From positions 1 through 54,224 of the forward strand of contig CALUZC010000019.1 in assembly GCA_944325215.1 (NCBI GenBank): a stretch of 54,224 nucleotides of DNA, given 5' to 3'. The notes beneath the pieces are model-generated. The model was not told the origin of the DNA and searched no databases. It saw nothing but the letters and a program-made list of their open reading frames with translations. Positions 1 to 54,224 of this stretch are shown here, one piece after another. This DNA comes from an uncultured Mucispirillum sp. Its GTDB lineage: Bacteria; Chrysiogenota; Deferribacteres; Deferribacterales; Mucispirillaceae. Positions within the stretch are counted from its first letter, which is position 1. Each line of letters opens with the position of its first letter. Made by a program: the position numbers and the translations under genes.

Positions 1-12
1 AGATTTTATCAT

Positions 13-37
13 CTACTGGCATAGCCAGTAGTTTTTT
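13..37 (+). terminator. Rho-independent terminator of an upstream + strand gene
   Basis: A perfect 8-bp stem (CTACTGGC / GCCAGTAG) with a 3-base loop is followed directly by six T on the + strand. The gene it would end lies to the left of the window. Confidence 0.75.
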
Positions 38-70
38 GTTTCGCTATGCTCAACTCTCTAAAGAGTTAAT

Positions 71-105
71 AAAAAAGCGTTCCCAAAAATGTTTTGAGAA
101 CGCTT
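71..105 (-). terminator. Terminator of the hrcA-grpE-dnaK operon
   Basis: On the minus strand an 8-bp stem AAGCGTTC / GAACGCTT is followed by a T run (the six A at 71-76 on the + strand). It lies about 35 bases after the dnaK stop codon, so the operon probably ends here and dnaJ is not cotranscribed immediately downstream. Confidence 0.75.
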
Positions 106-138
106 GTAGATTTTATTCTTTATTTATATAGTATATGC

Positions 139-2067
139 TTATTTTTTATCGTCTTTTACTTCTTCAAAATCTGCATCTACTACATTTTCATCTTTTTTAG
201 CAGTTTCTTCTTCTGCATATGCACTGCCTTGACTAGATGCACCAGAATCGCCTGCTTGGTTATTTTGTGCATACAGCACTTCTGCTAATTTTTGTGCTGC
301 TGTTGAAAGTTTATCAATACCTTCTTTAATTTCACCAACATTTTCACTTGTTAATTTTTGTTTTAAGTTTTCTACTTCTTTTTCAATGTTTTCTTTTGTA
401 GCAGCATCTAATTTATCGCCATGCTCTTTTAATGATTTTTCAGTAGTGTAAACTAAAGTATCAGCCTGGTTTCTTACATCTGCTAATTCTTTTTTACGTT
501 TATCATCTTCTGCATGAGCTTCTGCATCATGAACCATTCTATCTATTTCTTCTTCTGATAAGCCTGAAGAATCTTTAATAACAATAGACTGTTCTTTGCC
601 TGTGCCTTTATCTTTTGCTGAAACGTGTAATATACCGTTTGCATCAATATCAAATGTTACTTCAATTTGTGGCACGCCTCTTGGAGCTGGTGCAATACCT
701 GATAAATCAAACTGACCTATTAGTTTATTATCACTTGCCATCTCCCTTTCACCTTGCAGCACCTGAATAGTAACTGATGGCTGGTTATCAGCAGCTGTAG
801 TATATATCTGGCTTTTTCTAGCAGGGATAGTAGTGTTTCTCATAATGATTTTATTCATTACGCCACCCATAGTTTCAATACCTAATGAAAGTGGTGTTAC
901 ATCAAGAAGAAGTACATCTTTTACATCCCCCATTAATACGCCACCTTGAACTGCTGCACCTATTGCAACAACTTCATCAGGGTTGATACCTTTGTGTGGT
1001 TCTTTACCAAAAAAATCTTTTACTTTTTGCTGAACAAGCGGCATACGTGTCATACCACCAACAAGAATAACTTCGTTGATATCTGAAGTTGTAAGCCCTG
1101 CATCGCTTAAAGCTTTTTTACATGGTTCTAATGTTTTTTCCACTAAATCTGATACTAATGCTTCAAATTTAGACCTGCTTAATTTTTTAACTAAGTGTTT
1201 AGGACCAGTTTGGTCTGCTGTAATATATGGCAGGTTAATTTCTGTTTCTGTAGTGCCTGAAAGCTCATGTTTTGCTTTCTCTGCTGCTTCTTTTAACCTT
1301 TGAAGTGCCATTTTATCGTTAGCTAAATCTATGCCGTTATCTTTCATAAATTCTCCGCATAACCATTTAACTATTCTTTCATCAAAGTCATCACCACCTA
1401 AGAATGTATCACCGTTTGTAGCTTTAACTTCAAATACACCATCACCAAGCTCTAATATAGATACATCAAATGTACCACCACCAAGGTCATAAACAACTAT
1501 TTTTTCTTCGCCTTTTTTCTCTAAACCATAAGCAAGTGCTGCTGCTGTTGGTTCGTTGATAATACGCTGAACGTTTAAGCCTGCAATTTTACCTGCATCT
1601 TTTGTAGCCTGACGCTGTGCGTCGTTAAAGTATGCAGGAACTGTAATAACTGCATCTGTAACTGTTTCTCCAAGATAATCTTCTGCTGTTTGTTTTAATT
1701 TTTGTAAAATCATAGCAGAGATTTCCTGTGGAGCATATTTTTTACCTTTAATCTCTACCCATGCGTCCCCGTTATCAGCAGGCACAATTTTATATGGTAA
1801 ATGTTTTTTAGCATTTGCAGTTTCTTTTGAATCTGCTTTTCTACCAATTAATCTTTTAATACTAAATACTGTGTTTTCTGGGTTTGTAACTGCCTGACGT
1901 TTTGCTAAAATACCAACAAGCCTGTCCCCATCTGTAAAACCTACAATAGATGGAGTAGTTGTCATACCCTCTGCATTTACTATTACTTTAGGCTGACCGT
2001 TTTCCATTACTGCAACAACTGAGTTTGTTGTTCCTAAGTCAATACCTATTACTTTTCCTTGAGCCAT
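139..2067 (-). CDS. dnaK: Hsp70 chaperone DnaK
   Basis: Cytosolic Hsp70 chaperone. It binds exposed hydrophobic segments in an ATP-dependent cycle driven by DnaJ and the exchange factor GrpE. The 642 residues are normal for the family. The N-terminal ATPase carries the phosphate-1 signature GIDLGTTNS (about 8-16), the second signature [12 protein letters not shown] (about 195-206) and the third signature [11 protein letters not shown]. The substrate-binding domain follows, then a helical lid and an acidic tail ending EEVKDDKK, close to the usual EEVKD end. The ATG is preceded by GGAGGA at 2074-2079. It is the last gene of hrcA-grpE-dnaK, 79 bases after grpE, and shares the CIRCE-controlled promoter. 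Nothing is unusual in the protein; identification is secure. Confidence 0.99.
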
Positions 2068-2081
2068 TATTGTTCCTCCAA

Positions 2082-2101
2082 AACAGCTTATACTAGCTGT
2101 T
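2082..2101 (-). other. Hairpin in the grpE-dnaK intergenic leader
   Basis: Perfect 7-bp inverted repeat (AACAGCT / AGCTGTT) around a 6-base spacer, ending three bases upstream of the dnaK Shine-Dalgarno on the transcript. It lacks a T run on the minus strand, so it is not a terminator. It could be an mRNA-processing or stability stem between grpE and dnaK. Function is inferred only. Confidence 0.4.
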
Positions 2102-2146
2102 ATATATATTAATTTTTATTTTTTTATATTTTATTTGCCTATAACT

Positions 2147-2791
2147 TTATATTTTATTAACTTTTACTTTCGCAGGTCTTATAACCCTTTCATTTAAAAG
2201 GTAGCCTTTTTGCACACATAAAGTTATGGCGTTGTTTTCAAATTCTGGATTATTATCCATCATTATTGCTTCATGTACTGCCGGGTCAAATATAGTGCCG
2301 ATTTCAGAATTTACTTCCACCACTCCATGACGAGAAAGAGCATCTTTAAATGATTTAATAGTAAGCTCTATACCCTGCCTTAATGGGCTTCCTTCTTCAG
2401 CATGCATTAAAGACATTTCTATATTATCCATAACAGGAAGAAAATCTTTTACAACTGACTGGTTAGCATAGCGAACTTTATCTTCTGTTTCTTTTGTAAG
2501 CCTTTTCCTGTAGTTATCTAAATCAGCTGCACGGCGTAATATTTCTTCGTTTTTTTCTTTTAAAATATTCTCTAAATTCTCTACCTGCTTTTTTAATATG
2601 CCAAGCTCACCACCTGCAAATTCCATATTTTCTTCTTCTAAAGGTTCTGTAGATACTTCTTCGGCTGCCTTATCTTCTGCAATTTCTGCTTCCATTTGTT
2701 CTGTAAATTCTTTTGCTGCCTCTTCTGGTGAATTAATCTCTATTTTAAAACCTTTTTCTTCGCCATTAATATTTTCTTTTTCTTCACTCAT
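2147..2791 (-). CDS. grpE: Nucleotide exchange factor GrpE
   Basis: Dimeric cytosolic cochaperone that releases ADP from DnaK. The 214 residues comprise an acidic, low-complexity N-terminal 60-70 residues, a long coiled coil (about 70-140, with LDNYRKRLTKETED typical of the GrpE dimer helix) and a C-terminal beta domain with the family signature around 'FDPAVHEAIM' and 'GYLLNERVIRPAKVKV'. The length is normal. It starts 1 base after the end of hrcA, so the two are translationally coupled, and dnaK follows. GrpE helices are thermosensors in many bacteria; nothing in the sequence addresses that here. Confidence 0.98.
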   Translation of the reverse strand: MSEEKENINGEEKGFKIEINSPEEAAKEFTEQMEAEIAEDKAAEEVSTEPLEEENMEFAGGELGILKKQVENLENILKEKNEEILRRAADLDNYRKRLTKETEDKVRYANQSVVKDFLPVMDNIEMSLMHAEEGSPLRQGIELTIKSFKDALSRHGVVEVNSEIGTIFDPAVHEAIMMDNNPEFENNAITLCVQKGYLLNERVIRPAKVKVNKI

Positions 2792-3847
2792 TTATTTATC
2801 CCCTTCATAAAAATCATTAAGCATTTTTGAGATTATTTTTGATGAATAATCTACAATAGATACCACATTGGAATAACGCATTCTTTTAGGTCCTATAACA
2901 CCCATTGTGCCAACAATTTTGCCACCTCTGTGGTATGGTTTTATTACCATGCCTAAATCTTCTGTATTATCAAGCCCTATTTCTGAGCCAATAAAAATCT
3001 GCACGCTGTCTTCCTTCATACAGCCTTCTAACAATGAACAAATATGATGCTTTTCTTCAAATGCCTGCAGCACATCTGTAAGCCTGCCGTTTTGCATAAG
3101 CTCTGGAGTATCTATAATATATTTCATACCCTCAAAAATAAACTCTTCATCAAACACTCCACTTTTAAAAACCTGCTGGCTTAATTTGGCAGCCTGCTCT
3201 AGTAAAGAGCGTATCTCACCTTTTTCATTATGAAGTTCCTGCAATATCTTATGCTGCACTTCATAAAGGCTTAAACCTTCATAATTTGTATTTATAAAAT
3301 TAGCCATACGAACTAAATCATTATCTGTTATGGTGCTGTCCACATTTATAAATACATTTTGAACCATACCTGTTTTTGCTACTATTATTGCAAGAACAGT
3401 CTCCTTATTTATTCTAATAAACTCTATATGTTTTAAGGATATACTGTTCATTTTTGGAGATACTATAAACCCAACAGCATGAGTCATCTCCCCAAGTTTT
3501 TTTGAAAAATGACGAAATAAATTCATCACATTCAAAGGGTCTATACTCATCTGCCTTTGAATATTCTCCATAAAATCTGGGGATATGTTTTGTATCTCAA
3601 CTAATTTTTCAATATAATACCTATACCCACTGTCTGTTGGCACCCTGCCTGCTGATGTGTGGGGCTGAGCTATAAAACCTTTATCTACCAAATCACTCAT
3701 AATATTTCTTATGGTCGCAGGTGACATTTTTAAAGGCCCTACTTTAGAAACATTACGAGAACCTACCGGCTCACTGGTATCAATATATTCATCAATTATT
3801 GTCCTTAAAACAAGCTCTTCACGCTCATTTAAGAAACGCATATCCAT
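2792..3847 (-). CDS. hrcA: Heat-inducible transcription repressor HrcA
   Basis: Repressor that binds CIRCE operators in front of heat-shock operons and needs the GroE chaperonin to stay active. The N-terminal winged helix (about 1-75, with the family patch around DTSEPVGSRNVSK and SPATIRNIMSDL) is followed by the GAF-like HrcA domain and a dimerisation segment. I place the start at the ATG at 3847 because GGAG lies 7 bases upstream. A longer in-frame start at 3877 would put the coding region over the CIRCE element. The resulting 351 residues suit the family. First gene of the operon, with grpE immediately behind. It should repress its own promoter through the CIRCE at 3864-3890. Confidence 0.97.
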   Translation of the reverse strand: MDMRFLNEREELVLRTIIDEYIDTSEPVGSRNVSKVGPLKMSPATIRNIMSDLVDKGFIAQPHTSAGRVPTDSGYRYYIEKLVEIQNISPDFMENIQRQMSIDPLNVMNLFRHFSKKLGEMTHAVGFIVSPKMNSISLKHIEFIRINKETVLAIIVAKTGMVQNVFINVDSTITDNDLVRMANFINTNYEGLSLYEVQHKILQELHNEKGEIRSLLEQAAKLSQQVFKSGVFDEEFIFEGMKYIIDTPELMQNGRLTDVLQAFEEKHHICSLLEGCMKEDSVQIFIGSEIGLDNTEDLGMVIKPYHRGGKIVGTMGVIGPKRMRYSNVVSIVDYSSKIISKMLNDFYEGDK

Positions 3848-3863
3848 AACTTTTCTCCATTTG

Positions 3864-3890
3864 TTAGCACTCACCACTTATGAGTGCTAG
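3864..3890. promoter_or_regulatory. CIRCE operator (HrcA binding site)
   Basis: TTAGCACTC, nine bases, then GAGTGCTAG. This is the CIRCE consensus TTAGCACTC-N9-GAGTGCTAA with one mismatch at the last base. It lies between the promoter at 3895-3923 and the hrcA start, the expected position for HrcA autorepression. Confidence 0.96.
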
Positions 3891-3894
3891 AACT

Positions 3895-3923
3895 AATTTA
3901 GTAATCAGTGGCAAAAGTGTCAA
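3895..3923 (-). promoter_or_regulatory. Sigma-70-type promoter of hrcA-grpE-dnaK
   Basis: On the minus strand, TTGACA (3918-3923) is separated by exactly 17 bases from TAAATT (3895-3900), with CIRCE directly downstream. The rest of the 3848-4201 gap is AT-rich and holds the divergent receptor gene's leader, in which I see no convincing promoter. Confidence 0.75.
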
Positions 3924-4201
3924 GTGGTTTTTTTTATAATTTCAATTTTTATGTAAAAGAAAAAAGAACTATACTATTAGTATAATTTTCTCTTAATATC
4001 TTCTAAACTTATATCTCATACCAAAATGTAATAAGATTATTTATAAATAAGTTATATGAAATATGACATTGTCATACAAAATAAAACACCTATATATTTT
4101 TTGCAATTTTAACATAATTATCTCATTTTTTCATTGTCAAAAAATAATATATGTGTAACAATACCTGTTGCATTTGAATACTTAAAACTTCGGAGATGGA
4201 A

Positions 4202-6202
4202 ATGACAATTAAAAAGAAAATCTACTTGTCAGCAGGGGTTTTATCACTATTATTAATGTTGACAGCTATTTTCGCTTATGCTTCTGCATTTATTATTGGA
4301 AATGTATCTAATAATATCTTAAAAGCATACTCACCAGCACTTACTATCAACTCCCAAATAAGCACCCATTACTCTGATGGTCGTGCAGATGTGAGAACGG
4401 TTACACAAAAATATGATGAAGCATTATACAATGAAGCAAACCAGTCTATTGATGCTATGATTGTAGCTATTAATGACCTTGATAAACATTTAAAAACAGG
4501 TAAAAATGCATCTATTATGAATGTGATGCGTGAATATGTTGATAAAGCTTTAAGCTTATCTGCCAGATATAAACAATTATCTGATGATAGCATGAAAATG
4601 CGTAAATCTATTGAAGATTTAACAGCAAACTTTATGCAAAAAGCAAATGAAATGGAAAAAGCTTTAGGCGATGTTTACACAAACACTCTTAATGATATGA
4701 ATAGAGATTTAGGCGTTACTAATGATGATAATATTAGACGCAGAATAGGCAGGCTTGCTAAATTAAATGAAATTATGTATCATATTATTGATATGAAAGA
4801 TATTTTTACAAATATCTCAACAACTGGCGATGTTACTTTATTACAGGAATTTGATAAACACACAAAAGCAGTTCCTTCTCTCATTACTGAAATAAGAAAT
4901 AATATATCAGCCCCAGAAGACAGGAAGATTTTTGCAGTGGCAGAGGGTGCTTATAAAGAACTAAATAAAGCAATTACACAGCTTGAAAACCAGTATAATG
5001 AATTTAATAAACTTACAACTGAACGCCTGCAAGTTAATGATGAATTTACAGAAGTAGTTACATCAATGCTTGCAAGAAACGTTACTAACATTATGGACGG
5101 AGCAAACAATACAAATAAAGTTGTTCTTTCTACAAAGGCAATATCTGTTTTAACATTAATTATTGCTATCGTTTTAAATACACTAATTTTAATTGTATTC
5201 CAAAGATACGTTATTAAACCATTAGATGAACTTGTAAGCCACGTTGCTAATTTGACAGATGGAGACGGTAACCTTACAAAACGTATTAATGTGAATACAA
5301 AAGATGAACTCGGTGCTTTATCTAGTGGTATTAATAAATTCATAGAAAACATACAAGATATTATTATAAATGTAAAAGCCTCATCTGATGAAGTTGCAAG
5401 TGGTAATAACCAGCTGGCTTCTACTATGGAAGAATTAAATATTACATTTGCTACTCAAGCACAAGAAATCAGTAATATTGCTAATAATATGGACAGCGTT
5501 TCTCAGATTTCCAATAATGCAGTTCACTCACTAAATAACAGCCTAAACCTTTTAATAGGAACAAATAAACAGACTAAAGAAGGCATGGGGCTTTTAAACA
5601 CTGTTAAAAACAGTATTTTAAAAATCAATACTCAAACTGAAGTTCTTTCTGACACTATTAACAGACTTTCAGAAAACTCTAACCATATTGGTGAAATATT
5701 AACAGTTATTAATGATATTGCTAACCAAACAAACCTGCTTGCCTTAAATGCAGCTATTGAGGCAGCTCGTGCCGGAGAGGCAGGACGTGGGTTTGCAGTT
5801 GTTGCCGATGAGGTTAGAAAACTTGCTGAAAGAACTCAAAAATCAACAAGTGAAATTGAAGAAATCATTGTGACACTTCAAAATGAAACAGAAAGTGCAG
5901 CTCAGGAAATGGATACTGCAATGGTTGCCGTAAATGAAGGTGTTACAAGTGTTGAACAAACTATGAATGGCTTTAATATTATTGCAAGCAGTATATCAGA
6001 CACTAATAACGATATTAATAACGTTAGTGCTCAGATTTCTAACCAGTATAACAATATCCAAATGCTTGGTGATAATGTTCAAGTAGTAGCATCAGGGGTA
6101 GAAGAAAGTAACTCTGCCGTAAATGAAGTGGCATCTACTGTTACACATCTGCAGGAAAAAGCCGAAAAACTAAAAGCTCTAGTTAGCAGATTCCAAGTAT
6201 AA
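4202..6202 (+). CDS. Methyl-accepting chemotaxis protein
   Basis: Transmembrane chemoreceptor that controls CheA activity. The first transmembrane helix is at about 7-30. A long, mostly helical extracytoplasmic region (about 35-310) resembles a four-helix-bundle sensor. The second transmembrane helix is at about 313-337, then a HAMP linker ('[15 protein letters not shown]...' to about 392) and a cytoplasmic signalling domain. The highly conserved hairpin tip ([20 protein letters not shown], about residue 505-525) is intact, followed by [18 protein letters not shown]. There is no C-terminal CheR-tethering pentapeptide. An ATG at 4196 is also in frame, but GGAG at 4192-4195 overlaps it and spaces well for 4202. 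The ligand cannot be predicted. It implies a motile organism. Confidence 0.95.
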
Positions 6203-6230
6203 TTATTTGAATATAAAACAATATATAAAC

Positions 6231-6275
6231 AAAAAAGGCCAGCTCTAAAATATAACTTTAGGGCTGGCTGCTCTT
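6231..6275. terminator. Bidirectional terminator between convergent genes
   Basis: A 12-bp stem (6238-6249 with 6257-6268, two G-T pairs) is flanked by six A on the left and CTCTTTTTAT on the right, so it can end both the chemoreceptor (+) and the DMT-family gene (-). Confidence 0.8.
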
Positions 6276-6293
6276 TTTATAAAGAGTTGATAC

Positions 6294-6644
6294 TTATTTA
6301 AACATAAAATAAACAGCTCCTAAAAGACAAAGAGATGCCCATAAGAAATTCAAGTTTAAAGGTTTTCCCATATATAGTGTTACAAAAGGTATAAAAACAC
6401 CTAAAGCAATTACTTCCTGCATTATTTTTAACTGTGGCAAAGTAAAGACAGTATAACCAATTCTATTGGCAGGAACTTGTATCATATATTCAAAAAATGC
6501 TATCCCCCAGCTGGCAAGAGCTGCTCCAAACCATGGCAGCATAGATAAATTTTTTAAATGTGCATACCATGCAAAAGTCATAAAAACATTAGATAATATT
6601 AACATTAATACAGTAATAACTCCCGGATGAATCTGCAGATGCAT
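6294..6644 (-). CDS. DMT-family (DUF486) small membrane protein
   Basis: A 116-residue inner-membrane protein with four predicted transmembrane helices (about 8-27, 34-53, 75-90, 97-115). The C-terminal half, 'LKIMQEVIALGVFIPFVTLY' then 'MGKPLNLNFLWASLCLLGAV', matches my memory of the DUF486 family of the drug/metabolite-transporter clan. Length is normal. The substrate is unknown. It stands alone, convergent with the chemoreceptor. The family is common in core genomes and carries no clear pathway link. Confidence 0.85.
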   Translation of the reverse strand: MHLQIHPGVITVLMLILSNVFMTFAWYAHLKNLSMLPWFGAALASWGIAFFEYMIQVPANRIGYTVFTLPQLKIMQEVIALGVFIPFVTLYMGKPLNLNFLWASLCLLGAVYFMFK

Positions 6645-6877
6645 ATAAAATCTCCTATAAATAATATTTTTAGTATCCCTTTACTATATTTTCATGTTAT
6701 TTACTACCTAATATATAAACTGTCAAGAAAGATATTTTACGATACTACACTGTATAAAATAAAAAATATCACACATATATATTATAACAATATTATAAAA
6801 TTGTTTAAATTTTTTTCAATAAAATATCTAAAAAAAAGATACTATTAATCTTATTTTAATTTTATATATATATTTTC
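6645..6877. other. AT-rich intergenic region, no gene seen
   Basis: Extremely AT-rich spacer between divergent genes. Short open frames here have no family resemblance and no plausible ribosome binding site. The only structure I can support is the dcu promoter just to the right. Confidence 0.6.
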
Positions 6878-6906
6878 TTGAAAATACATGCTTTAATATC
6901 TATAAT
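6878..6906 (+). promoter_or_regulatory. Sigma-70-type promoter of the dicarboxylate antiporter gene
   Basis: TTGAAA (6878-6883), a 17-base spacer, then a perfect TATAAT (6901-6906). The expected start lies near 6913, giving a leader of about 100 bases before the gene at 7016. Confidence 0.75.
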
Positions 6907-7015
6907 AATATAATTATGTTATATTTTATTAAAAATTTTTATCTTTTTGTAAAACTTTTTATTGCATTTATTATTTTTTTGAATTAGTCTAAAAAAAACA
7001 GTAGAGGGTAAGTAT

Positions 7016-8344
7016 ATGATTATAATTCAATTATTAATTGTTTTGCTTGCATTATATGTAGGCTCTCGTTATGGTAGTATTGCCTTAGGTGTAATTTCTG
7101 GTATAGGTTTAGCAATTTTAGTATTTGCATTTGGTTTAAAACCTGGCACTCCACCAACTGATGTAATATATATTATTATTGCAGCAGTTACATGTGCTGG
7201 TGTCCTGCAAGCTTCAGGTGGTATGGATTTTATGATTCAAATAGCTGAAAAATTTTTAAGAGCACACCCAGAAAGAATTACTTTTTATGCACCACTTTGC
7301 ACATTCTTTTTAACAGTGCTTGTAGGAACAGGCCACGTTGTTTATACATTAATGCCTATTATTGCAGATATTTCATTAAAAAAAGGTATTAGACCAGAAA
7401 GACCTTGTGCTGTTTCCTCTATTGCATCTCAGGTTGGTATAACCTGCTCACCCATTGCTGCAGCTGTAGTTTCATTTGTTACTATTACCAATGAAAAAGT
7501 AGCTGGTGTAAACCTTCAAATACCACAAGTTTTAATGATAACTATTCCTGCATGTATATGTGGAATTATGATGGCGGCTTTATATTCTTCTAGAAGAGGG
7601 CTTGATTTAGATAAAGACCCAAAATACCAAGCAAGATTACAGGACCCAGAATTAAGAGAATACATGTTTGGCTCAACTGCTACAACATTAGATAAAAAAA
7701 TCCCTGCAACAGCAAAAGCATCTGTTTATTTATTTTTAGCAGCTTTAGCAGTGATTGTTACACTTGCAACATTTCCACAGCTTTTACCACATTATGATGG
7801 AAAACCGTTAAAAATGAATTTAGTTATCCAAATAGTAATGCTTACAGTGGCAGGGTTAATGGTATTAACTTGTAAAGCAGAACCAAAAAAAGTTGTAGCA
7901 GGCTCTGTATGGCAGGCAGGTATGGTGGCCGTTGTAGCAATTTATGGTATTGCATGGCTTTCAGATACTTACTTTATGGCATATAAAGAAGAAATGATGG
8001 CTGCAATGAAAGATATAGTAAATGCTTACCCTTGGGCTATTGCATTTGTTTTATTTGCAGTATCAGTTTTAATTAATACTCAAGGTGGTGTTGTGGTTGC
8101 AATTATGCCATTAGCATACAGTCTTGGAATACCTTGGTATGTGCTTTTAGGTGTTCTGCCATCTGTATATGCTTATTTCTTTATTCCAAACTATCCATCA
8201 GATATTGCAACGGTAAACTTTGACCGTTCAGGAACAACGGTAATAGGTAAATATCTTTTAAACCACTCATTTATGATACCGGGGCTTATATCTGTTATTG
8301 TATCTACTATCATAGGGTATTTGCTGGCAAATATTGTTTATTAA
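7016..8344 (+). CDS. dcuB: Anaerobic C4-dicarboxylate antiporter, DcuA/DcuB family
   Basis: Inner-membrane carrier that exchanges fumarate, malate or aspartate for succinate during anaerobic fumarate respiration. At 442 residues it has the usual length. Family blocks are clear: 'LQASGGMDFMIQIAEKFLR' (about 65-83), 'VGTGHVVYTLMPIIADIS' (about 104-121), 'GIRPERPCAVSSIASQVGI' (about 126-144), and the C-terminal 'FFIPNYPSDIATVNFDRSG'. About ten to twelve hydrophobic helices fill the chain. I favour DcuB over DcuA from the GTGHVVYT and RPERP surroundings, but the two are hard to tell apart by eye. The ATG follows GAGGG with good spacing. Single-gene transcript with its own promoter and terminator. 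Confidence 0.93.
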   Translation: MIIIQLLIVLLALYVGSRYGSIALGVISGIGLAILVFAFGLKPGTPPTDVIYIIIAAVTCAGVLQASGGMDFMIQIAEKFLRAHPERITFYAPLCTFFLTVLVGTGHVVYTLMPIIADISLKKGIRPERPCAVSSIASQVGITCSPIAAAVVSFVTITNEKVAGVNLQIPQVLMITIPACICGIMMAALYSSRRGLDLDKDPKYQARLQDPELREYMFGSTATTLDKKIPATAKASVYLFLAALAVIVTLATFPQLLPHYDGKPLKMNLVIQIVMLTVAGLMVLTCKAEPKKVVAGSVWQAGMVAVVAIYGIAWLSDTYFMAYKEEMMAAMKDIVNAYPWAIAFVLFAVSVLINTQGGVVVAIMPLAYSLGIPWYVLLGVLPSVYAYFFIPNYPSDIATVNFDRSGTTVIGKYLLNHSFMIPGLISVIVSTIIGYLLANIVY

Positions 8345-8358
8345 ATTTTATATTTTAG

Positions 8359-8384
8359 GCTCTCATGTAATATGAGAGCTTTTA
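8359..8384 (+). terminator. Terminator of the dcu gene
   Basis: Perfect 8-bp stem GCTCTCAT / ATGAGAGC with a 5-base loop, followed by TTTTATT. Confidence 0.8.
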
Positions 8385-8419
8385 TTGTGTATAATTCATA
8401 TTCTTTTTTAACATTTTTC

Positions 8420-8447
8420 TTGCAAAAAAAACTTTTTGGTATATATT
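8420..8447 (+). promoter_or_regulatory. Putative promoter of the small cysteine-rich gene
   Basis: TTGCAA (8420-8425), 16 bases, TATATT (8442-8447), followed by a short leader with a GGGGGT Shine-Dalgarno before the ATG at 8480. Confidence 0.5.
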
Positions 8448-8479
8448 AAGTTTTCTATAATTATGGGGGTATAGTAGTT

Positions 8480-8674
8480 ATGGATATGGATAAATATTTT
8501 AAAGAGCTTGAAGAACAAAAAAAGAAGGAAGAAAGCTCAAATATTAATTTAAGTAGTGCACCAACACATTGTCCAATGTGTTCTAGAAGGTGTGAGCTTG
8601 TAGCACCAATGTGTGGCAGAGGTGTAGCATTTGCACAGCAAAATGGTATAGAAACACAGGTAAGGCATATATAA
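8480..8674 (+). CDS. Small cysteine-rich protein of unknown function
   Basis: A 64-residue cytosolic protein that I do not recognise. The first 25 residues are a charged helix (KELEEQKKKEESS). The second half holds four cysteines in the cluster CPMCSRRCELVAPMCGRG (about 31-48), spaced CxxCxxxC-x6-C, which suggests a bound metal ion or Fe-S cluster. A strong Shine-Dalgarno (GGGGGT), its own promoter and codon use like its neighbours argue that it is real. There is no operon partner: dcu is upstream behind a terminator, tRNA-Ser downstream. A redox or metal-binding accessory role is possible but not shown. Confidence 0.7.
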   Translation: MDMDKYFKELEEQKKKEESSNINLSSAPTHCPMCSRRCELVAPMCGRGVAFAQQNGIETQVRHI

Positions 8675-8709
8675 CAGCCTAAATATTTTTAAAAAATAAT
8701 ATTTTTTAT

Positions 8710-8738
8710 TTGACATTATAAAATAAATCAAGTATATA
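8710..8738 (+). promoter_or_regulatory. Promoter of tRNA-Ser
   Basis: Perfect TTGACA (8710-8715), 17 bases, TATATA (8733-8738). The expected start is about 15 bases before the mature tRNA. Confidence 0.7.
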
Positions 8739-8761
8739 TTTACTTCTAATAAATATGTAAT

Positions 8762-8852
8762 GGAGAGATGGCCGAGTATGGTCGAAGGCGCTCGCCTGCT
8801 AAGCGAGTATACTGGGAAACCGGTATCGAGGGTTCGAATCCCTCTCTCTCCG
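8762..8852 (+). tRNA. tRNA-Ser (GCU)
   Basis: Ninety-one bases fold as a class II tRNA: acceptor stem GGAGAGA / TCTCTCC with discriminator G at 8852, anticodon arm CTCGC-CTGCTAA-GCGAG with anticodon GCT (reads AGC/AGU), a long variable arm (TACTGGGAAACCGGTA) and a T-arm GAGGGTTCGAATCCCTC. CCA is not encoded. The integrase gene begins its end about 375 bases further on, so this tRNA is the insertion site of the island, which leaves the tRNA intact. Confidence 0.97.
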
Positions 8853-8910
8853 TAAATACAAAAGGGCAGTTAAAAATACTGTCCTTTTTGTATTTACAGA
8901 GGGATTCGAA
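8833..8910. repeat. Inverted copy of the tRNA-Ser 3' end
   Basis: TTCGAATCCCTCT inside the tRNA (8833-8845) recurs as its exact reverse complement at 8898-8910, outside the terminator stem. Read from the right, the second arm is tRNA 3' sequence followed by the same terminator sequence, lacking seven bases of the acceptor end. This is what a decayed, inverted att site would look like. Confidence 0.6.
8853..8896 (+). terminator. tRNA-Ser terminator inside a larger inverted repeat
   Basis: TAAATACAAAAGGGCAG pairs with CTGTCCTTTTTGTATTTA around a 9-base loop (about 16 pairs, one bulge). The stem continues on both sides into the T-arm sequence of the tRNA and an inverted copy of it (see the repeat entry), so the hairpin may have arisen by inverted duplication of the tRNA end. 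Confidence 0.7.
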
Positions 8911-9226
8911 GCTCAAGCGAACGCCGACCGAATAGGGAGTAAAAGCAGAACTTATCTGTTTATATTTAAAAATTACATCCTATAATTTTTAAATCAACAT
9001 ATTTACGAGGAAACCTCGTAAATACTTACTAAAGAAAATACATCCTGTATTTTTTATGTCTGCGACAGTGAGCTGGCAGGCCTGGAAAAGAAAATTAGGA
9101 TGATTTTCTTTGGAAGGCGAATCCCTCTCGGTTACGTTTCATTTTCCCATAATTTTCCCATGAGCACTAAAATACAGCTGTTATTTCATAGCTTTATAAC
9201 ACTCTATTACACTTCATGGAAAATGC
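8911..9226. other. Attachment-side non-coding region of the integrase
   Basis: No gene. It holds short structures of the kind found around integrase sites: a 10-bp perfect inverted repeat with a 3-base loop at 9001-9023 (ATTTACGAGG / CCTCGTAAAT), a 12-base direct copy of the tRNA end (CGAATCCCTCTC) at 9118-9129, a weaker stem AGAAAAT / ATTTTCT near 9088-9109, and a tandem TTTTCCCAT near 9143-9161. I infer arm-type binding sites and relics of older insertions; none is proved. Confidence 0.5.
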
Positions 9227-10525
9227 TCACTCATCTTTTTGATTAGTCAAAAAATCCATATTAGATAAATCCTCCTGATAATTTCCATACCTGTTTATCA
9301 CCATGGCAGAAGATGTATGACCAAGCATACGGGCAGTCTGGTTATATGTTGCACCTGCCTTTAAAAAATTTATTGCAAAATTATGCCTGTTTTTATAAAG
9401 CTGCCTGTGCTCTATATTACATGCTTCTAAAATTTTATTCCACTTCCTGGCAGCTGAAGGGTATCTTTTATAATACTCTCCACTTTTATTATAAAAAAGA
9501 TAATCTATTTTATTATTATAAAATTTATCTAAATGCTCCATGATGTATGGCTTTAATACTGATTGAATAGGAAGTATTCTTGTTCTATCTGTTTTTGTGT
9601 TATTTTTTAACTCTCCTGATGTGATAGTTTTAGATATTTCAATACATAATTTACCTCCTGCCTCATCACTTAAAGCTCTTTCAAGAGCTTTTTTGGATTT
9701 TAATAGAATCAGATTATTATGCTCATCAAGCAGTTTAAAATCATTCCATGTAAGAGCAAATATTTCGCCAGTTCGTAAACCTTCAAACAGTCCAAAAGCA
9801 AAAAACAGAGTCCAGCCTGGATAATATTCTTTTGAATATTCTAATATTTTATCAATATCCTCACTGCTGTATGGCATTACTGTAACTAATTTTACTTTCT
9901 GCTTTTTGATTTGCGAACAAGGGTTTTTATCAATTATATCATTTTGCACAGCATAAGTCATAATAGATGACAAACAGCCAATAATATTATTAATATACTT
10001 ATTACTGCATTTATCAACAAGTTTATTCTGAAAACTTTGTATGTGGGAAAGCTTAATATCTTTTAATGACATACTTCCAAATGCTGGTATAAGATAATTT
10101 GTAATAATATTCTTATAGCCATGTTTAGTGCCTTTACTAAGGCTGGCATTTTGAAGCCAATTATTTGTAAACTTAGTAAAGTCGCTGTCATTAAAGTAAG
10201 TTACATTATTTACAGTAACATTATCAGCTTTAAAACCATATACAGTTTCACTTTTACTTGATGATTTTAAACCAGATGAATATTTTTTGCGTGCCCGCAA
10301 AGAATGTGGAAAAAACTTTTCAAAAACAAAAGTATTTCCATCAATTACTGTTGAAACGGCATTAGCTAATTTAATAGCACTTTTATGCCCTTCACAACGA
10401 CATGTGCTGATGCCCTTGCCGCTGCATTTAAAATTTGAAGACACTTCTACATTGTTAGCAAAACCATTCTCATAGTAGCTAAACCTAAGAAATATAGTAG
10501 AATTTTTGACACGTGTAGTGACCAT
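9227..10525 (-). CDS. int: Tyrosine recombinase, island integrase
   Basis: Site-specific recombinase of about 432 residues that would insert and excise the island at the adjacent tRNA-Ser. The N-terminal ~85 residues look like an arm-type DNA-binding domain with a short CRCEGH insert. The SAM-like core-binding domain spans about 120-215 ('FTKFTNNWLQNASLSKGTKH...'). The catalytic domain has Arg in GLRTGEIFALTW (about 251), the Y-K-N-R-H version of the HxxR box in LYKNRHNFA, LGHTSSAMVINRYGNY with the second His and the nucleophilic Tyr. All key residues are present, so it should be active. The start is the ATG at 10525, four to five bases after GGAGG. A GTG at 10528 overlaps the Shine-Dalgarno. 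Its 3' end faces the tRNA. Confidence 0.95.
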   Translation of the reverse strand: MVTTRVKNSTIFLRFSYYENGFANNVEVSSNFKCSGKGISTCRCEGHKSAIKLANAVSTVIDGNTFVFEKFFPHSLRARKKYSSGLKSSSKSETVYGFKADNVTVNNVTYFNDSDFTKFTNNWLQNASLSKGTKHGYKNIITNYLIPAFGSMSLKDIKLSHIQSFQNKLVDKCSNKYINNIIGCLSSIMTYAVQNDIIDKNPCSQIKKQKVKLVTVMPYSSEDIDKILEYSKEYYPGWTLFFAFGLFEGLRTGEIFALTWNDFKLLDEHNNLILLKSKKALERALSDEAGGKLCIEISKTITSGELKNNTKTDRTRILPIQSVLKPYIMEHLDKFYNNKIDYLFYNKSGEYYKRYPSAARKWNKILEACNIEHRQLYKNRHNFAINFLKAGATYNQTARMLGHTSSAMVINRYGNYQEDLSNMDFLTNQKDE

Positions 10526-10738
10526 CACTCCTCCATAAATATATTAGGTCACCGTCCGTTTATGGAGTTTACTTATAAATTATATAAGCAGTCATCTAAA
10601 AATTAAGTATTGCAGTTTTTGTTCCTTCCTTAAAATTTTAAAATATTATGTCCTGCAATACATAATATGATATACAATACATTAAGTTACTTTTCAAGTG
10701 TTTTTATGAATATATTTTAATCATATATATTATATCAG

Positions 10739-10993
10739 TTATTCTTCAATTAATTCATGCTCTCTGCCTTTACCTTGATTAATTGCAGAAATACCTCTTT
10801 TCAAATGCTCAATATTCGATTTTGAATAGAAAGGGTCATTAGATATTTCAAATGGAATACGATTTTCTCGCAATACTGCTTTTATAAACAATGATATTGC
10901 AGTAGAAGTGTTCATTCCTACATCATCACAAAATTTATCAAAAGCCAGCTTATTTTCTTTATCAATTCTAACACTAATAGTTGAATATTCCAT
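10739..10993 (-). CDS. Orphan RelB/DinJ-family antitoxin
   Basis: An 84-residue protein with the RelB/DinJ pattern: N-terminal ribbon-helix-helix ('STISVRIDKENKLAFDKFCD', 'GMNTSTAISLFIKAVLRENR') followed by IPFEI and a flexible acidic tail that would wrap a toxin. These proteins repress their own promoter and neutralise a RelE/YafQ-like mRNase. No toxin gene is found on either side: 10529-10738 downstream and 10994-11131 upstream show no RelE-like reading frame. So it is an orphan, perhaps a remnant or an anti-addiction module. AGGTG precedes the ATG. Confidence 0.85.
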   Translation of the reverse strand: MEYSTISVRIDKENKLAFDKFCDDVGMNTSTAISLFIKAVLRENRIPFEISNDPFYSKSNIEHLKRGISAINQGKGREHELIEE

Positions 10994-11131
10994 AACACAC
11001 CTATAATTTAATATATTATAATATAATATATATAAAATATATTAAAAATGCAAATAATAATTATTTTGAAACCTGAGGATTTCTCTTATATATTCATTTA
11101 TAAGGAATGCTTATAATTGAAAATATTATTA

Positions 11132-11433
11132 CTATTTAATTGGAACAATAGCTAATGTTTTACCCATTGGTGCTAATAATTTTAAAACTGTTTCTATTTG
11201 CGGATTTGAATAACCTTTTTCCATTCTAGCAATAATTGGCTGTTTAACACCACTTAATTCTTCTAATTTTTTTTGACTTATTCCTAATTCATCTCTTGCT
11301 CGTATAAACTCACTTATTAATGATACCCTTAAATCACTTTCTCTAATTTCATCAGCAGTATAAATATCTTTTTCAAATTCTTCCCAGCTTCTTCCTATAG
11401 CTGATTCATGCTTTATATTGTTTTTTTACTCAT
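11132..11433 (-). pseudogene. HigA/XRE-type antitoxin broken in a poly-A tract
   Basis: From the ATG at 11433 (GGAGG upstream) reading stops after six codons. If one A is added to the seven-A run (11421-11427 as T on the + strand) the frame stays open to the TAG at 11132. It then encodes about 100 residues with a Cro/C1 helix-turn-helix ('ELGISQKKLEELSGVKQPII', then ARMEKGYSNP) and an end LAPMGKTLAIVPIK, typical of HigA antitoxins. This is a single-base deletion, a slippage-prone tract, or programmed slippage. It overlaps the end of the HigB-like fragment region in the usual toxin-first order. Confidence 0.75.
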
Positions 11434-11437
11434 CTTT

Positions 11438-11587
11438 TTACCTCCGTGATTTTAAGTCATTGATTTTTCTTTTTGCTGCTTCAATCTCTTTTCTTGGTGT
11501 TTTTTGTGATTTCTTCAAAAAATAATGCAGTAAAATAAAAGAATTACTATACCAAGATATAAAAAATATTCTGCAATAGGCTCTTTG
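11438..11587 (-). pseudogene. 3' fragment of a HigB/Gp49-like toxin gene
   Basis: Frame open from 11587 (behind a TGA) to the TAA at 11438. It encodes the C-terminal end of a RelE/HigB-superfamily toxin: 'RIFFISWYSNSFILLHYFLK' followed by KSQKTPRKEIEAAKRKINDL, the usual 'LLHgFxKKtqKTPxxEIexA' ending. The N-terminal half cannot be followed upstream, so the toxin is dead. It stands four bases before the broken antitoxin, with GGAGGTAA shared as stop and Shine-Dalgarno. Confidence 0.7.
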
Positions 11588-11707
11588 TCAGCTTTATCCC
11601 TATAGAAATAGATTTTATAAAATACTAACTACCTTATAATACTAATATATACTACATTCATCATCAAATCAAAGACTTTTAAGTTATTAAAAGTATTATA
11701 TGAAATA

Positions 11708-11795
11708 AGTATAACATATTTTCATAACATATAAGATGCACATTGCCCATTTTCTCTGCCCTATTTTTAGGGCATCAATAAAGCATGAATGGAAT
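11708..11795 (-). pseudogene. Scrap of a DUF234-type AAA ATPase gene
   Basis: On the minus strand the sequence reads FIDALK in one frame and then NRAEKMGNVHLICYENM after a one-base shift. That closely matches the C-terminus of the intact ATPase at 34983-36389 (TDALKNRAEKMENVRLVTYEDM). The remainder of 11588-11858 is AT-rich and holds no gene I can recognise. Confidence 0.65.
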
Positions 11796-11858
11796 TTTTA
11801 TAAAAATTATTTTATATAAAATCAAAAGTTATTAATTTGAATTATCATTTTTTACATA

Positions 11859-12437
11859 TTATATAGTATTAAATAATCTATCTCCAGTATCTGGTCCTTT
11901 TTCACCAATTTGACACAATATTTTTTCACCTTTAAAACTATTGAATGAACTTCTAACTGCATATAATTTATAATCATTAAATAAATTTATTGCATCATTT
12001 TGTATAACATTTGTTGCTATAATGATTTGCTTTGCATACGGCATAATCTCTTTCGCTACTGCACAAAGCGTTTTACCTGTATGGATTACAGCATCTACTA
12101 TAATAATATTCCGATTATCAATTATAGACAGATTTTTTTTAATAAATTCATTATAACGTTCTAATTTTTTTGCCCATAACTTAGAATCCTTTTCATCCAA
12201 GATTAGAAATGATGAATCAAGTACATCGGCAATGCCAAAAGAAAAAGGTAAGCCAGCTCTAGCTAAAGAAATTATTGTTGAATTTTCTTTATAATCTAAA
12301 ATAGTGCTATTTAGTGCTAAATATTGCCCTAATTCATAATGACTTTGTCGTAATTTTGCACCAGTATAGCCAGAATTACTTTTACATATGTTTATTAAAG
12401 AATTAAGATATTCATTATTCTGCAAAATTTCTATCAT
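11859..12437 (-). CDS. UPRT-like phosphoribosyltransferase
   Basis: A 192-residue type I phosphoribosyltransferase. The PRPP loop is IIIVDAVIHTGKT (111-123). SLARAGLPF (57-65) resembles the 'LRAGL' block of uracil phosphoribosyltransferase, and GPDTGDRLFNT (181-191) resembles the C-terminal uracil-binding GxGDAGDRxFGT of UPRT. It should therefore join PRPP to a pyrimidine-like base, or run the reverse reaction. Divergence from housekeeping Upp suggests another substrate. Last gene of a four-gene operon: its ATG overlaps the stop of the kinase-HAD gene (ATGA). I infer that it makes or releases a nucleotide-like compound with its neighbours. It could also be a plain salvage enzyme, which the coupling makes less likely. 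Confidence 0.8.
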   Translation of the reverse strand: MIEILQNNEYLNSLINICKSNSGYTGAKLRQSHYELGQYLALNSTILDYKENSTIISLARAGLPFSFGIADVLDSSFLILDEKDSKLWAKKLERYNEFIKKNLSIIDNRNIIIVDAVIHTGKTLCAVAKEIMPYAKQIIIATNVIQNDAINLFNDYKLYAVRSSFNSFKGEKILCQIGEKGPDTGDRLFNTI

Positions 12438-13648
12438 ATTATATCTCCAATTTTCTCTATTATTTTAATATGGTTATAATGAGGTAAATTATATTGTAGC
12501 TGAAATAATCTATTTGTATATTGAATATTATTGATTTTATTACGAATTTTATCTGGTGCATATATAATACCTGTATCGGCTTCTAATAACATAAGAATAT
12601 CAACCATACTATCTCCTATCGCAATAACTTTTTTACCATATTTTTTCAATTGCTTAGCTATATATCCTTTAACAAAATCACTTATAAGTACTGTAGAGTC
12701 TTTAGTAAAATTACCTCCATAAATTTCATCACATATATTATATTTATTATTTATATATGCCCACACTTCATAAACACCTGATGTTAACCCTGCAACAAAA
12801 ATATTACTATTATCTTTTTTAGATAATTTAATATCATCAACTAATTCTTTATTAAGGTTAATATTTGAAATAATGCTATCCATATCTAGTAACTTAGAAT
12901 CTATTGAGAAATATTTATTTGCTTTCCAAAACTGATATAATGAATATGCATCATCTGTAAAAATATTGTTTAAATCATTCATATGTTTATCTGTATAATC
13001 AAAACATTTTACAGTCATATCTTCCTTTGCAAGTGTTTTATCACAATCAGTAAGTATTATTACATCTTTATTACCACACTGTAAAAGTATATTATTACAT
13101 ATAGTTCTAGCTATATCATACGATTTCACAAAATTATTGTTTTTAATTAATGTAAAAAAATCTACTAAATCATTTTCATTATTATCTAATATAATAAATT
13201 CTTTATCTGCCATAAATAGATATTTTTTTAAATTTTCAATTTCTAAATTACGCCACCAATTTATATCTTCATATGATAAGTTTGAAAATTTTCTATTTTT
13301 TTCAGAATGCTGTATTCTTTCTATAACAACATTAACCGCTGTATCTAAATAACATATAATATCATAAAATTTTTCATCTTCTTGAATATAAACAACATTA
13401 TCCATAAATGAATAATGTCCATCAACAATGATATTTGTATAGTTAAGCTGTCTGGCATATTTTATAAATTCTTTTCTTAAGAAAATCTTTTCAGACTCAA
13501 CAGTTTTGTCAAATTCTTTAAACAATAAAGATTTTGATAACTTTTTTAATGTTCCAGAACCAGGTAAATGAAACAACTTATTATCTATAATTTTTTCAAT
13601 TAATGTATTTTTACCGCTGGTAGGTAATCCATATAATCCTATATTCAT
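12434..13648 (-). CDS. P-loop kinase-HAD phosphatase fusion
   Basis: A 404-residue two-domain cytosolic enzyme. Residues 1-170 form a P-loop nucleoside/nucleotide-kinase-like domain: Walker A GLPTSGKN (7-14), a Walker-B-like IIVDGHYSF (73-81), and an Arg/His-rich lid near 111-121. Residues about 195-400 form a HAD phosphatase of the SerB-like type: motif I DCDKTL (201-206, both Asp present), motif II around GLTSG (287-291), Lys 327, and motif IV GDSMVDI (345-351), with a cap between I and II. Kinase-then-HAD is also the order in T4 polynucleotide kinase-phosphatase, so nucleic-acid end repair is an alternative to small-molecule work. It is tightly packed: two bases after the radical SAM gene, four-base overlap with the phosphoribosyltransferase gene. 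Confidence 0.8.
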   Translation of the reverse strand: MNIGLYGLPTSGKNTLIEKIIDNKLFHLPGSGTLKKLSKSLLFKEFDKTVESEKIFLRKEFIKYARQLNYTNIIVDGHYSFMDNVVYIQEDEKFYDIICYLDTAVNVVIERIQHSEKNRKFSNLSYEDINWWRNLEIENLKKYLFMADKEFIILDNNENDLVDFFTLIKNNNFVKSYDIARTICNNILLQCGNKDVIILTDCDKTLAKEDMTVKCFDYTDKHMNDLNNIFTDDAYSLYQFWKANKYFSIDSKLLDMDSIISNINLNKELVDDIKLSKKDNSNIFVAGLTSGVYEVWAYINNKYNICDEIYGGNFTKDSTVLISDFVKGYIAKQLKKYGKKVIAIGDSMVDILMLLEADTGIIYAPDKIRNKINNIQYTNRLFQLQYNLPHYNHIKIIEKIGDII

Positions 13649-13650
13649 AT

Positions 13651-14568
13651 TTAATCACCTAATACATATTTATCATAAAAGCATTCTTTTCTATTAAAAG
13701 GCTTAATTACTTTTGAGAGATTTTCTTCTATCTCATTTAATTTATGATAATATTTACCAATTATATACTCTTTTCTATCAATGAAACGACCACAATGATA
13801 TATATCATCTTCACTGTAATAGATATTTGTTTGACCCACGCCGCAATTATGACCATATAAGGTGCAGTCAACTTTATTAGAATTATTATTCTGTCGAACA
13901 TTAAGTTTATAATTTTTTACATAATTTAAAAAATCAACATATTCTTTATGTGTAATTGTAAAATTAATATCATTAAAATCCACCATACGAGAAAAAGTCA
14001 CTTTATCAAAATTTGTTTCTAAAAATTTTAGTAGTATATCTCTTTGTAAGATTGACTTTTTATGTATCGTAACATTAACTTTTGGAGCATATCCATATAA
14101 AGACTGATAAAGTTTGACAGCATTCATTACTAAATTAAAAGAACCTTGATTATCCTTTTTTATACGAGCAAAATCGTGTAATTCTTGATGACCATCTATA
14201 GAAAAATTAATTTTCAATCTATGTTTATATTTATATAAATACATAGCTTTTTCTTCATTATAAAGCAACCCGTTAGATACTATATATAATTTAATTAAGT
14301 TTTTTTTATCATTTTGTTCTATATATTCTAATAAAGATTGTATAAGATTAAATTTTATTAATGGTTCACCAGATCCAACAATACCTATTGTAAACAATGG
14401 CAGTTTGTTGTTATAAGCATATTCAAGTATATTATTAACTATTACATACAATTTCTCTTGTGTTAAATCTTTATATTTATGTTTTTTTTCCATATTAACA
14501 TCAAAATGACAATATTTACATTTCAGCTGACATTTTCTAGTTAAAGATATACATGCTTTATCTATCAT
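13651..14568 (-). CDS. Radical SAM enzyme with SPASM/Twitch-like C-terminus
   Basis: A 305-residue radical S-adenosylmethionine enzyme. The cluster-binding CxxxCxxC is at Cys13, Cys17 and Cys20, SGEP (66-69) is the SAM-binding GGEP equivalent, and SIDG (123-126) is the usual strand-5 motif. The C-terminal part has further cysteines at 235, 242, 259 and 296 in a SPASM/Twitch-like pattern ('CTLYGHNC', 'YHCGRF', 'ECFYD'), which points to an auxiliary Fe-S cluster. Such proteins (anSME, peptide maturases) usually modify proteins or peptides, some small molecules. No precursor peptide is obvious nearby. Its ATG overlaps the stop of the PIN-ankyrin gene and the kinase-HAD gene follows after two bases, so the four products surely work together. 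It requires anaerobic conditions, which suits the genome. Confidence 0.85.
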   Translation of the reverse strand: MIDKACISLTRKCQLKCKYCHFDVNMEKKHKYKDLTQEKLYVIVNNILEYAYNNKLPLFTIGIVGSGEPLIKFNLIQSLLEYIEQNDKKNLIKLYIVSNGLLYNEEKAMYLYKYKHRLKINFSIDGHQELHDFARIKKDNQGSFNLVMNAVKLYQSLYGYAPKVNVTIHKKSILQRDILLKFLETNFDKVTFSRMVDFNDINFTITHKEYVDFLNYVKNYKLNVRQNNNSNKVDCTLYGHNCGVGQTNIYYSEDDIYHCGRFIDRKEYIIGKYYHKLNEIEENLSKVIKPFNRKECFYDKYVLGD

Positions 14569-15572
14569 ATTACACCTTGATTTTTAAATTTTTTATACAA
14601 GTCATTGTGTTCTTTACTCAAATAATCAAGTGCCGTATACTGTTCTTTAGATTTAATATTTATATCTGTTTTATTTATTAATTTTTTTATTATTTTTTCG
14701 TGTCCTTTTATACAAGCTTTTATTAATGCAGTAAATCCATTTGAATCTTGTTGATTACAGCATACTGAATTCCTTAGTAATATATCAACAATATCATCAA
14801 AACCATGCCAAGATGCTATCATAAGAGCAGTATTATTATAATTTCTTCCTTCAGAACCTCTATTAACATCTGCACCAGCATTAATAAGCATTTCTATAAT
14901 TTTTATTTCATGTTGCTGCACTGCATATGACAATGGAGGTATACTATGTTTATCACATACTTGGTTAATATCTAAGTATGGATTACTCAATATATATTTT
15001 ATAATATCAAGTTTTCTTTTTTTCACAGCCAAATAAAATGGGCTGTAATCAGTAAGAGGATATATATAATTAATATCCTTAGAATGACCTATTTGTGTTA
15101 AAGAATTTAAATCAGAATTTTCTACTGCTTTATAATATTGTTGACCGATATTTGAATATTCATTATTCTGATGTTGCTTTAATAACTGTAAAAACTCAAC
15201 TTCATCAATAATTTTCATTTTTTTAGATTTAAAAGTTTTATATATCTTATCTGAAGAATACAGATATACTCCTTGCTTATATGCAGCAAAATCTTCTGCA
15301 TAAAGATATATTTTTTCATCATTTGAGTTAGTTACTTGATTGATATTTATTTTATGTATGACTAACTTATACTCTGCAATATGATTAATAATATAACCAG
15401 CATCTTTTTGTATATTAACTGCATACTGTTGCTGCTTATTATCTTTTATATTGTCTAATTCATATAAAACTGGTTCAAGTATTACAATATTAAATATCTT
15501 ATTAAACTTTTTAATAAAATTTTTATTATGTAATAATACATTTGTATCTGGAAGCAAAAAGAATTTTTTCAT
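14565..15572 (-). CDS. PIN-domain nuclease fused to ankyrin repeats
   Basis: A 335-residue protein. Residues 1-135 are a PIN-type RNase domain: DTN (9-11), the conserved ILEPVLYELD with acidic residues at 33 and 38-40, then Asp94 and SSDK with Asp108, so the acidic metal site looks complete. Residues about 140-330 contain about five ankyrin repeats ('TPLxxAxxxxxxxiVxxLL' pattern; for example 'NNTALMIASWHGFDDIVDIL' and 'GFTALIKACIKGHEKIIKKL'). I chose the ATG at 15572 because AGGAGG lies eight bases before it; an in-frame extension upstream has no such signal. First gene of the radical SAM/kinase-HAD/PRTase operon. It may be the toxic effector, with ankyrins binding a trigger or partner. No separate antitoxin gene is visible. 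Confidence 0.8.
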   Translation of the reverse strand: MKKFFLLPDTNVLLHNKNFIKKFNKIFNIVILEPVLYELDNIKDNKQQQYAVNIQKDAGYIINHIAEYKLVIHKININQVTNSNDEKIYLYAEDFAAYKQGVYLYSSDKIYKTFKSKKMKIIDEVEFLQLLKQHQNNEYSNIGQQYYKAVENSDLNSLTQIGHSKDINYIYPLTDYSPFYLAVKKRKLDIIKYILSNPYLDINQVCDKHSIPPLSYAVQQHEIKIIEMLINAGADVNRGSEGRNYNNTALMIASWHGFDDIVDILLRNSVCCNQQDSNGFTALIKACIKGHEKIIKKLINKTDINIKSKEQYTALDYLSKEHNDLYKKFKNQGVI

Positions 15573-15737
15573 AGTACATTCCTCCTTAATAATTTTATTC
15601 AGCATATTAGCAGCAAAAGATATTCAAAAGTAAATCCGGCACTGTAAAAAATTTATTTAAATTTCCATAAAACACATCATCACTATACTGTATACATAAT
15701 TTTCTAATATGATATATTTGTATTTTTCAGTTTCTTA

Positions 15738-17849
15738 TTAATTCCCTAATTGATTAAAATCATGGATTAATTCACTTAATTTAATATTAGTTTCATCATT
15801 ACCAATATTAAATACTAGCAAGTCATGTTTAGCACGAGTTAAACCAGTATAAATTAACTCAAATATATTTGCTTTTTCAAAATTATTAATATCCCTTGTA
15901 TCTAATAATAAAAATACACATTTGCTTTCCCAGCCTTTAAATGTATGTATTGTAGAAAATTTCATAGTTCCCTTATTAACTATAAAATTAAGTTTTCTAT
16001 CACGCCTTAAATTTGTATTTTCTACTAAAAGTTCATCATGCTCTATATCCAAAAATATATCATTATGCACATCTATAAAAGATAGCAGCTCATAGTAATC
16101 TATATTATTATTAGAACAGTAATCTTGTAATTGAATATTAAATGTATTATATTTCTTTTGTAAAAAACATAATAATATAATATGTTTCATACTAGTTATA
16201 TCTTCTTTAAATGTGTCATCAAAAAAGTGATGTGGAAATCTATCAAATATAGTTCTATATGTGCTATCATGTATACACTCCTCAAATCTTTCAAAAGAAA
16301 CATTTGTTTCTTCTCTGCATGAATATTGATAATAAAATTCTAATTCTCTTATAATTTTTAATTTATTTGATATAACAGCAATGTCATTAGGATGATATGA
16401 CTGATTTTTAATATATGTTCTTATTTTATTATATATCACAGGAATATCAACTTTTAACATTGATATCTCTTCAATATGTTCATTAGATATAATAGTTTCT
16501 ATATTACCAAGACTATATGAAGCTATTGTATCCCTTTTATTTTTTGCAGAAGATACTAAAATATCTTCTGTATTATTTTCATGATAAATCTCTTTTTTAA
16601 ATAAATTAGCTAGTATTACTATTTTGGAAGCTGACCTATAACATTCGTTTAACACTATTGGTCTTCCTATAACATTGGTTTCAAATGTTCTATTGTTTAT
16701 AGTATCTCTATTATAAATATTTTGATTTATATCTCCAAACAATATAAATTTTCCATTTGGTTTTAAAAAGTATTTTTTTATAATATTTAACCATGATTTT
16801 TTATAATCTTGTATTTCGTCAATAAAAATTGCAGCATATTTATTTATTTTATGTTCATGTATTTTAAATAATAATTCATTAGAATAATAATTTTTATCTA
16901 ATTCATCTTCAACATCCTGGTTAGATAAATCTTGTGATGAAGTTTTAATTCTAATGCCTAAATTATTTAGTTCTATTTTTATAAATTCATGATAATGTGT
17001 TATATGGAAATTATCCCACATAAAATGTTCTTTAATATTATTTATTTTCTCATGTATAAGATTCCTTAATGCAATATTGTATGTAAGGATAAGTACACAA
17101 TCATTTGTTTTTTTATGTTCTTGAACAGCACATTTAGCAAGAACACTAGTTTTCCCAGTCCCCATACCACCTTTTACAACAAGCTCATTTCTTTTATTAT
17201 AATTTATTATTTCCCTTTGCTTTTCACCATAACCTATATCAATACCCAATTCAGCAATATGTTCTGGTGGATTTAAAAGTCTTGAAATATCTTTATATAA
17301 TGAATCAATAAAATATTTATTTCTTGATTTGTGTCTTAATGCATTAAAATGTTCACCAAAATTATTAACATACAATCTTGCAATATAGTCACTTATATTT
17401 TCATCACTTATATTGATATTTATATGATACATATCTATTTGGTTTATATTATGAAAATATACTCCACAGTAAACAATGCCATACGCTTTACTATTTTCTT
17501 TCTTTGCTATATCAAATGAATATAAGTGAAGGTCATAAATATTATTTTTATATGTTGTTACTTTATCAAAAGGTGCATAAGTAATTTTACGATCAGCTTT
17601 TGAAATGAACTGATTATCTATAAAATCATATTCATTAATATTAATATCACATACTTCAAGAATATAAATATAATAATTTTTTTTAACAATAATAATAGTA
17701 GGTCTATCACCATTATAAAATGGGCGGTAAAATATTTCATGAGTATCATCAAGTAATTTTGATAGTTTATTTAATATAAAAACTTCAGCTTCTGTTGGTT
17801 TTCTTTTAAATAACTTAATTTTATCTACACTTGGAATTAGTTTTGCCAT
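15738..17849 (-). CDS. UvrD/Rep-like helicase with degenerate NERD-like N-terminus
   Basis: A 703-residue superfamily 1 helicase. Residues about 10-140 resemble a NERD nuclease-related domain ('TEAEVFILNKLSKLL', then 'YIYILEVCDI'). The expected EVK is EVC, so nuclease activity is doubtful. The helicase core has Walker A GGMGTGKTS (about 226-234), Walker B IFIDEIQD (about 340), GDINQNIYNR, motif V 'STIHTFKGWESKCVFLLLD' and motif VI YTGLTRAKHDLLV (about 665). It probably acts as a 3'-5' DNA translocase. It lies 21 bases after res and 165 bases before the PIN-ankyrin gene, so it could belong to either unit. Its composition is very AT-rich like the PIN operon and unlike res, which favours the former. 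Confidence 0.85.
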   Translation of the reverse strand: MAKLIPSVDKIKLFKRKPTEAEVFILNKLSKLLDDTHEIFYRPFYNGDRPTIIIVKKNYYIYILEVCDININEYDFIDNQFISKADRKITYAPFDKVTTYKNNIYDLHLYSFDIAKKENSKAYGIVYCGVYFHNINQIDMYHININISDENISDYIARLYVNNFGEHFNALRHKSRNKYFIDSLYKDISRLLNPPEHIAELGIDIGYGEKQREIINYNKRNELVVKGGMGTGKTSVLAKCAVQEHKKTNDCVLILTYNIALRNLIHEKINNIKEHFMWDNFHITHYHEFIKIELNNLGIRIKTSSQDLSNQDVEDELDKNYYSNELLFKIHEHKINKYAAIFIDEIQDYKKSWLNIIKKYFLKPNGKFILFGDINQNIYNRDTINNRTFETNVIGRPIVLNECYRSASKIVILANLFKKEIYHENNTEDILVSSAKNKRDTIASYSLGNIETIISNEHIEEISMLKVDIPVIYNKIRTYIKNQSYHPNDIAVISNKLKIIRELEFYYQYSCREETNVSFERFEECIHDSTYRTIFDRFPHHFFDDTFKEDITSMKHIILLCFLQKKYNTFNIQLQDYCSNNNIDYYELLSFIDVHNDIFLDIEHDELLVENTNLRRDRKLNFIVNKGTMKFSTIHTFKGWESKCVFLLLDTRDINNFEKANIFELIYTGLTRAKHDLLVFNIGNDETNIKLSELIHDFNQLGN

Positions 17850-17870
17850 ATTTTACCCACCTTTTTATAA

Positions 17871-20800
17871 TTATTTCACTATCCCTAGAAGCCCCTTGTA
17901 ATCTGATATTACATCATATTTTAGGTTGACTGATGAAAGTGCTGCATAGAGTTTGCGTGCACAGCTAATTTTTATATCTTCTCTACCTCTAATATCTAAA
18001 CTACCTAATTTGCCTTTTGTTTCTGCTATGAAGTATATGTATTTCACATCTTTTTCATCAAAGACTATTGCCCAGTCTGGATTGTAGTCGCCTACTGGGG
18101 TTGGTATGAGAAAACCTTTTGGAAGTTTTGAATAAACTTTCACTATTTCTTCTTTTTCCAGATTGTCTGCAAGTTTATTTTCTATTTCGCTATCATAGTC
18201 TAAATAGTCCTGCACATGTTTTTGACATTTATCTTTAAGTCTTAAACTGCTGCTTTCTAAATTTATTTTTGTTTCTGTAAAAATATCTGTTTTATATTTT
18301 TCTGATGTTTTATGGTAAGTGATTTGGTTAATAATTAATGAGCCTTTTTGCTCTATGACAGCTTTACTTACTTTTTTAATAAATTCTTCTGGGTTTGCTG
18401 CATAGTGGCTATATGTTTTTGGCTGTATCCCCTGCAAAATATCTGCGGCTGTTTTTCTGGTTATTTGTGCCCTTGTAGATATTTCCCCAAGTAAATCATA
18501 TTTTACACTGCTTTTAAAATCTTTTTCTTTTTCATAATGGTGAGTGCCGCTTACTGTGCTTTGAAAACCTGTGCCAGCTTTGATTTCTTCTGTTGATAAA
18601 TCTTCTTTTTGCTCACCTGTTTCAACAGTATATCTTGTTTTAGTTACTTGTAAATTTTCATCTAAATATTTTATAGTGTTTTGCACTAACTCTTTACTGT
18701 CAAAATTGATACGATAAACATACTTACCATTTATCATATTCCAAAGTTTTTGGAACTCTGATTTATAAAAGTTATCATTTAAATAATTTGTAATTTTTGT
18801 TTTTCTGGCATTATTGCCTGTATTTCTTTCAAGAATATCTTTTCTTGTAATAATATCATCTAAAATATTAATAACTGTTTTTTGTAAGTGTTTATTTTTT
18901 TCGCCAATTTCAGCAACTGTATTATTAGCTTTTGCTTCTAAATATATATCAGTAATATTGCCATCATCATCAATATAATTATTTCTTACCAAATAATTAT
19001 ATATTGCAGTAGCTTCCTGCTCTGTAACAATAGTTTTTGTTTCTATATTTTCTTTGCCAGCAAAAATTTCTTTACCTGTGATTTTTAAAGGTCTTGTTAC
19101 AAGCTCTTCGCTTATTTCTTTTTGCAGACCGTCTACAAAATCTTCATAACTTTCTGATGCTATAACAGTCAGCAGGTTTATATCCATAACATTTTCTTTT
19201 GCATAGTTTTCATCTATCCTTATGCCCTCTTGGTTTACACAAAGCCTTAAACCTCTGCCAACTTCTTGATGTTTTTGCATAGTATTATCACTTTTTTTAA
19301 GTGTGCATATTTGGAAAATATTAGGGTTATCCCAGCCCTCCCTTAATGCAGAGTGGGAAAAGATAAACCTTGTAGGCTCATTAAAAGAAAGAAGTTTCTC
19401 TTTATTTTTTAATATTAAATCATAAGCATCTGTATCTTTTGAAAGTCCAGTTTTTATTTCAAAATCATCTTTTTCTCTTTTAGTTTTTTTATCTATGCTA
19501 AAATAACCATTATGCACATCTTCTGCTGCAAACTCATTTAGATATTTATAATATGCACTTTCCTTATCTAATGTGTTTAATTTTTCTTCTAATATATTAT
19601 TATATTCTTCTTCAAATATTTTTTCATAATCGCTTTTTACTTTATTACCTGATTCATCATATTTTCTGTATTTTGCAACTTCATCAATAAAGAAAAGTGA
19701 TAATGTTTTTATATTATCATAAAAAAGTTTTTCTTCTTTTTCAAAATGGGAGATAATAGTTTCCCTTATTTGTATTCTTCTAATATCACTTTCCTGTATA
19801 TCACCATAAGATGAGCCTGCAGTAAGTTCTATATCATTAGTAAAACGAATAGTATTTTTAAATGGGTCTATTTCTGCCACTATAAAACCTTCATACTGGC
19901 TCATATTTTTAGATAAAGTATATAAATCACTTTTATCTGATACTATAAATTCTTTTTTAGTAATTTTATTTTGATTAGATACTTCTATTTCTATTTTTGC
20001 TCTTGGTGGTTTATCTTGTGATAAAATAATATGGCTGAAATATACATAGCTGTTGCCTGTGGATACATTACTTGTTTTAATGCCCTTTACTTCTATTTTT
20101 TTTACAAGTTTTTGTTTATATGCATCTACTGCATCAAGCACATATACCATATTATTTTTTTCTTTATGGGTGGCAGAATAGCTTATGGAAAAAAGCGGGT
20201 TAAAGTTTTTTATACCATTTTCAGTTGCTTCCCCTCCCATTTTTTGGGGCTCATCAAGTATAATAATAGGGTTATTTGCTTTTATTACATCTATTGGCCT
20301 GCGAGAACCAAACTCATCACGCTTAGAATAAATAATGCGGGCTTCTTTACTTTTTGTGCCTTCTTTTAAAGATGTGGCAAAAGCCTGCATATTTATAATC
20401 ATTACTTGAATATCATTACTTTGAGAATATTCGTCTATTTGGTGTAAGTTTTTACTGTCATATATAAAATAATTAATTTTCTTATTATATTGACCATAAA
20501 AATGTTCTGCTGTTATATCAAAACTTTTATATACACCTTCTCTTATAGCAATACTTGGCACAACTATTATAAACTTTGTCCAGCCGTAAAGTTTATTAAG
20601 TTCATATATAGTTTTTATATATACATAAGTTTTGCCTGTGCCTGTTTCCATAGTAACATTAAGACTGCATCTTCCATATTTTTCTGAAAGAGCAGTAGAT
20701 ATATGTAAACCATTAGTTTTTTGAACTTCTACTATATTTTCTAAAAGCTCATTACTGCTTAATGTAACAGTGTTGTTTTTATAGCCTATATCATCTGTTA

Positions 20801-20942
20801 AAAGATATTCTGTTGTTCCTGTTTTAATATAACCTTTATCATAAATATATCTATTATCAATAATTTGATTACCTTTAAAAACATCAGTTACACTTTTTAC
20901 TGCATCACTTTGATACTGCTGAATACTAAACCTAAATTTCAT
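17871..20942 (-). CDS. res: Type III restriction enzyme, Res subunit
   Basis: The ATP-dependent restriction subunit of a type III system. With Mod it translocates along DNA and cuts about 25-27 bases from a recognition site. The 1023 residues fit the family. It has an SF2 helicase core with METGTGKTYVYI (Walker A, about 95-106), the Res-type motif II ILDEPQKMGG (about 229-238), 'SYSATH' motif III, and 'VGRGLRLCVN' motif VI. The C-terminal PD-(D/E)xK nuclease is seen as GDYNPDWAIVF plus IAETKGK (about 952-980), with all three catalytic residues. It lies 17 bases after mod. If Mod is switched off, Res has no specificity subunit and should be silent. Confidence 0.95.
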   Translation of the reverse strand: MKFRFSIQQYQSDAVKSVTDVFKGNQIIDNRYIYDKGYIKTGTTEYLLTDDIGYKNNTVTLSSNELLENIVEVQKTNGLHISTALSEKYGRCSLNVTMETGTGKTYVYIKTIYELNKLYGWTKFIIVVPSIAIREGVYKSFDITAEHFYGQYNKKINYFIYDSKNLHQIDEYSQSNDIQVMIINMQAFATSLKEGTKSKEARIIYSKRDEFGSRRPIDVIKANNPIIILDEPQKMGGEATENGIKNFNPLFSISYSATHKEKNNMVYVLDAVDAYKQKLVKKIEVKGIKTSNVSTGNSYVYFSHIILSQDKPPRAKIEIEVSNQNKITKKEFIVSDKSDLYTLSKNMSQYEGFIVAEIDPFKNTIRFTNDIELTAGSSYGDIQESDIRRIQIRETIISHFEKEEKLFYDNIKTLSLFFIDEVAKYRKYDESGNKVKSDYEKIFEEEYNNILEEKLNTLDKESAYYKYLNEFAAEDVHNGYFSIDKKTKREKDDFEIKTGLSKDTDAYDLILKNKEKLLSFNEPTRFIFSHSALREGWDNPNIFQICTLKKSDNTMQKHQEVGRGLRLCVNQEGIRIDENYAKENVMDINLLTVIASESYEDFVDGLQKEISEELVTRPLKITGKEIFAGKENIETKTIVTEQEATAIYNYLVRNNYIDDDGNITDIYLEAKANNTVAEIGEKNKHLQKTVINILDDIITRKDILERNTGNNARKTKITNYLNDNFYKSEFQKLWNMINGKYVYRINFDSKELVQNTIKYLDENLQVTKTRYTVETGEQKEDLSTEEIKAGTGFQSTVSGTHHYEKEKDFKSSVKYDLLGEISTRAQITRKTAADILQGIQPKTYSHYAANPEEFIKKVSKAVIEQKGSLIINQITYHKTSEKYKTDIFTETKINLESSSLRLKDKCQKHVQDYLDYDSEIENKLADNLEKEEIVKVYSKLPKGFLIPTPVGDYNPDWAIVFDEKDVKYIYFIAETKGKLGSLDIRGREDIKISCARKLYAALSSVNLKYDVISDYKGLLGIVK

Positions 20943-20959
20943 TATATATGTTTCCTTAC

Positions 20960-21499
20960 CTATATTAAATTCATAATAGTTGTTGGGCTAATCTGTTTAA
21001 ATATTTGTTCAATATTTACAAGAGTGCTGTCACTTGTATTTTGATTAAATACCATTATTTCTGGTTTCATTTTGGCAAGTTCTTCAATAGTTTTATCATC
21101 TATGTGGTTTTCAAAGCATACAAATAAATATGTATCATTTACAAAATAAACTTTTCTATTATTTATCTTTTTTATTTCTATTTTACAAGTTAGGGGTATA
21201 GCATTTGATAATATTATTTGAAAAAGTAAATCTTCTTCACTTCTATCATCTTTTATATTAGATATTTGTTTATTTATATCCTGCTGAGATAAATCTTCTG
21301 CTTTATAATAAACATCTTCCATATTGGAGCTATCAAGCTTAAATACACGGAAACCTGTATCAATATTTACATTAGGATAATCTTTTTTTATCTTTTCCCC
21401 TGCTCTTCTAATCCGCTCTTTACCTATTTCGCATATTGTGCTATACCCTGCTTTTCTTGCTTCGCTGTCCTCTGCTGTTTTTTCTGGCCACTGTACCAT
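20960..21499 (-). CDS. mod: Type III methyltransferase Mod, C-terminal part (out of frame)
   Basis: A 179-residue open frame that is the natural continuation of the Mod N-terminal frame. Starting MVQWPEKTAEDSEARKAG, it continues with GYSTICEIGKERIRRAGEKI, a block that in intact Mod proteins follows directly after 'NAEDGGNRKFI'. In this read it is shifted by one base relative to the N-terminal frame because of the G11 tract (21515-21525 as C on +). The internal ATG at 21499 overlaps the stop of the upstream frame (TAATG), so some coupled translation of this piece cannot be excluded. The segment normally carries the rest of the target-recognition and Res-contact region. Confidence 0.9.
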   Translation of the reverse strand: MVQWPEKTAEDSEARKAGYSTICEIGKERIRRAGEKIKKDYPNVNIDTGFRVFKLDSSNMEDVYYKAEDLSQQDINKQISNIKDDRSEEDLLFQIILSNAIPLTCKIEIKKINNRKVYFVNDTYLFVCFENHIDDKTIEELAKMKPEIMVFNQNTSDSTLVNIEQIFKQISPTTIMNLI

Positions 21500-22842
21500 T
21501 ATAAATTTCCTATTCCCCCCCCCCCGTCTTCAGCATTAAGCTGCATAACTGCATGGGCAGTTGTGGCAGAACCTGAAAAGAAATCAAGGATAATAGAATC
21601 TTTATCACTTCCATGAATAATAATTTCTTTTAAAAAATTACACCCTTTTGGATATGGAAAATATTCTACCAACTCTAAATCCTTTAATTCTTTAGTAGCA
21701 ACTTGATTCATAAATTTATTATCAGTAAACTTTAAACTATCAAATGTTTCTAATGTTGTTTGTAAATCTTTTAAATATCGTTTATATATAAATCCCCGTT
21801 CATTATCTTTATATTCTTTTTTAAAACAAATACGACCATTATTTATATGTTGTTGTAATGTATTTTTAGAAAAAGCCCAAAATCGTCCTTCTGGTGGATA
21901 ATCTTCTTTATTAGTATATGGATTTTTTATAGGAAAATATCCTGTTTCATAAGAGCCACTTTTTGCAGATGGATTATCATTTATCCATGCACCATTTGGG
22001 TCATTGTCTGGATTTTGATAGTTACTTAAATCTTTTGAACCACCAAGCAAATTAATATTATTTTTATTTTTTGCAAAACATAATAACATTTCATGTTGAT
22101 AATTTATACCTGTTTTTGCATCATTAGTTGTGCTTTTTGTTTTACGGATAAAATCAGCTACAAAATTTCTTTCACCAAAAATTTCATCGCATATTTTTCG
22201 CATATTACTGACTTCATTTTCATCAATACTTATAAAAATGACACCATCATCAGTTAATAAATCCCTTGCCATTTTAAGACGTGGATACATCATATTTAGC
22301 CAATCTGTATGAAACCTGCCATTTGTTTCTGTATTTGGAAAATACTTATTACCATTTTCATCAATTTGACCACTGTTTTCTAAATAATCTTCTTTACTCA
22401 TAAAAAAGTTATCTTTATATACAAAATCTTTACCTGTATTATAAGGCGGGTCAATATATATCATTTTTATTTGTCCCATATATGTATTTCTTAAAAGTTT
22501 TAATACTTCTAAATTATCGCCCTCTATATATAAGTTTTCTGTTTTATCAAAATCTTTACTTTCTTCTTTGCAGGCTCTTAATGTATTTCTTGTGGGAGCA
22601 TTGGCTAAAACTACACTTTTTCTTTTATCTGGCCAGGTAAAATTATAGCGTTCTTCTAAACCCTCCACCACATGAGAATTTATTTCCTGCTTTAATTTAT
22701 CTACATCTATTACTCTTTCTACCCTGTCATTAACTATAGTTTCTGTTACCACATTTGGAAAAAGCGATGCTAATTTTTCAAAATTTTCATCAGCAATATT
22801 ACTGCTTTCTAATTTTACCTTATCAATGTTGATTTTATCCAT
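21499..22842 (-). CDS. mod: Type III N6-adenine methyltransferase Mod, N-terminal part (phase OFF)
   Basis: Beta-class N6-adenine methyltransferase of a type III system, truncated at 447 residues in this read. The catalytic motif DPPYNTG is at about 131-137, the target-recognition region lies in the middle, and the SAM-binding motif FFSGSATTAHA is near 420. Reading ends NAEDGGGGIGNL-stop, where intact relatives read NAEDGG-NRKFIMVQ. Nine or twelve G instead of eleven would join it to the 20960-21499 frame as a Mod of about 626-627 residues. Ten or eleven G both stop early. A classic ON/OFF switch, it would alter methylation of the whole genome (phasevarion) and arm or disarm Res. Upstream are YoeB and YefM, downstream res. 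Confidence 0.93.
   Translation of the reverse strand: MDKINIDKVKLESSNIADENFEKLASLFPNVVTETIVNDRVERVIDVDKLKQEINSHVVEGLEERYNFTWPDKRKSVVLANAPTRNTLRACKEESKDFDKTENLYIEGDNLEVLKLLRNTYMGQIKMIYIDPPYNTGKDFVYKDNFFMSKEDYLENSGQIDENGNKYFPNTETNGRFHTDWLNMMYPRLKMARDLLTDDGVIFISIDENEVSNMRKICDEIFGERNFVADFIRKTKSTTNDAKTGINYQHEMLLCFAKNKNNINLLGGSKDLSNYQNPDNDPNGAWINDNPSAKSGSYETGYFPIKNPYTNKEDYPPEGRFWAFSKNTLQQHINNGRICFKKEYKDNERGFIYKRYLKDLQTTLETFDSLKFTDNKFMNQVATKELKDLELVEYFPYPKGCNFLKEIIIHGSDKDSIILDFFSGSATTAHAVMQLNAEDGGGGIGNL
21515..21525 (-). repeat. G11 homopolymer inside mod (phase-variation tract)
   Basis: Eleven consecutive C on the + strand, G on the coding strand, by far the longest G/C run in a window that is otherwise strongly AT-rich. 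It replaces the two conserved Gly codons after NAED, the place where the tract can vary without harming the protein when in frame. Confidence 0.95.
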
Positions 22843-22866
22843 TTTTTAACTGCTCCAGTTTTTATA

Positions 22867-23130
22867 TTAAAATTCGTAATGAGACCATAAACTAATAATT
22901 TTTATTATATTCTTATCTTCAATAACTTCATAAACTAAACGGTGCTTAAAATTAATACGGCGAGAATAGGCTCCATGCAACTGCCCTAGCAGTTTTTCAT
23001 AGGGTGGTGGGTTGGTATAAGGGTTATTTTTTATTAAATCAATAAGAGTTTTCGCTTTTTTATCTAGTTTGGCAGATTTTAAATATAAAATATCATTTAC
23101 TGCTTTTTTTGTGTAAACAATATTATACAT
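22867..23130 (-). CDS. yoeB: YoeB/Txe-family mRNA-cleaving toxin
   Basis: An 87-residue RelE-superfamily toxin that cuts mRNA on the ribosome. Typical YoeB features are the opening YNIVYTKKAVNDI, the middle NPYTNPPPYEKL and the end YSRRINFKHRLVYEV plus ISLWSHYEF, including the Arg and C-terminal His-Tyr residues of the active site. It follows its antitoxin after seven bases and precedes mod by 24 bases. Having a toxin-antitoxin pair inside a restriction operon would penalise loss of the locus. Length is complete and no damage is visible. Confidence 0.93.
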   Translation of the reverse strand: MYNIVYTKKAVNDILYLKSAKLDKKAKTLIDLIKNNPYTNPPPYEKLLGQLHGAYSRRINFKHRLVYEVIEDKNIIKIISLWSHYEF

Positions 23131-23137
23131 TATGTAA

Positions 23138-23386
23138 TTACCACTCCACCTTATTTTCAGGTATGCATTCTGAAACAGGTGTATTTAAACCCTCTATTAT
23201 TTTATTTTTCATTTCAGTATTATTACTTAATTCTATAGTGGCATTAATGTTATTGAAATCTTCTTCACTTAATAATACCACATTACCTAATTTTGTATTA
23301 ATACTAACAGGCTGGTTATATTTAACTGTTTGATTAATAATGTCATTTATATTTTTTTTAAAGTCTGATATATTAATGTTAATCAT
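23138..23386 (-). CDS. yefM: YefM/Phd-family antitoxin
   Basis: An 82-residue antitoxin. The N-terminal DNA-binding part reads MININISDFKKNINDIINQT with the family block 'PVSINTKLGNVVLLSEEDF'. The acidic C-terminal tail would block YoeB. A GTG further upstream (23398) is in frame, but GAGG sits six bases before the ATG at 23386, so I use that. The complex normally represses its own promoter, here in a region of AT repeats (23402-23423). In family order, antitoxin first. Confidence 0.9.
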   Translation of the reverse strand: MININISDFKKNINDIINQTVKYNQPVSINTKLGNVVLLSEEDFNNINATIELSNNTEMKNKIIEGLNTPVSECIPENKVEW

Positions 23387-23401
23387 ATACTGCCTCACTT
23401 A

Positions 23402-23423
23402 ATATTATATTATATTATATTAT
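23402..23423. repeat. Tandem ATATT repeat upstream of yefM
   Basis: Four exact copies of a 5-base unit plus two more bases, about 16 bases upstream of the yefM start. A five-base unit in promoter position could change spacer length by slippage, or may simply be an AT-rich operator. Confidence 0.6.
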
Positions 23424-23463
23424 CATTTTAAATTATTATCAATAAAAAACAATAAAATATACT

Positions 23464-24072
23464 TTATATATTTTTTAACAGCTCCAGTTCTTTTTTTAAT
23501 CTATTATATTCTTCAAATAATTCCCGCTTTTTTAAAGGCTGTTTTTCTTTACGCATTTTATTATTAAGCCTTTCCACCTTTAAAGCTAGGGCATCATAAG
23601 CACTGTTTTTCTGCACCTGCTCTTTTAATGTTTTGCCCTGCTCCACACTGATATTAAAAATATCTATTATCAGGTTATCCCATACTTTTGATAAATCAAG
23701 CCCTTTTAATTCTAATATTATGTCATTACTTAATTTATCAGTAGTTAAAACCTTTTCTTTATATACTGATACTTGAAAATATGCACCATAATCTAATAGA
23801 AATATGATATTCTGGTTTGTATTTTTTGAAAAATATTCTATTAATTTATTTGTAAAACTTTCACTTTTTAGTAAAAACTGCATTACATATATGTTTTTTA
23901 CTTCTTTTCCTGCTGAAATATGGGTGGTATTTTCTGATATTTCATGAATTAAATAGCATTTTGATACTTCATTATCAAAACTTCTAAAGCTGTCCTTTTG
24001 GGTTAGCATCTTTTTTATTTTCTGCTTTGAAACCATTACTTTTATTTCAGTAGATTTTGGAAGTATCAGCAT
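23464..24072 (-). CDS. DUF4391-like protein
   Basis: A 202-residue protein that I assign to DUF4391 from its overall layout: beta-rich N-terminal half beginning 'LILPKSTEIKVMVSKQKIKK', a middle block about a hydrophobic LLDYGAYFQVSVYKEKVL, and a charged coiled-coil tail (about 160-200, 'VERLNNKMRKEKQPLKKREL'). Function is unknown. From memory, such proteins recur beside a PLD-SNF2 helicase and a type III-like Mod/Res pair, exactly the neighbourhood here. It lies 11 bases after the helicase and 65 bases before the yefM repeat region, so it was probably cotranscribed with mod before the toxin-antitoxin insertion. A role as adaptor between helicase and methyltransferase is possible but unproven. 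Confidence 0.7.
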   Translation of the reverse strand: MLILPKSTEIKVMVSKQKIKKMLTQKDSFRSFDNEVSKCYLIHEISENTTHISAGKEVKNIYVMQFLLKSESFTNKLIEYFSKNTNQNIIFLLDYGAYFQVSVYKEKVLTTDKLSNDIILELKGLDLSKVWDNLIIDIFNISVEQGKTLKEQVQKNSAYDALALKVERLNNKMRKEKQPLKKRELFEEYNRLKKELELLKNI

Positions 24073-24083
24073 AATATTTCAAC

Positions 24084-27000
24084 CTATACCACTGCTATAA
24101 AGCAGATTAATTCAAAATCATCAATACCAGTAATATTTTCTTTTATAAAACTTACAGGCCTGCCCTTTAAAAAACTTTCCACATTGCTTTCTTCCTGCAC
24201 CGTTACCATGCTTTCTATACTGCCTGTTAAAAGAGATGAATATTTTGCCATATTTTTGCCGTCTTGCGTATCTGTATTAAATATATGGCATGCCCGCCTG
24301 TCTATATCTTTACCTTTGCACATATAACGGACCACATCTAAAAGCTCTTTTGGCTGCAAATGGTTATATAAAAGCGAGCCGTCCTCTAATATATATACCA
24401 TATAAAATGGGTGCAGCCTGTTTCTGCCCTGTATATTTATATCGTTTACCCTGTTTTTTAAGATATATATTGCTCCCCTTTTAAATTCTTCGCCTGCCTG
24501 CACCACTGCATGCATACCATAAGGAGCATGCTCTATATCGTTATGGGTTTTCATGTAATCTAATAAATCAAGACGAAATTCATTTAAGCCTAAATCCATA
24601 ATAGATACACCGCCTGTCATATCCTCTATATCTACTATCTCATTTTTTAGCCGTTCCAGCTGTAAACGCCTGTATTCTAAATCACCTTTTTCATTTTCAT
24701 TTATTAAATCATCATCACCTGTGGCAGTCATAACAGATATTCGCATACGGGTTTCTACCGTTGCTTTTAAATTAATATATTCATCTAAATTAATATCAGG
24801 CCAGAAATTAACCAGCTGAATACACTCATTTTTTGAGCCTATCCTGTCTATCCTGCCAAAACGCTGGATAATGCGGACAGGGTTCCAGTGGATATCATAA
24901 TTTATTAAATAATCACAGTCTTGCAGGTTCTGACCTTCTGATATACAGTCCGTTGCAATAAGTATATCTATATCTTCCTTTGAATTTGGTGAGATAATAT
25001 CACGCTCTTTTGAAAGGGGAGAAAAATTCATTAATATACTGCTGAAATCTGATTTTATACCTTTGGCAGTTGATGTGCACTGGTTTGAACCTGAAACTAT
25101 ACCTGTATTTAAGCCGTATTTTGCTTTCACTTCTTTACTGATATTATTATATAAATATTCCGCTGTATCTGCAAAAGCTGTAAAGATTAATATTTTCTTA
25201 TTGCCAGCATTTATTGGGTGATTTATTTTATCATCTATCATGCTTTTAAGCATACTTAACTTGCTGTCATGCTCTGGGGTAATGCTTGATAATTTACTAT
25301 ATAGATTTTCTAAAAATACTTTATCTGATAGTAAATCCTGACGCCATGTAATATAATCCATATCACTTAATTTAATATTAAATGATTTCTCAGATATTAA
25401 AAAATCAGTATTTTTATCATCTTCATCTAAATCGTTATTTACTATTTCCACCACATCTATATTATCTAAGGCAGAATTAGTTTCATAATTATTAATATGA
25501 CGAACAGCCTCATCTATTAAATCCATTATCCGCTTTAACGTAAGCCTGAAAGAATAAACTGAACTTTCTAAACGCTTTAAAAGGTTTATTGCCATTAACT
25601 TTTGGACACCCTTCTCTCTGCCCCGCATGGTCAGGTTTACACCCTTTGTGTTTGCAAGCTCCTCATAATAATCTATTTTAGATGGATGTATAAAAAATGA
25701 CGGCGTATAGATACTTAAATTTAACCTGCTTAAAGTATCATATATTTCACTGTAATTTATAATATTCTTTAAATCAGTCAGCTTAGGCATTAAAGCCTTA
25801 GGTTTAAGCCTTTTTGGAAACTTTCCAATATCTGCCATATTATATCTGTTTGCTATATGCTTTCTTGAACGGGCTATTGTAACACTGTCTAATAACTCAA
25901 AAAAATCATTATCAAGCATATCTAATAAATTAGCAGTAGTCCTTTCCTCAGGCGGATTTTTACTCCATTTATTAAAAGCAGCCTGTGCAGAACGGAAAAT
26001 ATCATCAATATTTCTTTCCGTCTTTAACCTGCTGTTTATAAAGGCAGTATCTCCCTCATAAGCTAAGGCAAGCTGGTTCTTTAAATCTATAAACCTGTTG
26101 TTTACTGGCGTTGCTGATAACATCAATACTTTTGTTTTAACACCAGCTTTTATGATTTTCCTCATTAAAGTAGTATATCGATTCTGCCTTTCATCATCTA
26201 CCAGGTTGCCACCATTCCTAAAATTATGGCTCTCATCTATTACTACTAAATCATAATTACCCCAGTTTACACGGCTTAAATCTAACCCGTTAGACATACC
26301 ACCATTGCGAGATAAATCTGTATGGCATAATACATCATACCTAAGCCTGTCTTCTGCTACTGGATTATTTATATAGTTTGCCCTGTATGTAAGCCAGTTT
26401 TCTGAAAGTTTTTTAAGGCATAATACTAATACATTTTTACCACGGTTTTCATAGTATTTAATAACAGCCAAAGCCGTAAATGTTTTACCAAGACCTACGC
26501 TGTCTGCCAAAATGCAGCCGTTATATTTTTCAATCTTGTTATATATCTCCGTAAAGGCTTCCTTTTGAAAATCAAAAAGCTTATTCCATATTTTACTGTC
26601 TTTAAATCCTGTTGCCTCATTTGGAAGATTATCTTCTGATATGTCCTCTAAAAACTCATGGAAAATATTATAAAGCATAACAAAATATATAAAATCTGGT
26701 GAGTTCTCCTTATATACATTTGCAATGCTGTCTATTACTGATTCTGTAACGTCCTGCAATATATCCTTATCCTGCCACACCTGCTGAAAGTGAGAAAGGT
26801 AAGTATTTGCATTTTCATGCTCCACTTTACTAATAATTGTAAGTAAATTGTTGCCCTTTTCAAGCCCTAAAGAAACAGTGGAAAATTCATCAATAGGTGC
26901 ATAGGCTTTATTTATACCATCATGGGAAATAACCATAAAATTTGTGATTTGCTTATTAGATATATTTGACTTAAACTTAACCTTACTTTTTACCCACTCT

Positions 27001-27314
27001 GCACATTCTTTTGCTACAACCTTTTGAGTAAGACCATTTCTAAGGCGAAGTTCAAAAGGTGTGCCATAAAGATTACGCTCTCGCTCCAGCTTTGGTATGT
27101 AAAACTCTCGCTTTTCCTTTTGTATGCTGTCTTTAACAAATACAGGAGATGTAAAAATAAACCGCAGCTCATCAATACTTTCAAGCTGCTTTTTAAGCTC
27201 ATGATATGAATAAATTGAAAAACTTGCACTGGCAATAGACAATACACTTCCCTTCTTTATCTCAACAACTAAATCATCAAATAACCTGTTTACATTGTTA
27301 TCAAATATGTTCAT
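24084..27314 (-). CDS. SNF2-type helicase with N-terminal PLD-like domain
   Basis: A 1076-residue protein. Residues 1-170 resemble a phospholipase D-like domain as found on many defence helicases ('SVLSIASASFSIYSYHEL', later AYAPIDEFSTVSLGL). The SNF2/SF2 core has ADSVGLGKTFTALAVI (Walker A, about 272), VVIDESHNFRNGG (motif II, about 360), MLSATPVNNR (motif III) and NPVRIIQRFGRIDRIGS (motif VI, about 820). A C-terminal ~200-residue extension follows. It presumably translocates on double-stranded DNA and may cut or remodel it in concert with the type III enzymes. First gene of the locus on the minus strand. The composition is less AT-rich than the next module upstream. Confidence 0.88.
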   Translation of the reverse strand: MNIFDNNVNRLFDDLVVEIKKGSVLSIASASFSIYSYHELKKQLESIDELRFIFTSPVFVKDSIQKEKREFYIPKLERERNLYGTPFELRLRNGLTQKVVAKECAEWVKSKVKFKSNISNKQITNFMVISHDGINKAYAPIDEFSTVSLGLEKGNNLLTIISKVEHENANTYLSHFQQVWQDKDILQDVTESVIDSIANVYKENSPDFIYFVMLYNIFHEFLEDISEDNLPNEATGFKDSKIWNKLFDFQKEAFTEIYNKIEKYNGCILADSVGLGKTFTALAVIKYYENRGKNVLVLCLKKLSENWLTYRANYINNPVAEDRLRYDVLCHTDLSRNGGMSNGLDLSRVNWGNYDLVVIDESHNFRNGGNLVDDERQNRYTTLMRKIIKAGVKTKVLMLSATPVNNRFIDLKNQLALAYEGDTAFINSRLKTERNIDDIFRSAQAAFNKWSKNPPEERTTANLLDMLDNDFFELLDSVTIARSRKHIANRYNMADIGKFPKRLKPKALMPKLTDLKNIINYSEIYDTLSRLNLSIYTPSFFIHPSKIDYYEELANTKGVNLTMRGREKGVQKLMAINLLKRLESSVYSFRLTLKRIMDLIDEAVRHINNYETNSALDNIDVVEIVNNDLDEDDKNTDFLISEKSFNIKLSDMDYITWRQDLLSDKVFLENLYSKLSSITPEHDSKLSMLKSMIDDKINHPINAGNKKILIFTAFADTAEYLYNNISKEVKAKYGLNTGIVSGSNQCTSTAKGIKSDFSSILMNFSPLSKERDIISPNSKEDIDILIATDCISEGQNLQDCDYLINYDIHWNPVRIIQRFGRIDRIGSKNECIQLVNFWPDINLDEYINLKATVETRMRISVMTATGDDDLINENEKGDLEYRRLQLERLKNEIVDIEDMTGGVSIMDLGLNEFRLDLLDYMKTHNDIEHAPYGMHAVVQAGEEFKRGAIYILKNRVNDINIQGRNRLHPFYMVYILEDGSLLYNHLQPKELLDVVRYMCKGKDIDRRACHIFNTDTQDGKNMAKYSSLLTGSIESMVTVQEESNVESFLKGRPVSFIKENITGIDDFELICFIAVV

Positions 27315-27423
27315 CTATCACCAATACCATAGTATAACGACATTCACTGTCGCTTTTCCTTTACTGACAAGGTATTATAACAGTTTTTATAAGATTTTTC
27401 AAGGGCGGAAAAAAGGGAAAGAC

Positions 27424-30400
27424 TTAAATGCTTTTATAGCTATTTTTATCTAAATGAAGTAATAATGATAAATACACAAACTCATTAAAAATATTATACA
27501 GTTTATCCCATTTTACATTAACATCTATAATATTTAAAAACTCTAATATATTGCTCAGCAGTCCAAACCATAAACCATTAATATCAATATATTCTGTTTT
27601 TGAATATAAGCTACGATGAAGGATATGCATATATTCATCATTCCAGTTAATATCTTTAAAATATCCAAAAATTTCAGGATATGGCAGGCAGCACAAATTT
27701 CCATCAACCATATCTGCAACCTGCTCCGCCAAATAACCATTATCAATATAATATTTTAGATTAGACTCTTTAAGATATTTATATGTCTGATTATCTTCAT
27801 CTATATAATTTTTATTATCTTCGTGCAGTGTGTATAAAATATTATGTTTATCTAGTTCTTTTATAAATTCTTTATCGCTTTTATCAACTTCTATTACTTC
27901 GAACTTATGTATGGTCAACAAGATTATTAAACTTTCTTTATGAATAGAATACATGATATTAACAATATCATCATACCGAATAGCACTACCTACACTTCTT
28001 CTTACTTGATGAAGAACTTCATCAACATTAAAATATTTTAACTGCTCAGGTTTTAATTCATCTATTCTAATGTAATCCATATATTTCCGTATTTGATTAA
28101 TATTATCTTCCCAAAATTTTGTATCTTTATTAATTAAATATGATGTAAAAATATGACGAATTCCTTTTTCTGACCGTTCCATAAAAGATTTTAATATTTC
28201 AAATGATGCATGACAATGTACTTGTTTTTTCTGTTCAAATAAATCTAATGCTCGATATATATTTATTACCGTATAATCTTTCCTAAAAAAATACATTATC
28301 CATGCATAATTTAATGCATAAATATCTATATCTTTATTTAAAAGATATGCGAGTCTAATTAGGTTATTTGCTAAATGTAATACTTTATATGACCGTAAAT
28401 GCGACCATGCTTGTAACTTATGAAGAAATGGTTCATTCCAATCAATAATATGATTTGGTGCTATCATATCAATATCATTTTTTATAATACGTAATTTACC
28501 ACTAAAGAGTTTATCTATTTTATTTTTATCAATCAAGGCATGGAAATATGTATTATCATTATCAATATATTTCTGAAATTCTCTATAATATATATTATTT
28601 GATTTATGTAAAAAATTTAAAGAAATAAGATAATTATCCAAAATATCATATGAATATATATTATTATACATCAAACGAGATAAAATATCTTCTATTTTCT
28701 CTTGATGAGTTTCAATATCTATTAAAAGAGATTCTATATAAATATTATAATTTGTTTCTTGCATAAGTATGATATTTGATTTTATTTCATATAATATGTT
28801 CCACATAACTCCTTGACTATATACAGTGTCTTCAAGATTATTCTCCTTAGATAGACTCTTTTGCTGGTATAATAGTAAATTATACACTAAATTTTCATAT
28901 CCTTCCAAATCAACTCTATCTAATGTATTATAAATCAATACAAAAGTATAAGATTCATATATATCTAATACTTTTTCCGTATATTCTAACTGAATACGTA
29001 AATAATTATAAAATTCTTTAATAGATTCAATATCTAATGTATTATTTAATAAATCTTTTAATGCAGTAAAAGAGGAATATTTTTTTATAAGTTCTTTTAT
29101 AAATTCAGTTCCTAATTTAAAATGATTTAATCTTGATATAAAATTGATGTTTCCTTGTAAAACACTGCCCTTCACATAAGTAGATACCTTATTCTGCATA
29201 TTAATTAATTCTGTCTTATCATTACAACGTTCTCTAAGATAAGTATTAAAACTATCATGAAATAAAGATACTCTATTTAATAAGTATGTAAAAAAATATG
29301 GATATTTATCAATAAATTCTTTTATATATTTATATTCATTTTGTAATATATTTGAAAGTTCTTCATAAGTATAGAATGAGTTATTACAAAGAAAAACATT
29401 TAATGATATTGAAAGCTTGGAATCAACAACACTGCTATAATATTCATCTAAACTATTTAATTTATCAATATCTGATACTTTATTATTTTTTTTATAATCC
29501 TCAGCAATATATTTTGTAATAAGTGGATAACCTTGTGATATTTCATATATTTGGTAGCATATACTCCAGTCTGTAATATTATATATTTCATTTAAAAATT
29601 TATAAACATCATCTATTAGCCAGTTTTGCATTTGGTATTGTTTATATTTAATTTTCAAAGCAAGTGGGCGTGAAAATATTATAGCTTGAATATGATGCTG
29701 CTCTAATTTTTCTATTAATTTCATAAAGCTCTTAAAATCTTCAGATTTACCGTAACGCTCTAAATGATCTAAACCATCAATAAGTAAAACACATTGCTTT
29801 TTAGCTAATAAATCTATTATCTCTTCTTCAGAGCATATTTGATAAGTATGTGTTAGCTGCCTGCCTATATCTTCTAAAAAATTTTCATAGTGAAGTCTAG
29901 CATCATAGTCAGGATCAGTACTATTTATCCAAAACCTATATAATACAGATTCCCTATTCTTCTCTTTTAGTGTTTTTTCAATCATACTACATACGTGACT
30001 TTTTCCTTTACCTGGTTCACCAACAACAAAATTGATATATGCATTAAATTCATTTAGATAAGATTTATCAAAATATATTGTTTTATCTAATAAGTCAGTT
30101 GAGAATAATTGTATTGGAGGTAAATCTTTTAATTCAATTTTTAGGTTACGTTTATGAATTTGTTTATCATAAAATCTAGTTATTTCTAGTATACGCTCAT
30201 CTGGGTATTTAAGATTATCAAGTATAGTTACTATTTTTGTATCATCAATTGGAATAATAATAACATTTCCCTGTTTTATAGCAGGTAAACCATAAAAATT
30301 ATAATTACTTTCAATAACTTCACTAGAATGATAAATGACAACCATTTTTTCATTTTCAAGCAACTGAATACATTTATCTAAAATTTTGATAGTATTGTTA

Positions 30401-30630
30401 CCTATTTTTATTTTATCAAGTGTTAGATTTTTATAATTTTTTACTTGAATCTTATATATGTTATCATTATCATATATAGTAATATCATCAAACTTATCAT
30501 CAGGCTCTGATATTCTTTCTATCTCAACTTTCTGCATTTCTCTATGGTAATCCATCATAAAAACAAAATAACAACCTATTTTATTTTGAAATGAGTATCC
30601 TATAAATGCATTTGCGGCAAGTTTAGGCAT
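27424..30630 (-). CDS. Nuclease-NTPase (STAND/NACHT-like) defence protein
   Basis: A protein of about 1068 residues. The N-terminus resembles a PD-(D/E)xK nuclease of the Cap4/Mrr-like kind: FDDITIY (about 47) followed by IYKIQVKNY (about 60-68), the D...QxK pair. A P-loop NTPase follows: GEPGKGKSH (Walker A, about 203-211), VLLIDGLDHLERYG (Walker B, about 283), then a winged-helix-like part and a long helical C-terminus of about 650 residues without clear repeats that may sense a trigger. This is the layout of Avs-like abortive-infection proteins. The ATG at 30630 (MPKLAANAF) is preferred; the longer start at 30648 lies within the truncated KAP reading frame. The prediction of nuclease activity rests on few residues. 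Confidence 0.75.
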   Translation of the reverse strand: MPKLAANAFIGYSFQNKIGCYFVFMMDYHREMQKVEIERISEPDDKFDDITIYDNDNIYKIQVKNYKNLTLDKIKIGNNTIKILDKCIQLLENEKMVVIYHSSEVIESNYNFYGLPAIKQGNVIIIPIDDTKIVTILDNLKYPDERILEITRFYDKQIHKRNLKIELKDLPPIQLFSTDLLDKTIYFDKSYLNEFNAYINFVVGEPGKGKSHVCSMIEKTLKEKNRESVLYRFWINSTDPDYDARLHYENFLEDIGRQLTHTYQICSEEEIIDLLAKKQCVLLIDGLDHLERYGKSEDFKSFMKLIEKLEQHHIQAIIFSRPLALKIKYKQYQMQNWLIDDVYKFLNEIYNITDWSICYQIYEISQGYPLITKYIAEDYKKNNKVSDIDKLNSLDEYYSSVVDSKLSISLNVFLCNNSFYTYEELSNILQNEYKYIKEFIDKYPYFFTYLLNRVSLFHDSFNTYLRERCNDKTELINMQNKVSTYVKGSVLQGNINFISRLNHFKLGTEFIKELIKKYSSFTALKDLLNNTLDIESIKEFYNYLRIQLEYTEKVLDIYESYTFVLIYNTLDRVDLEGYENLVYNLLLYQQKSLSKENNLEDTVYSQGVMWNILYEIKSNIILMQETNYNIYIESLLIDIETHQEKIEDILSRLMYNNIYSYDILDNYLISLNFLHKSNNIYYREFQKYIDNDNTYFHALIDKNKIDKLFSGKLRIIKNDIDMIAPNHIIDWNEPFLHKLQAWSHLRSYKVLHLANNLIRLAYLLNKDIDIYALNYAWIMYFFRKDYTVINIYRALDLFEQKKQVHCHASFEILKSFMERSEKGIRHIFTSYLINKDTKFWEDNINQIRKYMDYIRIDELKPEQLKYFNVDEVLHQVRRSVGSAIRYDDIVNIMYSIHKESLIILLTIHKFEVIEVDKSDKEFIKELDKHNILYTLHEDNKNYIDEDNQTYKYLKESNLKYYIDNGYLAEQVADMVDGNLCCLPYPEIFGYFKDINWNDEYMHILHRSLYSKTEYIDINGLWFGLLSNILEFLNIIDVNVKWDKLYNIFNEFVYLSLLLHLDKNSYKSI

Positions 30631-30781
30631 AGTATATTCCCCAGTCACCAGAAACAGATATTACTAAATGATGATTTATTCTAGTAGAAAGTAATGCGTC
30701 AGTCCATTCCTCAACCAATGCTTTTCTATTTAAATAATCTGGCTCAAATGCTTTTGTAATATTATGGCTGTTTTCTGGCAT
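30623..30781 (-). pseudogene. N-terminal fragment of a KAP-family P-loop NTPase
   Basis: A 52-codon frame with its own ATG. It reads 'FEPDYLNRKALVEEWTDALL' and then HHLVISVSGDWGIYYA-stop. KAP NTPases begin the same way and continue GDWGxGKT, so the frame is a KAP gene cut off within Walker A. Its stop overlaps the ATG of the nuclease-NTPase gene (30628-30630), a spacing that could couple translation. It is probably the scar of a recombination that replaced a KAP gene by the present one. A functional leader peptide is possible but less likely. Confidence 0.7.
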
Positions 30782-30810
30782 AATGTATCCTTAAAAATAT
30801 ATAGCATAAG

Positions 30811-31617
30811 CTAATCAAATATTTTACTATATATTCTATTAAAATAATCTGGAACAACAAACTTCTCTCGTCTTGCCTGATTAATAAAATCTTGTAAAAT
30901 CTGAAGCTGTAATATAATGAACTCATTATGCTGCTTATTCATTTCTTGCTCTATTCTATTTATAACTATATATGTATTCTGATATAAAGCTGCTTTTTTT
31001 AGGTAGTTTAAAGTTAAAACAAATACATATTGCATAATAGGTACTAGTATTAATGCAAAATCAATAAAATTAATTTCACCTATAATATAACATGCTATAC
31101 TTATTAATAAAAAAGATATATATACAAATAATATATACAATCTATTCATGAGGTAACTCCAATTAATATTACTAAGTTGACAATAAAATATCTGTTCATA
31201 ATTAGAACAATATTGCTTATCCTCATACCAATCCATAAAAGCTTCACTTGTATTATTATAATTACCAGATAAAGCATGAATATACACAATAGAAGAATTT
31301 GTAGTAAAACTTTTTTGTTGCAATAACTCATTAAATATAACTACATCAATATATTCTTGAATAGTCGCTCCTCTTACTATTTTTTCTATTCTCATTTGTT
31401 GTAAAACAATATTAAACACAAAACCAAACAAACTAATTACTAATAAATACTCTTTATAATTGTTTTGATGTAGCACAATAACAGAAACTATAATTAAAAC
31501 TAAAATAATAGATTTATTTATAAAATCTATTCTTTTACTTACACTATAATATTTATTCTGAACTGCTATCAAACGAAGTATGTCAGTACTATTTTGTACA
31601 TCAGATAAAGCACTCAT
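30811..31617 (-). CDS. S-4TM-family putative pore-forming CBASS effector
   Basis: A 268-residue membrane protein with two pairs of transmembrane helices (about 35-52, 57-73, 157-178, 181-203) separated by a cytoplasmic segment, and a helical C-terminus. The beginning ('DVQNSTDILRLIAVQNKYYS') and the four-helix layout match the S-4TM family, which in CBASS systems is thought to open the membrane when a cyclic oligonucleotide is made. Substrate and pore are inferred. It lies 34 bases after the CD-NTase gene in the same operon, which strongly supports the pairing. GAGG precedes the ATG at 31617. Confidence 0.8.
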   Translation of the reverse strand: MSALSDVQNSTDILRLIAVQNKYYSVSKRIDFINKSIILVLIIVSVIVLHQNNYKEYLLVISLFGFVFNIVLQQMRIEKIVRGATIQEYIDVVIFNELLQQKSFTTNSSIVYIHALSGNYNNTSEAFMDWYEDKQYCSNYEQIFYCQLSNINWSYLMNRLYILFVYISFLLISIACYIIGEINFIDFALILVPIMQYVFVLTLNYLKKAALYQNTYIVINRIEQEMNKQHNEFIILQLQILQDFINQARREKFVVPDYFNRIYSKIFD

Positions 31618-31651
31618 ATTTTATCCTCATTACTAATAACTCTTTAATTAA

Positions 31652-32614
31652 CTAATTTTTCATCATACTGCATAGACCTAAATCATCCATAATGTCATAA
31701 TAAATATCAACATAGAAATTTTTCAATATATCTTTTAGATAATCACAACACGCATCTCTATTATCTATATTATTTATATTGCCTTGAATTCCTTTTAAAT
31801 CTTCAAAATCATTACCTATATTATTCATAATGTAGTTTAAAATATTTATAGTGTCATGATAATATCTATACACCAATTTACAATCAGAAGATAATAAGTA
31901 TTTAATAATATAAGATTCAAGCAAATATGACTGTATTTTTTTGCCATATATTTCATTTAACTTTTTAATAAATCGTATTAATTGTAGTGCATAATTACCA
32001 TATTTGTTTTTAATCCTTATAATATAATGCTTATCTATTCTTGGATCAGTTTTTTTCCATCCTCCTTTTCCATTTGGTATTATATAATAATCTCTATTAT
32101 ATACATCTTTCACTGTATGAAAAGCTGGTACAATATCAAAACTCCACTCATAACTTGTCAAATTCAATGTTACAGCTTCTCCATTTCTATGTATATCAGA
32201 TTTTGTATAGAAAGCTATGTTTTTAACCGTTTTTTTAAATCTATTTAAAACTCTAGAACTATTTAACATTCCATTTTCATCACAACATGATTTTTGTAAT
32301 TCATCTGCATACATCTCATTGATATGAATCTCTATATCATCCCACTTATATTCAGTATATATCGCACCATTAGCACGCAATATAATCATAAGATCAATAT
32401 CATCAAGTTGTTGACATTGTGTTTTCCTAGCAAATGAACCAAAGTGACCAGTAAAATATTGTTCATTGCTACCCATAAAATCAAATGCTCCATCTCTACC
32501 AAGGTTAGCAAAATTTTTCAATAAATTATCTCTGCTTTTTTTTGCTTTAGTAACAACATCTGGGTTTAAATCTACTTCATTTTCTATATATTTTTGTATT
32601 ATGTAATTATCCAT
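31652..32614 (-). CDS. CD-NTase (SMODS-type) second-messenger synthase
   Basis: A 320-residue nucleotidyltransferase of the cGAS/DncV-like superfamily. The active site is complete: GS at 59-60 (HFGSFARKT), DDID with Asp72 and Asp74, and third Asp160 in WSFDIVPAF. A helical C-terminal part suits the SMODS family. It would make a cyclic di- or oligonucleotide upon infection; which one cannot be told. It lies directly upstream of the S-4TM effector and 46 bases after the XRE-ImmA regulator. No ubiquitin-like (Cap2/Cap3) or HORMA/TRIP13 genes are present, so this is a minimal type I CBASS. Confidence 0.88.
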   Translation of the reverse strand: MDNYIIQKYIENEVDLNPDVVTKAKKSRDNLLKNFANLGRDGAFDFMGSNEQYFTGHFGSFARKTQCQQLDDIDLMIILRANGAIYTEYKWDDIEIHINEMYADELQKSCCDENGMLNSSRVLNRFKKTVKNIAFYTKSDIHRNGEAVTLNLTSYEWSFDIVPAFHTVKDVYNRDYYIIPNGKGGWKKTDPRIDKHYIIRIKNKYGNYALQLIRFIKKLNEIYGKKIQSYLLESYIIKYLLSSDCKLVYRYYHDTINILNYIMNNIGNDFEDLKGIQGNINNIDNRDACCDYLKDILKNFYVDIYYDIMDDLGLCSMMKN

Positions 32615-32660
32615 AATTATACCTTATCCACATTATAATGACTAAACATAATAATTTTAA

Positions 32661-33827
32661 TTATCTCCTAATATCTTTTATTGACAGCATTTCTGCCTGT
32701 TTTTTAACTTTTAGCATATCCTCTGGTAAATCTAAAATCTTTTCTAATTCTTTATGATTTAAATATACTCCTTTCATATTAAGTTGTTCTATAAAAAGAG
32801 ATGGCGTTAAAACTTTATGTTCAAATAACAACTTAATCGCTGCTTGTAATAATGTTTCATGTATTACCCCTGGTCTATCAATTGGTTCATGCTTTCTCCA
32901 ACCATTTGCACTTATAGTTCTATATAATGAAGAATATGTATAATCATCTATTATATTTAAATCTTTAGCTCTACGAACGGCAGCTTGAATAGATACATTA
33001 AAATAATTAGCTACAGGTATAAAAAATCTTGGTTTAAATGCTATAAGATTACATAATTTATCATAAGCATTACTGGCAGGCATTAAAAAAGCACTTGCAA
33101 ATCTATTCGCATCTTTTTCTATCTTATTAAAATATGCTGAATACTGTTCTTTTGAGAGTCCTTTATGTAATATAATATGACCTAGTTCATGTGCAATATC
33201 AAAGTTTATTCGACTTTGTGATTTTGTTTCTAATACATCTACAAAATGAACAATAGAACCGTTATTGACTTTAACACTTGTACTAAAAGCATCTATTTTT
33301 TCATTTTTACTATAATTTTTTATTATAAATATTCCATTACGCTCAAGCAAATCTTGTATATTGTTTATTGGCCTATCACCTATATCCCAAAACTGTCTTA
33401 AACACATAGCAATATCTTCTATTACATTAAAGTTATCCTCGGCTTTAAAATCATACTTTTCCAATAAAGCATTAGGAATATTGAATACTGGAAAATTGAC
33501 ATAACTCTCTAATACTTCATATATATATGTTATATATAACAAACTTTCAGCTATTGATTGTCTATCTTTTTCTATTGTTGATTTTAAAGCTCTAAAAAAT
33601 ACCGTTTGATTATCTACTTTTGCAATCATACCTTTATCAAAAAACTCTACAGGAAAATCTAATGCTTGCATAAGTTTCATTTTATTTTCTGGAGTAAGAG
33701 CTCTTTTATTGTTTTCATATGCAGACAATGTTTGTTTAGATATACCAGTCAACTCAGCTAATTCAGTAATGGAATGCCCTCTATATATACGAGCACTTTT
33801 TATATTTGCACCAATATTTATATCCAT
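32661..33827 (-). CDS. XRE helix-turn-helix / ImmA-IrrE metallopeptidase
   Basis: A 388-residue regulator. The N-terminal Cro/C1 HTH ('GHSITELAELTGISKQTLSA', about 15-35) is followed by a linker and an ImmA/IrrE zinc peptidase with FDIAHELGHIILH (HExxH, about 214-226). Such proteins bind an operator and are inactivated, or cut a repressor, upon DNA damage. The separate CapH repressor and CapP ImmA peptidase control CBASS in this way, and a fused form next to a CD-NTase is a natural equivalent. I use the ATG at 33827 (GAGGAA seven bases before) rather than a TTG at 33845 that overlaps the terminator hairpin. It lies downstream of the 33907-34632 gene. Confidence 0.88.
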   Translation of the reverse strand: MDINIGANIKSARIYRGHSITELAELTGISKQTLSAYENNKRALTPENKMKLMQALDFPVEFFDKGMIAKVDNQTVFFRALKSTIEKDRQSIAESLLYITYIYEVLESYVNFPVFNIPNALLEKYDFKAEDNFNVIEDIAMCLRQFWDIGDRPINNIQDLLERNGIFIIKNYSKNEKIDAFSTSVKVNNGSIVHFVDVLETKSQSRINFDIAHELGHIILHKGLSKEQYSAYFNKIEKDANRFASAFLMPASNAYDKLCNLIAFKPRFFIPVANYFNVSIQAAVRRAKDLNIIDDYTYSSLYRTISANGWRKHEPIDRPGVIHETLLQAAIKLLFEHKVLTPSLFIEQLNMKGVYLNHKELEKILDLPEDMLKVKKQAEMLSIKDIRR

Positions 33828-33843
33828 TATTAATTCCTCAGTC

Positions 33844-33883
33844 AAAAAATTTTCCTATGAAGAAATATCACTTCATAGGAAAA
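33844..33883 (-). terminator. Strong hairpin terminator between partner gene and regulator
   Basis: A perfect 13-bp stem (TTTTCCTATGAAG, 33850-33862, with CTTCATAGGAAAA, 33871-33883) and an 8-base loop, followed on the minus strand by six T. It ends the transcript of the 33907-34632 gene just before the regulator's Shine-Dalgarno, so the regulator may be expressed mainly by read-through or from its own promoter. Confidence 0.8.
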
Positions 33884-33906
33884 ATATCAACAATTTATTA
33901 CAGATA

Positions 33907-34632
33907 CTATACAGCAGTATCTTTTATTGTAACTTTTGGAGAAGTATTTATACTTTCTTTAATAGATACTTTATTTTCTGTATTATTTACTGTATCTTCA
34001 TAAACAAAATCTGAATCTCTATGGAATATCTGCATCTTCATCGTTCTATTGGTTTCACTATTATGCAATACAAGATTAACATACACAATGCCATTCTTGT
34101 CTTTTTTATACACTATAATAAAATGAGTATATTGTTTCATTTTTTCAACTAAATCTCCATATATGGTTTCATACACCCATTTAATTGAATTCTTTTCTCC
34201 AACATTAGCTGTATTAAATTCATTTAAAAAATCTTCTACAGTAGGTGTTGTAGCAATATATTTTTTAAGCTTACCGGTATTATTATTTTGCATAATTAAG
34301 GTTGCTTGCAAATAATGAGGCTGTACTCCTACTTTTTTTGCTGTTCTTTTATAAGTAGACTCTGACATAAAAGAATAAACACATTTATTGGTATCATCTA
34401 AAACATATAATATATCCCATTGACCTCTTCTAAAAATATGAGATTTCAATCCTGTATTATCACATAGTAAATCTATGTTTTTATTAAGCTCATCTGTAAA
34501 AATAGAATGGAAGCTATTATATATTTTGGTATATCCTTGCTTTATACCATAAGCTTTTGCATTTTTATATGCATTTTTTAATACTTCTACTGAAGAAGAT
34601 ATAAAGTTTTTATTATGATTTAAGGTTGTCAT
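33907..34632 (-). CDS. Unknown protein paired with the XRE-ImmA regulator (DUF5986-like)
   Basis: A 241-residue soluble protein. I do not recognise it with certainty; its layout resembles what I remember of DUF5986 proteins, which are often encoded next to XRE-ImmA genes. No signal peptide or membrane helix. The centre carries a segment 'RRGQWDILYVLDDTNKCVYS' and the C-terminal 40 residues are low-complexity. AAGGAG six bases before the ATG and a strong terminator after the gene suggest high expression. It could be the sensor or proteolytic target of the ImmA peptidase, or an independent toxin held in check by the HTH protein. Confidence 0.55.
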   Translation of the reverse strand: MTTLNHNKNFISSSVEVLKNAYKNAKAYGIKQGYTKIYNSFHSIFTDELNKNIDLLCDNTGLKSHIFRRGQWDILYVLDDTNKCVYSFMSESTYKRTAKKVGVQPHYLQATLIMQNNNTGKLKKYIATTPTVEDFLNEFNTANVGEKNSIKWVYETIYGDLVEKMKQYTHFIIVYKKDKNGIVYVNLVLHNSETNRTMKMQIFHRDSDFVYEDTVNNTENKVSIKESINTSPKVTIKDTAV

Positions 34633-34659
34633 AATTTTTCTCCTTATAAATATACTATA

Positions 34660-34688
34660 TCAATAAACGATTTTGTTATAAGTGTCAA
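34660..34688 (-). promoter_or_regulatory. Putative promoter of the 33907-34632 gene, with nearby palindrome
   Basis: TTGACA (34683-34688) stands 17 bases before TATTGA (34660-34665), a weak -10. The palindrome ATATGCATAT at 34695-34704 lies just upstream and may be an operator for the XRE protein. The rest of 34705-34982 is AT-rich and I see no gene in it. Confidence 0.4.
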
Positions 34689-34982
34689 GAAAAAATATGC
34701 ATATCTATTATTTTGTCTACAATAAATCTTATAATAATAAAAATAATATTAAACAACTTTATTTTAATACCTTAATAGAATACAAATATTGTTTTTAATA
34801 TAATTAGTAAACATACAATACTTATTGAGTAACTTCAATTCTATAACTTCTTCTTTTGGATAAATATACCGCTTAATTAAAAAATACATATATATACTTT
34901 AAATTACTATATTATAGAAAATAAAGCTAAATATCTCTATTTTTAATCCTATCCAATACCCACAACCACCTATACCACATAT

Positions 34983-36389
34983 CTACCCATCTAATGCTGC
35001 AACCATATCTTCATATGTTACCAGCCGCACATTTTCCATTTTCTCTGCTCTGTTTTTGAGTGCATCAGTAAAGCCAGATTTAGAAAATAAGTAGTAATAC
35101 TTTTCATATTTAAAATTCATGCTTTTATCTATCAAGTTATCAAGCACATCTACATCTGCTTTTTTATTAGTCCATTTACATTCGCCAAATAGAGCTCTGT
35201 TTTCATTATCTGTTCCAAAAATATCTATCTCTATCTGTGTTTTACTAATATTACTTGTACCCCACCATCTGCCTATATCATTAAAAGATACTTCACTTTT
35301 GCCCATACGCAGTATTTGCCACATATAATCAATACATATATTTTCAAATACTAAGCCCATATATTTTGAAATATTCTGCTCTATATATTTATATACATTA
35401 TCTACTGCACCCTTAGATATGGCAGACATATTTGGCTGAATAAACCTGTACCAAAACCTAAACATATTATCAGTAATAGAATATGTTGTTTTTTTGCTTT
35501 TATCTTCACCTATCGGTATTTCTTTTTTTACTATACCTAATGATATTAAGTTTTTTATATACATAGAGCATATACTTGTCTGCTCCCATGTTTTAGAAGA
35601 TATTTCTGAACGTTTCATATATCCACCTGCAATAGCTGATATTATAGAATTATAAACAGCAGGCTCTCTCATTTCCTGTTTTAAAAAATTCACTGGTTCT
35701 TCATACATAAAAGATGATGTATCTAAAAATATATTTTTGATATTTTCTTCTAATGTAATCTTATCATTTATCTGCAACAGATACTGTGGAGTGCCTCCTA
35801 CAATTCCATAAGCTAATGCTTTATCTTCATTTGAAAAATTTTCTATATATGCAGCTGATTCAAAAAAATTTAATGGGTTAATTTGTAATTGAGCTGTCCG
35901 CCTGCCATATAAAGGTGCTTTATATGATAAAACATTATCTTCCATATAAAACATAGATGAACCACATAAGATAATATATAATTTTGATGTATCTTTATAT
36001 TTATCAATTAGATATTGCAGTGTAGAGGCAAGACTTTTAGATTCTTTTGCAATATATGGGTATTCATCAATACATAATATTAATCTTTTATGCTGTGCTT
36101 TCTCAAACACAAACTCTAATGCAGACTGGTAAGAATCATATACTGGTGCTGTGCCGTAAAAATTTTCAGTCTGTTCCCATACAGCCTTACTAAAATTTTC
36201 TAAATTCTGTTTTTCATTACCTTCTATACCTGTAAAATATACAGCATCTTTATCTTTTATAAACTCTTTTATAACACTTGTTTTGCCTACACGCTTTCTG
36301 CCATACATAACTATACATTGAAATGTATCAGTCTGATAATGCTTATTTAATACCGATAATTCTTTCTGCCTGCCTATAAATATATTCAC
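34983..36389 (-). CDS. Archaeal-type AAA ATPase with DUF234-like nuclease domain
   Basis: A 468-residue protein of the archaeal ATPase group. The N-terminal AAA domain has Walker A MYGRKRVGKTSVIKEF (about 29-44) and Walker B LILCIDEYPYIAKES (about 100-115). A winged helix follows at about 260-310. The C-terminal DUF234 part has a restriction-like 'QIEIDIFGTDNENRALFGEC' then KW, that is D...ExK, so it is a possible nuclease. The start codon is GTG at 36389, with only a weak GGTGAA upstream. Such ATPases are abundant in anaerobes with unknown roles. A broken relative lies at 11708-11795. It diverges from the DUF4143 ATPase across a long AT palindrome. Confidence 0.85.
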   Translation of the reverse strand: MNIFIGRQKELSVLNKHYQTDTFQCIVMYGRKRVGKTSVIKEFIKDKDAVYFTGIEGNEKQNLENFSKAVWEQTENFYGTAPVYDSYQSALEFVFEKAQHKRLILCIDEYPYIAKESKSLASTLQYLIDKYKDTSKLYIILCGSSMFYMEDNVLSYKAPLYGRRTAQLQINPLNFFESAAYIENFSNEDKALAYGIVGGTPQYLLQINDKITLEENIKNIFLDTSSFMYEEPVNFLKQEMREPAVYNSIISAIAGGYMKRSEISSKTWEQTSICSMYIKNLISLGIVKKEIPIGEDKSKKTTYSITDNMFRFWYRFIQPNMSAISKGAVDNVYKYIEQNISKYMGLVFENICIDYMWQILRMGKSEVSFNDIGRWWGTSNISKTQIEIDIFGTDNENRALFGECKWTNKKADVDVLDNLIDKSMNFKYEKYYYLFSKSGFTDALKNRAEKMENVRLVTYEDMVAALDG

Positions 36390-36400
36390 TTCACCAATTT

Positions 36401-36435
36401 TACTATATTATAATTTAGTATATTATAATATAGTA
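36401..36435. promoter_or_regulatory. AT palindrome between divergent ATPase genes
   Basis: Perfect 14-bp inverted repeat (TACTATATTATAAT / ATTATAATATAGTA) with a 7-base spacer, 12 bases before the DUF234 gene's GTG. Its place and symmetry suggest an operator, perhaps autoregulation; its arms also contain TATAAT-like -10 boxes on both strands. Confidence 0.5.
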
Positions 36436-36560
36436 AATTTAGTTTGATAATAGTTTTTTATATAATATAAATAGACTTGTATTTTTCATTACTTATATAT
36501 ATAATAAAAGTGTGATTTATATACACTAAATATGCAATAAAAATGTGATAAGGTATATGC

Positions 36561-37904
36561 ATGGAACGATTGATTTTAAAAAAACTGCTGGAATGGAAAA
36601 ATTCTCCCTATCGTAAACCTTTGATTTTAAAAGGTGTGCGTCAGGTTGGAAAAACATGGGTGCTAAAAGAATTTGGCAAACGATACTATGAAAATACTGC
36701 TTATTTCAACTTTGATGAAAATGAAGAATACAGGCAGTTTTTTGAAACCACAAAAGATGTGAACAGAATTTTACAGAATCTTATGCTGGCAAGTGGTCAG
36801 AAAATTATGCCTGATAAGACTTTGATTATTTTTGATGAAACTCAGGACTGCCCTAATGTTATCAATTCCATGAAATATTTCTGTGAAAATGCTCCACAGT
36901 ATCACATTGCATGTGCTGGTTCTTTATTAGGGATTGCCTTAGCAAAACCTTCTTCTTTTCCAGTTGGTCAAATTAATTTCATGCAGATAGACCCTATGAA
37001 CTTTACAGAGTTTTTGCTGGCAAACGGAAATGAGAATCTGGTAAACTATCTTGAAACAGTAGATACTATTGAGCCTATTCCTGATGCATTCTTTAATCCT
37101 CTGTATGAAAAACTGAAGATGTATTATGTAACTGGTGGTATGCCAGAACCTGTTAAAATGTGGACTGAGGCAAGAGATGTAAATGCAATGCAGGAAGCAC
37201 TGTCTGATATTATTGGTGCTTATGAGCGTGACTTTGCCAAACACCCCAATATCAGTGAATTTCCTAAGATTTCAATGATATGGAAGTCTATACCCTCACA
37301 ACTGGCAAGAGAAAATAAAAAATTCATATATAAGGTGGTCAAAGAAGGTGCTCGTGCTCGTGAATATGAAGATGCTTTACAGTGGCTGGTAGATGCCAGA
37401 CTTGTGCATAAAATCTACCGCAGTTCTGCTCCTGGTCTGCCTGTATCTGCTTATGATGACCTCTCATCTTTTAAGATTTATCTTGTAGATGTGGGACTGC
37501 TTCGTCGACTGGCACAACTTGCACCCACTGCCTTTGGTGAAGGTAATCGGTTATTTACTGAGTTTAAAGGTGCATTAACCGAAAATTTTGTTCTGCAGAC
37601 TTTAATTACACAATTTGAAGTAACTCCAAGATACTGGACACAGACAAATCCACCTTATGAGGTTGATTTTCTAATTCAGCATGAAAACGATATTTTCCCA
37701 GTGGAAGTTAAATCAGAAGCTAATACTACAAGTAAAAGCCTTAAGAAATTTAAAGAGCTGTTCCCAGATAAGGTAAAGCTTCGCATTCGGTTTTCATTAG
37801 ATAATCTGAAACTTGATGATGATGTGCTTAATATTCCGCTGTTTATGGCAGATTATACTGATAAGCTGATTAGGCTGGCATTACAGCAGCAAAATAAAAA
37901 GTAG
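36561..37904 (+). CDS. AAA ATPase with DUF4143 domain
   Basis: A 447-residue protein of the AAA_14/DUF4143 type. Walker A GVRQVGKTWVLKEF is at about 25-38, Walker B TLIIFDETQDCP at about 97-108, with sensor CAGSLLGIAL. The C-terminal DUF4143 part contains PPYEVDFLIQHENDIFPVEVK (about residue 372 on; E-V-D ... E-V-K), a restriction-like fold that may be inactive or a nuclease. The function of the family is unknown. The only + strand gene on the island. Its codon use is clearly richer in G and C than its neighbours, which suggests a separate origin. It is convergent with the Fic gene (12 bases between stops). Confidence 0.9.
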   Translation: MERLILKKLLEWKNSPYRKPLILKGVRQVGKTWVLKEFGKRYYENTAYFNFDENEEYRQFFETTKDVNRILQNLMLASGQKIMPDKTLIIFDETQDCPNVINSMKYFCENAPQYHIACAGSLLGIALAKPSSFPVGQINFMQIDPMNFTEFLLANGNENLVNYLETVDTIEPIPDAFFNPLYEKLKMYYVTGGMPEPVKMWTEARDVNAMQEALSDIIGAYERDFAKHPNISEFPKISMIWKSIPSQLARENKKFIYKVVKEGARAREYEDALQWLVDARLVHKIYRSSAPGLPVSAYDDLSSFKIYLVDVGLLRRLAQLAPTAFGEGNRLFTEFKGALTENFVLQTLITQFEVTPRYWTQTNPPYEVDFLIQHENDIFPVEVKSEANTTSKSLKKFKELFPDKVKLRIRFSLDNLKLDDDVLNIPLFMADYTDKLIRLALQQQNKK

Positions 37905-37916
37905 TGTGTTTCACTT

Positions 37917-38522
37917 CTACAAATCTTCCAGTTTAAATGTGTTATAGCCTTCGTAATAATAGCTGTGGTCTATACCTTTCATATATACGAATCTGTCTGA
38001 TACAGCATCTGTTAATGCCTGCTTTAATATATGTTTGATTTCAATATCTTTCACAGGGCTTCTTTCCATAGCCAGCAGATAATCGTTTTTATCTACCCTG
38101 CTCCAATCAATCACTTTAGATAGTGATTTTTTTAGAATGCAGTCAAGCCATATTCTCATACTCCTGCCGTTACCTTCTCTAAATGGGTGAGCAATACTCA
38201 TTTCCACATATTTTTCTACTATTTCATCAAAATTAGATTGTGGCATATTATCAATATTTTTTAGAGAAATATCTAAATACATTAAAGGGGCAAAGCGAAA
38301 ATTACCTTTTGAGATATTCACTTGCCGAATACTGCCTGCAAAGTCATAAATATCCTGAAATAAATACTTATGTATTGCCTGTAACGATTTAAATGTACCA
38401 GCTTCTAATTTATCTAATATTTTATTATCAAAAAGCTCTAATGCACGCTTTTTACTAAGCCGCTCTTCTTCTCTTGCAAGAATTGAAGCATCTGTTATAC
38501 CTAACTTATTCTCTAAAACCAT
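37917..38522 (-). CDS. fic: Fic-family protein (predicted AMP transferase)
   Basis: A 201-residue Fic/DOC protein with the complete active motif HPFREGNGRSMR (about 109-120), which transfers AMP from ATP to hydroxyl groups of target proteins. The N-terminal 'LGITDASILAREEERLSKKR' block is typical of the Fic/Fic-toxin subfamily normally paired with a small YhfG-type antitoxin. No such partner is visible upstream (38523-38645), so it may be orphaned or self-inhibited. I use the ATG at 38522. A longer in-frame start at 38594 adds a hydrophobic stretch without family match. Acts in the cytosol; the target is unknown. Confidence 0.88.
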   Translation of the reverse strand: MVLENKLGITDASILAREEERLSKKRALELFDNKILDKLEAGTFKSLQAIHKYLFQDIYDFAGSIRQVNISKGNFRFAPLMYLDISLKNIDNMPQSNFDEIVEKYVEMSIAHPFREGNGRSMRIWLDCILKKSLSKVIDWSRVDKNDYLLAMERSPVKDIEIKHILKQALTDAVSDRFVYMKGIDHSYYYEGYNTFKLEDL

Positions 38523-38645
38523 AACATAACCTATATATGATAATAAAAATAGTATATAGTGCTGGCAAAACAATTTCAAGCAATAATAATACAAATATAT
38601 ATCAAATACTTCAATTTATTCTTTATATATTATAATAACAGAATT

Positions 38646-39128
38646 CTATAAAGTATTTAACGCTAATATTTCTTGTAATATATTATTGTACATTTCACTC
38701 TTAATTTGTAAAGTATTAAGTTTTCCATTTGGATAAATTTCTTTAAAAAATCTTGTATTCATAAGTAAATTCATCCCTGTTTCAGCATATTCACTACATA
38801 TATCAAGTATTTCTTTTGTTTTACATAGCAATTCATTATTCATGTTGCTTGATACATAAGCAATAGATACAAGTAAAGACCATTCATCCTCACTTAACTG
38901 TTCTAGAGTAAAAATTGATTCTCTACTTTCAAGAGGGGTGCGGTTTCCACTTTTAAATCCTAAAACACAGCATATAGAATAGATATTAGTATATTGGTCA
39001 AATAACGGTAAATTTTCACTCAAAGTATTGTTTCTATTAGTGCAAAATGTTTGGTAAACAAGTTTTGACCTTTTTGATGTATATATAATTGGAGACTTTT
39101 CATCAGATGATATTAGTGCCTGTGCCAT
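38646..39128 (-). CDS. Dnd-associated protein 4-like
   Basis: A 160-residue soluble protein. 'NIYSICCVLGFKSGNRTPLE' followed by SEDEWSLLVSIAYVSSN and ICSEYAETGMNLL fits the family I remember as dnd-system-associated protein 4 (an 'aaalGyk.g.R.pl' block, then 'i.liA', then 'FEeYAnGG'). The biochemical role is unknown. Its ATG overlaps the stop of the DndD-like gene (TAATG), with AGGAGG inside the end of that gene, so the two are made together. Last gene of the phosphorothioation operon and independent support for calling the whole locus sulfur-linked. Confidence 0.75.
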   Translation of the reverse strand: MAQALISSDEKSPIIYTSKRSKLVYQTFCTNRNNTLSENLPLFDQYTNIYSICCVLGFKSGNRTPLESRESIFTLEQLSEDEWSLLVSIAYVSSNMNNELLCKTKEILDICSEYAETGMNLLMNTRFFKEIYPNGKLNTLQIKSEMYNNILQEILALNTL

Positions 39129-41122
39129 TATAACCTCCTAGTAGGTTGCCAGCTATATATATCTTTCTCTATAATACTAGATACGCCATCAACACTATGT
39201 AATTCATATATTTTATGCCATTTACCAGATTTTTTTAATGCACCTGCTTCTATATTAGTAAATTCTGTATCAGTTGCTAACAATATCCATTGATTTAATA
39301 ATAAAGGTAATTTTTCTAGCATAGAATCCCTATGTTCCCCTGATAGTCTACCAAAAGGAGTATCCATTAATAATGGCATATTTAATTTTGCAGAGACCTG
39401 CATTAAAGCACAAATATATGATATAGAAACAATCTGTCGTTGGCCACTTGATATATCTTGTAAAATATTATTCCCATATCTACCTATCACATTAAGAAAG
39501 AATTTTTCCGTTAAAACAAGTTTATCTATGATAGATTTAGTTTCTTCATCAGCAATTTCTTTAAAAATATCTGTTGCACATTCAGACAAATTCATTAATA
39601 ACTTATCAACATACTCATTATATAATTCTTCTATTATATTTTTTATTTTATTTAATATGCTTATTTTATTATGCAATCTTTGTATTTTGACATTATTTAC
39701 AGATAGTTGCTTATGTTTTAACTGTAAATCATTTTCTTTTTTATACAATTGTTCTTTGATTAATGTACATTCAATCAACTTGTATTTATAATCTTCAATT
39801 TCTTTTTCTAGTAACAATACTCTATTAGTATAATCTGTTGTATCAGCATATCTCTGAAGTTCTTCATTTATAGCATCTATATTTTCTTCAATATTTTGCT
39901 TACTATCTATAAAGGAACAATATTCTTTTATATGTCTATCCAGATCAGGCTTATATTGATTATCAATAGTTGATTTAGTTTTATATAATTTTAAATAAAG
40001 CTTATATGCAGCATCATAACTTTTAGGAGCTTTCTGTTCTAATAGAGATTTTAGCTTATTTATTTCTTCACTATTTTCACATAATTCATTCCCGCAGATA
40101 CATCTTCCTCTTCTAATTAATTCTAAAATAAAATCTTCTTTTATATCCCCAGGCAGTTCACCTTTATCTACTTTTAATGATAAAAGTTGATATACCTGTT
40201 CTATAATAGTATTTCCAATATTAAGAGATACTATTGATAAATCTTTTTTTAAGTCATTATTGACATTGTTTATATTATTATCTAGCTCTTTATATTTTTT
40301 TAAAAGAATATCTTTTTCTTTTTGTTTGTCTGCACCTTCTTTAGACTCTCTCAATAATTTATTATATTTTCTTAATTCATCATTATTGATAGATAATGAA
40401 TTTTCTAGTGCATTATATTTAATATTATTACTTTCTGCTTCTTTTTGTATCTTACAAATTTCATCAGCCAATGATTCTAACTCTGCATCTCTTGAAAAAT
40501 CTCTTATAACTTTTGAGGTATCTTTTATTAATCTATCTATCACATTTTTAGTAACAGTCAATACATCTAAATTAAGAAATTTAATTATGCTGTTTTTTAT
40601 ATTTTCCATTGCTTGTGTAGTCTGCTCTGTAATTGCCTCCATTTGTTCTCCATCAAACAAGAAAAAATCTTTATATTGCTCACTAATTATTCTATCAATA
40701 TTTATCCTAATTTCATTTATATCTCTTATAATGATTGTATTACCTGCACTTGTTTTTGATAATATTGCTTCACCATTTCGTATAATATAATCCTCTTTAT
40801 TTTTCATACATAAAATTGTTCTTTGCAATTCATATTGAATATCACTATGTACAAATCTTAATTTTACACTACCAGAAACAAAATTATCACTTTCTTCAAT
40901 TAAATTTTTATTAACTAAAATATTATTATTTATATTTTGTTCATTACTATCTCGCTTTAAATGTGTCTGACCAAATAAACAAAATAATATAGCTCTTAGA
41001 ATACTAGTTTTACCATGACCATTTTGCCCAAGAATAACAGTAACATTATTTTCATCAAAAATAATTTCATGTTCTCCTTTAAACTGTCTGAAATTATTTA
41101 AATGTAATGATAAAAATTTCAT
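39128..41122 (-). CDS. DndD-like SMC/RecN-type ATPase
   Basis: A 664-residue ATPase. The N-terminal lobe begins KFLSLHLNNFRQFKGEHEI with Walker A ILGQNGHGKTSILRAI (about 31-46). Two long coiled-coil arms (about 190-320 and 350-500) flank a CxCG-x3-C zinc-hook-like turn (RCICGNELCE, near 340). The C-terminal lobe has the ABC signature DISSGQRQIVSIS and Walker B LLMDTPFGRLSG. The layout matches DndD. In Dnd systems DndD serves modification, but here modification would be done by SspA-D, so I infer a role in the restriction arm, as with SspH-like proteins. It overlaps the next gene and follows the small gene by one base. Confidence 0.85.
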   Translation of the reverse strand: MKFLSLHLNNFRQFKGEHEIIFDENNVTVILGQNGHGKTSILRAILFCLFGQTHLKRDSNEQNINNNILVNKNLIEESDNFVSGSVKLRFVHSDIQYELQRTILCMKNKEDYIIRNGEAILSKTSAGNTIIIRDINEIRINIDRIISEQYKDFFLFDGEQMEAITEQTTQAMENIKNSIIKFLNLDVLTVTKNVIDRLIKDTSKVIRDFSRDAELESLADEICKIQKEAESNNIKYNALENSLSINNDELRKYNKLLRESKEGADKQKEKDILLKKYKELDNNINNVNNDLKKDLSIVSLNIGNTIIEQVYQLLSLKVDKGELPGDIKEDFILELIRRGRCICGNELCENSEEINKLKSLLEQKAPKSYDAAYKLYLKLYKTKSTIDNQYKPDLDRHIKEYCSFIDSKQNIEENIDAINEELQRYADTTDYTNRVLLLEKEIEDYKYKLIECTLIKEQLYKKENDLQLKHKQLSVNNVKIQRLHNKISILNKIKNIIEELYNEYVDKLLMNLSECATDIFKEIADEETKSIIDKLVLTEKFFLNVIGRYGNNILQDISSGQRQIVSISYICALMQVSAKLNMPLLMDTPFGRLSGEHRDSMLEKLPLLLNQWILLATDTEFTNIEAGALKKSGKWHKIYELHSVDGVSSIIEKDIYSWQPTRRL

Positions 41123-41123
41123 T

Positions 41124-41309
41124 TCATAACTTCTCCTCTATAGCTCTATCAATGTATGTACTTAATATGTTCTCCATTTCTCGTTTTTGCTTATTCTCAT
41201 TTTTCATTTCAAATGCTCTTTTTAATATTTTTTTGCACAACACATTAATTTCATTTTCCTCTAAGTTGTTAATTATTTGTGCAGGATCAAGCTTATAATC
41301 TTTATCCAT
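41124..41309 (-). CDS. Small helical protein between helicase and DndD-like genes
   Basis: A 61-residue, charged, mostly helical protein (DKDYKLDPAQIINNLEENEI..., two helices, no cysteine). I do not recognise it. The start at 41309 overlaps the stop of the helicase gene and GGAG lies six bases before; the longer start at 41330 lacks a signal. One base separates it from the DndD-like gene, so expression is coupled. It may be a subunit of the ATPase complex. It is too short and dissimilar to be called DndE. Confidence 0.65.
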   Translation of the reverse strand: MDKDYKLDPAQIINNLEENEINVLCKKILKRAFEMKNENKQKREMENILSTYIDRAIEEKL

Positions 41310-43443
41310 CATAGTCTCCATATAAATCATTATCTTCTATTAATAATTTGCTTTCATTATAAATGTCATATGGTGTTTTGTCAAGTTCATCTATAAAACC
41401 ATAATGTTCACAATAAGAAGCTAACAGTTGACGATTGCTAGCTTTATTTTCAGCACAACTATTAAACTCAGCAAATCTAGGCAATTCTCTTATTAAAAGT
41501 TTTTTTAGATATTTATCTTCTACATTATTTATTAACTTCCAAGGTCCTACCATAAAATCATATATATATGCTCTAATTTTATTTGAATATATCCTTAGAA
41601 TTCTACCTCTTCTTTGTATAAATTCTTTAGGATTAGTTGTGCTGCTTAAAATATATGCACGTTTTGTTGCTGGAATATCAACTCCTTCATCCAGGCATTT
41701 TATCGCTACAATACCATCTATTTCGCCATTAGAAAAACTTTGTATAACACTTGCTCTCTCTTGCATATTCATTGTCCCAACAAATTCATGGACTTTTAAA
41801 CCAATATCGCTCAATATTTTAGTGATACATTTTGTTTGTTCATTAGCTACATAAAAAATATTATATTTATATTCTTCATAATTTTCATGACATTTTTTTA
41901 TATGTTCTTTGACCAATTTTTGTAGACTAATTTTTTTATTTTCAGCTTTCGCTATTACCATAGAACGTTTTATGAGTAGTTTTTTTAATAATTCATTGTC
42001 AAATTCTGTCTTATCATTAATTATTGTTAAATTAGAAATTTTATCGGATAATTCTATAAACTCTTCTAATTCATCTTCTGTTAAGTCTATTAATATGGGT
42101 TCATAATAATAAGGAGTTAACTTATTTTCTTTAATAGCTCTTTCTATTGGATATTCTATTACTGTTTTTTTAAAATAATCTTTTATTATGTTTGTTCCAA
42201 TATCATCATACCATCTAATTGGTGTTGCTGATAATCCTATTCTAAATTTTGCACTGCTAAACAAAGTTTTTCGATACATTGGACTACCTGTATTATGTGC
42301 TTCATCAGCTATTAGCAGATAATCTATATTTTTTAATCTGGTATTAATAATATCTTGAAATTCATCACGAGATGCAGATGCATATAAAGTAACTATACAT
42401 AATTTTTTTTCAAACCCATTTATGTACATATTTATTTTATTATGTAAATTATTTTCCCATAAATTTATACTGCCAAAACAAGCAATTGGTTTATAATCCA
42501 TATCCTTTAGTTCTTTAATCCATTGCTGTGCTAAATGTTGATATGGAACAATAACAATCATAGCTATTTTTGAATATTTTTCATAAAGTATTTTTGTTGC
42601 TGAAATAGCAGTAAATGTTTTACCAGCTCCTGTAGCCATCTCGAAAAAACCAATATAGTGATTTCTAGTCCATTCATCAATTGCCTCAGCCTGGTAATCC
42701 CGTAATATACGTTCTTGTTTCATGTGCTTCTTATTATTTATAGTATATATACTAGAATTTGAATAATCTGTAGCCAATTGTATAATATTATTTTTGATTG
42801 TTTCTGGTAATGTATATATTTTTAGATTTTTTATATTATTATTCCATTTCTTTTCAAATGTTTCAATTAAGTCTAAAGCATATAATTTACCTTCACCAAA
42901 ATTTGTAAAAAGAGTAACAGTTTCTTCATTTATAGATGCTTGATAACTATCATTTTGTGATCCTGATATTACAATATGATTATTTTCATTATCATAAAAT
43001 ATAGATATTTTTGAGTGAAACATTCCTCCTTGTAAGGAGCCAACAGGAATAGCAAATTTAAACTCTAAAATATTTGATTTTACTAATGTTCCTAGAATAT
43101 TTAAAGTATCATATTCAAGCTGCTTTTCTAAATCCTCTATTGAATTTTGTATTACTTGATTTATTCTATTTTCAATGTCCTCATCTACATTTGCACTATT
43201 ATAAAAAACCTCTCTATCTTGTTCAGAAAGTTTAATAGATGTTATAATTCTTGCTTTACCATTATTTAAACCTATAAAATGTGACAAACCATGTGCAACT
43301 TCTTTGAGCCATGACGAAGAGAAAAAACCAACTTCCCTATCATATTTAACTGTATCTTTCAATATATCATTAATTACATTTTTGATGATATTGACATTTG
43401 TAGAATTATATGTTCTATTTAATTGTAATGATTTAAAGCTCAT
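41302..43443 (-). CDS. DEAD/DEAH helicase with N-terminal PLD-like nuclease domain
   Basis: A 713-residue protein. Residues about 1-215 form a PLD-like domain, with a single HKD-like motif in GGMFHSKISIFYDNE and later VISGSQND. An SF2 helicase follows: MATGAGKTFTAIS (Walker A), LLIADEAHNTGS (motif II), GLSATPIRW (motif III) and FIQRRGRILRIY (motif VI). The layout is common in defence systems that unwind or cut invading DNA. I prefer the ATG at 43443 (AGGA nine bases upstream) to the GTG at 43461. It overlaps the preceding 1000-residue gene region and the next small gene. Likely a restriction-arm component that acts on DNA without phosphorothioate. Confidence 0.88.
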   Translation of the reverse strand: MSFKSLQLNRTYNSTNVNIIKNVINDILKDTVKYDREVGFFSSSWLKEVAHGLSHFIGLNNGKARIITSIKLSEQDREVFYNSANVDEDIENRINQVIQNSIEDLEKQLEYDTLNILGTLVKSNILEFKFAIPVGSLQGGMFHSKISIFYDNENNHIVISGSQNDSYQASINEETVTLFTNFGEGKLYALDLIETFEKKWNNNIKNLKIYTLPETIKNNIIQLATDYSNSSIYTINNKKHMKQERILRDYQAEAIDEWTRNHYIGFFEMATGAGKTFTAISATKILYEKYSKIAMIVIVPYQHLAQQWIKELKDMDYKPIACFGSINLWENNLHNKINMYINGFEKKLCIVTLYASASRDEFQDIINTRLKNIDYLLIADEAHNTGSPMYRKTLFSSAKFRIGLSATPIRWYDDIGTNIIKDYFKKTVIEYPIERAIKENKLTPYYYEPILIDLTEDELEEFIELSDKISNLTIINDKTEFDNELLKKLLIKRSMVIAKAENKKISLQKLVKEHIKKCHENYEEYKYNIFYVANEQTKCITKILSDIGLKVHEFVGTMNMQERASVIQSFSNGEIDGIVAIKCLDEGVDIPATKRAYILSSTTNPKEFIQRRGRILRIYSNKIRAYIYDFMVGPWKLINNVEDKYLKKLLIRELPRFAEFNSCAENKASNRQLLASYCEHYGFIDELDKTPYDIYNESKLLIEDNDLYGDYDG

Positions 43444-43453
43444 GTAATTTTTC

Positions 43454-46400
43454 CTACTCACTCAATATTTCTATAAAGCGACCTTCATCTCTTACTTTGA
43501 TATAACCTGTCTTAAACAATTCTTTTATATTGTCCCGTTTAGAATTTATTATTTCATTATCAAGTAAATATCCAATAAATTCACTATATGGAATTAATTT
43601 TCTTTGATATTTGTTTTTTATAATTTCTCTAATAATGCATGATATTTCATAAGAAGATTTATATATAATGTTATAAAACATTTTATAATTACCATCTTTA
43701 AATTTTAATATACTCATTATTGTATATGGATTCCATAGTATATTTTCATTAAATGGTAATTGTGAAAGCTCTAAAAACTGTTCATTTATAATAATAAATG
43801 AATAATTTTGGAATTCACTATTTATTTTATTGTAAACATTATCAATAAATTCATCAGAAATATTAACATGCTCTCGTGTTATATAACTATTAGCATCTAT
43901 TTGTAAAATATCCTTCTCTAAAGCAGTAAGTATATTATGTTTTATAAGATAATTTTGATTACAATATTCTGATATACTATATGCATTTACAAATCCATTT
44001 TTTATACATTCATCATTCATCCATCGTATAACATGCTCTTTTACATTCTGCAATGACGTGATAAAACCTGCCGGACTTATATTAAGTTCTGGAAAGTAAT
44101 ATAGTAAAATTGAACGCATTACCTTTACACTAACATCCGTTCCATTAACACAATCTAACCAAAGCTGCCAATAATCCTTTTGTATTCCTTTTAATGCAAC
44201 ACCTTTGTTTATATTTTTATCTATTAATGCTTTTAAATTATTTATTTTATCTATATTAATATTTACTTTGTTTATATTAAAATACTCATTATCACCTTTA
44301 TATATTATTTGAGAATCTGACAAACAGTTATCCAATCTATATTTGGCCCATCCCAATTCTTTACAAAAATAAGCCTCAACTTCTTCTTTACTTACGAATC
44401 CAGATTTTTCTTCAAAATATTCTTCAAATATTTCTATCCTAGAAATTTGAGAAATATCATTCTTACATATATTCAAATGATCAAATTTCAATAAATCATG
44501 TTGTTTTTCTTTCATTAATGAATATAATAAATATTCAGACTCAATACCATTTTTTTTAAAATATTCTTCTGCCTGCTTATAAATACCTAAAACATTAAAT
44601 GGTGTTAATGTCTTTTCTATTTTTTCGAGACATAATTTAATACCATAATCAATTACTTCATCATCAATTTTAATACAATCTCTATGTTGATAATATCCTC
44701 TTTTTGTAAGTAATAAAGGTGATTTTTTTGAAATTAACCTTCCAATTAAAGCACGTTGTGAACCTAAATCAATATCCGGATAACGATTAGAAAATTGTTC
44801 ATATATTGCAGAAATATTTTGTTGGATATACTCTCCAGATGGATATAACTCTTTAAATGCTGTATATAATAAATAATTAACTTTTTGATTAAGAATATAT
44901 TTTTTATTTTCTGGTATATATATCAAAAATGTATCTTTAATATATGAGTCAATTTGTTCATATACTTTGTTAAAATTTGTCTCTTTATCTTTATCGTTAT
45001 TATTACATATTTCGCAAGTTTTATTATATACCATAGACTTGATATCTTCATCACTAAATGATTCTTCATCATCAGTATCAAACTCTATATCTGTCATTTG
45101 AAAATTTAAACCTATAAGCTCATATTGTCTATCAAACAATATATTTTCTTCATCTATATATCTTAATACATTATCAATCAATGGAATATAACTCTTGATA
45201 CATTCAAGTTCTATAATATTATAGGAAATTACATCACCATATTTCATAAATAAATCTTCTAAAGTAAAATAAAAAACATCAATGATATCAATTAATTCAT
45301 CAATAATCTTCTTTTCTTGCTGTCTAATACGTTCCCGTGTAAGCTTGTGCTGATCTCCCAAATCTTGTAATGTCATACCATCATATATGCTCAGTCTATA
45401 ATCATATATATCTTTTTCAATACCATCTAAATGCGCTACATATAAATCAAGTTCAACTTTAAAATCTTTTATAGTATAAGGATATGTTTCTGTTTCTTTC
45501 ACTTGATAAGCAACACCAAATTCTATACCCTTATTTTTTAAATAACTCCTTATAGATTCTATTTTATTTTTACCAATACCACTAATTTTTGATAAATCAC
45601 TTGATAAAATATCTCCAATAGTATTTATATTATTAGCTCTAAAAACTCTTTTAAGTCTTGGAAGTTTATAAAATATTATTTTTTCTTCTAATAAATAAGA
45701 ATCTAGATATTGAAAATTCGCTTTGTCTTGTAAAGATTGAGTATCAGAATCAACAAAGGTTTCTACCGTTGGTATTACACGCAACTTATCTCGTTGATAC
45801 TTGATATCCTTCATAAGTTTGCTTTTACTTTTTGCTATTAATAATATTTCATTATCAGTTAATGATATAAATTGAGATAATGTTGTTATATTATGATTAT
45901 TTAAAACTTCATAGACATTTAGAGGTAAATCTATATTATTTAAATTAGAATTAATGTCTGTATTATTAGTAAATTTAGCTTTAGTATTCTGTTCTTTAAA
46001 ATTAACTTGTAATATTTTCTGAATAATATTTTTTTGAATATCAGTAAGTTTTGATATAACATCAAGACTTAAACCATATAAATGCTTATAACTAATAATT
46101 TCTAATAATTGAAAAAATTTTGACAATATATTTGCTTCTTTACTATAAATACCAGAATAATATACAATCTGTTCTTCTGTCTTATTGCAAATAATGAAAT
46201 CTTGTTTATCAAAATTATTTATAGAATAAAATGAAATATGAGAATTATAAAATTGTAATCCATATAAACCAAGTATCTGCATAACTTTAATAAAGGTTTC
46301 TGATTTTGATTTAGAATAAAATAAATTAATAATATCCTGGGTTATCTCATCAAACAAAACAATATTAGCTTGTTCACAGAATACTTCTAGTATGGAATTA

Positions 46401-46462
46401 CTAGTATCAATAATTCTCTTATCATTCAAAAATTCTGGGATATATACCAATTTATCTTCCAC
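43454..46462 (-). CDS. Large protein with alpha-CTD-like and sigma region 4-like DNA-binding domains
   Basis: About 1002 residues. Two helix-hairpin-helix segments like the RNA polymerase alpha C-terminal domain occur at about 185-220 ('NNHNITTLSQFISLTDNEIL') and 270-315 ('NINTIGDILSSDLSKISGIG', KNKIESIRSYLKNKG). A sigma-70 region 4-like helix-turn-helix follows at about 355-395 ('MTLQDLGDQHKLTRERIRQQ', E, KK). The remaining 600 residues are helical and unrecognised, with no P-loop and no clear nuclease motif. I infer the DNA-recognition part of the restriction arm of this sulfur system rather than a transcription factor. It starts at GTG 46462 (GGGAG five bases before); a TTG at 46474 is the longer choice. 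A separate 124-base gap separates it from sspA. Confidence 0.75.
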   Translation of the reverse strand: MEDKLVYIPEFLNDKRIIDTSNSILEVFCEQANIVLFDEITQDIINLFYSKSKSETFIKVMQILGLYGLQFYNSHISFYSINNFDKQDFIICNKTEEQIVYYSGIYSKEANILSKFFQLLEIISYKHLYGLSLDVISKLTDIQKNIIQKILQVNFKEQNTKAKFTNNTDINSNLNNIDLPLNVYEVLNNHNITTLSQFISLTDNEILLIAKSKSKLMKDIKYQRDKLRVIPTVETFVDSDTQSLQDKANFQYLDSYLLEEKIIFYKLPRLKRVFRANNINTIGDILSSDLSKISGIGKNKIESIRSYLKNKGIEFGVAYQVKETETYPYTIKDFKVELDLYVAHLDGIEKDIYDYRLSIYDGMTLQDLGDQHKLTRERIRQQEKKIIDELIDIIDVFYFTLEDLFMKYGDVISYNIIELECIKSYIPLIDNVLRYIDEENILFDRQYELIGLNFQMTDIEFDTDDEESFSDEDIKSMVYNKTCEICNNNDKDKETNFNKVYEQIDSYIKDTFLIYIPENKKYILNQKVNYLLYTAFKELYPSGEYIQQNISAIYEQFSNRYPDIDLGSQRALIGRLISKKSPLLLTKRGYYQHRDCIKIDDEVIDYGIKLCLEKIEKTLTPFNVLGIYKQAEEYFKKNGIESEYLLYSLMKEKQHDLLKFDHLNICKNDISQISRIEIFEEYFEEKSGFVSKEEVEAYFCKELGWAKYRLDNCLSDSQIIYKGDNEYFNINKVNINIDKINNLKALIDKNINKGVALKGIQKDYWQLWLDCVNGTDVSVKVMRSILLYYFPELNISPAGFITSLQNVKEHVIRWMNDECIKNGFVNAYSISEYCNQNYLIKHNILTALEKDILQIDANSYITREHVNISDEFIDNVYNKINSEFQNYSFIIINEQFLELSQLPFNENILWNPYTIMSILKFKDGNYKMFYNIIYKSSYEISCIIREIIKNKYQRKLIPYSEFIGYLLDNEIINSKRDNIKELFKTGYIKVRDEGRFIEILSE

Positions 46463-46598
46463 ATACTCTCCCAATATAGTTCTAATTAATTGATGTAATG
46501 TATAGTTTATAACAAAATTTTAACAATATGGTGTAGCACTTTTAGTAAACTCGTAATATATAGAAACACAATCTTTTAAACTCATTGAAATACCCTTT

Positions 46599-47744
46599 TT
46601 ATAAAGCTTTGTTTATATTATCTAATGCATGTTCTAATTCATTAAAATCCTTCTCAGATGTAAAATAGCTAACACTAAACCGTATAGTGCCCGTTGGATA
46701 AGTATTTAAAAACTGATGTGCTAGTGGTGCACAATGCAAACCAGTTCTTACTTGTATATTATATTTATTAAGTAATACTCCTGCACTATCACTACTAATC
46801 CCATCGATTAAGCAAGATACAATACCAACATATTCTAAACTTTCATTATTACCTATTAATTTTATAAACCAATATTTTGATAATAGTTCGACAAGTTTTT
46901 TACGATTATCTTTTTCAACCGTTCTTATATTATTTATGGATACAGTTTCAATCCAGTTTAAAGATGAATATAACCCTGCTATTCCTAAAAGATTTATAGT
47001 TCCTATTTCAAATCTTTCAGGTAATTGATGTGGCATATCTTGGTTTGCAGAATCATAACCTGTTCCACCAAATAAGATAGGTGTTAATTTTAAATCTGGT
47101 TTCATCAAAAACCCAGATATCCCTGTTGGACCGTATAATGTTTTATGTCCAGCAAAAACTACATAATCAAAAATTTCATTATTTAAATTACAATTTACCA
47201 ATCCAGCAGTTTGTGCCATATCAATTAGTGTAATACTATCATATTTTTTTGCTAATGTAAATATTTCTTCTACTGGTAATAGTAAGCCAATCACATTACT
47301 TGCATGACTTACAATTACTAAATCAGGTTTGATAGCATCAAACTGATATTTTATTCGTTCAAAATCAAACGTTAAATCATGATTAATTAATAATTTATGT
47401 ATTTTTATTATATTTTGTTTCTCAAAATTGTATAATATTCTTGTCACAGCATTATGTTCAAAAGGAGAAATATAAATATTATAAACACCTGATTTTATAA
47501 TTCCTTGAATTATTATATTTAGAGCCATAGTCGCTGATGATTGAAATATTACTTCTTTTGCATCACATTGTAGCAACATCTTAATTTGATTCCTAGTTTC
47601 TTGAACAATAGTTTCTGCATTTTTAGATACCAAGGAATCTTCACGTCCAATACTAACTCCGTTATAACGATAATATGAAATCATAGCATCATATAATTCG
47701 GCTGGTTTTGGATAAGTTGTTGCTGCATTATTAAAATAAGCCAT
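46599..47744 (-). CDS. sspA: Cysteine desulfurase, SspA/DndA-type
   Basis: A 381-residue class V aminotransferase using pyridoxal phosphate. It takes sulfur from cysteine as a persulfide for DNA phosphorothioation. The PLP lysine is in FAGHKTLYGPTG (about 200), the Asp/Gln pair in LIDMAQTAG, and the catalytic Cys in RTGLHCAPLAH (about 336), the short-loop SufS/CsdA type. GAGGAA precedes the ATG. It begins nine bases after the SspC gene, downstream of SspD-B-C, an order that in my reading completes an Ssp modification operon. Confusion with a housekeeping Suf enzyme is unlikely given the context. Confidence 0.88.
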   Translation of the reverse strand: MAYFNNAATTYPKPAELYDAMISYYRYNGVSIGREDSLVSKNAETIVQETRNQIKMLLQCDAKEVIFQSSATMALNIIIQGIIKSGVYNIYISPFEHNAVTRILYNFEKQNIIKIHKLLINHDLTFDFERIKYQFDAIKPDLVIVSHASNVIGLLLPVEEIFTLAKKYDSITLIDMAQTAGLVNCNLNNEIFDYVVFAGHKTLYGPTGISGFLMKPDLKLTPILFGGTGYDSANQDMPHQLPERFEIGTINLLGIAGLYSSLNWIETVSINNIRTVEKDNRKKLVELLSKYWFIKLIGNNESLEYVGIVSCLIDGISSDSAGVLLNKYNIQVRTGLHCAPLAHQFLNTYPTGTIRFSVSYFTSEKDFNELEHALDNINKAL

Positions 47745-47753
47745 AAGTTCCTC

Positions 47754-50700
47754 TTACATGCACAGATTTTTTAATATATCCATTAAAATTTGTCTTTTTT
47801 CTTGTTCAGAAATAGAATTTCCCATTGATGCTATATCATCAGTTAACATATTATATAATAAAGTACCACGTTTAGTTCTTTCAATACTATCTAAACGTTT
47901 TGTAATATACTCTCCATTATTACCAATAAAAGAAATCTCGTAACCTGATATTTTTTCGTCTTTCTCAGTATTATTTTTTTCTTCAAATAACTCTGCGGTT
48001 ATTTTATATTGTCTTAATTTATTAATAAATTCGTCTACTGTATGATCACGCCAATCTTCGATTCTTAAATCTGTTATTTGAAATGCTAATCGAGAAATAA
48101 AGGTTTCTTCATCATAAGATATATCCTTAAATATTTTTAAACATTTATCTGTTCCATCATTAAATAATTGTTCAAAAACTCTAGGAGATAATATTTCTAG
48201 CCATTCATGAATTATTGAATATAAAGAATATTTTTGTATGTTATCTAAATGTTGTGGTTGAATAAAAATCTCTTTTAGTTTATATATCAATGAATGCTTG
48301 AAATTATATAAATATTTATCAAAATAATCTTTTGCATTTTCAATATCAATACATAATTCTTTATTTACTTCTTGTCCATAACCAAAGCAGTTAGGTAATT
48401 TATTAAAGAAAAAATCATTACTTCCCATATTTTGTGTTAATAGGCGTAAGAAAGTTGTATATTTTATATCAATATAATTATTATTATAATCCTTCTTAAG
48501 TTGTTTAATATAAGAAGGTAATTCCATATACCATCTTTTCATGCTTGATAAGACATAATCATAAGTATTCAGATTTTTTTCCTGTATTATAATATACTTA
48601 TCAAATATTCCTTCTAAATATTTTATATATTCCTCTTTTTCTGGATTCCAATCTAAATAAGATAAAGTATAATATTCTGGATTAATATTCATCTGGATAA
48701 GTGTATCTGCATTTATTGCTACTTGATTATATCTATCCGATAATACTAAATATTTTTTATAGTTATGAAAAACAGCAGCTAAATAAATTGGGATTAAGCC
48801 TTTTCTCAAACCTATATGATGTTGATGAGAAGTTAATATATAATATAATTCTTTTACATTAGTAGGTCCATTAAGTTTTAAATCTTCAATGAATGTAATA
48901 ATCTTATTGAACATTCCTTTTATATAATTATCACTTACATCAAAATTAATAAATGTATAGCCATTTTCATACTTTAAAACTCCTGTCTTAATAAGAGTGC
49001 TACGCATTATAGATACTTCTTGTCCAACACCTGTTAGTCCTAAATTATATTCTAATTCATTCCTTAATAGTCCAGATACAATTTTATAGCGACTATTGCT
49101 AGCTATAGTAGTTATTTCATTTTTATTGATAGCCTCGTTATTAACTACTGGTGTTAAGGAATACAACTTATTGCAAATATTAGATAATAAATTAGATAAT
49201 TCTGATCTTCTTTTTATTTTTATTTCAAATCCATTATATATATATATTGATTTATAATATTCTGGATGGTTATAATATGAAATATACTGAACCAATACTT
49301 CCCTTAAATCATCATAAATCATATCATATTCATTAAATAATAGATTATCATTAATATATTTATCTTTTAATATAGATATTGCCTTAAATTCAATAGCAAT
49401 ATCATTTATATCAATATATTTTTTTGGTATTATAAACATACACCTTTCTGTATTATTACTAGATAATAACAATTGATTCTTTATATTTTCAATACTTGAT
49501 TGAGATGATGGAATAATAGCATATATAACTCCATCAGAATTTAGTTGCTCACTTTTAATATCCCAATCAATATTTCCAATCGTCTCATGTTCTTCTATAA
49601 ATTGAAAATTAAAAAATCTAGTCATATCTCGTTCAATATTATAAAGTGATGGATATAAGTAAGCATTTGTATTTGCTTCATTAAGAACATCTTTTATTGT
49701 TATTTTGTTTTTTATAGTATCCACAGTATTTATAATTTCGTTTTTGATATCTATTCCAGTAGTTTGTTTTAACTGTAAAAAATTATTACTTCTTTTTAAG
49801 TAAACAACAAATTCTTTTTCTATGAGATTTTTAATTGCTGCATTAATTGCTTCAATATCATAAATCATAGAGTAGATACCAATAATTTCATCTTGAGTTG
49901 GTCGTAATTTTTCAAATTGTTCCAATATATATATTAAAGAAATAGTTTTTATAATCTTTACTTCTAAACTAGATGGATTTAATTTAGATACAATATAGCT
50001 TGTTAACTTATAAATATCATAATAAGTACTACCATAAGATTCTTTTCTTAATAATGATTCAAAATAATCATAAATATAGTCTGGAGTAATCAAATTAAAA
50101 CTTAACTCACTGTTTTGTTCAAGAAAATATGATAAAGTATATTCTCCATTAGATGATAAGAATGTAAATAAGGTTCTCTTATTTTGTGCAACTTTTTCTG
50201 ATAATCGTGGTAATATATAAGTTGATATTGGATGTAATGGATAACATCCATAAAATAATGTATTACTTTCTATTTCCGTAGATTCCAAAAAGATAGGATG
50301 CTTTCTATAATATTCTATAAGATATTGAAATTTATGTTGCTCTTTCGAACAAAATTCCTCCCATATAAAATTATTTTTTTGCATAACTGATGATATTACT
50401 TCGTATGTTTGAGAAAAATTATTATTTAAATGAATATGTAAAAATCTTTCTGATATTCCACGCCAACCATCTACTTTCTGCTTTGGAAGCGAATCTATAT
50501 AGTTTGAAATTTCTTTATGAGAAATAAGCATTATATGTAATTGATTTTCTCCACTTCTATTGCATTTCTCTGCAAAATCCTGTAACATTTTAGTATCACT
50601 TACTGTAGTAGTTGTAATATTAGATTCTAAAAATTTACTAAACTCATCATATACTACATAGATTCCTGCATATCCTTTTCTTTTAATCCCTTGCACAACC

Positions 50701-51371
50701 TTTTCATATAACTCTACTACATCAAATCCTAGAAAAGGATTAAATATACTACCTGCTGTCAAATGAGGATATATTTTTTCAAATAGTTCATAAGCAGTAT
50801 TATTAAAATTGGTTAACTGTTCTTGAAAAAGATTTAATGGATAACCAACTAATTTTTCTAGTTCATTATATGTAGCAGGATAATCATTTTTCCATCTTTC
50901 AATAACTGCAACTGCAGCAAAATAATTTGTTTCTGGCATAATATCTAACAAATCATTTTCAGATAGAGTTCGTTGTAAGGATAAAATAAAAGCTTGTGAT
51001 AAGGAAGTATTGCTTCCAGAAATAATAACTGGTAATAGTTTTTTATTATGAGTATAATAATTATTAAGTAATTCAGATAAAAACAAATTTTCTTTTATTT
51101 TTGGCAGTATTTTATCAAATAATACAATATCTTTTTGCATTAAAAAAGATAAGATCATCAGCATAATATGAGATTTGCCTTTTCCATATGCTCCTATTAA
51201 AATTCTAGCTCTCTCTGTAGATGAATTTTGAGTACTTATCAAAATATCTTCTAATAATTTTAATGATGCATTTGTTGCGATAAAGTTTCTAATTTTATTT
51301 TCATTATTTATATCATAATTAATATTAACAGAATATTGAAAATCTGAGATAATATTTATCATCTTATTCAT
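47754..51371 (-). CDS. sspC: SspC-like large ATPase
   Basis: A 1205-residue P-loop ATPase. Walker A ILIGAYGKGKSHIML is at 58-72 and the Walker-B region YVVYDEFSKFLES near 242-254. The rest is a long helical region without recognised domains. In Ssp systems SspC is the ATPase that couples DNA contact to the sulfur-transfer steps. A BREX BrxC-like protein looks similar in size and P-loop, but the flanking DUF4007 protein, PAPS-reductase-like protein and desulfurase decide for Ssp. Its ATG lies eight bases inside the end of sspB; the end is nine bases before sspA. Confidence 0.83.
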   Translation of the reverse strand: MNKMINIISDFQYSVNINYDINNENKIRNFIATNASLKLLEDILISTQNSSTERARILIGAYGKGKSHIMLMILSFLMQKDIVLFDKILPKIKENLFLSELLNNYYTHNKKLLPVIISGSNTSLSQAFILSLQRTLSENDLLDIMPETNYFAAVAVIERWKNDYPATYNELEKLVGYPLNLFQEQLTNFNNTAYELFEKIYPHLTAGSIFNPFLGFDVVELYEKVVQGIKRKGYAGIYVVYDEFSKFLESNITTTTVSDTKMLQDFAEKCNRSGENQLHIMLISHKEISNYIDSLPKQKVDGWRGISERFLHIHLNNNFSQTYEVISSVMQKNNFIWEEFCSKEQHKFQYLIEYYRKHPIFLESTEIESNTLFYGCYPLHPISTYILPRLSEKVAQNKRTLFTFLSSNGEYTLSYFLEQNSELSFNLITPDYIYDYFESLLRKESYGSTYYDIYKLTSYIVSKLNPSSLEVKIIKTISLIYILEQFEKLRPTQDEIIGIYSMIYDIEAINAAIKNLIEKEFVVYLKRSNNFLQLKQTTGIDIKNEIINTVDTIKNKITIKDVLNEANTNAYLYPSLYNIERDMTRFFNFQFIEEHETIGNIDWDIKSEQLNSDGVIYAIIPSSQSSIENIKNQLLLSSNNTERCMFIIPKKYIDINDIAIEFKAISILKDKYINDNLLFNEYDMIYDDLREVLVQYISYYNHPEYYKSIYIYNGFEIKIKRRSELSNLLSNICNKLYSLTPVVNNEAINKNEITTIASNSRYKIVSGLLRNELEYNLGLTGVGQEVSIMRSTLIKTGVLKYENGYTFINFDVSDNYIKGMFNKIITFIEDLKLNGPTNVKELYYILTSHQHHIGLRKGLIPIYLAAVFHNYKKYLVLSDRYNQVAINADTLIQMNINPEYYTLSYLDWNPEKEEYIKYLEGIFDKYIIIQEKNLNTYDYVLSSMKRWYMELPSYIKQLKKDYNNNYIDIKYTTFLRLLTQNMGSNDFFFNKLPNCFGYGQEVNKELCIDIENAKDYFDKYLYNFKHSLIYKLKEIFIQPQHLDNIQKYSLYSIIHEWLEILSPRVFEQLFNDGTDKCLKIFKDISYDEETFISRLAFQITDLRIEDWRDHTVDEFINKLRQYKITAELFEEKNNTEKDEKISGYEISFIGNNGEYITKRLDSIERTKRGTLLYNMLTDDIASMGNSISEQEKRQILMDILKNLCM

Positions 51372-52272
51372 TGTTTATATCCTTAACAGAGCCAATAGAG
51401 CTATAATATTTTTCAATATAATATTCAAATGTTTTATTTTGATTTAGATGAATCACATCTAAACCTGCTGTTCTAATAATTTTTAATTCTCCATGCTTTT
51501 CAATTTGATATAAAATATCAAGCATTGTTACTGCATCCAAATTAAAGATTTTACCAATATTGCATTTACCAAATAGCAATTCATTTAAATTAATTTCTAT
51601 AGCTCCATTAGCATTATCAGTAATTATTGCCATCATAACCCATGGGTTAAAACTTTTTGCACTTGGTACTACTTTTTTATATATTTTTTTATCTTTATTT
51701 ACGAAATCAATCAGACCTAATTCACTTAAAGGACATTCTAAATTATTTTCTGGAGAATATTTTTGTGAATATAATTTATATTTTGCTAAGTATGTATTTA
51801 TAATACATATAAAATCATCACTTAGAGATCTATATGCTACAGATACATCACTATTTAACATTTTAATATAATTTTCTAAGCCTCTTATAAAATCTTCTTT
51901 AGTAAACTGATTCATAGTAAACTCATTAAAAAAATAATACCATGATGTTGCTTCATCTTTATTTGTTGCCAACTTATATTGAAGTAAATGTAAAGTACCT
52001 AATTCTTCTATATATCTATCATATTTAAAAATATAGTTACCAATAGATGTAAATGTTTGAATCCTTTTACCAGAAGAATTAGTCTCTTGTGTCAATCCAA
52101 CAGCTTGAAGCCAATATCGTAAAGCTTTAACCATATTAGAACCAATTCCTAACACATCCATTGGATTCTCATCTTTATCAACAAATAAATTAGGTTTAGA
52201 TTTTATATATTTCATTCCTTTGTCAAGCCAACCTTTTCTAATAAAGAAAGTATCATGAGCTCTAAATTTCAT
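51364..52272 (-). CDS. sspB: SspB-like DUF4007 protein
   Basis: A 302-residue protein with a DUF4007 beginning: FRAHDTFFIRKGWLDKGMKY, then PMDVLGIGSNMVKALRYWLQ (about 38-57), typical of the domain. In the Ssp pathway, SspB (DUF4007) nicks one strand at the modification sequence to allow sulfur insertion. That role I take from memory of the published system; the catalytic residues cannot be named here. AGGATAAG lies before the ATG. It is 25 bases after SspD and overlaps SspC by eight bases. Confidence 0.88.
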   Translation of the reverse strand: MKFRAHDTFFIRKGWLDKGMKYIKSKPNLFVDKDENPMDVLGIGSNMVKALRYWLQAVGLTQETNSSGKRIQTFTSIGNYIFKYDRYIEELGTLHLLQYKLATNKDEATSWYYFFNEFTMNQFTKEDFIRGLENYIKMLNSDVSVAYRSLSDDFICIINTYLAKYKLYSQKYSPENNLECPLSELGLIDFVNKDKKIYKKVVPSAKSFNPWVMMAIITDNANGAIEINLNELLFGKCNIGKIFNLDAVTMLDILYQIEKHGELKIIRTAGLDVIHLNQNKTFEYYIEKYYSSIGSVKDINNE

Positions 52273-52297
52273 ACTTTATCTTATCCTTATAATTATT

Positions 52298-54013
52298 TTA
52301 TTTTGTTCGTAAATACTTATCCATCATACAACCACCAGATAAATATTTAGATGATACACACATTTTACATTGAATACATTTATTTTCATTTATTTGATAA
52401 CTATCACCTTTTATAGAAATAGCTCCTGCCTGACATAGTGATTCACATTTTAAACATTTTCTACAAGCATTAAATTTTCTAATTTGATAACCAATCATTC
52501 TTTGTAAATTATCATGATCAGAAACATTCATTGTTTTTATTTTTACAGAGTATTCATATCCTTCTTTGCCGAAAGGTTGAATTGAAATAATTGGAACTTT
52601 AGTATGTTTATCAAGAACTATTACTTCATTTAAAAGTTTCTGACCTAAATCATGTGTAATCTCACCAAATGGTGATAACATGCCAATTAAATCATCATTC
52701 ATTTCATGGGTTAATTGATAAATTTTTGCGAATTCTTCTGAAGTACAATTAGAAAATTTTAGTTTAATATCATTAGCAGAACGTAATCCATTACCACCTT
52801 GACGAGCTTTCCACATACCATTATCAACATAATTTTCAGCATCTGGCTTCCCTATTTGTCTTGCAAAATTTATTAAAAAATTTCTCCATTCAGCACTTTG
52901 CTCTGGCATATATATTTTAGATAAAAATTGAGCTCTTATATTGTTATTTGGACAACACCAGCAGCCTACTCTATCATACCCTAATCTATATGCATCATTA
53001 AAATCAATGCCTTCATAAAATATATATAGCCAAATATCAATATCTTTCCAAAAAAATATTGGAGAAGCAACAGTTTGTTGTTGAATTTTAACTGATTCTG
53101 CGTCATCTTCTATTCTATTATATTTGCTCCTGCTTACAGACTCTGCCCTCCTAACCCCATAAAATGTAAGAATACGCTGATTTCTGTATAAACTATTAAT
53201 TACTCTGGTTATAGGTCCTGTTTTAAACATAGAACAACACCATCTCATCATACGAGCAGGGGGACCAATATCTTTGCAAACATCCATAAAATTCTGTTCA
53301 TTATTTCTTGCAATTTGAAAAATTGCATTTAGATGATTTTGTCTGTATCTATTAGCATATTCAATTGTTAATGGAAATTCAAGAGTAGTATCACCAAATA
53401 TATGTACTAAACTAGGATTACTTAAAGCTTTGATTACTAAATCAGCAGTTACAGTGCTATCTTTTCCACCAGAAAAAGATAGAACAATATGCTCCTCCGC
53501 AAAATTTTTAGATGCTTCGTGAATGAATGAATAAGCTTCGTCTTTTAAATAATATAATCTATTTTTATTTGCATCAATAAACTTATATACGTAATGATTA
53601 AAATATTCATATGAATTATTATTTTTGTATTCTTCCAATTGTACAATAAGTTTATCTATATTTGCTTCTTGATATATTTGATTAGACATTACTATAGGCT
53701 TACCTTGAATGTAGTATCTATTATTAGATGCCCATATAGATTCCTTTAAATAAATATGTGGTTCTTTTTTTAATAATAATTCTAGTAATAAACGTTCTTC
53801 TGGAAAAACAGGACGAATATCAGTTGCTAAAAACTTAATATTATGACCACAAATAGGACAAACATTTTTATTTGCTTGATTTAACTCTACAATAATGGGT
53901 ATATTGCATTTATCACACCAAAACACTTCAACAGATACAACTTCATCTGTTTTCTGCTGACAAATAGGACAAATTTCTTCATTCGTTTCTATATTACAAT
54001 TTTTACACCACAT
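52298..54013 (-). CDS. sspD: SspD/DndC-type PAPS-reductase-like sulfur transferase
   Basis: A 571-residue ATP-pyrophosphatase. Two zinc ribbons (CKNC...CPIC and CDKC...CPIC) fill the first 60 residues. The core has the PP-loop LSFSGGKDSTVTADL (about 178-192), RWCCSMFKTGP and GCWCCPNNN cysteines that could bind a cluster. The C-terminal ferredoxin-like domain has CRKCLKCESLCQAGAI and CIQCKMCVSS (two 4Fe-4S sites, about 523-560). Such enzymes activate the DNA phosphate and accept sulfur from the desulfurase. First gene of the operon. No clear Shine-Dalgarno stands before the ATG. A possible promoter (TTGACT 54120-54125, 17 bases, TAAAAC) gives a leader of about 80 bases. Confidence 0.88.
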   Translation of the reverse strand: MWCKNCNIETNEEICPICQQKTDEVVSVEVFWCDKCNIPIIVELNQANKNVCPICGHNIKFLATDIRPVFPEERLLLELLLKKEPHIYLKESIWASNNRYYIQGKPIVMSNQIYQEANIDKLIVQLEEYKNNNSYEYFNHYVYKFIDANKNRLYYLKDEAYSFIHEASKNFAEEHIVLSFSGGKDSTVTADLVIKALSNPSLVHIFGDTTLEFPLTIEYANRYRQNHLNAIFQIARNNEQNFMDVCKDIGPPARMMRWCCSMFKTGPITRVINSLYRNQRILTFYGVRRAESVSRSKYNRIEDDAESVKIQQQTVASPIFFWKDIDIWLYIFYEGIDFNDAYRLGYDRVGCWCCPNNNIRAQFLSKIYMPEQSAEWRNFLINFARQIGKPDAENYVDNGMWKARQGGNGLRSANDIKLKFSNCTSEEFAKIYQLTHEMNDDLIGMLSPFGEITHDLGQKLLNEVIVLDKHTKVPIISIQPFGKEGYEYSVKIKTMNVSDHDNLQRMIGYQIRKFNACRKCLKCESLCQAGAISIKGDSYQINENKCIQCKMCVSSKYLSGGCMMDKYLRTK

Positions 54014-54224
54014 AAATTTATATAAACTAATTTACGCCTTTAATAATTTATCAACTCTTGTTTATGCACATAAAAAGCACACAACATATCTATAAAGTTT
54101 TACTATAAATTATAATATTAGTCAATCTTTTTACACTATAAATATTTTAAAGGTAAATTCTAAAAACGATTGCAACAAATTAAGCAGTCATTAAAGTTCT
54201 CATAAAAAATATCATTAGCCGATT
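54014..54224. other. Upstream region of the phosphorothioation operon
   Basis: No gene seen in the final 211 bases. It is AT-rich and must hold the operon's promoter. No repeat of the tRNA-Ser end is present, so the island's right boundary is not in the window. Confidence 0.6.

Follow-up and report, generated by a model that had tools for sequence, protein, structure and literature searches.

A mobile four-gene operon that combines a PIN-ankyrin nuclease with three enzymes, and its possible role in anti-phage signalling

Introduction

The OAS-RNase L system couples one or more nucleotide-making enzymes to an RNase that senses the nucleotide through its ankyrin repeats (PMC5927464, PMC7922175). 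The operon described here likewise pairs nucleotide-type enzymes with an ankyrin RNase, for which we infer that a ligand is read. It has, however, a PIN_4 domain and not the catalytic domain of RNase L, and it codes for a phosphoribosyltransferase (PRTase) resembling uracil phosphoribosyltransferase (UPRT), a kinase-HAD protein and a radical SAM enzyme, without an oligoadenylate synthetase. Its ankyrin stretch matches RNase L as one among many ankyrin proteins, which is a generic match.

CBASS and related cyclic-nucleotide systems may work alike, a mobile operon encoding both enzymes and an effector gated by a ligand, but none of the four operon proteins has a CD-NTase match. Elsewhere in the island around the operon there is a distinct CBASS-like locus (31652-32614 with 30811-31617). 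Prokaryotic viperins (pVip/SAND) resemble the operon in having a radical SAM enzyme in a defence context (1.1e-12 to the pVip profile) and in a nucleotide-analogue theme. Against the viperin family NF038283, however, the enzyme scores 50.6 bits (cutoff 180), and its four extra cluster cysteines set it apart. VapBC and other PIN toxin-antitoxin systems also have a PIN RNase with intact acidic residues in an autoregulated operon. Here, in contrast, no small protein antitoxin adjoins, the downstream genes in complete loci code for the three attached enzymes, and the DNA-binding domain sits on the nuclease itself. The Ter-linked module that Anantharaman reportedly described in 2012 contains PRTase and HAD enzymes, as does this operon, with a nucleoside-like product predicted. 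None of the four proteins, however, matches a Ter family in Pfam. The initial annotation knew of no described system with this gene set, and we agree: there is no PADLOC or NCBIfam model for it, nor did we find a paper on it in the literature searched.

Results

The window is the whole stretch of DNA that was analyzed (54,224 nucleotides, from an uncultured Mucispirillum sp.). Four genes are encoded on its minus strand at 11859-15572. PIN-Ank (14565-15572, 335 aa from the second ATG) has a PIN_4 nuclease domain followed by ankyrin repeats. It is followed by rSAM (13651-14568, 305 aa), a twitch-like radical SAM enzyme. KH (12434-13648) consists of an adenylate-kinase-like P-loop kinase (residues 1-172) and a phosphoserine-phosphatase-like HAD domain (193-404). 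PR (11859-12437, 192 aa) is a UPRT-fold phosphoribosyltransferase with a PRPP loop and the C-terminal motif GPDTGDRLF. The junctions are -4, +2 and -4 bp, just as the initial annotation had described them (4-base overlaps or 2-base gaps). The Shine-Dalgarno sequence that it placed at the front is also present (AAGGAGG with an 8-nt spacer, 15573-15587, minus strand). The longest open reading frame of PIN-Ank extends to 15605, but the second ATG, 8 nt past AAGGAGG, is the most likely start codon. A consensus promoter scan did not yield more sites than shuffled sequence, no terminator was found, and an RNA family search near the operon returned a tRNA alone.

The catalytic motifs of all four genes are intact in the window copy, as had been claimed. 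PIN-Ank (Pfam: PIN_4, 2.4e-11; ankyrins, 2e-28) has the nuclease residues D20, E49, D96 and D119 in the numbering of the long reading frame, where D20 is Asp9 when counted from the second ATG. The acidic residues are kept in 29 of 30 PIN sequences, the exception being a duplicated PIN. The homologues have a conserved loop (NQQDxNG) in the ankyrin region. Ankyrin repeats usually bind proteins.

For KH, Pfam reports AAA_17 (4e-8) and a weak HAD match; the kinase (GK12-13) and HAD (D201/D203) motifs are intact. In the predicted structure, the kinase domain is best matched by archaeal adenylate kinases (Z 19.5) and the HAD domain by phosphoserine phosphatases (Z 16.4). PR matches UPRTase in Pfam (1.2e-9), and its predicted model (pLDDT 88) superposes on 1xtt with Z 19.3 (rmsd 2.7, 169 aligned), as compared to a Z of about 13 for other PRTase folds. 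PR has an intact PRPP loop (DAVxxTG; DAV[IV]xTGK in homologues). Despite the predicted UPRT fold, it stays far below the cutoff of the Upp model TIGR01091 (23.4 bits against 208), and its PRPP loop has D-A/S-V-I where Upp has D-P-M-L. The predicted structures support the view that one arm of the system performs nucleotide-type enzymology. In one genome (L075), KH and PR are a single fused gene; as encoded there, they are able to form one polypeptide.

The description of rSAM as a SPASM radical SAM protein holds only for the radical SAM core (Pfam Radical_SAM, 5e-12; CxxxCxxC with C13/C17/C20; GxGE with E68), which it shares with SPASM maturases. C13, C17 and C20 are invariant in all 28 copies. 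A classical SPASM domain has seven cysteines and two auxiliary clusters. Since rSAM has only four further invariant cysteines (C235/C242/C259/C296), and no Pfam SPASM match was found up to E 0.1, we consider it twitch-like. The nearest profiles and structures are the peptide maturases PapB and CteB and the protein-modifying anSME, and the profiles of PapB, HxsB and CcpM outscore the viperin family. There is no room for a precursor-peptide gene at the operon junctions (-38 to +19 bp), except for a three-gene insert in one locus (L024).

Most PIN-Ank homologues have an N-terminal HTH, which the window copy lacks. A candidate operator, TGT(A/C)A-N7-T(T/G)ACA with at most one mismatch, precedes the PIN-Ank gene in 15 loci, often as two tandem copies 19-20 bp apart. 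It is missing from all three loci without the HTH. Because the window is one of these three, neither element was visible to the initial annotation. As judged from the homologues, the nuclease of most copies carries a DNA-binding HTH and has a conserved tandem operator upstream of its gene. One phage locus (L125) has two PIN-Ank genes: in the HTH-bearing one, the catalytic site is dead, with D20 changed to H and D96 to K, while the HTH-less one is intact.

The same four genes occur in the same order in 28 further loci (29 with the window), mostly with -4 bp junctions. They are from Spirochaetota, Bacteroidota, Fibrobacterota, Pseudomonadota, Desulfobacterota (on a cut contig), Bacillota and Thermoplasmatota; five viral contigs also carry the block. 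This recurrence makes the gene order of the window far from a chance arrangement. It also answers whether the genes stay together in unrelated genomes, and rules out scattered single genes, apart from three solo KH-like genes in archaea, which adjoin transporter-like genes. All 17 loci that were found via the PR motif and had sufficient room contain all four genes. The motif-search alignments, which include artificially varied rows, served as guides only, and matches were verified by tblastn using the real sequence. Pairwise gene distance matrices covary (r 0.86-0.92), with the highest value for KH-PR (0.92) and 0.90 for PIN-rSAM. Within the clades tested, rSAM was confined to genomes that have the operon; among Vibrionaceae and Methanomassiliicoccales-type archaea, the rSAM-family matches coincide exactly with the KH-operon genomes, and weaker matches (1e-22 to 1e-28) are to longer radical SAM proteins. 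Catalytic residues are invariant across the copies, except for one duplicated PIN. Sequence comparison shows that the four genes are inherited together as one unit and that all four catalytic sites are strongly constrained.

Occurrence is sporadic, with at most about 2% of the sampled genomes per bacterial clade. No relatives were found in the phylum of the window itself (1/51). Tblastn with single proteins gave nothing for KH and PR against plasmids and for KH against phages; rSAM found only generic maturases on plasmids (up to 31% identity). A blastn search against E. coli, which is a weak test, gave no match. Several host genomes are MAGs, so that misbinning is possible. Some loci deviate from the common pattern. 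The L075 genome has no rSAM gene; the enzyme may be dispensable, or this copy may be decaying. In a Vibrio (L019), KH has internal stops, which may be a draft-assembly error, while PIN-Ank retains all four catalytic residues. In L024, an isochorismatase-like hydrolase, a transporter-like membrane protein and an APRT-like PRTase are inserted into the operon. In addition, a kinase-vWA-PP2C triad, which we take to resemble TerY-P, is directly upstream of the operon in L007.

The operon of the window lies in a defence island, as noted initially, together with genes for a type III RM system, NERD-UvrD, HKD-Snf2, a CD-NTase with a 4TM effector, and PDC-S01. A tRNA-Ser and a tyrosine integrase precede the island, and no repeat of the tRNA-Ser end was found within the window. 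One phage copy (L003) is located between portal and terminase, and four divergent phage copies (L123-L125, L127) adjoin endolysin and/or integrase. An archaeal copy is beside DUF1156/DUF499 antiphage genes. Judging from these neighbours, copies ride on phages and islands, and phage carriage supports a phage-related role. The expected association of homologues with other defence genes did not stand out: PADLOC matches near homologues (47 families, 143 proteins) were not clearly more frequent than in control stretches of those genomes (34 families, 138 proteins).

Discussion

We tentatively favour a mobile, autoregulated four-gene system of signalling and effector functions, probably anti-phage, in which three enzymes set the level of a nucleotide-like effector that gates an ankyrin RNase. 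PR would join a uracil-like base to PRPP, and the opposed kinase and phosphatase domains of KH would set the phosphorylation level of the resulting nucleotide. rSAM may modify the base or the nucleotide. The ankyrins of PIN-Ank would read the product and thus control the RNase, and through the HTH the product may also control transcription of the operon. Upon infection, a disturbance would release the RNase, and growth would stop. We slightly prefer that the ligand activates the nuclease on infection rather than restraining it, because the Vibrio copy keeps an intact PIN-Ank with a broken KH. Counting against this reading are the genome without rSAM, the action of the closest rSAM relatives on peptides, the usual binding of proteins by ankyrin repeats, the possible misbinning of several hosts, the possible assembly error in the KH gene of L019, and the lack of a clear PADLOC enrichment.

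The most probable alternative, though we consider it unlikely, is an accessory pathway outside immunity. The enzymes would produce a modified nucleobase or nucleotide (a cofactor or an antibiotic-like compound) or would salvage it, with HTH-PIN-Ank as ligand-responsive repressor and mRNA-cleaving regulator. The enzyme types, the well-conserved operator, the three genes inserted in L024, the transporter-like neighbours of the archaeal solo KH genes and the unremarkable PADLOC counts all fit. Such a pathway agrees less well with the sporadic occurrence, the phage-borne copies at lysis/integrase and portal/terminase positions, and the strict conservation of the nuclease site.

Slightly less probable is an addiction-like arrangement in which a nucleotide produced continuously by the enzymes acts as antitoxin and keeps PIN-Ank inactive, until infection or operon loss depletes it and sets the toxin free. 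PIN domains are well known as toxins, autorepression via the HTH resembles toxin-antitoxin operons, and the genes for the enzymes always accompany the nuclease gene and are translated after it. Under a strict antitoxin role, however, the L019 state (intact PIN residues with stops in KH) and the absence of rSAM from the L075 genome would both be harmful, and a small antitoxin gene of the VapB type is absent.

It is improbable that rSAM modifies PIN-Ank or another protein, similar to CteB or anSME, with KH and PR adding or removing phosphate or ribosyl groups. This would agree with the relatives of rSAM, the conserved NQQDxNG loop and the PIN-rSAM correlation, but the junctions are too short for a precursor peptide, the folds of PR and the kinase are those of nucleobase PRTases and nucleotide kinases, and L075 does without rSAM. 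Finally, an RNA-repair cassette, in which KH heals RNA ends (PNKP-like) after PIN cleavage, would account for a kinase and a HAD domain in one chain beside an RNase, but we rejected it as very improbable because the two domains of KH are closest in fold to adenylate kinase and phosphoserine phosphatase, KH has no PNK3P match in Pfam, the operon lacks an RNA ligase, and PR and rSAM would be left unexplained.

Conclusions

It is tempting to extend the favoured signalling system to a prokaryotic analogue of RNase L, an immune signalling class common to bacteria, archaea and temperate phages, in which an ankyrin-PIN protein, at once RNase effector, sensor and transcriptional autoregulator, would read a modified nucleotide made from a base by the UPRT-like PRTase, rSAM and the kinase/phosphatase. 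We regard this extension as possible but doubtful. A strictly conserved four-gene unit that occurs in at least seven phyla, in two domains of life and in phages is a system whose function is still to be found. A new nucleotide-type metabolite is to be expected from it, as is one protein uniting nuclease, sensor and repressor. With the operator, the fusion of KH and PR, the split PIN paralogues and the invariance of the active sites at hand, these hypotheses can be tested directly.

Operon Organization and Genomic Island

The operon consists of four minus-strand ORFs, encoding a PIN nuclease with ankyrin repeats (PIN-Ank, 14565-15572; Pfam PIN_4 plus ankyrins), a radical SAM protein (13651-14568; Pfam Radical_SAM), an adenylate-kinase-like P-loop kinase fused to a HAD domain (KH, 12434-13648; Pfam AAA_17, HAD weakly) and a UPRT-fold PRTase (PR, 11859-12437; Pfam UPRTase). 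An ORF check agrees with the positions in the initial annotation, and its tight spacing (4-base overlaps or a 2-base gap) is reproduced by junctions of -4, +2 and -4 bp. The longest PIN-Ank ORF reaches 15605. Because AAGGAGG sits 8 nt ahead of the second ATG, translation likely starts at 15572. The G+C content is 23.9% for the operon versus 32.4% for the DNA ahead of tRNA-Ser.

The island starts at tRNA-Ser (8761-8853). A tyrosine integrase gene (9227-10528) lies between this tRNA and the operon, which therefore sits in an integrated island. No second copy of the tRNA-Ser end was found inside the window. The setting is indeed a defence island, with NERD-UvrD, type III RM, HKD-Snf2, a CD-NTase with a 4TM effector, PDC-S27 and PDC-S01 present. 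A CBASS-like locus (30811-33845) comprises the CD-NTase, the 4TM effector and an adjoining RmrA/CapP-CapH-like protein. The region 23464-30648 codes for the HKD-Snf2 helicase (C3a139) and a DUF4391 protein, followed by a NACHT/AAA-like protein of 1074 aa for which PADLOC has no match. A RelB-type antitoxin gene (10739-10993) has no obvious toxin partner adjoining, and the AT-rich stretch of ca. 850 bp between it and the operon contains no clear gene.

Conservation as One Unit

Direct homology searches with the window proteins returned no close match. A motif-steered scan led to a viral contig (L003) that carries the four genes in identical order, with 31-40% identity. The PR motif GPDTGDR[LIM][FY], common to the window and this contig, was the query for a wider scan of 84,980 species genomes, which yielded 21 confirmed loci. 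As named in the genome records, many of which are MAGs, the hosts are Treponema, other spirochaetes, Prevotellaceae, Fibrobacter, clostridia, Vibrio, Enterovibrio, Neptuniibacter, Lonepinella, Mailhella and, among archaea, methanogenic Thermoplasmatota. The four genes and their order are kept in all 17 loci with enough sequence; the other four are truncated by contig ends. Whole-genome profile searches added complete copies from Vibrionaceae (L076-L078), Clostridia (L091, L092) and an archaeon (L096), and a last viral scan added L123, L124, L125 and L127. Mostly single, scattered homologues had been named as the outcome that speaks against a four-gene unit; what was found are 29 complete loci including the window, one of which (L019) has internal stops in KH. 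Pairwise protein distances of the four genes correlate at 0.86-0.92 (Mantel p <=0.001), with KH-PR highest.

Occurrence across the sampled clades is sporadic. Matches were found in 5/294, 6/297, 3/391 and 1/344 genomes of four bacterial groups and in 7/147 of the archaeal order (three being solo KH-like genes), these samples being draws rather than a census, with mechanical ORF calling. Within the genomes drawn from Vibrionaceae and the archaeal order, true members of the radical SAM family are confined to KH-operon genomes, and the weaker matches are longer radical SAM proteins. The solo archaeal genes (L093:8488-9720, L094:7665-8729, L095:7248-8462) have damaged kinase motifs in two of three cases, and transporter-like genes adjoin two of the three. 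One exceptional locus (L075) has KH and PR fused into one 532-aa protein and a frameshifted PIN-Ank; no radical SAM gene was found in that genome.

Predicted Enzymes

The PR model has a UPRT fold (pLDDT 88; Z ~19 to UPRTs versus 13 to the next PRTases). Its C-terminal base-binding loop, GPDTGDRLF, is a version of the UPRT loop GLGDAGDRLF, and fold and loop together suggest a uracil-like base. The PRPP loop differs, with DA/S where UPRT has DP. In the KH model (pLDDT 89.6), the kinase domain finds its nearest folds among archaeal adenylate kinases (OdinAK, the structure of which was solved with several nucleotides, at Z 19.5), and the HAD domain is phosphoserine-phosphatase-like (Z 16.4). We predict that KH is a level setter, with opposed kinase and phosphatase-type activities on a single chain. 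The Walker lysine, the DGH motif and the HAD residues are kept in every operon copy covering the region in question; in L022, the chosen start removes the P-loop.

The radical SAM protein has three cysteines, a glutamate and four extra cysteines conserved in 28/28 sequences. It had been assigned to the SPASM type. The radical SAM cysteines are intact, but the protein is twitch-like because it has just one set of four extra cysteines.

Regulation of PIN-Ank

The PIN D/E/D/D site is complete in 29 of 30 sequences. An HTH_3 domain opens most PIN-Ank proteins (Pfam for L003, alignment for the others). A putative operator, TGTAA-N7-TTACA or a TGTCA variant, lies upstream of the gene, often in two copies 19-20 bp apart. 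Allowing one mismatch at most, it is present inside 250 bp of the gene in 15 loci, two of them archaeal and one from a phage; among the 15 are five nearly identical Vibrionaceae copies that should be weighed as about one. Mononucleotide shuffles give ~0.03 per locus. The operator is absent upstream in the three loci without HTH (window, L007, L010). A divergent phage/clostridial subfamily has the HTH and lacks the TGTAA-N7-TTACA site. Repeated words upstream of PIN-Ank, GTTGC in L123 and L124 and ATGTGCA in L127, may be operators of their own. Phage L125 codes for two PIN-Ank proteins (5480-7983). One has the HTH, but its PIN site is dead (D20 to H, D96 to K); the other lacks the HTH, and its site is intact. 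We read this pair as a natural separation of regulator from nuclease.

Phage Link

The L003 operon sits between portal and terminase genes, on the opposite strand. Endolysin/amidase and serine integrase genes flank the operon in L123 and L125, and serine integrase genes adjoin L124 and L127. An archaeal copy (L014) adjoins DUF1156 and DUF499 antiphage-type genes, and L016 is near a PLD/SNF2 helicase of antiphage type. In L007 (348-8292), a protein kinase-vWA-PP2C triad is directly upstream and an NYN plus OST-HTH/LOTUS protein directly downstream. The expectation that homologues lie near other defence genes was not clearly borne out: at a threshold of 1e-15, PADLOC matched 47 families among 143 neighbour proteins and 34 among 138 controls, which the same genomes supplied, and this is no clear enrichment. 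Therefore, the phage link rests on carriage, not on neighbourhood statistics, and carriage on phages supports it.

Function

The initial annotation knew of no described system with this set. Combined terms for the four genes, searched outside subscription literature and preprints, retrieved no paper, related searches brought up no mention of the set, and PADLOC and NCBIfam gave the window proteins generic or sub-threshold matches only. The set is not mentioned in the passages retrieved from two comparative-genomics papers (PMC10853773, PMC7159879). Further PIN and HAD systems are validated in DefensePredictor (PMC13092281), whose retrieved passages do not describe this set. Membership tests place the operon outside viperins, CBASS and VapBC.

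In L024 (4004-6297), three genes are inserted between PIN-Ank and radical SAM. Their products resemble an isochorismatase, a transporter (as a membrane protein) and an APRT-type PRTase, an indication of small-molecule chemistry. Nevertheless, for an operon that phages carry, a role in an accessory metabolic pathway under an unusual regulator is somewhat unlikely. A metabolite antitoxin is unlikely; in the Vibrio mimicus copy (L019:9998-11247), PIN-Ank is intact beside the interrupted KH. Protein modification is improbable. CteB and anSME, the nearest relatives of the radical SAM protein, speak for it, but no operon junction examined has room for a precursor peptide.

Our tentative preference, held at somewhat short of even confidence, is for a phage-responsive system. 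PR, KH and the radical SAM protein would produce and tune a nucleotide-like effector, this effector would control the ankyrin-gated RNase, and the HTH of PIN-Ank would autoregulate the operon. The logic would resemble that of OAS-RNase L, a family to which the operon does not belong.
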